Shown: one piece after another, positions 1 to 64,000 of the stretch | How positions within the stretch are numbered: position 1 is the first letter of the stretch | How the letters are laid out: each line of letters begins with the position of its first letter | Assembly: GCA_003117195.1 (NCBI GenBank) | Contig: BDSI01000140.1 | Location: 1 to 64,000 of the forward strand | From: Eudorina sp. 2006-703-Eu-15 | Lineage: Eukaryota; Chlorophyta; Chlorophyceae; Chlamydomonadales; Volvocaceae | Direction: 5' to 3' | DNA length: 64,000 nt | Position numbers and translations under genes: made by a program | The notes under the pieces: generated by a model | Database searches by the model: none | The model's input: only the letters and a program-made list of their open reading frames with translations | What the model was told of the DNA's origin: nothing

Positions 1-2
1 AG

Positions 3-60
3 GCTTCATCACCATACACTGCCTAAACAAACGTGCGCCACCATGGCGCTCCGGACAGGC
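3..60 (+). repeat. Dispersed short repeat, copy 1
   Basis: This segment resembles 19668-19730, sharing blocks such as CATACACTG, CATGGCGCTCC and GACAGGCT with scattered mismatches between them. It lies in what would be an intron upstream of the exon at 440. It is probably a fragment of a dispersed element; the family is unknown. Confidence 0.55.
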
Positions 61-439
61 TGAATATTCTATATGCATGTTCGTTAGGCGCACGAGTAAT
101 CAGTCGATCTTTGTGCGCTACACTACATACTGGAACCCACGAGCAAGGTAGTCTAAACGTAGGACGCAGGGTCATCAGGCGATACACGTGCGTGTCTACG
201 TTGTGAATGTACGACCAGGGCAGAGACGCCGCCTCGCTCGTGCGGATTTACATGGCCCAGCCATGCATGTGTGGGTCTACACAGCCTTCGAAGTCCGCAC
301 CGACTCAGCCTGGGTCCTAAGTATGCTCCCTGATGATAGATCTGGGGGGCCATAGTTATTTATGGTGGGCAATCCTCGCGGTTCATTTTCTAGATCACTA
401 CTAAGTCGCGCGAATTTGTGGGATGTTCCTTCTCCGCAG

Positions 440-1813
440 GGTACACGAATACAATTCGACAGCCGATGCATCGGCTGCTGCCATTCGGCAGCCACCGGTA
501 CTTCTAGCTGCTTTGACGGATCCCATCGCATCAAACCAATATGATCGGGAGCTGCCCCCCGTACGGACGCCTCCGAGTGCGGTTTCTCAGCCGGACCCCC
601 AGAATGCCACCGTGGCCGTGTGTCGCTTCTTGGTCACCAATGAGACAACGGCTGGTGCGGCGGCTTGCCAGGATGGACTGGACAACGACTGGTAAGTGGG
701 ACGGAATTGCGTTTGCATTATTTGCATGTGGACGCGTAAAGGTTGTGTGTATGTATATATATAATCTGCGTGGCAGTTGTGGTCATCCCGCTGTTATGTT
801 GCGTACAAGCGCTTGCAAGCAACACCGGGATGCTAACATAACGATCAACTGCCACGCAGCACATACACGTACTGATATATACCGGGGTGAAGTTATGTGC
901 GAGCAGGCGATCAGCTGCATGGTCATTTATTTTAGCTTCCCGTTACAGCTGATCGGGGGATCCCGATCGATACACTATTTTCTTGGGATTTCTGCAATCT
1001 GCTGCGCGTGGCTAGTCGGTATGGCAGGTTTACCTTTTCACGCAATGATTGGTTCACTATTGCCATGATAACCTGTCTAGCTAGCACACCACACCGCAAT
1101 GATCGATCCGTCCCCCCGCCACTCATGGTATAACATTATTCTAGCTACATGATTCTTGTCCTACTTCTGCTTGCTTGTCTTTTCCTGCGTGTGACTACGC
1201 AGCGACGGACTCATCGACATGGCCGACCCGGACTGCAACCCGGCGTTGAAGCCGCCGCCGCCATCACCGCCATCACCCAGGCCGCCTTCACCGCCCAAGC
1301 CGCCGTCACGAACCACCGGCACCGCCGATGCCCCCATCACCATTCCCAAGACCTCCCTCGCCGCGACCGCCTCCGCCGTCACCGCCTCCCCTCGCCGCCG
1401 CGCGCGCCGCCACCGCCGTCACCGCCGTCACCATCGCCACCACGCCGCCAGTGCCCGCGCACCCGTTGGCCGCCAGATCACCCCGCGACCCACCACGTCC
1501 CCCTCCGAGCCCGCCATCTCCTCCTGCTCCTAGAAGGCCGCCTCGCGCACCCCGCTCTCCACCATCCCCGGACCATCTCCCCTCCCTCCTCCCTTCCTCT
1601 CCCTCCCTCCTCCCCGCCTTCCCGCGCCCACCTCCGCGGCGGCCACCTCCCCCTCCTCCACCCCCGTACCGCTCCCCCAGCCTGCGGACCGCCATCCGCA
1701 GCAAGGTGCCGCCCTCGCCCCCTCGGGCTCCCCGTGCCCCACGCGCCCGCGTGCTCCAGCCGCTCCGCAAGAAAATTGAACTAACAACGTACAAGGCTAG
1801 CTCGCTAGGCTAA
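440..1813 (+). CDS. 3' end of a gametolysin-like (M11) protease paralog, partial, probably decayed
   Basis: Two exons match the last two exons of the M11 protease at 5916-12679. Exon 440-691 follows a CAG acceptor and has the same phase as its counterpart at 11853-12134. It encodes R-V-H-E-Y at the start and the cysteine motif CQDGLDND at the end, but is 30 nt shorter. The intron runs 692-1202. The last exon starts at 1203 and completes the DNDCDGL motif, then DMADPDCNPALKPPPP. The frame that begins this exon stops at 1531-1533. The part homologous to the paralog's basic proline-rich end (SLRTAIRSKVPPSPP) lies in another frame and runs to a TAA at 1811-1813. Either a frameshift near 1310-1340 or an unrecognised intron explains this. 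The catalytic exons are absent; they could lie upstream of the window, since position 1 falls inside the expected intron. The protein would be secreted to the extracellular matrix if intact. Confidence 0.6.
767..858. other. Imperfect hairpin in intron
   Basis: A 13-nt arm (767-779, TGCGTGGCAGTTG) is perfectly complementary to 846-858. Further inside, CATCCCG pairs with CGGGATG, and a tip of about 12 bp surrounds the CAAGCGCTTG centre, with one asymmetric bulge. It may be a small foldback element or a small-RNA precursor; sequence alone cannot decide. A second, simpler inverted repeat (CGATCAGCTG at 908-917 and its complement at 947-956) lies 50 nt downstream. Confidence 0.55.
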
Positions 1814-2147
1814 GCCCGCAGAAGAGAGGCGGCAATCCAGAGCATACTCAAATGATGATGTATGATCCATTCTTCACGAATGCGGCGGCTTCAAGCAAGC
1901 AGATACGGCACAAACAAACATGCATAGGCACATGTTGCTTGGCACATCGTACTGCTGGCGAAATCATAGCCTGTTGCTTGCCTGGTCACCACGCACCCTC
2001 CAAGATTTCGCAATGCAAACATGCCTGGTGATGCATCGGGTGTTCTTCTTGCTGATGGACAGCAGTGTATGCAAGGCGCAAATGCATGTATGTTTGTGTT
2101 GAGCGCTGCGTCGGTCATTATTAGGTCTTTCAGACATAATTTCTGCG

Positions 2148-2266
2148 GCGTTGAGGTGTGGAGGTGTCTTGCCGCCTTGTCGGTGAGGCCTGCTGGAGCT
2201 TGCCCTGGTCGCCCTGGTATACACCGTTGATGATCCTTTGGGGTCATCCGCTGTAATGTTCATTCA
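2148..2266 (-). repeat. Dispersed ~120-bp repeat, copy 1
   Basis: On the minus strand this matches 18764-18885 and 38248-38368. Shared landmarks in order are GAATGAAC, TTACAGCGGA, a CAGCAGGCC-like block and CCACACCTCAACGC. Copies differ by small indels and substitutions. No coding capacity is seen, so it is likely a short non-autonomous element. Confidence 0.7.
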
Positions 2267-2999
2267 TTCATAATTTCTATGAAGGTGCTAGCGAATATCA
2301 CCCTGAACATTCACGGTTGCGTTCGTTGCGCAGCAGTTCATAGCACGCACAACAACCGAAAGAAGTAGCGAGTGATGAGCGAGCGCCATGTATTACATAC
2401 ATACTATGTAATCCATGATGTACTTTTCGCTACGTACCTCTCCTACGGACATCTTCGCGTACACATACATTTTCTTGTGATGGGTCTCTATTCGTCGATA
2501 TGGATTGAGCTAGAGCAAGCTCGGAATCATCCATGTATTTGCGTGCTTGCACGCTCGGGCTGCTGCTACTGCTGCTGGGCTTACACCGGCCCTCCCGCCC
2601 CAGCAGCGCAGAAGCCCGAGCGTTCCGCTGTGCAAATCGCTATGCAAATCGTCGGTGCGCGCGGACCTATTCATCGATAATATCATGCATACTCCCCGTG
2701 TATATGCGTAGATGTATGCGCTGCAATAACAACAACGCTTGCAGTAAACCTGCTGTACTGCAAGCATCGCGCGATCGCCTCCGAAAACGAGAAATACTTT
2801 AGTACATTGGATTAATTGGATACAAACGGGCAAGCAGGCGCATGACGGCTGCTTCTGCCCTGCAGTTGCATGCTGTTATACCGTCGCTTGCTTGGAGGAT
2901 CAGCGTTGAATTGTGCCAGCATGCACGGAAATGCAAAAGGCGGCTAATTCAACAGAGTTGGCCCGTATATGACATACAACTCTGATAATAATAAGAAGA

Positions 3000-3260
3000 G
3001 CCGCTTTAGGTTTTAATTAGAACCATGTACCCCACTGAACATATAAATAGGAATAAACGTAATAGAAAATAGAAAGATAGCATCAAAATAATAATAACAT
3101 GGAAAACTATTAACATAACGGTAAAAAGAGTGTAACAAAAATTATAATAACACCGAGATATTAACATATTATTTATAGCGTGGTGTTGTTATAATGACTA
3201 GTTACTTTTTATTTTACTTCCGTATTATAGTGGCTATCTTTGTAATATTACTTATAACCT
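3000..3260. other. AT-rich block
   Basis: About 260 bp of strongly AT-rich sequence with many AATAATAA-like runs contrasts with the GC-balanced surroundings. An imperfect inverted repeat (ATTATAATAACACC near 3140 and GGTGTTGTTATAAT near 3182) lies inside. It might be inserted organelle DNA or a small element; neither can be shown. Confidence 0.4.
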
Positions 3261-5915
3261 GTTGTTTGTCAAGGGCAGAGATGACGAGCGCGCGAGCTCG
3301 TTTGATGCGCCGATTTGCCGACCCATCCAGCGGCCCTGCCTGGGTGTCTTAATAATGTCTCCCGGTTAGCCCACCCCGTCGCGTTCGTTGTAGCGTTTGG
3401 AGGGCACGGCTTTGCTCCAGCACCCATTTCCGCTTCACGTTGCTTTCGTTGATGAGGCAACGAACGGCGTGTCTGGCGCAGCACTGTCATGTTTGTTTGG
3501 TTTATTATTAGGCACGCGTTATTACATACATAGCGTTCATGCAGTAACGTCGGAGAGTTCGGCGGCTGGCGATTTTATATTAGGTTTAAAAGTTAATGTA
3601 AAATTTTAAATATTAACACATACAATGAAGGAAGCATAGGCTAGGAAAGGGCTTAATGAACGTTGGCTAGGGCCCTTCGTTCGTCATACATCAACTGGGC
3701 CTCTCGTTTCCCGCTAGCTCGTGCCTCTATACATTCTTCTCTTCCTTTCCGTGAGAATTTCCCTGTGAATGGGCGATGCTCGAGGTGATTTACGTACGGC
3801 GTAATAAGCTATGCGAGTCATCATCAGCGGATCGGCGGATGGAGCAAGGTTTGCTCGCTAGCTGTAACAACGCACGCATATACATAAACATGCATACTTA
3901 CCTCGTCCGGCCATATGTGTATCTATCCAGTATTATACATTTGCAACGGCATGCTAACAAGCAATTCCTAAGTATTTTCAATAAGCCGTGCTGTTAAAGG
4001 TACGTACATGATAATGAGGTACGTACTTCGTTAGTTGGGTGGATGCGAAGCGGGCGATGAGTGGAAAAACAAGTCCAAGACCCTGTCGTGGAGGCAGGCG
4101 TGCCCTCGGTAAAGGATTTCGTACAGATGTCCTGGAAAGCTGTGTCCCTGTCAGCAGCGAGTTGCGTAGTGTAGATCCGCTCAGGTGAGATAAGGCTGTT
4201 TCATGGAACGGCAGTCGGATTCGCAGAAAGTGGAGGCAGCTTGGGGCGACACAAAGGCTTGGTGAAAGGAGTGTTACAGAGTATCAAGCTGCAGGAGGCA
4301 GGCGCGGATAGCGGCGCGGTATCTCTTTGAGCAGGTCATGATACGTCCCCGAAAAGCTTCTAGGCAGGCGCGTGCTGTTCCTGGCGTGTTCGTAAAAGCT
4401 TCGACGTGAGGTCGCATAAAGGTCCGAAGCTTTGGCAGCCACTCCTTCAGTCCCAAAGCCAGTGAGGAGAAGCGCGGTTGCCTGGGTCCGAGCAGTATCG
4501 TGACGGAACACTTGACGTGAAGGTTGTGGTGGGTGCGGCGGGTTCCCAACTGGTACGCAAAGATGTGGAGGCGAACAGTAGGATGTAGAGAAGCCCAACG
4601 TCAGCCCTGTGAGCGGCGTGTGTAGTGTTGTGCGCGTGTTGCAGCTCGGACTGGCAGTGATGCCTGGACTGTGGCAAGGAGTACGCGTCTCCATTGTCGC
4701 AAGGGAGTTTCCTTCGCAATCAACGAACCTTTGTTTGTGTAGCAGGGCAATGCAGAGGAGGTGTTTGAGGCAGGTTATAGCGACTCGCAGGAGTCTGGAC
4801 TGTAACCCGGCTGAAAGCTTCCTCATTCTCCACCGGAGTCCGCACCCTTACATCAATTCTACTGCATGCATATAAGAACTGCATCCTTCTAGTCCAACAA
4901 AAAAACATGTCCGTTTCTTACAGCGGCGACGAAGATTGCGTCTGCTGCTAATCCGATCTGCAAACCTAAATACTATGGGTGCCCGGTACGGGCACGCCAA
5001 TCGACAGGCAGGGAAGATGCAACGACACAACGGGCAGCATGTGTACGGCTGGCGTCGAAGCCCACATGTCAGTAGTTGTCATCTGTGGACGCTTATTATG
5101 AATGTTATGTAATAGTTTAGAACGTAATAGGACATCGTACTTAAGACGTTAACGGTCTGGCTGAAGGCAAGAAGGTAAGAATATCAAGCGTCCACAGGAC
5201 AAGCAAATGACCACGACAGCAAAAAAAGCAGCAATCAATCCGTTTGGGCACACAAAATGCAGAAGTTTGCTGCTTGGATTTATGCAAATAAATACAATGC
5301 AATGGGGCAGGCCTCCTGTGACTTCGTATCAACACACTAAACATTTGACGATTTCGAAAATGATGTATTAAATATATGTGCTGACACTTTTGAATAAACA
5401 TTTATTAATGTATGAGCCATTTTAGTGAGCCCCGAAGCTCCAGCAGCAGCCCAGTTTATAAGCTTGCTCTTACTAACGATGCTGCACGACTTGTAATCAA
5501 CGCTCATCGTGCGCACTCGGAATTATTGAACGAAATAATTTATATGTATCTGAGATTCGGTGTTTCTTACACGCGTTTGGATGTATGCTCGGTATGTGCG
5601 CTTGCTTGTGACTGTGGGGGCAAAGCTGTATCAACCATCACACCTTAACGCCGGCTACCCCAAGCAGACGTACATGTAATAAGTTACAGAAATTCCGCAA
5701 GGTGTCGCTTCAGAAGGCTGGTTGTGACTCGCTACACCGTACAGCAGTCGCGAAGCGACAAGGGCCGATAGACCGAATCGACTATAATAGCAGATGCAAA
5801 CTACGAGGCAGTATAACACAGGGGGGAATTAACCGATACTGGTATTTACGTATCAGTATCGTTGAAGTACTTCGGATCGTGCTCGCCTTGGCGGTTGAGC
5901 ACTTAACCAATCAAA

Positions 5916-8900
5916 ATGGCCCGACGCGGCCTATTTGCAGTGACCTTTCTGGCCGTGGCCTGTATCGCATCGACTGGTAAGCCGGTATAAGTATTTCCTA
6001 ACACAATCAAATGCATTTAACGACCAAACTGATTGACCTGCGCCCGTCTTTGCGGTAATAACGAGTGATTGATCAGATGGACTGCTCATCAAAGGGTAGC
6101 CTTTCGCTGTGCGGGTGATCAGCCACCGGCTTGTCCTGAAAAGCCCCTCTTGCCTGTGTTGAAGGTTACCTGCTCCGAAAGCTGGTCTCCCAGCGGATGC
6201 AACATTATTAGGGTCGCGAACGACTCTTCCGTATGCCAGCTCGCTTACTCCAATGCGCCATCACCACAGCTCAATGCAATATACTCCGTCAGTGACGATC
6301 CCCTACCTGCCTTCGTGAATATGCCGACGCAGGCGTGCTGGCCCATTTTCGTTTCGATGACTCCCCGCCCCCTAGCCCCTCGCGGGACCCGTCCCTAGTG
6401 CCCGTCACGGTCAACGTCCAAGGTGCGCAAGAAACTATCGCTCTGATACAGTCTTGCTTGTCTCGCTCTTCCGTAAGCAATACCTGTAAACGGGTTACGT
6501 ATATTGTCGACCGGCCATCTTGCATGGGGATGGAGTAAATAAATGGAGGTTGAGGGCGTAAAAGGGCTGCTTGGTCCGAGCAAACCCAAACCCAACACGT
6601 TTCAAAGGTACGAACGCCAGTTTTCCTCGGTGGCCCTCCTGCTTGTTCATGAAACGCAGGCACGGTGCTGGCCTACATCTCCCACTCGGACCCGAACGGC
6701 CAGATGGACGAGAATGGCGTTGTTCAGACGCTGCTGCAGCAGGCGCCGCCGGAGTCCTCCCCTGCGTTGGCGCATTTCCTCACCGACGGCCCGGATAACG
6801 GCACGCCGTCAACCTTGATGCGCGTCGACTTCGGCAAGAGGGCCGACTCCATCAGCACTGGGGATGTGGTGCAGACGGGCCTGACCCTGTGGCTGTCGGC
6901 TGAGAAGGCAGCCAACCTAGACTTGTTCGGATTGGGTGAGCAAAACGCGGATGCAAGGATGGAGAGCGCGTGGCTGACATCAAGAGTTCAGCAGCGCGGG
7001 GAATTCCTCGTGCCCGCCATTCGAAGAAACGTACATACCACGCGGTATATCGATAGACATTATTTCAACCTGCTGCCGAACCGAACGCCGTCACCAACCA
7101 TGTAATGTGCTTGCACAAGTTGCGGTATCGCTGCTTGTATGCTTTGTACTCTCTGTAAGACCTAAAGGCTAATCCGCGGATGCTCTGGCACCGGGCTTAC
7201 ACTTCCCCCCTTAGGAGCAAGCCGTCCTCGGCGCCAGGCATTGGGCCACCCCACCGTATGCCGGTTTTACCAGATTAGCACGGGTTCGTACCGTCCTTGA
7301 TCCACCACACAAGGGCCGGTAATGGCTGCGCCAGGGATCGAACCGCCGACCTTAATCCACCACATAAGGGTACGGCACTGGTCTCGATACCAAATGTAAG
7401 ACCTAAAGGCTAATCCCGCGGATGCTCTGGCACCGGGCTTACACTCTCGTACATGACACCCTGCCGCCATCATCCTGCCCCATGCTGTTTGGTGCCGGCA
7501 GGCAATGGCCGCCGCCTGTTGGCCGAGGGTGAGGACGCCGAGGCTCACGAGGCTGCCCGCAACATGGTCTCCGAGTTCCACGGCACCCGCCGCTCCCTCC
7601 AGGAGGTCAACAGCCTGGTGAACCTCCTGCGCTCCCTGAACGTCCTCTACCTGGACCAGGTGCCCACGTCAGAGGACCCGATCGTTTTGAGGAAGACCTC
7701 AGACAAGGTAAGGCGCCACACAGCGAGCAAGACTCATTGCATCCTCGGCCATACATACCACTAGATATAAAGGGCTCCCGCAGGCGGTTAGGTAGGTCAC
7801 AACTCCCGCAGGCGGTTGCGTGAGGCCACACCTTTGCTACGCTCCCTCAGCTACTGTGTGTGCTATGGACTTTGGGTTGGTCGCTTCGCATTCCAAGGTT
7901 GCTCGCTGAGGCTCGTCCTTCGTAGGGAGTGCGTGGGACGATGCCATTGCTATCGACATCCCTGACATACAGATGTGTGGTGAAATACCGTCTGGAAATG
8001 CTGCTGCTGCTCGCTCCGTATGTACATGCTTGTGATCGGGGATTTGTATGCGTTATTCCAACATGCAGGACATGTTCGTCATGAATGGCCAGCAGCAACA
8101 CATCACCTCGATTACCTTTGTGTTCAGCAGCAGCTCCTGCGGCGTGAAGCCGAACCTGAACTCGGGCATGGTCAAGTCGTCCTGGTTTGACAGGGCCGAC
8201 AGCCTGCAGCGCCTGCACAACGTAAGCCCTGTGTTCCACGGTACCAAGCGCATTAATACCAGGCCCAGCTCTAAGTTTGTTTGTCTTACGGAGTCATGCG
8301 TTCTCAGCGGTAGGAATCCATATAGATGCAACCCGCAAAATTGATGGGCGCGGTTGGCGCCGACAACAGCCGTTGGCTGCTAAGCGTGTCGTCGGGTATT
8401 CGTTCCAGACCTGGACCGGAATGAAGCTAAGGACGGCTCTCGATGCCCCATGGTTAGCCATGACCATGGGCTGCAGTGGGGCTATCGCGAGGGAGGGGCG
8501 GATAGGGCAATCTGTCCAGCTAGATAGGTGGCAGCTCAATGCTCATGAGCACGGCGTAAACTTTGGCACTTCCTCCTGAGAGGGTTGGGGTTTGATTGTA
8601 AGCGGCGCGTTTTCATAATAAATGTGGTGTTGCGAAGGCTTCGGCCATCACCGGTCACCCAGGGCCCGAAACTGCAGCCGGATTCCGTCATGTATCTGCA
8701 GGATTGACTATTCGGCTTTTTTCTGCAATACACGTGCACTATCTACTGTTGAGTGAAAACTGGTCTCCATGCATGCAGGTCTGCTCGTACGATCAGCTCA
8801 CGTTCAAGCCTGAGAACAACCTGATCATCGACGTCGATATCCCCTGCGTGGGCACCACGGAGAACGGCGTTTACAACCTGAAGAATCAAGTCGGGGCCAG

Positions 8901-11900
8901 CGAGCTTCAGGCCCTTGGCTTGCTGGCAAAGGCCCATGTCAAGGTACGCTCGCACGCATCTATGCCTAATCTTTGCATCAGGATAACATTACAATATCTT
9001 GCATAAGAGGAATACATCAACTGCACGAAGATTTTAGGAGTTTCGGAGGTCAGATCACCTGCTGTGACGCGCGCATTGTGCGCCTTACGCTGCATGCACA
9101 CACACGCTGGCCGTCAGAAGCGGAGATTACCCGGTGTGCGCCGGCCGATAGGTAGCTTTACTTGGAAAAAGTGACCTCAGCTCTTTCTTACGAGTCCTCT
9201 TCTCTACGGGTACGTGAATCCACGTAATCCACGCTTGGTCGTGACATACACGGTGTTTTGCCCGTTGTGCGTGCCCGCACACAATGCATACAAATAACAC
9301 AGTTACATTATCACCGGCGGCTCTTATAAGTGCTTTTCAACGCGCCATGGACTACATGCACCCGCCACCCTTCTTCCGAACCACAGAAGAACTACCCGGA
9401 GCTGTTCAGCAAATGGACGTCCTACCGCCGTAAGATCCTTGTGTACCCTTTCAACTGGTTCAAGACTGGCAACGCCCTCTGGTCTGGCCTGGTAAGTATG
9501 TGCGTGATTACGTAGTGTACTTGCGGTCGGTGCTCTGTGAGGGGTTGGGTGACGTGCGTGCATGGACGCATGCGGATGGACATGCGGGCCTCAAACGAAC
9601 AGTTATATGCATGCGGACATCATTGTACGAGTACCATACATGCACGTATGCTTGCTTGTACACCCACCCCACTCCCGCCCCGTGCCAGATGTATGAGCAC
9701 AAACAAATACGTAGCTAGAACATGCAACCGCTTGTGCGCTTGACTCATTCCTTTCCATTGCCTGCTCTATCTCGTGCCCACAGTCGAACTTGGGATGCGC
9801 AACTGGCATCGACTGCTTCAGCTGGATCAACACCGGCGGAAGTGGCCGCACGGACCTCACCGGCTCTATCCTACCAGCGGTCGTTTTCCACGAGCTCGGT
9901 AGGTGGTTAGTGCGTGTTACACACCCCGTGAGTTCATAGTCCTTATATAGCCTTTTGATACGTAGTATCTGAGCTGGGCGGGTAAGCCGAGCAGTGCTCT
10001 CTGGGCTGGCCGCCAAAGACATGTAGTCCGTAAAGCATTTTTTTCTTTGCGCAAAATGTGAATGAATTGCAAAACAGCTTCTGCGCTCTGGGACGAGGAC
10101 GAGGAACCGGACGTTCATCTCTGTTCAAGTGATGTAGCAATAACCCTACACATGCTCAGGGTGTTGATGACACAGAAACGACGGCAGCATCCAATTGGTC
10201 CGCAGCGCGGCCATACACTCACTTGTGAGAACTAAATCGATCGACTCGGTCATTGCTTGTCCGTCGGAACCTATTTTGGATATTTGTCGTGCCTGCCTGC
10301 TAAATGCCCGCGCCCCTTCCACCTTCGACTACGCATGTGTGCAGGCCACAACATTGGCCTGATGCACTCGGCCTCTGCTTACGGCCCGTGCGACCCGATC
10401 AAGGGCTGCAGCAACATCGAACAGTACGGCGACAAGGCTGACCCCATGGGCGGTGCCTCGTCCTTCATGTGCATGAACGCGGCTCAGGTTGGTGACCAGG
10501 CTGCCACAGATAGAGCAGTAACTTGCTGTTTTGGTATATACCAGCCACGCTTGGCAACGAAGCGGCCTTGATGATGAGTTGTCATACGCAACCCGTCATG
10601 GTTGAACCCGTTTGCCACCTGCTACACCTGCCGCATGTGCCCCAGTCGATCAAGTTCGGGGAGCGAGTGGAAGTACCGAATGCAGGACGGAACACGCAAG
10701 CGATAGCCAAGTTTTGAATAAGCGCTTTGACTGCTTCATTCCCTCCATCGCCGCACGCGCGCAGGCGTACAAGGCTGGCTGGGCTTCACCGATTGCGGGC
10801 GGCCATCTGAGCGCCATCGCTGACTTCCCCCCGGGTGTCACCCGAGAGTTCAACCTGCCCGCCATGGCCAACAACAAGAGGAACATGATCCGCATCATCA
10901 CTGACATCAACAACACCGTCGTGGACGACAGCACCGTCAAGGCGCAGCGCGCCCTCTTCCTGGCCTACCGGTGGGTGCTCCTGGGTGCCCAGCTACGGAC
11001 GGATCATGGAACATGAACACATCGACAGCCTACGTACAGGGACACCGAGAATAGCTAAAAGCAACCCCTGATAATTTGCTTAAAAAAACACCTGCTTAGG
11101 CGCGTCCTTCAACGGTGTGGTGTTCAGAGTGTCGCTATCCTTGCTTTCATGCCTCATGGTCGATCACACCTGCAGCGTGCGTCTTCAAATGGGAAATGCG
11201 GGTGTCCTCTTGCTGCGACACACATCTAAATGTCGGTCGCAAACCACGGAGTGCATGCGACCATGCGCACATATGAAGGGCAAATATAAAGACCGTTTAC
11301 ATAGGTTTTCCTGAAAGAATAGGAGGACGTGCCAGGCCCCAACTGATTTTTTCACCCATCCTCGCGTTTGCCTGGTGTCGTGCAAACTGCAGTGTTGCGC
11401 AACGCTCAGCGGGCGGCTACGATTCGGGCTTCAGCCCACTGATTGACAGACTCGTGTGGTGAGTTGGAACGAGACTGCTCGGTCTGTATTTTTTTTGCAG
11501 TGTGCCTAATTTTGAAATCGCGGTGATTCGAATCATTGCTGGATGATCGGCTGTCCCAGCTGAAAGACATGAGGTGGGGAAGAAACACGCACACCGTCTC
11601 ATCCTACCCTGCCTTCCCAAACTTCACATGCGGGAGAGATGCAATTGCCATTGATGAACAAATACGCATGACAGCGTACCTCCGTATAAGGCTCCTTGGT
11701 GCCCAACAGATAAATGACGTCTGGTGCGCTCTTGAATATGCGCTTCATTCTGTAAGTAATCCCGGTGCCTGGGCATCCGCGGGATAAGCCTTTCGGTCTA
11801 ACGCATGTGTGTAAAACCCGGGCCGTCCTTTCGCTGCATCCGTTGCCCACAGGATTCACGAGTACACGGATACCGCCAACGGCCGCACGGCCACGGCCCC

Positions 11901-12679
11901 GACGATCCTTCTGGACGCCGTGGCTGCTCCCTCCAACAACAACGCCTTCGTCCCGAACATCGGTGTGTCTGACTCGGAGTCGACCCGCGAGCTGCCCAAG
12001 CCGTTCGGCAACCTGAGGATGCGCGTCTCGGCTGCGGACACCCAGGCCGCCACAGTCTCCGTCTGCCGCTTCCTGGTCGCCAACGAGTCGGCCGCCGGCC
12101 GCGCGGCCTGCCAGGACGGCCTGGACAACGACTGGTGAGTGCATGGCGCTAGCCAACTAGAGGGCGCTAGCGGGCGCGTGCGTGCGTGGTGCAGCGCTTG
12201 TGACATCATCACAGGCGCTGCTCGCCGCACCAGCACACACAGCCCCGCATGGAAGAGGCAGCAGCAGTGTTCGGAAGATTGGGCGGTGACCCTAGACCCA
12301 ATCAATCATTACAATCTTATAACATTACAAACATTATTGTGTTCGTTTGCTTTATTCATCATTCTCATAATAACCAAAGTAATTATTGAAATGAACCAGC
12401 GAGATGGGCCTCGAGTTAAGTATCCAGAAAGACTGGCACCTCCCTGCGTGCGCATCTCATCCCGCCTCCCCCCCGGTCCTTCGCAGCGATGGCCTGGTGG
12501 ACATGGCCGACCCGGACTGCAACCCGGCTCTGAAGCCGCCGCCGCCTGCTTCGCCGTCGCCGGCTGGCCGTTTGTCGCCCAACCTGAGGACCGCCACCAA
12601 GCGCCCGCCGCCTTCGCCACCACGCAGCCCGCGCAACCCGCGTCCCCCACGGGGCCCGCGCACTCCGCGCACCAACTAA
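5916..12679 (+). CDS. Gametolysin-type zinc metalloprotease (peptidase M11), secreted, proline-rich tail
   Basis: Eleven exons join with consistent phase: 5916-5976, 6660-6935, 7502-7707, 8069-8221, 8779-8943, 9387-9491, 9784-9898, 10345-10487, 10765-10970, 11853-12134, 12487-12679, giving about 634 residues. The start ATG opens a signal peptide (MARRGLFAVTFLAVACIAST). Residues 358-368 read HELGHNIGLMH, the HEXXHXXGXXH zinc site of metzincins, split by an intron after HELG. A DPMGG sequence about 25 residues later is a candidate Met-turn. The C-terminal part carries CQDGLDNDCDGLVDMADPDC, an acidic and cysteine-rich motif, then a basic Pro/Ser-rich tail. M11 enzymes of Chlamydomonas (gametolysin) and Volvox (VMPs) cleave Hyp-rich wall or matrix glycoproteins, and this one should act outside the cell. 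Unlike Volvox proteins with QEXXH, this copy keeps the classical His. TGTAA motifs near 13258-13270 may serve as the polyadenylation signal. A partial paralog lies upstream in the same orientation. Confidence 0.88.
7154..7443. mobile_element. Mini LTR-like (TRIM-like) element with 5-bp target duplication
   Basis: A 48-bp repeat (7154-7201) and a near-identical 49-bp repeat (7395-7443) both start TGTAAG and end CTTACA, so each has TG...CA ends with short inverted termini. The element is flanked on both sides by CTCTC (7149-7153 and 7444-7448), as expected of a 5-bp target duplication. The 193-bp interior has no reading frame. Read on the minus strand it contains GGTTCGATCCC, like a tRNA B box. 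It lies in intron 2 of the M11 protease gene. Confidence 0.72.
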
Positions 12680-15600
12680 ACCAACCAGCAACTCACTGAC
12701 CAGGCATCGACAGGCAAAGGCCGTCGAGGCAGCCGGCATGCATGGCTGTGATCCGCGCGAGTGTCGTTAGTTATAAAAAATAATCTTCCAGAAATCGTCG
12801 ATAAATGTTCACAGGTGTGCGTGTCATGTCAGGGTGCGTTAGACAATAGAAAGGGCTCGAGAAGTAGGCATCCAACAGGACACACGCCGCCGGCAGGTCG
12901 TGTACGTACGGATGCCACGCCGGCGCGCAGCCATCACTCCTCTGTCCCTCCCGGAGATCGAGGGGCGATGCTCCCTCCCATGCGGTTGGGGTTGCGCGGA
13001 CGGCGTGAGGGACTACTGTCTCGTCTTGATCAGCAACAGGGTGCGTACGGACGCGCCCGTGCGCCGTACATGCTTGCGTATGTGCGCGTGTGTGCTTACC
13101 GGGACGTGTGAGACTTCGTTCGTGTCTAAATGTACCCCTTGAGAAATGAAAGGTGTGCCTATGTAGCCCGTGCGATGACTAGGTTCTCACGTCTTAATTG
13201 ATAGGTGTCGTGGGCGGGCAGCTTCCGATGCAGATACATGGAAGATTGTTGCGTAAGTGTAATGTGTAATGGCAGCCGCTTCTTTACTACACGACCCAAC
13301 GCGCGACGGGTTGTTCCGTTCCATGGGCTGCTGACCCTCTGTCAATACGGGGAGTCCCGCTTCCAATAATTAATTAATTGGCTTCCGTTTCCACGAATTA
13401 GCTTCATTCCGTTTTTATAAACAGGCTTCCAGTTTCATAGCATTTCATCCATATAACCCTAATGTACATCTCATAAACCTGCAAACGGAACACGGACAAG
13501 CATGGCGGAACGCTGACCTGTGTTAACGGTATGGAAAGGCTCGTAAACCGCCGTTTTTTGTTGAGTGGTAGTAAAAACCACCGGGATGTCATATGTATCC
13601 CAAACTGTCACCGAATTACACACTTTCACCAACTTCCCGCAACACATCCGAGCAAAAGCTACAACAGGTGTCTCCTCAGGCCAGGAAGTGTGGACTGATG
13701 AGGATAGGGGGAAGCCGGCCGTACGGCCCGCACCCGCTAGATGCCGTTCACACGATCCGGCGTCACTCGGCGGGTGGCATCTGGCTCGCGCGGGCTATTT
13801 CGGCTTGCCTATTAACAGGCCCGCGCGACTAAACCCCATTATTGCCGTATCCCAGTCCCTCGTTGCCGCGTTTCGAAGGATCGCCACGGTGGAACACAGG
13901 CTCACCAAGAGAGACCTGAAAGCTTCGGTACCCATACCGGCATCGGCTGCGTGTGCACGCTCGCCTTAACCCCGTGTTAGAGCACTGGCAGGGGTAGCTA
14001 GCAGGGGCCGTTCCCCCACCGACTGCGGCAGTTCCCGCAGTAATCCAAAACCTGCTGCCAAGTTAGCAGGCCGTCGAGACCCAACTGAATTCAAGCCCCC
14101 TTGGGGCGCACAGACGCAGGAAGCGCCGTTAAACCCAGCCCTGGCAACCCCCCCAAGCTCCTTAAGGTCTCGCCCGACGGCAATTGCTTCCTAGCACCCT
14201 CTAAGAAAACCGGCACCAACACCCGTGGCAGCAATAGCCCCAACCGAATAGGCCCCAGCTGCGGCCCCCACAAACTGCACACCTCGACCGCGAGCTCGCC
14301 CCGCTGAGACACGCCAAAGGAAGTCAGCCAGCGTAAGCCGACCTGTGTTTCGACAAGCATGCTGTCCCGCAATCACATCGCTGGGGATCATTGCTCCGCA
14401 GCCAAAGCGTCAGACGGCTGAGTTCCTCGCCTGCAGCGTTGTGGTCCGCCCACCTCCGCGAGATCCAAACGCCTGGGCCCAGGGCCCGCATTACGCGGCT
14501 CCAAGCTGTCAACCAGATAGGTGCAACATCCTTGAACAAAACCCGCCGCTTCGAGGGGACGCCCACAGAACTTTCCACTGTAAGCGGGCCCCGGTAACCC
14601 ACTGAGAGCGCGGGGTTCATACCCCCGCCCGCACTGCGACCTCTGCTTAAAGACGAGCACCCCGGTGTAGCAGCAGCCGGGGTGTCTGGGGCAAGGTCCT
14701 AAGCGGAGCTGCAAGCGACCTCATTCCCCACAGGGGCCACCACGAGGCCGTATCGCTCGCTCTGCTGCGCGAGCACCTGATGAGGTCCCCGTCCCGCACA
14801 GCAAGCACTGGGCAGTTGCCCTTTACTCCGGCGCAAACCACCCGGCGGTCTAACCAGGAAGATTCCCCCGTCACCAAGTCCAGGTCTGCCCCGTAGCCCC
14901 CAGCGCGTGGTCCCCACCCTCTGTGTGCCCAAAGGCGCCCGTGCACGGTGTGGCGGCCTCTGGCGACCTCTGGCGGCCTCCATCACCCCGAGGAGGGGGC
15001 TCGATCACGACACCCTGAAGATTTCGGGCATCATAACTTCCTCACCCCTCTTCTGAGTCGTCCGCAGAACATTCCTCCCACAAGACCAAATATACCGGAG
15101 ATAAGCACCACACGTGTTCCGCGTCATGACCCCGAGCCATTACGCGACCCTCCAGATGGCTCGGGGACACCACTGCTGGCTGAGAGTCTTCTGACGGGAC
15201 GGTATGGTCCCCGGCGGGAACTGAGGTTATTGAGGTGCGAGGACCTGCTGGTGTCTGGAAGCGCCTTGCGAGCTGGACAGGGCCGGCCCTGACCAGCCTA
15301 GCGGCTCGCAGATTAACTATCCCGCGGCTCTAAGGCTCGGCGCGCTTTCCCAGCAGAACAGAAGGTTGACGATGGCGCTACGGTGCGCGTCAACGCTTTG
15401 CATCGCCACGCGACCTTGCTACTGAGAGCCTTGCTTCCCGATTAGCCTGGCCGCCCCGGCGTGTAGGACATTAGTTGCGGCCAGCTGAAAACATTCTTCG
15501 TTGACTGGAGTAAATAATTCATTAAAGACTTGTTGCAGCTGTGGCGAGCTGGAAAACGCGCTGGCTATGGCCAAATCGCCAAGATTGACCGCAGGTGGAC

Positions 15601-17430
15601 TCTGGAGTCAGCGCATGAACCGGCACGCCGGTAATCCGTGCGCTCGAGCACAGTGCCCAATACATACCGGCAAGCCGGTAATCCGTATGCTCGAGCACAG
15701 CACCATAAATATAAACTATAGCGTCCCTAAAACTATACAAATAGAATCGCTACACAAAAATAACCTACTAGGTAAATTGATTCACTAAAAAGCACACGCC
15801 CGACGTCCGCGGGCCGCTGAGCACAGTCCGCCACCGGCGCGCCGGTCACGGGCGTGATCAGGGTATTGCAGTGCCGTGTGTGGCAACGGGCCAGTCTGCC
15901 GGCTTAACAACTGCGTCTGGCATCTGTCCCGGGCATCCGTTCCCTGCTCCCCGCCCTTCCCCCGTGTTTCCACCGCTCTTTCCAAACCCCGGACTTTATT
16001 CCTCTCTCTCCTTCACATAGGTGTACCCGTACTTTCCCTGTGCATCGCCGCCTCGGCATCTTGACACAAGGTACAGCCGTTTTGGTCACAACAGTCGTTT
16101 GTCTGGGCATGGATTGAGGTATTATAGTATATGAGGCGCCTCAGCACGATTTACCTACCCCCACGTACAGAATTTCGAGCAACAACGAATGTTTTGCAGA
16201 AATTTCCCCACGATAGCAGCACTCGCCCACCACTAGTCTTTCACCTCGTCTCAGCCATCCGCCGGACCGCCCTCGTGCGAAGCTTGCCCACCGATCCCTC
16301 GTTTGTATCCCCTCAGTTACGGTCTGCTGCCTGCCCGTTCGCACTGTGCCCGCATACCGATCTACACCCAGCCTGCTGATTATGCATCCGCGCTATTTTT
16401 GGCCTGAGTCGCACAGAGCCAAACAACTTCCTATTTACGCCGCCTTGCCGCCCACCCACATCCAGCCCTCCCAGCCCACAAACCCACTCACCTGCCATAT
16501 TTATTTACTCTCCTGAGTAAGGCCGCTAGCTCCATATCCCCGGCCACCAGCAGGCCACGGTCCACACTCCCGGCCACTAAATTGAAGGCCTCTCTGCAGA
16601 TAGAGGGCAGGTGGTAAAGGTGATTAGGTTAAGAATGTGCCGCCCATGCATGCGTGTCCTGTTAGTCCTGCCCCATGCCAGCCTGCCAACCCCATCGGAG
16701 ATGCGTGAGCCACTGGCCCCCCCCTCCGCCCTGGAGGCCCCTCAAAACAGTGCTAGCATCAGCACACATACCCCTTTCTACCCTTTCCGTCTGACGGTTT
16801 GGACTTCCTGCCTGCCAGCACTTTAGCTTCCTGCCTGCTTGTGTAACAAGTCTAAATGCTCAGCGTGTTTGCCTGCTTGCTCAAGTCCTCCATACCCACC
16901 TAGGTTGACCCTGTGTGCCTCAATACCCAAGTTCCGGAGCCTGCCCGCCCCGACCGCCGGCCGCCGGCCTGCCCACCCGAACATCCACCCCATTTATCCC
17001 ACCGAACTACCATTTTTCTCGTCTGGGTAACAGTGGCCCGCTTCACACTCATGCACACTCCTGGCGATGGGACAGCCCAATTATGCTCCCCGCTGCAAAA
17101 TTAAATATCCGGAATTCCAACCATGTTTACCTGCACAGGGGAAAGGAAAAGTGAAGAACGTGGTGTTATCAGTGACGATCGATGGACAGCCGAACCATTC
17201 AACCAGTTATTAATCTGCGATAATGATTCATCTTGATTGATCTAATATTACAACTGCTCTAAGTGGGCGCGCAGGAACCGTGGACGTGTGCGGCGAAATG
17301 CGCTAATTTCAGCAAACTCGGATCGAATCCACCAAAATAACCATGCTTCCATTACCTTGTATAGTTGACGTGGTAAGGAGGCGAAGACGCGGGTATCATT
17401 CCAATGTTGACTCGGGTCAACCTACAGTAG
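12680..17430. other. Region without a supported gene
   Basis: The first part may be 3' UTR of the protease gene (TGTAA near 13258). The segment 13560-15480 is GC-rich and full of overlapping frames on both strands, but none has a recognisable domain. A two-copy 47-bp direct repeat lies at 15619-15710. The stretch 15900-17100 is C-rich and low in complexity in places. Confidence 0.5.
15619..15710. repeat. Two-copy 47-bp direct repeat
   Basis: Two adjacent units begin ACCGGCA and share GCCGGTAATCCGT and GCTCGAGCACAG, with a few substitutions. No function is evident. Confidence 0.7.
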
Positions 17431-17619
17431 GGGGATAAGATTAAAAATATATATCCTATTACCCAATTCAGTTCTTCTCGCGAATGAAAGAGTCTGCGCC
17501 AACTTCAACAACGCCCCCGTGCAACGCCCTGCTACGCCCACAGGCGCTACCTGATGCTCGGGAAACTGGACCCCCGGCCATACTCATAAACACTAACGAG
17601 CAAGGTTCACATAACGGCG
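17431..17619 (+). repeat. Left terminal inverted repeat of the large transposon
   Basis: Begins GGGGATAAGATTAAAAATAT and ends CACATAACGGCG. It pairs with 36018-36206 in reverse complement. The outer flank ends ACAGTAG. Confidence 0.92.
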
Positions 17620-17998
17620 TTATTATGACCTGTTAAGTTATGCATCGAAGTTCATCCCATGCGAATCTCCAAGCCAGCAGTTCATCCGAGCCCGGTTGCG
17701 GGCCCATACAGGTGTAATCCACTTATGGCGAAGTTCATATGTTCGCATACCTTATGCAGTTCCACTATCAGCAGGCAGTATAATACAACCTCACTCACAG
17801 CGGGTGACAAGTCATGTACGGCAAATACTCCCAGTTCATCCACATAAGTACGGATAACCCTATCTGTCAGCCGTGGCTGCGGACTCATAGAACAGCTGGG
17901 ACAGTTTAATATCTGTAACGACAGGACGAGATTAATTTGAATAATTGAGCGCGCGCATGCATTGCATATATTTCAGCAATGATCAGTTGACATGCTAG

Positions 17999-20900
17999 CT
18001 ACACCCAGGCGCCTGGGTTTGCAATGCGCAGATGCTCCAACTCCCTGATGATATGCTGATGCGTCTCTGCGGTGATGTAGTACCGCTTAGTGTCCCCCTT
18101 GCGGGAGCTCCTCTCCAGCACCGTGATGTTTGTGCATATCACGTTGTCCAGTAGAGCCCCAGACAGCTTGGGTCGGTTGTCTAGGATGAAGTCGGTGTCA
18201 GAGCAATCCTGGTTAAGCCACCTGCCCTTCAGGACGTACTCACCAGCACAGTGTGTGCAGCCGTCCGCGTCCTTAAAGTTAGCTGACAGCTCACTTGCGG
18301 AGCGCAGCAGCATCAGGTAGTACTTGTACTCCGGGTATTGGTCTGCACTATCATTCTTCACTGCAATGAAGGTTCCCGCTTTCAGAGATGCGGTTACTGT
18401 CTCAAGGCGATCAGTATTAGGCTCCGCCTCCTTTAGAAGCCTAACGGAAGACCACTCGTTGACATGCTGCGTGTTGGCACAAGAAGGCTCTGCAGGCTCC
18501 AGGCCTGCAGCAGTCAGCCGGCAAAAAGGGCAGTAGCAGCTGCGCTCGCGGAGGAGAGTCACGCCCCCACTCTCAGCGCGCACGGAATGCTGTTTTTGGG
18601 TACTGGGGACCGTTTTTGGGATCCGAGTCTTGTACAACTCGCGCTCCGCAGTAAGCTCGCTGCTCGTCAGAATGTAGAAGTGACGCTCCTTGATGCGTGC
18701 GGACTCCCTGTCGTGGTACGATGCTCCAAGAAGCTGAGAGGAAGGCACCTGCGGTAAGTGTTGTTGAATGAACAAACAAACGTTACAGCGGACAGACCCC
18801 AAACTGGTCGTTGGTGTATATCAGAGCAAGCCCCAGTAAGCCCCACTGACAACACGGCCAGACACCTCCACACCTCAACGCTGCGAACAAGAACACATTC
18901 GGCCAGTAACAGCGGGGCAACACTACGAAAGGGATAGGCACAGCAAAGGGCAGGATTTGTAGAAATAAATGGATAAAGCAAAGCACGGGGAAGCCTATCA
19001 AGCACGTAGTTGCAAAGCATGCATTCAGAATGAACCCTGCCTCCCTGCACGATCGACACACCTGTAAGTGTTCTTTTGCGTACGTGACCACATCATCGGG
19101 CGTCTTAATTAAAACTCCGGTATCGCGCATAAGCTCCTTGTTGATGAACGCCTTCAGGATGCCCCCCTCTGAATCGTGCAGGCCTTTGCCATGGCCCGCC
19201 TCGAAGTAGTCATGCTGTACAGCAATCCCGTGCCTTTCGGGCCTACATGTGTTCACATATCACAAGTAAAAGCATGTGGCACTTCAGTAATAACGTTAAT
19301 AATGTTGATAGTGTATTTTTGCTACCGTAGCAATTTGAACTGCATGCAGCATCAGGTAGGGCTATAAACCAAGCAGCTGGTTACCAGTACGGTGTACGGG
19401 AAGCATGCTTGTATACCACATCATCGACGTGAACCAACTACGAAGCAGACATAAATAACTTACCAAAAGCTTTCCTGCAAGAAAGACTCAGCGCATTTGA
19501 ATTGTCCGGCACAGTTGTCGGACCAGCGAAACCAGATTCGAAGCCCACCGCCGTTTGCATCCCCCACTGTGGGCCACCTGTACAATACGCAAGAAAGATG
19601 ATTACATGTATGGAGGCCGGTGTGTTATGACTCCGGTCATCGGTGGCAGCCATCGGTGACAGCCGAAACTTCCTCACGAGCCATACACTGTATAAACGAA
19701 CTGGAGCCAACATGGCGCTCCAGACAGGCTCCCCAAGTGCACCGAAACACTCCCTGGGCCCACACTACCAGGGAAACACCCCGTTCCTCGCTGAGAACCA
19801 ACCATGGCCAGGGATAAAGCCCGCTCAGGGGGAGTTAGCTACCAGGGCGCCCCTCTTATCCAATAAGTGATATCCTACCGGCTTCGTAGGTCCTCTAGCA
19901 ATTTTTTATGTGTGACGTTGACGTACGCAACGTCCTGCGATGCATCGTCACTCAAGAAGTAATGCGTTTCCACCCGCTGTTCTCCTCCTGCAAATAACAA
20001 AGACAAATTGCATGGAACCTAGATCGATGCACGATCGGTTGGGACATGTGGAACGAAGGCCATCCCACCAATAATCTAACCCACCCGGCATGACGAAGTA
20101 GACCACGACTACCAGCAGGGACATGGTGATGGTGTGCCAGTACATGGACTGTGCTTCCTGCTTAAAACGCAGAATCAGCTTCTCGGAAAAGTCACACGTT
20201 GACACTAGCTCGTGGGGCAGTTGATTTTGGGAATCCGTCGCTGCATGGAAAGCGTCTCGCTGCCAGATTTTGCTGTAATGGTGTTTCGCGAAGGCAGGGA
20301 GCATGTCCGCCAAGCGCTTCACGCAAATAGACAGCCGATCACGAATCCGGACGGGCTCCAAATGGCCTTGCAGGAGTTTGTCAAGACGGTCGTATGTGAT
20401 GATCGGATCCTCTGACGACCATTCCTGTAACACAGCGCGGCCAAAGGCTTCTCGAGATGCTGTGCAGGGTCATTGTTAGGGACTTATACTGTAACCCAGC
20501 GTTACAATTCCGCCGCCTCCTGCTGGAGCAAGTACAACGCGATAAGTATGTAGTTCCACACCTTATTAGATGGGGCACTCCGTCCCAGGCAAAATTGACA
20601 TGGATACCCTGCTAACCCCGCCCCGTACATGTACGGCACGGCAACTATGAGTGAGGAGGCGCACACTGCAATAATGTAAATTGCACAGGGGCACACGCAC
20701 CTGCTCCTGAGCTGCTATGCGTGCTGCCCTTGGGACGCGTAGGGGTTCATCCTCATCGTCTGCATTAAGATGGTCCGCTGCACCTTCCACTCCTTCCATG
20801 GCAGTCGGCAGCGAAGCCTCCTGGTCATCATCATCATCATCATCATCATCATCGACACCAGAACTGTCAACATCAGTCAACAGTTCGGAAGCGTCGTTTG

Positions 20901-22534
20901 ATGGCGCCTGCTGGTAATAGCGAGGTGCGCACTCATTTAGCACATACAGTAAATAAACACAGTACGTGCATGTGCCCCGTACCTCAGAGCCCGAGTCGTC
21001 AGCTGACATTGACCCTTCGCCTTCGGTACTGCTGCCGCTGGCGTCGCAACTGCTGTCGTAACGCCGCTGCTGAAGAATCCCACCCGCTGCTGTGAGATTT
21101 CCACTAGTTCCCGCGCCCTCATGGCCTCCATCGTCCATTAAAGTGTCTTCCAGGTCTTGAGGACCTTCCTATAATCAGCATGAGTAAAATGTGTACCAAG
21201 CAGCCGCTGGTTATGCACAAGGAAGTAAGTGCAGCTGTTTTGTCCTTACCCGAGGAAGATAGCGAAGGCCTAATCGGTGAATGCCACAGTCCCCACAATC
21301 TCCATCCAAGCAGTTCCGGCTTGGAAGTATGTTGCCAGAGCGAGGCGGGCAGTACACCGCTTCCGTGAAAGTGTACGCATTGAAAGGGTTCGGAACACGC
21401 GGGGCTCCATGAAGGCGCTTCCGTTTTGGCGCAAGCAATGCGACATGGTCCCCAACAGCGGACGCGATGTTACGGAAGTTGGTGCATTTTGCACAGACGC
21501 AGACGCTCCGCTTAAGACCCTGTCAAAACGTGAGGATCAAAATCGTGAGGAATTTTTCACCGACGGATGGATGACCCATGGGGTCCGCTGTAACATCCTT
21601 GACATTATAATAGGATATCCACGCATGTCACAGTAGTAAGAACGACATACATATGGAGGGTAGGCAGGATAGGCAAGGTATGGAGGGTAGGCTCACCTGC
21701 TCAGGGGCGATGTTGGAAGGCTTGAGACGTACGAAAACGCCGTACGACACACCATGATGGGTCGGGTGGCTGGAAAGATAATCATACAGTAAGTCACGAT
21801 AGCTTTTGGTAGCATGTTTCCGCCGTACATAAGAAAACATCCACTTTCCACGACTGTCCTTCGATCGGACACGCACCCTGATGACGTCACGCGCATAGGG
21901 GCTGTGTTTACTGTTCGCCACCCAAAATGCACGGACGGATTCGACTGTCTCCGGGTCAATGCAGTCCCTTCTCCGGACCAGTCGGTATGGTTGGTGAGCT
22001 TCAGTTGTTGAGCCGCCCACAAGATCTTCATGGCGTTTGGCCCCCTGGAGAACCTGTCTTCGCTTGAAACCCAGCCGGCTGCACACAGCAGCTGTCATTC
22101 CATAAACTGCAACCACCGCGGTACCTATAAAATAATGTGGCGATAAGGAAATGTCGGAAATAGTATGCCGACTAACGCATTGTGGGGGCCCGATGAAGCA
22201 TGGGAGCATAGGGCGGGGATTCGTATATCTATCGTTAAACAAGTACGCACACACATACACATATGTGTTTCGTCACACCTGCCACAGCGGTAGCCAAGGT
22301 TGTCCACGCCTCTTTGCGCTTGGTATCTTGCCCTCCCGATTTCTTGGTTGCTTTAACGGTTTCCCGGATGGAGTCACCGATTGCCCTGTCCACCTGGACG
22401 GTCTGGTACCGTTCAGGCAGATAGGCTTTGTGTCTCTGTGAAAACAATACGTCAAGAAGTAATCCAAGTTGCAGGACACCAAGAGCAAGTAGATCTTTTA
22501 GGAGCTTGGACTCGAGCTGTGAAAGGCGCGCCAT
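17999..22534 (-). CDS. Transposon gene A: DDE-type transposase-like protein
   Basis: Ten exons on the minus strand join in phase: 22534-22279, 22124-21697, 21519-21250, 21168-20983, 20910-20701, 20424-20085, 19987-19879, 19577-19464, 19242-19062, 18748-17999, about 947 residues. The start is the first ATG (MARLSQLESK); a further upstream exon is not excluded. The core has three spaced motifs: CDFSEK (Asp about 528) followed by QSMYW, WSDNCAGQFK (Asp about 620) and AGHGKGLHDSEGG (about 654-665). Together they match a widespread eukaryotic transposase-like family with DFSEN, SDNC/SDG and HGKG..D..GG blocks, presumed to form an RNase H-like active site. A cysteine cluster (CVCAKC, later CLDGDCGDCG) and an acidic stretch with ten consecutive Asp lie N-terminal; CPFC and CTHC pairs lie in the last exon. 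The exact acceptor at 20910 or 20907 is ambiguous. Two introns hold dispersed repeats. It probably acts on the element's own DNA. Confidence 0.78.
18764..18885 (+). repeat. Dispersed ~120-bp repeat, copy 2
   Basis: Same family as 2148-2266 (opposite strand) and 38248-38368. It lies in the intron of gene A between 18748 and 19062. Confidence 0.68.
19668..19730 (+). repeat. Dispersed short repeat, copy 2
   Basis: Resembles positions 3-60, with CATACACTG, CATGGCGCTCC and GACAGGCT in the same order. It lies in an intron of gene A. A short internal duplication containing CATCGGTG occurs just upstream, near 19640. Confidence 0.55.
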
Positions 22535-23211
22535 TTTCGGTGTTACTGGGTGTTTAGTTCTGGGACTTCCCTGCACTACAAGGATTTGATGATATGAAGC
22601 ACTTGAAGCTGCAATCAGTGCATTCGTATGGCATACTTAAGCGTTCAGCGAGAGAAGTAAATGGATTTCACTTCCCACCTGCTTCCCGACGTACAACATC
22701 GATTCTTTTGTATGAAACACAGCATCAGCATTATTGCGTTTTCTATCTTAAAAGAATAATGGGTTACGGAAAGTTCATGTCCTTTACAGTCTTGGCAACT
22801 TGCCCCCGCCGCAGAACAACAATTTTCCAAATTTTGTCTGCCTTTCTCGCCAATAATGTTACGAACATGTTCATTGAAGTTAATTTTAGTTTGGAGGATT
22901 CTCACCCTGTCACTCTATGTCCACTGCACCAGAGGTCAGGCACGACTACTAAATAAGTGGACACAGAATCAGCTTCAGAAACTCACCACCAAATTGAACC
23001 AAACTACAGTACAAGGTATACACACATGATTGTAACGTCGTCAAGCACCCAAAGTGGATAAGTACAACAGGATGAGATCGTTCATAGTCCAGTGCGGATC
23101 ACTCACTCCTTACCCTATCATAATGTTTGGTTAGGGAATTAATCAAGCAATTGTAATTCTTACAATTTTGTACCCAGGTCTTATGGCATACGGGCCGCTC
23201 ACCGACACAGG
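22535..23211. promoter_or_regulatory. Divergent intergenic region between transposon genes A and B
   Basis: 677 bp separate the start of gene A (minus) from the start of gene B (plus), so both promoters should lie here. No clear TATA box can be assigned. Short open frames on both strands have no recognisable features, and an additional 5' exon of gene A cannot be excluded. Confidence 0.4.
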
Positions 23212-25353
23212 ATGTCCTTGCGTAAAAGTGATTTAAGCGCGTTAGCCAAGCAGTACACGATTCCCAGACCTAAGCCGTCCTCCACGCGGAAGCGTAAACC
23301 TCGAGGGCAGACCAAACCAAAAGACCGTTTCTTGGGGCCCGACGATATCAAGCCCAAGCAAGCTCACAAGAAGCGGCCTGCCAGTCATTTCGAAAATCTT
23401 GCGGCCACTGCTGCGAAGAAGAGAAAGAAAGATAAGACCGGGAGCGGCGACGGAGATGCAGGCGTACCTCCAGCGGCAAGAGAAGGTACAAGGTCTACGA
23501 AAGCTGCACACTTCCTGTTTTGACTAGAGTCCAAATATAAATTACTTTATGACATGAGATTGATGTCGCTTCCGCCTGTACTCGCCTGTACTCCGTGTGT
23601 TACGGTGTTACCCCAGGAGGCGCAGCGCCTCCTCCCCAACCCGGAGGCGGTAACCGGGCGGATGTTAACCGCCCAATCAAGGCGCCTCGTGCGGGTGCTA
23701 ACCCGGCACAACCAGCGCAGCGCCCATCCATACGTGAGGTCAACGCCCGACAGCACGATGCATGGCGGAGGTCGTACCCTGACTACTGCTTGTTGGGCTT
23801 CACATATGAGAGTGGACCCGGGGCTGCTTCAACCGCCCGTCTTCAGGAGTTCATGAAGGCGGACTTCACGCAGCGCGTCACGGACAGGCTTTCACCTACA
23901 TGCCCGCAGTGCTGCATGCCGGAGTGGGCGATACCTGCAAATGATGTATCCGCATCGGTGCGGTACGTCACCATTCAGGGTAGCGTGGAGGTACCCTATC
24001 CACGCTTCAAGTGCCTTCATTGCCCAAACACCATGCCGTTGACGCGGGTAGTCCACCCCACTGAGATCGGATGCTTCCCCAGTACTCCAGACCGCCCAGC
24101 TGCGTGGTTTGATGAAGCGCTGATGCGCCAAGCAGCATTTCTGCGTTCGGAGACGCCCTGCTCAGCTGCCGCGTTTGCCAAGACCATTCATCGACTTCAC
24201 GCCGCGAAAGGCTTCGATACCCCTGCCGGGATAACAGAGGGTATCTGCAATGCCGCGGCTCACTGGGACAGGGTGCAAAAGTCGATGCGTAGTGCCCAGG
24301 TCCTACGCGTGAGCACCATCCCTCTGCCGGGGCAGTCGAACCGCGAGGGCTGGTCTGATTGTCCAGCATGCTGGCGGGAATGTGTCGCCATTTCCGGGGA
24401 CGCGTGTTTGGGGCTCCGGCGGTTCCGTGCTGCGGCGAGCGGGTCCCTGGATCTGAGTCCCTTGGCGTCTTCCAGCCTCTTTGTTGGAGACAATGTCGTC
24501 ACAGAGCGCCTACGGCAGCGAGGGAAGTTGGCAGACCCCGACGCAGTGTCCTGCTCAGACTTCAAAGCGGCCAAGGTGTTCGGCCGACGTGCTGCCAACT
24601 ACGACCGCCTTGGTGTGGCAGCGTTCGCCTGCCGTCATGGATTCGTCCCCGCCATGGTGAGCCTCCACACCGAGGAGAACTTCGTGTACTATGAGGTACT
24701 GCTCGAGGCGCTGAACCAGAAGATGGACCTAAGCAAGGTCAAGGCAGTGTTTTTGGACGTTGCATGCAAGTTCGACGGCTACTACCAACGGTGCGGTTGA
24801 GACTGTCCTTATGGCTGAACCGCGTTGATGGGTAACGGTTTCGGTTTGTCATGTAGATCATGGGTGCCTGTGCTGCATCACGCATTGGTTGATGTCTCTA
24901 GGGTTCGACAAATGCAGATACTGTCGCCTTCGGTCCCTTCAACCCGGCCCATTCCAGATACTCGTATCTTTGAAGCCGTAAATGCTGTCCACATGCAACA
25001 GGGTTCGCGAGGAGCTCGACCTGCCTGACAAGCTGCCCTTTGCGATCGGGCCATGGCACATCCGCCCACACAAGCCTGAGTGCAACGTGCGGTACAACTC
25101 CCGATACATGCCTGGGCTAGGGCTGACATTCGGAGATCTCATCGAGCACCTGTGGGCGGATATACGGCGGCATTGGTACATCACTGCCTACATGTCACCT
25201 GCGGCACGGCAGGACTTCATCACAAGTCTGGTGGGTAGAGGGGTTGCAGTGGCATTAGAGGCGACTAAACGCGCAACTAAATGCGCGACTTACATCGATG
25301 TGATGTCACAGGTGCAAGAACGCAACCGCAGAAAGGAGGAGGGCCTGGCGTGA
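23212..25353 (+). CDS. Transposon gene B: KDZ (Kyakuja-Dileera-Zisupton) transposase, C-terminally truncated
   Basis: Three exons, 23212-23485, 23617-24790 and 25002-25353, join in phase to about 599 residues (572 if the in-frame GT-AG segment 25231-25311 is removed). The N-terminus is lysine-rich and nuclear-localising in character (KKRKKDK). A zinc module follows, with CPQC near 187 and CLHC near 224, then CPACWRE. The KDZ catalytic blocks are visible: SGDACLGLRR (Asp about 353), AVFLDVACKF (Asp about 472), HIRPHKPEC (about 502-510) and LIEHLWAD (Glu about 531). The protein stops at TGA 25351, shortly after the Glu block, whereas KDZ proteins normally continue. After the TGA the same frame stays open for QLLAGLKKAIKQNADIQS, which looks like continuing helical protein, so TGA may be a nonsense mutation. 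Gene C ends 65 bp downstream on the other strand. Confidence 0.85.
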
Positions 25354-25417
25354 CAGCTGTTGGCGGGTCTTAAGAAGGCCATCAAGCAGAATGCAGATAT
25401 TCAGAGCAGGTGTGGTT

Positions 25418-28400
25418 TTAGGCCTCGGGACGGACCCTGAAGTGATCAATGTCATGTGTCGTTTGTACTGACCCCGGACGCCCGTGAACCGCGACACCCT
25501 CCCTGTGATGCTGATGTAGGCTGGCGAGGGAGGGCCGTGATCCATCATCCAACCACCCGAACCCCCGTGACGCCCTGGTGGCCGAGGCGACGCGAGTAGC
25601 AGAGGCAATGCTAGAGCTGCTGCTCCCATTCTCGTGAACGTCCTCCTCCGCCGATCCCTCGTCACTTAGCTCCATCTTGCCACGCCGTCTCTGGGGCACA
25701 ATACCTGCAGGGTGCGATAGGGTATCGTGGCGACGTTAGCTGTATGATGTCGTTGCTAAATTGGGATTCAAACACTCGACACCCACTTTTACATGGAATG
25801 CAAGGCGTGGCGTGACACTGGTCCATTAACCACCCAGGCCCAGCAATTCTCACTCACCCAGCCGGACCAGGAACTTGTGGACCTGCTTGCTGTTCCACCC
25901 GCCACGTAGCGTCGCCGCAATCATGAGGTCCCGGTCAGGGTCCGTCTTGTACTGCCGGAATAGTTCACGGAGAGATAGCTCCTGTACAGGGATTGACAAC
26001 ACACATACAAACATCACACAACGAATGCCTGCAAGTTCGATGGTATGCACTCTTGACACACTGACCTGCGCTGGTGTCAGCTGGCAAAAGCGCAGCTTCA
26101 TTTTCCGAAGCAGCTTCGAGATGTCGTCGTTTGTGATGGACGGAATACCTGGTGGTAAAGTGTTTCCCTCCTCAGGTCCACGCCCAGATGGGCCACCGAC
26201 TCTCATGCCCGCGGCGATCACGTCAATGTTGAACTTGCTGGAGTTGTGCCGCTCGAACAAGACAACTAGCAGCGACAGCTGTGCCTCCGTGAGCTGGGTG
26301 GAGGCGCTTCGCCGGCCTATGCATCCGTTAAGCAGAGAACAGTCAGCAATGGAACCCATGTTGACAGGACATAGCCATCAACCATCACCCAACTAGCGTT
26401 CCGTACCTCTGCCACGTCCTCCAGCTGCTTCGCTGCGTACTCCCCCAACCTGTGACATTGACGGGATTGTCGGCCTCGCTGAACTACGACCCTGTAATCA
26501 TATGGGAACGGCGAACACACCATTCCGTCATTTGTCTGTCGAAGTTTCCATACAGACTCCCATACAGGCAGAATCGGCGCCTCCTATTCATGTTTATCAT
26601 TGTCCCGATGTCCCCATGTCCGTAATCATTCCAAACCTCCAATCAACTATGCTAACACATTCCGCTTGACGAATGGGTACTCACCGGAAAGGCAGCCTCC
26701 TCCAGCTCAGCTCGCAACTGTGCCTTGTTCTGTACCATGTCACGCGCATTCAAGACATCGAGCTTCACCTGCCTCAGCTGGTCACGCTTCAGATGGGATA
26801 TGCCGTGGACGTCGATGAATCGACGCAGCTGATCCATGTCCCGTGGCAAAGGTTCCGCCCCTTGGATAATGCTTGGATGCGACCCCCCGCCTGTGGCCGC
26901 TGGGTGCGCTGCTGCCTCGCCCGTCGCGCCAACTGCCGCCTGCACTGCCGCCGGCTGTGCTACACCCGCTCGCCCAGCCACTTGTCCCATACTTGGGGGC
27001 GCCGCTGCGGGCCCCCCTGCCGCTGCGCCGCCTGTGGCAGTGGCCGCTGGGTGCGCCGCAGCACCCTGCGTCGCTGCTGCCTCGCCCGTCGCGCCAACTG
27101 CCGCCTGCACTGCCGCCGGCTGTGCTGTGCCCGCTCGCCCGGCCACTTGTCCCATACTTGGGGGCGCCGCTGCGGGCCCCCCTGCCGCTGCGCCGCCTGT
27201 GGCAGTGGCCGCTGGGTGCGCCACAGCACCCTGCGTCGCTGCTGCCTCGCCCGTCGCGCCAACTGCCGCCTGCACTGCCGCCGGCTGTGCTACGCCCGCT
27301 CGCCCAGCCACTTGTCCCATACTTGGGGGCGCCGCTGCGGCCCCCCTTGCCGCTGCGCCGCCTGTGGCAGTGGCCGCTGGGTGCGCCGCAGCACCCTGCG
27401 TCGCTGCTGCCTCGCCCGTCGCGCCAACTGCCGCCTGCACTGCCGCCGGCTGTGCTGCGCCCGCTCGCCCGGCCACTTGTCCCATACTTGGGGGCGCCGC
27501 TGCGGCCCCCCTTGCCGCTGCGCCGCCTGTGGCAGTGGCCACTGGGTGCGCCGCAGCACCCTGCGTCGCTGCTGCCTCGCCCGTCGCGCCAACTGCCGCC
27601 TGCACTGCCGCCGGCTGTGCTACGCCCGCTCGCCCAGCCACTTGTCCCATACTTGGGGGCGCCGCTGCGGCCCCCCTTGCCGCTGCGCCGCCTGTGGCAG
27701 TGGCCTCTGGGTGCGCCGCAGCACCCTGCGTCGCTGCTGCCTCGCCCGTCGCGCCAACTGCCGCCTGCACTGCCGCCGGCTGTGCTGCGCCCGCTCGCCC
27801 GGCCACTTGTCCCATACTTGGGGGCGCCGCTGCGGCCCCCCTTGCCGCTGCACCGCCTGTGGCAGTGGCCACTGGGTGCGCCGCAGCACCCTGCGTCGCT
27901 GCTGCCTCGCCCGTCGCGCCAACTGCCGCCTGCACTGCCGCCGGCTGTGCTACGCCCGCTCGCCCAGCCACTTGTCCCATACTTGGGGGCGCCGCTGCGG
28001 GCCCCCCTGCCGCTGCGCCGCCTGTGGCAGTGGCCGCTGGGTGCGCCGCAGCACCCTGCGTCGCTGCTGCCTCGCCCGTCGCGCCAACTGCCGCCTGCAC
28101 TGCCGCCGGCTGTGCTACGCCCGCTCGCCCAGCCACTTGTCCCATACTTGGGGGCGCCGCTGCGGGCCCCCCTGCCGCTGCGCCGCCTGTGGCAGTGGCC
28201 GCTGGGTGCGCCGCAGCACCCTGCGTCGCTGCTGCCTCGCCCGTCGCGCCAACTGCCGCCTGCACTGCCGCCGGCTGTGCTGTGCCCGCTCGCCCGGCCA
28301 CTTGTCCCATACTTGGGGGCGCCGCTGCGGCCCCCCTTGCCGCTGCGCCGCCTGTGGCAGTGGCCGCTGGGTGCGCCGCAGCACCCTGTATCGCTGCTGC

Positions 28401-29367
28401 CTCGCCCGTCGCGCCAACTGCCGCCTGCACTGCCGCCGGCTGTGCTACGCCCGCTCGCCCGGCCACTTGTCCCATACTTGGGGGCGCCGCTGCGGCCCCC
28501 CTTGCCGCTGCGCCGCCTGTGGCAGTGGCCGCTGGGTGCGCCTGCGTCGCTGCTGCCCGACCTTCCACCACTGCATTGCCTGCGCCAGTCGCTCCCTCGT
28601 CTTCCTCTGCTGACACCTGCTCCTCGCGCGTGTCCGCGGTTTCAGATGTGCGTAACAGCGGATCTATCGAGTCGGCCAGTGACCAAAACTGCTGCTTCAG
28701 CTCTGGTCGGGTTCGGAACACGCCCTGCACCGCATCGCTGGAGACTTGCGTCCAGCCCCTCCGAGGAAAGAACTTGATCATTATCCAGTTCGAGCCGTCC
28801 TTATTGGCGCTGATCAGGGTGCTGGTTGCTGTTGCCATCTTCTTGCAAGCGTTCTTGTCTTTGCGACGGCGCGCACCAGCACCTAGCTGCGCCTCTGCAT
28901 TTACAAACAAAAGATAGTCGACTTCGGATGTTGCGTTGCATGGTGGTATGCTAACACTGGCACTAACACGCGTACACCGTCTGCTTACCAGTCTGCTCTG
29001 AGTAGCTCGTCGACTCCTCACCAGTCACATCCTTTAAGCAACCGTTGCACGCTCGATGACGTACATCGAGCAGGACGCGGACGCCGCGTCGACCATGTTC
29101 GGGATCATCCCGTGAAGCGACCAGATTCAAATTAAAGGACGCCTGCGTCGGCCTTCCTTCGCAAACTTGATGAAACTTTCCATCTTTTGTCTTGCAGTCA
29201 GAGCTATTAGCCACAATTCGCTGCAGATTGGTCAACTGTTCGTCATTGATCGTCTCCTGGAACCCTATGTTTGCTGCAAATCGCAATGCTTCTCTACCGA
29301 TACATTTAGAAAAACGAGAGTCGCCCTTGCAATCAGTGCCTAAATGGCAACACCTTTCATTGGCCAT
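25418..29367 (-). CDS. Transposon gene C: Ala-rich protein with ten 55-residue repeats
   Basis: Six minus-strand exons join in phase: 29367-28989, 28894-26685, 26491-26407, 26316-26066, 25981-25858, 25704-25418, about 1,111 residues. The N-terminal 126 residues are cysteine-rich (RCCHLGTDC, CNGC). Next comes a basic segment (ARRRKDKNACKK), then about 550 residues of ten repeats with the core PPSMGQVAGRAG and QPAAVQAAVGATGEAA. The C-terminal part is helical; the stretch around QLTPAQELSLRELFRQYKTD up to KFLVRLG weakly resembles the C-terminal segment of TIMELESS/Tof1 proteins. The end is Ser/Glu-rich and disordered. The minus strand is preferred over the long plus-strand frames because only it connects through splice sites to non-repetitive sequence. 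Function is unknown; position in the element suggests an accessory DNA-binding or scaffold protein. Confidence 0.7.
25755..25848 (-). repeat. Possible tRNA-derived (SINE-like) remnant
   Basis: Read on the minus strand, GGGTGGTTAATGG resembles an A box and GTTTGAATCCC a B box. Arms do not pair as in a functional tRNA. It lies in the last intron of gene C. Confidence 0.3.
26890..28547 (-). repeat. Ten-copy 165-bp coding tandem repeat in gene C
   Basis: The block CTTGTCCCATACTTGGGG recurs exactly every 165 bp at 26981, 27146, 27311, 27476, 27641, 27806, 27971, 28136, 28301 and 28466. Copies differ by a few bases, giving variants such as AGRAGV, AGRAGT and AGRAGA and RGAAAA versus GGPAAA. Because 165 is divisible by three and no unit contains a stop in several frames, very long shadow frames appear on the plus strand. 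Confidence 0.95.
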
Positions 29368-30292
29368 TGCGTGTTGTCAATGTTTGATACAATGACATGT
29401 CCACACATATTTTATATGTTGGAATACATTTGCTTAACCCTAGCAAAAGAAGTGTGTTGCTGTTCTTGTCCCCAGCCGTGATGTGTACGTCTGTGTCCAC
29501 TCGATCGGTGGACATTGCCGTTCACTGGTGGAGTGGACACCAGGTCACCGCCTAAGATGAGGTGACACATAGTTACTAGATCGGCGGCGAAGTAAAAAGG
29601 TATGGAACCGTATGACGAAAAGTCATGCAAAATACGAGCGACGACATATAACATAATTCAACGTATTAGCGTACTTTTATCTCTACACGTCAGATTTCAT
29701 GCAGTAGAAGCCAATGCATACATGGAGTTGCGCGCAAAAGTCACATCATGGTCGTACCTGAAACCGTTTTAATGCAAGGAACGAACTCCTTAATAATGGA
29801 AAATCTTTGATAGGAGTATATATCTCTCTGTATATGTCATACTTCTTGCGATGGAAGTCGGTGTATACAGGGAGCCGTGCTCTGAAGTCATAAGTCATAC
29901 CTGCAGCCTTTTGGAAGTAAAGTTTTGGAGGCAACGATCTCTTAAATGTATGAGAATTCCCTGCAGGAAAGCATATTTCTCTTTAGTTATTTGAATTCAT
30001 GCGGTAGAAGTCAGTGCATACCATGGGTCACACCATCCTGCAAGTACTGTCCGGAAGTAATGCCGTGAAATTTTTACAAGAATAACCACCTCGCTCACAT
30101 GTTAAAAATCGAAGGGCATCAGCACCACATTATATATGTGACCTTACAATCAGACAGTATACTTCCGCATCCGGGCTTCATTTCGCAACGTTAACTCTGT
30201 CCCGCAGGGTTCGGCGCTTCCGGCAAATCTGTTCAGTACTTTATCCATCGTGATCTTTTGATATTACTGCTTATCCATCTTTATGCAAACCA
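29368..30292. promoter_or_regulatory. Divergent region between transposon genes C and D with degenerate 151-bp repeats
   Basis: Three diverged units with landmarks like GAAGTCNNTGNATACA occur near 29707, 29853 and 30004, about 150 bp apart. Minus-strand stretches between splice-like sites (KRSLPPKLYFQKAA and DFPLLRSSFLALKRFQ) could be old duplicated exons. Promoters of C and D should lie here, but no motif can be assigned. Confidence 0.4.
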
Positions 30293-33200
30293 ATGGGTAA
30301 AGAGAAAAGGCAGAGCGGGCCAGAGCGCGGCAGAGGCAGAGGCAAGCCGCCAAGTGTCCCCGGTTCAGCCCCGAACAAGGGCCGCAGAGGCAATCTTACG
30401 CCCGCCGTGCCAACCATCTCCACGAAATCCGGTCGGCCAACCGCCACACGCGAGAGTAAGTGATTGGAGTTGTAGTGACCCAGGAATAACCAGAAGTCTT
30501 TATTGTTCACTTGGATTATTTCATGTGACTGTAGAGAACTATGACATCGACATCGGTGGCGTGCTGCACTGTGACGTGCCGGGTTGCCGGTTTCACCCCA
30601 GGTCGTCAGTCTGGGCGAACCTCGGTTTCATTAACCAGTCGCATGCAGCTCTGCATGAGGTTATGTCCCACGGGAAGACGGTCCAGGAGGTGTACCAGAA
30701 GGAGTATCCTGCATACCAGCCGTTGGGTGCGCCACCAGACGAGGCCTCCCTTGCGGTTCCGCTCAGCACCATCCTCAACGATCCAGACCAAAGACGTAAG
30801 CAGATATTGTGTGGCAGCATTGACGTGCCCTTTTTGCATCCACACTGTACTAACCCAATTCCATTCATTTGCATCCCCGCACGTTTATCAGAGGCATTTC
30901 GCCGCCTGGCATTCTGCGGGGAGTGCTTGGAAACCAGCATGGAGAAAAAGAACCTGACGCTGCGCACCATCATCCACAAAACACAAAGGGACCAGCATGA
31001 TGCCCAGCGGAAGACCCAAGATGATCACACTGAACTGGTTTCGGGGGAGGACGTGTTACAGCGTATTCCTGAGGACGTGCTGGTAACCCAGAAATTCTTC
31101 ATCTGGGACAAGCCGGTGATCCACAAACCAGGTTCCCGTGGGGGGCCAGCGCCATCTGGACATGGTGGCACCGATCTCGATGGTGTCGACAGTGATGATG
31201 CCGATTCAACAGCCCAGGCCAAGCGCCCCAAAACCATGCCAGCTGACGCCGGCCTCGTAGGTAAGGAAGAACCGGAGCTGGTCAGATAGTGTAGTTATAG
31301 CCAGGTTGTGTAAGATATGAAATCATTCTTGCGTGTTCCAGGAACAGCCAAGGATGCCGCTGACATACTTGTCGCCCTAGCAGGTGCGTGCTTTTGCCTT
31401 ACCTGATATCATGGTGCGTGCGTTTACCGCATCGGCCTTGCACCTGTTGTCACATGCAGGCGGCGCGGCTGCAGCGACGGGCGGGGTCGTCAGCACGGGG
31501 CAAGGCGCGGCGACAGGGATGGCGGGCTACCAGCAGGTGGCTGCGCTCGGTACGTATCTGTTCTTTCTTGCTGCCGGTGTGTGGTGTGTTCTGCAAAGCG
31601 GCGTACACGACTAAATGCGGCTAATATGCGCTGTGTTCAGGCCAAGCGATTGCTCAGCAGGCCGTGCTACCCCAGCAGGGATCGCAGCTGCCCGTCGTAC
31701 AAATGCCTGCCGTGGCAGCAGGTACGTGCTTGTTGGATTGCATTCATGGTGCGTGCGTTTACCGCATCGGCCTTGCACCTGTTGTCACATGCAGGCGGCG
31801 CGGCTGCAGCGACGGGCGGGGTCGTCAGCACGGGGCAAGGCGCGGCGACAGGGATGGCGGGCTACCAGCAGGTGGCTGCGCTCGGTACGTATCTGTTCTT
31901 TCTTGCTGCCGGTGTGTGTTGTGTTCTGCAAAGCGGCGTACACGACTAAATGCGGCTAATATGCGCTGTGTTCAGGCCAAGCGATTGCTCAGCAGGCCGT
32001 GCTACCCCAGCAGGGATCGCAGCTGCCCGTCGTACAAATGCCTGCCGTGGCAGCAGGTACGTGCTTGTTGGATTGCATTCATGGTGCGTGCGTTTACCGC
32101 ATCGGCCTTGCAACTGTTGTCACATGCAGGCGGCGCGGCTGCAGCGACGGGCGGGGTCGTCAGCACGGGGCAAGGCGCGGCGACAGGGATGGCGGGCTAC
32201 CAGCAGGTGGCTGCGCTCGGTACGTATCTGTTCTTTCTTGCTGCCGGTGTGTGTTGTGTTCTGCAAAGCGGCGTACACGACTAAATGCGGCTAATATGCG
32301 CTGTGTTCAGGCCAAGCGATTGCTCAGCAGGCCGTGCTACCCCAGCAGGGATCGCAGCTGCCCGTCGTACAAATGCCTGCCGTGGCAGCAGGTACGTGCT
32401 TGTTGGATTGCATTCATGGTGCGTGCGTTTACCGCATCGGCCTTGCACCTGTTGTCACATGCAGGCGGCGCGGCTGCAGCGACGGGCGGGGTCGTCAGCA
32501 CGGGGCAAGGCGCGGCGACAGGGATGGCGGGCTACCAGCAGGTGGCTGCGCTCGGTACGTATCTGTTCTTTCTTGCTGCCGGTGTGTGTTGTGTTCTGCA
32601 AAGCGGCGTACACGACTAAATGCGGCTAATATGCGCTGTGTTCAGGCCAAGCGATTGCTCAGCAGGCCGTGCTACCCCAGCAGGGATCGCAGCTGCCCGT
32701 CGTACAAATGCCTGCCGTGGCAGCAGGTACGTGCTTGTTGGATTGCATTCATGGTGCGTGCGTTTACCGCATCGGCCTTGCAACTGTTGTCACATGCAGG
32801 CGGCGCGGCTGCAGCGACGGGCGGGGTCGTCAGCACGGGGCAAGGCGCGGCGACAGGGATGGCGGGCTACCAGCAGGTGGCTGCGCTCGGTACGTATCTG
32901 TTCTTTCTTGCTGCCGGTGTGTGTTGTGTTCTGCAAAGCGGCGTACACGACTAAATGCGGCTAATATGCGCTGTGTTCAGGCCAAGCGATTGCTCAGCAG
33001 GCCGTGCTACCCCAGCAGGGATCGCAGCTGCCCGTCGTACAAATGCCTGCCGTGGCAGCAGGTACGTGCTTGTTGGATTGCATTCATGGTGCGTGCGTTT
33101 ACCGCATCGGCGTTGCACCTGTTGTCACATGCAGGCGGCGCGGCTGCAGCGACGGGCGGGGTCGTCAGCGCGGGGCAAGGCGCGGCGACAGGGATGGCGG

Positions 33201-35701
33201 GCTACCAGCAGGTGGCTGCGCTCGGTACGTATCTGTTCTTTCTTGCTGCCGGTGTGTGTTGTGTTCTGCAAAGCGGCGTACACGACTAAATGCGGCTAAT
33301 ATGCGCTGTGTTCAGGCCAAGCGATTGCTCAGCAGGCCGTGCTACCCCAGCAGGGATCGCAGCTGCCCGTCGTACAAATGCCTGCCGTGGCAGCAGGTAC
33401 GTGCTTGTTGGATTGCATTCATGGTGCGTGCGTTTACCGCATCGGCGTTGCACCTGTTGTCACATGCAGGCGGCGCGGCTGCAGCGACGGGCGGGGTCGT
33501 CAGCGCGGGGCAAGGCGCGGCGACAGGGATGGCGGGCTACCAGCAGGTGGCTGCGCTCGGTACGTATCTGTTCTTTCTTGCTGCCGGTGTGTGTTGTGTT
33601 CTGCAAAGCGGCGTACACGACTAAATGCGGCTAATATGCGCTGTGTTCAGGCCAAGCGATTGCTCAGCAGGCCGTGCTACCCCAGCAGGGATCGCAGCTG
33701 CCCGTCGTACAAATGCCTGCCGTGGCAGCAGGTACGTGCTTGTTGGATTGCATTCATGGTGCGTGCGTTTACCGCATCGGCGTTGCACCTGTTGTCACAT
33801 GCAGGCGGCGCGGCTGCAGCGACGGGCGGGGTCGTCAGCGCGGGGCAAGGCGCGGCGACAGGGATGGCGGGCTACCAGCAGGTGGCTGCGCTCGGTACGT
33901 ATCTGTTCTTTCTTGCTGCCGGTGTGTGTTGTGTTCTGCAAAGCGGCGTACACGACTAAATGCGGCTAATATGCGCTGTGTTCAGGCCAAGCGATTGCTC
34001 AGCAGGCCGTGCTACCCCAGCAGGGATCGCAGCTGCCCGTCGTACAAATGCCTGCCGTGGCAGCAGGTACGTGCTTGTTGGATTGCATTCATGGTGCGTG
34101 CGTTTACCGCATCGGCGTTGCACCTGTTGTCACATGCAGGCGGCGCGGCTGCAGCGACGGGCGGGGTCGTCAGCGCGGGGCAAGGCGCGGCGACAGGGAT
34201 GGCGGGCTACCAGCAGGTGGCTGCGCTCGGTACGTATCTGTTCTTTCTTGCTGCCGGTGTGTGTTGTGTTCTGCAAAGCGGCGTACACGACTAAATGCGG
34301 CTAATATGCGCTGTGTTCAGGCCAAGCGATTGCTCAGCAGGCCGTGCTACCCCAGCAGGGATCGCAGCTGCCCGTCGTACAAATGCCTGCCGTGGCAGCA
34401 GGTACGTGCTTGTTGGATTGCATTCATGGTGCGTGCGTTTACCGCATCGACCTTGCACCTGTTCTCACATGCAGGCGGCGCGGCAACACCAAACGAGCGT
34501 ATCCTCGAGTTGCTGAAAAAGCCACAGGAGGACTTTCAAGGCGGGCCGACCACGTACGCCACCGTCCAGGGGATCGGCAGGCTTTATGTCCAGGTCAACG
34601 CCATGAACGCGTCACCAGACTTGGCGATGATGTTCGGGGGGCTTACGAAGACGGATTTCATCGACATTTGCTCATCATTAAGCAGCGAGCGGAGCAAGAG
34701 AGAGTAAGACCAACAGGAACTTGTGTTTCGGACGTATCAGCTTTTAGTTTTTGCTTGACTAATCCAGCGGAACGTAGCCGCGCAATGTCGGATAGCGTTC
34801 ATACTGTTTATATACCTAGAAATGTATCACATCTGTCTGTTCGATACATACACACTCTTCCAAACACTTACACCAAAACCCTTTTTGTGTCTATAGGAAG
34901 GCAGCGGCGGACGAGGAGTGGACTGCGGCGTACACTGACGCTAAAAAGTTGGAGACCCAGGCTGCAGAACTGCTGCGCACCCGTGACCGCATAATCAGGC
35001 CCCTCAAGGAGGATATCTCGACCTTCATGGCGACGCTTGATGAATTCGACTCTCAGATGACTGAAGGTGCAGCTAGCCTTCAGCAGCGGGCCAAGCAAGT
35101 CCACCACGAGTACCCCTACAACCAGTATTCGAAGATTGCGGAGAAGTACGACATCATTGACAGGTTTTGCGCATATGCTCCGCTCGTCCGAGAGGCGCAG
35201 GGAGCCGGGTTCGATCACGACATGGACAAGGCACTACAGGGCGTCAAGCAGGCCCTGGATGGCATGCAGGGCCCGGTGCCGCACCCTGGCCTGCCAATCC
35301 CCAAGCCGGTCGTTGATCACTTGGAGGAGAGCGTCGTGAAGGACAAAGTCGCGTGGAAACTGCACGGGCTGCAAAGCTGTGCAACGAGCGTTGGAGTGGT
35401 CTCCGAGCCAACCTCTGCTCCAAGTGCCCTGACGGGAACACCGCCGTGTGGCGCCGCCGGGACCTCTGGAGGCAGCATGGTTGTGGGGACGGAAATACCC
35501 GACACAGTTCATCTGGCGGACGCGGACCGGCCAGGGGCAAACCGCCCAGCGGTTCTCGGTGCTGGGGATGTTGTGGCGAATCTGTTCGGTGCGCGAGTGT
35601 CGGGCAGTGCTGAAGGTAGCAAGGGCAGTGCTGAAGGTAGGAAGGGCGCATCATCATGTGGCCGCGTTCTTGAGACAGCGTTATCTCAGCAGGGGCTGTA
35701 A
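30293..35701 (+). CDS. Transposon gene D: protein with a spliced tandem exon array (nine 57-residue repeats)
   Basis: Twenty-three exons are inferred: 30293-30455, 30535-31260, 31342-31383, nine pairs A/B (A 90 bp from 31460, B 81 bp from 31641, each repeated every 335 bp), 34475-34703 and 34897-35701, about 1,167 residues. All array exons are phase 1 at both ends. The N-terminus is basic (MGKEKRQSGPERGRGRGK). Exon 2 has a possible zinc-binding set (LHCDVPGC, then several His, later CGEC); the in-frame segment 30796-30891 has GT-AG ends and may be spliced out. The array encodes Ala/Gly-rich (GGAAAATGGVV) and Gln-rich (GQAIAQQAVLPQQG) repeats. The C-terminal 340 residues are helical, probably coiled coil. 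The stop overlaps a TGTAA. I do not recognise the family. It is likely an accessory protein of the transposon. Confidence 0.68.
31411..34487 (+). repeat. 335-bp tandem array, each unit two exons plus two introns
   Basis: Nine full units plus a partial tenth. Each unit holds exon A (90 bp), a 91-bp intron, exon B (81 bp) and a 73-bp intron; 90+91+81+73 = 335. Acceptors are CACATGCAG and GTGTTCAG, donors GTACGTAT and GTACGTGC. Units differ at only a few sites. Units 3 and 5 share CAACTG where others have CACCTG. Units 6-9 share GCGTTG in the intron and an Ala for Thr codon in exon A. Confidence 0.95.
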
Positions 35702-36017
35702 TAAATGGGGCGGGACGGCATTCAATACCATTTTGTTGTCTTTGGGGGCCATTACGCGTTCTGTACTTCAATTCGTTGAGCGCTATGAAGTTGCTTGTTA
35801 CTCGTCAGAACATTGACACTAATATCTACCCTATCTATCATTATGCCGGTTGGCCCGAGAGTGCGCATCACCTTCTACAATGGACTACACGATGTGCGCA
35901 TGGGGGTTTGATCCGTTGCGAATGACACCTCCGATACGGATGATTCATGTGTATTGGCCGAGTAGGACGGGTTCAAGGGGTACAGCGAACTCAACAAGGT
36001 TCCGAAGTAACTTCTGG

Positions 36018-36206
36018 CGCCGTTATGTGAACCTTGCTCGTTAGTGTTTATGAGTATGGCCGGGGGTCCAGTTTCCCGAGCATCAGGTAGCGCCTGTGGG
36101 CGTAGCAGGGCGTTGCACGGGGGCGTTGTTGAAGTTGGCGCAGACTCTTTCATTCGCGAGAAGAACTGAATTGGGTAATAGGATATATATTTTTAATCTT
36201 ATCCCC
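36018..36206 (-). repeat. Right terminal inverted repeat of the large transposon
   Basis: Reverse complement of 17431-17619 over 189 bp, no mismatch seen. Ends ...AATCTTATCCCC; the outer flank begins ATAATTGCAT, different from the left flank. Confidence 0.92.
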
Positions 36207-37265
36207 ATAATTGCATTTAATGTATGGAGGTCCCTTGTCATTCTTCACTATGACAGCGATGTTTGTATTTTCAGCGGAACTCAACGACCTAACTTATAGT
36301 AACAACATATTTCTTTATTTCATAAAGCCCAATGTCAATCTCACGTCTATCAGTGCAGTTTCCAAGCAGAACGGAAATTACTAGGGCCGCCCTAGGTGCG
36401 GCAGACAGGGCACTCATTCGTGACCGGAACCTACTTCATACATATGTGCTCGTAGCATGCAAACTCAACTTTCAAGAAAGCTTTATGCATTCAGCTGTGT
36501 TTGTTTATATAATCACAGTACACCAAAGCGCGCTGCCAAAATGTCATGAACAATTGTCCGTACACCAAATCCATACGTTACCCTTACACCATTGAGCGCA
36601 TCCTGCTTCATTAACAAATCATAACACGAACTATTAAAATGTCCTATGCTCGCCGATTGAGCATTATCTGTTGCTGACCTTCATGAATCATGTCAGTTCG
36701 TAAGCTACAAAGCTTTCTACCGGTAAAAGAACCCTTGGTCAAGCAATAGAAGCATGATTGTGGTTATCCGTGGTTATCTAGCAACTGATCTTACGTGATT
36801 TGGTGAGATCGCTCCATGTCCGGTATTACCCGTAGGGCCGAGGCGACATGCCGGCCGGCCGTACGTGTTTCACCTTGCTTGTGCATCTGGAGTGGCTAGA
36901 GAGCATTTAGCTGCGGTATCGACACTGTTACATGCCCGCGAGAGTAAAAGATGAACCATGAACGTAAGATATCATCGTACACTTGCCGTACAGTCCAACA
37001 TCGGCGCGGCCTCCTGATTACTGAGGCCCACGCAATATTAAATGGTGTGGCGGATACAGTGACGGGGCTTTCCCACGGCTCACCGCGGGGCTGCGTTGCA
37101 TCCGCGCGAGAGTGTACCACCCGCCCGCCTACTTGGACAGGGCCAGCAGAGCACGCACTGCCAGAAGAAGCAATACACGGCGTACACGGCACGGATACTC
37201 ATTCACTGGTGTCCCTTGCTGGGCGGCGCATCACATGCATCTTGCTCCACCCGACAGTAGTAATC

Positions 37266-37483
37266 GGTACAAGGTGGACCCGAGTCCCGACCGGGTGTTG
37301 TAACAGCCCAGATAGCTCGCTGCTAGGCGCCCCATCTCATCAACCATTACCAAGGCCTGCGCACCCGTCCTCCATCACCCGCGGGGGTCATGCAGCCATA
37401 CTGGCCAACACACCAGGGTACCAGCGCGCCAGGATTGTCTCCCCTGGAAACCGCGCCACCAGACCCGCCGAATCACATGGGTG
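37266..37483 (+). repeat. Foldback repeat, copy 1
   Basis: About 215 bp starting GTACAAGGTGGACC and ending CCGCCGAATCACATGG, in direct orientation to copy 3 and inverted relative to copy 2. Confidence 0.85.
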
Positions 37484-37840
37484 CTGGCTTTGGAAGTGGT
37501 GCCTAGCCAGTAAGCATGTCGCAGATAGACGCCGGCAACCGCAACGGCCACCCATGCATCATCAATCCTCCTGATGATAGCTATCAAGGTTCAGGATTTC
37601 GGCATCATAAGGAGTTGTTCACCATATGCTGCTGAGTACGTCGTTATGTACAGTACGTATAGTGAACCATACGCGCGTTTCTGCCAGCCACTCCAGCGAT
37701 ACATCAGACGGTGATAGCTGCCCCCACATCAAATAATGCATGCCGATGTATCTGAGCAGCCGCCCGCCTTAGCACGCCTGGCTAAGGACCCGCTCGCTCC
37801 CCGCCACCATCCAAAACGAAACCAATTACCTTCTCCGCTA

Positions 37841-38057
37841 TGTGATTCGGCGGGTCTGGCGCGGTTTCCAGGAGATAGAGGCAATCCTGGCGCGCTGGTA
37901 ACCTGGTGTGTTGGCCGGTATGGCTGCATGACCCCCCGCGGGTGATGGAGGATGGGTGCGCAGTCCTTGGTAGGGGTTGATGAGATGAGGCGCCTACGAG
38001 CTATCTGGGCCCGTTGGAACACCCGGTCGGGATACGGGTCCACCTTGTAACGGTTAC
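37841..38057 (-). repeat. Foldback repeat, copy 2
   Basis: Reverse-complement copy of 37266-37483 and 38902-39126. Its inner end carries the palindrome GTAACCGTTAC, shared with copy 3. Copies 2 and 3 together could be the long inverted ends of a 1.3-kb non-autonomous element. Confidence 0.85.
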
Positions 38058-38247
38058 AAACTTACGCTCCCCGCGGGCTTAATAACTCCGCCACTGTTCC
38101 CCGCCCGCTTCGTCAATCGGTGATTTGAATTGTCGAGGCGCCGGAAGATAATCATCAAGTGAGGAACCGACACTCGCTGCTGCTGCCTGTACGCCGGTAC
38201 GGCATAGCTGTACACGGCGAGCCGCACATACAAGTGCGCATTAGTAA

Positions 38248-38368
38248 TAATGAATGAATGAACGTTACAGCGGACCCCGAAAAGGATCAACGGTGTACCA
38301 GGGCAAGCCCCAGCAGGCCCCACCGATAACGCGGCAAGGTACCCCCACACCTCAACGCCGCGAACAAA
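38248..38368 (+). repeat. Dispersed ~120-bp repeat, copy 3
   Basis: Same family as 2148-2266 and 18764-18885, here between foldback copies 2 and 3. Confidence 0.7.
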
Positions 38369-38439
38369 AAGACAGAGGGCCATAACTCCACCAATGAATT
38401 ATCATTGGCATGCATTTGCATTGGACGCGTATGTCGGCA

Positions 38440-38700
38440 TGGCGCTACTGGGAGAGGGAGCCAGGGGTGGTGTTTGAGGTCGACGGGGCAAGGGGGAGCC
38501 AAGAGCGGCGGCAGAAGGAGTGGCGAGGCCGCACAAGCAAAGGGCGAGGGGTCGCGGCAGAGGGAGTGGGCAGGCCGCAGAGGAGATGCGGGGAGGCAGC
38601 TGAGGGAATGGGGGCGGCCGCAGAGGGGACGAGGGGGCGCGCGCGGCAGCAGAGGGAATGGGGGGGCCGCCGAGGGGACGAGGGAGGTTGTAACCCTGGT
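38440..38700 (+). repeat. G-rich degenerate minisatellite
   Basis: Irregular repeats of blocks such as GGCAGCAGAGGGAATGGGGG and AGAGGGGACGAGGG. Many G-runs of four or more give potential to form G-quadruplexes. The long minus-strand frame across it is compositional. Confidence 0.6.
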
Positions 38701-38901
38701 AAGAAAAGCTGGTGGTTCGGGCAGGGGTCGGAGGGCCCCGCCTGATGAAGCGCGATAATGGAGCGCCTTCAAACGCTCTATGTTTCGAGCGTCATGGTAG
38801 CCAGGGGCAGCCAGTGTGCGGGCACATGGGGAAGCGAATAAAGGGACTCTTTCGTGTCTTCTGAATTTGATGTCGCGCAATGGAGCGACTTCCATTCTAT
38901 T

Positions 38902-39126
38902 GTAACCGTTACAAGGTGGACCTGAGTCCCGACCGGGTGTTCCAACGGGCCCAGATAGCTCGTTGCTAGGCCTCATCTCGTCAACCCCAGGCAGTTCGCA
39001 CCCATGCTCCTTCACCCGCAGCGGGGGGTTCATGCAGCCATACCGGCCAACACACCAGGTTATCAGCGCGCCAGGATTGCCTCTATCTCCTGGAAACCGC
39101 GGCAGACCCGCCGAGTCACATGGCGG
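38902..39126 (+). repeat. Foldback repeat, copy 3
   Basis: Direct copy of 37266-37483, starting GTAACCGTTACAAGGTGG and ending CCGCCGAGTCACATGGCGG. Confidence 0.85.
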
Positions 39127-41316
39127 GGAGGGAACCGGGATGTCACGATGTTTTTGTGGAGGTGTATTTGAATGGGCGTATGTGTCCACGGGGTAACAGC
39201 GGGTCCGCGGGCGGGGCTAAGTCCAACTCGGTGTAACCACCCAGCCAGCACCCAGAGCTCGCGGTGGAAGCTGTCGCAATACGTCTTATGCCCCTCATTT
39301 TAGTATCAATCAATCAAGGAAGGCTTGAGAATGCGTTTCCATTTTTCCGGCTTGTTTCGGCTGTTTCGGCGATGCTTAAGGAAGCATACGGCATACCGTG
39401 GGGCAGGGTGTCAATGTGCCATACATAAAGCTGTGGGTTGGGGTCTGATAAAGATAACGTACCTTCCCCCCTGGCCCCGCCAAGTGCTATACGGAGGGGT
39501 ACTTAAGGCGCCCGAGCCTGCCAGCCGCGTCTAACACTCACGAACGTACAACAAATGTTCAACGCCACTAGGTAGGAAAGCAGACAGGCAGGCATGAGAT
39601 TCATGCACCAGCCAGGGAGGCTAAGTACGTCTTGTACGGACGCACCCTTGCAGTTTCGTGGCAGAAAACCTAAAGCTTCGTGCCATCGTGCGACGCGTCC
39701 ATCTAGACCGGGGATATAGATCTATCTATCCCCGCATCCCACTTAGCCATACGTCCTGCAACGTGCATCCTATAATTGAATGAACGCCGCCCAACGAACC
39801 ATGCATATCGCCGGCGGTAGCTAGAAGCCGACATACAGCGATGCACGGACGGATTGATATCTGTCAAGCGCGACCTGCTGTCGTGGCGCGGCTGGGACTA
39901 CTGTGGGGATGTGGCCGTGCAAGGAACCTGTCCGTCGCCTGCTCCCATGCAACGGTCATGTTAGCGACTTGACAACGGCAGCAGTTGAGATAATGACACA
40001 CGCCGACAGTCGGCTACTCCGTCATTAGAGCTCCGGTAAGCAACGAGTACATCTACCCGGCGCTCGTCGCTCTGTCAGGCTCAGTCCAGACGTAGGTAGT
40101 CCGGTGCGTGACGGGTACCTGAATAAAGTTCGCACCTCGCAATGCGGCCTGTGTCCGGTAGACATAACGGTCATCGGTGTCCGCCGATAACCATACATGG
40201 CACAGGTCAATGCATAATGGCCGTGTCCGTATGTAGTTACTATGCGAGGGTTGCTGCATGGCAGTCAGGCAGAAGCAGGTTACCATTTGGCATGGAGACG
40301 CACATCGGGGAACCTGGCGGAGGGAGGTAGCAGAGTCGTCGCTATGCAATGCCATGCCCTACCTGCTGCAGCTACCAAGTTTGCACTTTGAGGCTGTTGG
40401 GGTTGCTGGCTATAATACTTTTTACGAAAAGCGTGCACCGGACCTTTCTTACATTGAAATTAAATATAATGAAATATAATGTAATTCAATGTGTCACTCA
40501 GTGCTGACGCGCTGCGGCAATTGCTGAGGCCCCGTCGCGCAGGAGCCACCTGCCTCCTACCTCCCATGACCGAATATGGCACTTCATATTCATGCAAGTT
40601 GGTAATCTGCACCATCCTATTTATTAAGATTACTTTTGTATAAAGAGGTATTCTGAAATGGTCACGGCTGAACCACGCGTGTAAGAGATCTTCACATCAC
40701 GGCCCAATAAAACACAAATATGATAAAACAGTACTGTAAATACACTCATGCGTGTTGATTTTGTCTGCGACGCAAGCATGAAGGGCATTCCAGTTGTACT
40801 TCTGATCAGTCATGTTTCATCCTACCTCACTTTGATGAGCGCTCGGATAACACATCAATCTGTGCTATTATCTATAAATTCAGAAGATGATTTCTAGCGG
40901 TTCGATGTGCCGATAATAGAAATAGGAAGCTTTGACGTACGGCACGCGTACCTCAAAGTTTTGGTGTTCCTGGGATTCACTGCCTCTGTAGAATCATGAA
41001 CAAGCAACTCTACTGAACTTTACCTCTTGATTCTGTCAAATGAACTGGCCGGCCCAGGCTTGATAATTGTTGGAGTTTTTCCTGTCACGTGCGCCGCGCG
41101 CTCCTTACCTTACTGAATTCTAGGGACAAAAACAAGACGAGAGTCGCATTTCGTGTCACCTGTTAGCTGTACGCCCGACGACCGATCCGCTTCCCGCCTT
41201 ATAACCCGTCATCCGCTGAGCACATTCATTCTGTGAAAGGTCTGGACAATGGCGCACTGTCGGCTATTTCGTCTTCTTCTTTAAGCTAGGGATTGCCGGG
41301 ATATCCTTCGGCGAAC

Positions 41317-60190
<18,874 letters not shown>

Positions 60191-63100
60191 GATAAAGAAA
60201 TGCATGTACTGAAGCCAGCAGCGGGCAGCTTGTGTACTTGATGACTTTGATTGGTATACTGGGCCCCTCCAGGAGTACGGAAGTCGGCCATGCAGGATGG
60301 CATGTCGGCGCGGGTACATCCGTGCGGCAGCTGCAGGGAATCGCGCAGCAGCCGGTACCAGCTTACACTAACGAAAGGAATGGACTTGTTCCGTTTCTGG
60401 AAATGTGGTTTTAGTGCTCCGCAAGTGGCGTCCGTGAACTAATAGTGTAGGACGGATTGAACCAAGACAAGGAAGTCCGAGTGGCATGCAGGGCAGCGGT
60501 CATGCCTGCATTTTGTTTCACGTCGAAGTACGACGCACGAGGGGGGGGGGATGAGTTTCATGGCTGGCGGATGTGGATAATTTTAGTAGTGTGATGATGA
60601 GTCGCTGGCGGGCCAGCTGCAACTTGTACGATCCAGACCTATTTGTTGCGTGTTCTTTCTTCATAGTACCGTTTTACTGCTCGCAAGTACAGTTTGGCGT
60701 GTGTGTATGATGACTGAGTAGTTTTGTCGCGGCACAGTAGACGTTTTGCTCGCGCGCTTCCATTCTCCGCGCGCACGCCAGCTAGCGCCGGAATTACAGC
60801 AGCGCGCAGCTATCTGGCTACAGCAGCCGCACCGGCTATCTAAGCCGGCCAATGTCGGGAACCAGTCAGCGCGCGCCAGTGCGCTACCTGACATGTTAGC
60901 ATACCTGCGTAACGAGTGCCTAGCTACCTTTGCTGCCCCATCGATGAACTCGCCTTCGTTGTGGTGCGTAGCACGCAGTTGATTGGCTGGAGGTTGAATG
61001 GCGACAGACAGCGAAACTGCCTCCTGGTGTGGGTATGTGGATCGGCAGGCAGGGCAGGAGAGCGTTTCATGCAGTGGGCACTGTGGTGCCCAACAGCGTG
61101 CGTGTACGTGTACATGTCACCGACCTCGGTATGCGGCGGCCATCCGGATCTATCTATACCTCTGGATACTCTGGAGCACGCCATGTCTTGCGTAAATTGT
61201 CTTGCGTCTGTCGTGCGGGGGGTGAATTGGGAACAGCGCTGGGCTGGCCCAGGCATACGCAGCTGGGGGAGGGCGGAGGACGGAGATGGCAGGAGCCGTC
61301 TGCGGGGCGAATGAACTTTACGACTGCTGACATCGAGCGAGCCTGCCATGCACACGCAAGACTCGTTTGCCTCGCACCGAGGTGCGAATCACGCGTGCGG
61401 GCGCGCGGCGCGGATTAAGGGACGAAAACCTGTGTGGCTGCTGCTGGACCTACTGCCAAGCTCGCTCCTCGGGCCGAGCCTACCGACCTCCGCTGAAGCG
61501 TGACTTCATTTCGTTCTGTCCGACGTGCGTCCGCAGTGACTTGCGCAACCATGTCTTAAAGGGCCTTTCAAAAGGAATGTACGCAGTTATGAACGAACGG
61601 TCGGCTGTCGCCTAAAAATGAGTGCGTGCTTATGTGGGTCCTGCGGGACGTCCGACGTCACCCGGACATCCACCAGAGTCTGGTAGGTGGGTGACTGGAT
61701 TAGACGGGTGTCATGTGTATCGCGGTGTGTCGCGGCCAGCTGCCTACCATTCCGGCACGCATAGGCGATCTCGCCCGGCTCCGTAACGCGGTTTATCGCG
61801 GTCTCTCCGCAAGAAAGCAGCAGACCGTTGGTCTACGCTTTGTTGTTTGTTGTCAAATATAACGAATTTTTCAGGAAGTTTTTAACACGTGTGGTTTGCT
61901 CGCGCGCTCGCCCGGGCTGTGAGTGTACGCGCTCGTAGTTTGTACGACGGTTGTGCGTGGATAGGAGTTGTACGACTTGCTGCGCCGCGGCGCTGGGTGT
62001 ATGCGTGCATGTACGGAAGTACGCATACCGTACATGTTTATTTCGTGGGACAAAGGCCGTCGCCGTGTTGAGTTGATAAATGTTTGCTTGGCTTCAGCTG
62101 CTGCAATAATCATAGGCAAGCCATTGCTGGGTGAAAGACTGATAAGATGCCCTAGTTCCATTTGCATTCAATTTCCTTGCTTCGTTGCTTGTTTGTTTGC
62201 GCGTGGCTTGTTTGTTTGCGCGTGGCATGTAGATTCCCTCCAAGCGGCATCCCTCTCCCGCTCCGCCAAACGCACCATCATTTAGTTCACCACATTGTTG
62301 CATGGGAGGCTGGCGCAGCTAGCGTCGGGCGCGTCCATCGTGACGCGGGGCGATCGAGCTGCTGATGAAGTGGCCGGGGCGGCGACAGCGTACGTGTAGT
62401 ACGTGTATGTGAGTAGTAATCGCCGCTGGATTGTTTGGCGCTGCCGGCGGGACGCACTCTCCGCCCGCAAGCTAGCTGCAATAATGCATGCGCGCCTTGC
62501 TTGCTTGCTTGAATTGGCGCGTGTTTATTTACGAAGGGAGCTGCCTGCTTAGCTACCGCCCTGCTGACGGTTCTTTGAAGTGATGGTTTCGTTGAACCTG
62601 CTGCGTCCCCCGCTGTCTACTTATCCGCCTCCGCGCACCAGCAGCCGCCGTTTCCATTCACGTGCGTGCAGTTCGCGTGTATGTACAACGTACTACGTGA
62701 CGAAGGAATGTTCCGGACGGATGGTTGGGTGGCCCTACCAACTCATAGGGGGTCTGACAGGCTCTGACAGGCTTGCCTGTCAGGAAATGTTAGCCTGACA
62801 GCTTTAGCCAACATTTCCGCCGCTGTTATTGGCTGTTCAATAGGCACCGTCTGGGCTCTGACAGTTCCCAGCAATGTCAGGGACGGTGGCGACGAAAATG
62901 GATGTGACAGGCTGTCAGTGGCTGTTGGGCGGTGTCTAACGCTGTTATCCAAAGTGGAGAAGGTATTATGGCGAATGTTAACGTCTTAGAACAACAGGAT
63001 TGTTTGATCGTGGACGCTGTTATACTGAAATGATTGACTATTACAATGTGGCTGTTGCCCATGGCCCACACGGCACACATGTAACACAAAAAATTGGCAT

Positions 63101-64000
63101 ATGAATTGTCATCTGTACAAACATCCAATAGGAGCCCCTTACAGTATCAGTGAAAGTAGCTGAATCCCAATGGCAAGGGGAGGTACCATCACCTCTTCAG
63201 CACACAGCACTGCACATGAGTCATCCGTATCCGCGTCCCTAAGCGTGATTCCATTTGACCCATGTGACCCACTACAGCCTGCACCACCGACACGACCAGA
63301 AGTAATGATGGCGGGGTTTGTATACCCCCCGCCTGGATATCATCTGCATGCACACCGGGTCATTGCACCATGTACGCCATGAATGAAGGGTTAGCATTAG
63401 CAGCATGCAGCAGCTGCACCTACAGCACACACACAGCAGATCCACGTCTAAGGTGCTTCTAAAAATATCCAGGTCAGCTGATACAAACCCATGGCCACAG
63501 CAGCAGCAACCCTATAAATTACACACTTATGAATGCCGTTAACCAGGTCGACAGCCAGATGCAGCAGCAATAGCCCAACACATATGCACACAACACCATG
63601 TATGAGCCCCTCCGATAAACAGTAGGTCAGAATCCACCCATGACAATAGCATCAGCAACTGTACTGACACTTACAACTCCACACGCCCAAGATGACATGA
63701 AGGTCAACTGCCTTCGAAGCAGAATTTATGGACACACCCCACTTGAACATGGCCGGGAATTTCGTGGGGTATACGTCTCCCCAGGTATGTCAGCAAGCAA
63801 TTACGCAAACAATGCAACTCCAGACCCCTGCCTGTCAACAGTGTGTAACTTTTAAGACATAGAACCTATGATGATGCTGTCAACAGTCCCTGACAATGAA
63901 CACATGTCAAGGCAGCAGACCGTCAACAGCCGTTAACATCGAATCCATGCCCTATCTGTGCTAACAGTTGACATTCTGTCACAGTCAGAGCATGTTACCC
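60191..64000. other. Region without a supported gene
   Basis: 3' flank of the large membrane-protein gene followed by short overlapping frames with no recognisable domain. From 62757 the sequence is enriched in CTGACAG and GCTGTTA motifs, and the last 150 bp contain similar motifs in inverted orientation, which may mark the edge of another element. Confidence 0.45.

What the first reader, a model, noticed from the sequence alone, without database searches (positions are those of the whole stretch)
17431..36206. Giant four-gene DNA transposon with 189-bp inverted ends
The two ends are reverse complements over 189 bp without a mismatch and enclose 18.8 kb with four intron-rich genes in alternating orientation. 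The gene set (KDZ transposase, DDE transposase-like protein, two repeat-bearing accessory proteins) is not one I know as described. Near-identical ends imply recent activity or gene conversion.
Basis: partly seen in the sequence, partly recalled or inferred. Interest (0 to 1): 0.92.

Follow-up and report, generated by a model that had tools for sequence, protein, structure and literature searches.

The report
Nested transposon pair with clipped ends
What looked like one giant four-gene transposon in a likely green-algal genome is two unrelated ones, a smaller Kyakuja-type element sitting inside a larger two-gene element, and this one spot is likely the main or only source of the enzymes that would move the shorter copies of both found elsewhere in the genome.

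Summary
The inverted repeat is real (17431-17619 / 36018-36206, 189 of 189), but it is the inner part of a 414-bp terminal repeat. Two other copies in the genome (C104, 5,109 bp; C49, 3,897 bp) carry the full 414 bp at both ends, with 4-bp target duplications (TGCG, ATTA). Here the right end reaches 36431 and the left arm has lost its outer 225 bp. The four genes are not one unit: 22901-29559 is a separate KDZ element of Kyakuja type. Copies elsewhere begin and end at these borders, with CA..TG tips and 7-bp duplications, and copy C104 of the outer element lacks it (exact on the right, within 4 bp on the left). The outer element carries gene A, a predicted DDD transposase without a Pfam model but with relatives in Volvox and animals, and gene D, a 1,167-aa model with nine 57-aa repeats. 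Host flanks are continuous across the insertion point in five of five related repeats examined. By DNA search only this locus holds either full transposase gene, and both elements here have lost their left tip: likely a grounded helper for deleted derivatives. Giant nested DNA transposons with accessory genes are known (Ectocarpus), so this is a new family of a known kind.

The parts
17431..36431 (.). Outer DNA transposon (about 12.3 kb of its own sequence, without the nested element)
   Evidence: Three copies with the same arms; flanks continuous in related host repeats
17431..17619 (+). Left terminal inverted repeat of the outer element, inner 189 bp only; outer 225 bp lost
36018..36431 (-). 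Right terminal inverted repeat of the outer element, full 414 bp, tip GGAACC at 36431
17999..22534 (-). Gene A: predicted DDD transposase, ten-exon model of 946 aa (exons 22534-22279, 22124-21697, 21519-21250, 21168-20983, 20907-20701, 20424-20085, 19987-19879, 19577-19464, 19242-19062, 18748-17999)
   Evidence: Model; relatives; triad; fold
30293..35701 (+). Gene D: accessory protein, 23-exon model of 1,167 aa, nine 57-aa repeats coded by 335-bp units (31460-34401)
   Evidence: decayed relative at C80
22901..29559 (.). Nested Kyakuja-type KDZ element (6,659 bp here; left CAG tip and left target duplication missing)
   Evidence: Borders shared with copies elsewhere; absent from C104
23212..25353 (+). 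KDZ transposase gene, three-exon model of 599 aa (23212-23485, 23617-24790, 25002-25353) with CxC3 and KDZ domains
   Evidence: Pfam; model
25850..29367 (-). Gene C: accessory gene of the nested element with 55-aa tandem repeats (165-bp units); outer exons open, full splice model not made
29560..29566 (.). AGGTGAC, inferred 7-bp target site of the nested element, single copy in C104
   Evidence: inference
16286..17430 (.). Left host flank: part of an older dispersed repeat
36432..37117 (.). Right host flank: continuation of the same older repeat

Best explanation
The 18.8 kb is two DNA transposons, one inside the other: a 6.66-kb Kyakuja-type KDZ element (22901-29559) inserted into a larger element (17431-36431) that carries genes A and D, and each likely moves by cut and paste with its own enzyme. 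Shown: the borders, the other copies, the target duplications of those copies, host sequence that is continuous across the outer insertion point in related repeats, and an outer copy (C104) without the nested element. Predicted: gene A has an RNase-H fold with three invariant aspartates, so it is likely a DDD transposase that acts on the 414-bp ends and makes 4-bp target duplications. Inferred: C104 and C49 are internal-deletion derivatives, probably made by incomplete gap repair, that kept both ends and would be moved in trans by gene A. The nested element probably landed in the outer one with a 7-bp duplication (AGGTGAC), and a later short deletion between two CTCA repeats took the left duplication and the CAG tip; the outer left tip was lost in a separate 225-bp deletion. 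This locus would then be a grounded source of both transposases. Gene D may help in end binding or complex assembly; that is the weakest step.
Against: In the window itself the nested element shows no target duplication and lacks CAG, and the outer element has no left tip, so the step of normal insertion plus later loss is inferred. Foldseek alone gives no PDB match at E <= 0.001, and VIA-align only re-aligns Foldseek's list. The sole-source claim rests on DNA searches that score at most 40 candidates; the protein search did not complete. Fungal Kyakuja are described as without TIRs, while a 50-bp, 70% inverted pair lies near the ends here.
Confidence: 0.86

Rival explanations
1. One composite four-gene transposon: both transposases and both accessory genes move together between the inverted ends.
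For: All four genes lie between the arms in the window; the arms are identical.
Against: 0 of 2 other copies hold the set; the KDZ part has its own borders and copies with other flanks.
Confidence: 0.04
2. Nested pair, but C104 once carried the Kyakuja element and lost it by excision or deletion, so it is not an empty site.
For: C104 has CTCA at the junction, which is also the start of the Kyakuja match, and C104 has three other internal deletions.
Against: Right border exact and left border within 4 bp, which a random deletion would rarely give; the window copy lacks CAG, so excision from that state would be unusual.
Confidence: 0.1
3. Gene A is a passenger and the outer element is moved by some other transposase.
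For: No activity is shown; the superfamily is not assigned; gene A is absent near the C80 relic.
Against: Conserved DDD triad and integrase-like predicted fold; relatives are a broad family; parts of gene A remain in both deleted copies.
Confidence: 0.08
4. The arms come from an inverted duplication or an assembly fault and not from a transposon.
For: The left arm ends abruptly without a tip or target duplication.
Against: Two other loci with the same arms, full tips and 4-bp duplications; host repeats continuous across the insertion point.
Confidence: 0.02

Closest known systems
Kyakuja (KDZ superfamily) DNA transposons (PMC12730594, passages; named for Chlamydomonas relatives in PMC8226300, passages)
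   Same: KDZ transposase with CxC3 cluster, 7-bp target duplications, CA..TG tips (copies elsewhere in this genome)
   Different: No TET/JBP gene was seen in the pieces scanned; an accessory gene with 55-aa repeats instead; a weak inverted pair near the ends; the copy in the window has a clipped left tip
Giant KDZ, EnSpm and Sola-1 elements of Ectocarpus (PMC12477816, passages)
   Same: Over 10 kb, accessory genes of unknown function, nested insertions of unrelated elements
   Different: There nested insertions are mostly fixed among several copies; here the nested Kyakuja is in one copy only, and the outer transposase is not KDZ and not assigned
Sola2 DNA transposons (PMC3627910, passages)
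   Same: 4-bp target duplications; transposase of about 900 aa
   Different: Sola2 ends there are 12-21 bp and the duplications AT-rich; here 414 bp and TGCG / ATTA. No Sola sequence was at hand for a direct comparison

Membership tests
Kyakuja (inner element) | KDZ transposase domain, with CxC cysteine cluster | tested here: met
   PF18758 at 9.4e-09 and 1.2e-13 in two exons, PF18804 CxC3 at 4e-21, all above cut-off
Kyakuja (inner element) | 7-bp target duplications | tested here: met
   C382 GCAATGT and C128 CAACGGG; not seen at the window copy, whose left side is lost
Kyakuja (inner element) | 5'-CA..TG-3' tips | tested here: met
   CAG at 7 of 7 left ends, AAGATG at 5 of 6 right ends outside the window; the window copy has ATT in place of CAG
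Kyakuja (inner element) | No terminal inverted repeats | tested here: inconclusive
   50-bp, 70% inverted pair near the ends
Kyakuja (inner element) | Transposase groups with Kyakuja and not Zisupton or Dileera in a tree | not tested
   No tree was built
Cut-and-paste DDE/D transposon with TIRs (outer element) | Inverted ends and constant-length target duplications at independent copies | tested here: met
   414-bp arms; 4 bp in 2 of 2 copies with both ends, no other length from 2 to 10 fits
Cut-and-paste DDE/D transposon with TIRs (outer element) | RNase-H fold transposase with an acidic triad | tested here: met
Cut-and-paste DDE/D transposon with TIRs (outer element) | Cutting and joining activity | not testable with these tools
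   Needs biochemistry
Sola2 | 4-bp target duplications | tested here: met
   TGCG, ATTA
Sola2 | AT-rich duplications and short (12-21 bp) TIRs, as described in PMC3627910 | tested here: not met
   TGCG in one of two copies; 414-bp TIRs
Sola2 | Transposase sequence related to Sola2 | not testable with these tools
   No Sola reference sequence at hand
Single four-gene giant transposon | Same gene set between the same ends in other copies | tested here: not met
   0 of 2 other copies

The most novel reading that the evidence does not exclude
The outer element founds an unnamed superfamily of DDD cut-and-paste transposons (4-bp duplications, 414-bp ends, a transposase without a Pfam model, joined to a Ulp1 protease domain in some relatives) shared by green algae and animals; and one nested, grounded locus serves as the sole enzyme source for two unrelated families of deleted copies.
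Probability: 0.18. Interest if true: 0.62.

Novelty: new member of a known kind. Interest (0 to 1): 0.4.

Why it matters
It turns a claim of a new four-gene giant transposon into a readable series of events: outer element, nested Kyakuja, loss of both left tips, and deleted derivatives that kept their ends. It gives a pair of filled and (most likely) empty sites, a transposase family without a Pfam model that links Volvox-like algae and animals, and a test bed for whether one immobile locus can drive two families in trans.

Tried and rejected
Single giant unit: rejected on C104 and on the independent KDZ copies. Inverted duplication or assembly fault as the source of the arms: rejected for the family on target duplications and continuous host repeats; the left junction of this copy was not tested with reads. 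Viral origin: a scan of viral contigs with P0001 confirmed no relative (10 stretches matched a pattern, none by tblastn). A first structure model with three sequences was useless (pLDDT 33) and was dropped. Foldseek against PDB gave nothing at E <= 0.001; its best rows were SPARTA/Argonaute-type proteins and NurA. PDB by sequence profile gave nothing up to E 1. Rfam gave nothing at gathering level in 17000-38500. Naming the outer superfamily through Sola papers failed for want of sequences. A decayed relative at C80 has the gene D end and part of the terminal repeat, but no gene A match below E 1 between 123.2 and 162.4 kb.

Rows dropped before counts: mismatch rates use only alignment pieces over 300 bp. 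C323 was counted with C382 for target duplications because the flanks are the same. The 42-sequence alignment does not hold gene A itself; gene A was placed by the separate alignment A1. The homology searches scored only 7,996 to 8,000 candidates each.

Print search: no description of this outer element was seen in the listings (open-licence PMC full text only; Repbase and subscription papers were not searched). Papers were seen as search listings and passages only; none was read whole. The 31.7-kb C. reinhardtii KDZ element is known to me only as cited in PMC12477816; the cited paper is not held.

Full report
Observation. The inverted pair is present as described: 189 of 189 bases. Searching the 189 bp in the whole genome (181.2 Mb, 3,033 contigs; the window is G000:C140:1-64000) returns six arms, two each at C140 (this window), C104 and C49. 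The two other copies continue the inverted repeat outward, and so does the right arm in the window. The full arm is 414 bp and begins GGTTCCGGTCACG; five arms align pairwise with 412-414 of 415 columns identical. The outer part is found five times, not six, apart from one weak 78% match at C80: the left arm of the window copy has lost its outer 225 bp. The true right end is 36431.

Target duplications. C104 has TGCG on both sides and C49 has ATTA; among lengths 2-10 only 4 fits, in both. In the window the right flank begins TACT and the left flank reads CAACCTACAGTAG before the clipped arm, which is compatible with a TACT target, but this is inference. The 500 bp left and up to 686 bp right of the window copy, when joined, align in one stretch through the insertion point to older repeats at C31, C85, C41, C98 and C83 (59.9-62.7% identity, 5 of 5 loci examined; at C83 the stretch ends 121 bp past the point). 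This shows, in related repeats, the state without the outer element, and that little host DNA was lost.

Nested element. DNA of the KDZ gene's left side (window 22890-23600) matches seven other places, and 7 of 7 start at window position 22901. DNA of the right side (28900-29580) matches nine other places, five of which stop at 29559; the other four are partial. All seven left ends are preceded by CAG (the window has ATT there), five of six right-end loci examined end in AAGATG, and 7-bp duplications flank C382 (GCAATGT) and C128 (CAACGGG). C382 and C323 have the same flanks and count once. Pfam places the protein in KDZ with the CxC3 cysteine cluster, and a three-exon model of 599 aa is open throughout. 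The 7-bp duplications and the CA..TG tips agree with Kyakuja as described in PMC12730594 (passages); Kyakuja and Zisupton are reported for Chlamydomonas relatives in PMC8226300 (passages). C104 joins GGAGGATTCTCA directly to AGGTGACACATAG, i.e. it lacks 22905-29559. Reading AGGTGAC as the 7-bp target, the window is explained by a normal insertion followed by a short deletion between two CTCA repeats. The rival, loss of the element from C104, remains possible.

Deleted copies. C104 (5,109 bp) is made of window pieces 17431-18625, 21904-22278, 22532-22904, 29560-31522 and 35467-36431 plus a full left arm; C49 (3,897 bp) of 17431-19017 and 34357-36431 plus a full left arm, in opposite orientation. 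Breakpoints inside the tandem repeat are ambiguous by whole units. Mismatches to the window are 55 of 4,857 and 16 of 3,661 aligned bases, counting only pieces over 300 bp. Both keep both ends. The two Kyakuja copies fetched whole (C128, 3,413 bp; C382, 4,230 bp) are likewise internally deleted with both ends present. By DNA, the KDZ coding region is complete only in the window; three others, two of them likely one locus, hold about 610 bp of it. The gene A exons matched only the window, apart from one 36-bp match in the region of exon 5 (40 of 1,322 and 40 of 307 candidates scored, because two high-copy repeats lie in the introns). Diverged copies are not excluded, since the six-frame protein search did not complete.

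Gene D. A 23-exon model gives 1,167 aa, with nine nearly identical 57-aa units, each encoded by two small exons within a 335-bp tandem unit. No Pfam domain above cut-off was found in two long pieces. A decayed relative at C80 keeps the C-terminal part (54% aa over 229 columns) just before a stretch 74% like part of the terminal repeat, which supports gene D as an old part of this family. Its role is unknown; a helper in end binding or complex assembly is a guess.

Place among known things. Giant DNA transposons with accessory genes and nested insertions are described in Ectocarpus (PMC12477816, passages). The finding is therefore a new family of a known kind holding a known kind of nested element. 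What is unusual is the likely filled/empty pair, the transposase without a Pfam model, and that one locus with two clipped elements seems to be the only assembled source of both enzymes. The host is named only as likely green-algal: the best named relative of gene A is from Volvox carteri, and no marker gene was examined.

Noticed in passing
window 20426-20506: An about 81-bp high-copy repeat (listed matches mostly 94-100% identical; 40 of 307 candidates scored) ends one base short of the 3' splice site of gene A intron 5; elsewhere it often occurs in direct pairs about 320-334 bp apart. TTACAG stands at both ends of the stretch. Possibly an introner-like or terminal-repeat element.
   Followed up: no
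window 19635-19858: A 224-bp piece of another high-copy repeat (about 88% identical; 40 of 1,322 candidates scored) lies in gene A intron 7; in 11 loci examined the repeat mostly continues beyond both borders.
   Followed up: partly
G000:C112:156918-157202 (L063 1501-1785): A lone 285-bp piece of gene D (window 35063-35343, 98%) without the terminal repeats in the 1.5 kb on either side.
   Followed up: partly
window 37258-38057 and 38902-39101: Short inverted-repeat elements right of the transposon, also found beside the gene D piece at C112.
   Followed up: no
G000:C382 and C323 (L016/L017, L024/L026): Kyakuja copies with the same flanks on both sides: one locus assembled twice or a duplicated segment.
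   Followed up: no
window 26907-28691 and 31460-34401: The two unrelated elements each carry an Ala/Gly/Pro/Gln-rich protein with tandem units of nearly equal size (55 and 57 aa), one coded without and one with introns in the unit; the length of the repeat tract differs between the two Kyakuja copies fetched.
   Followed up: no
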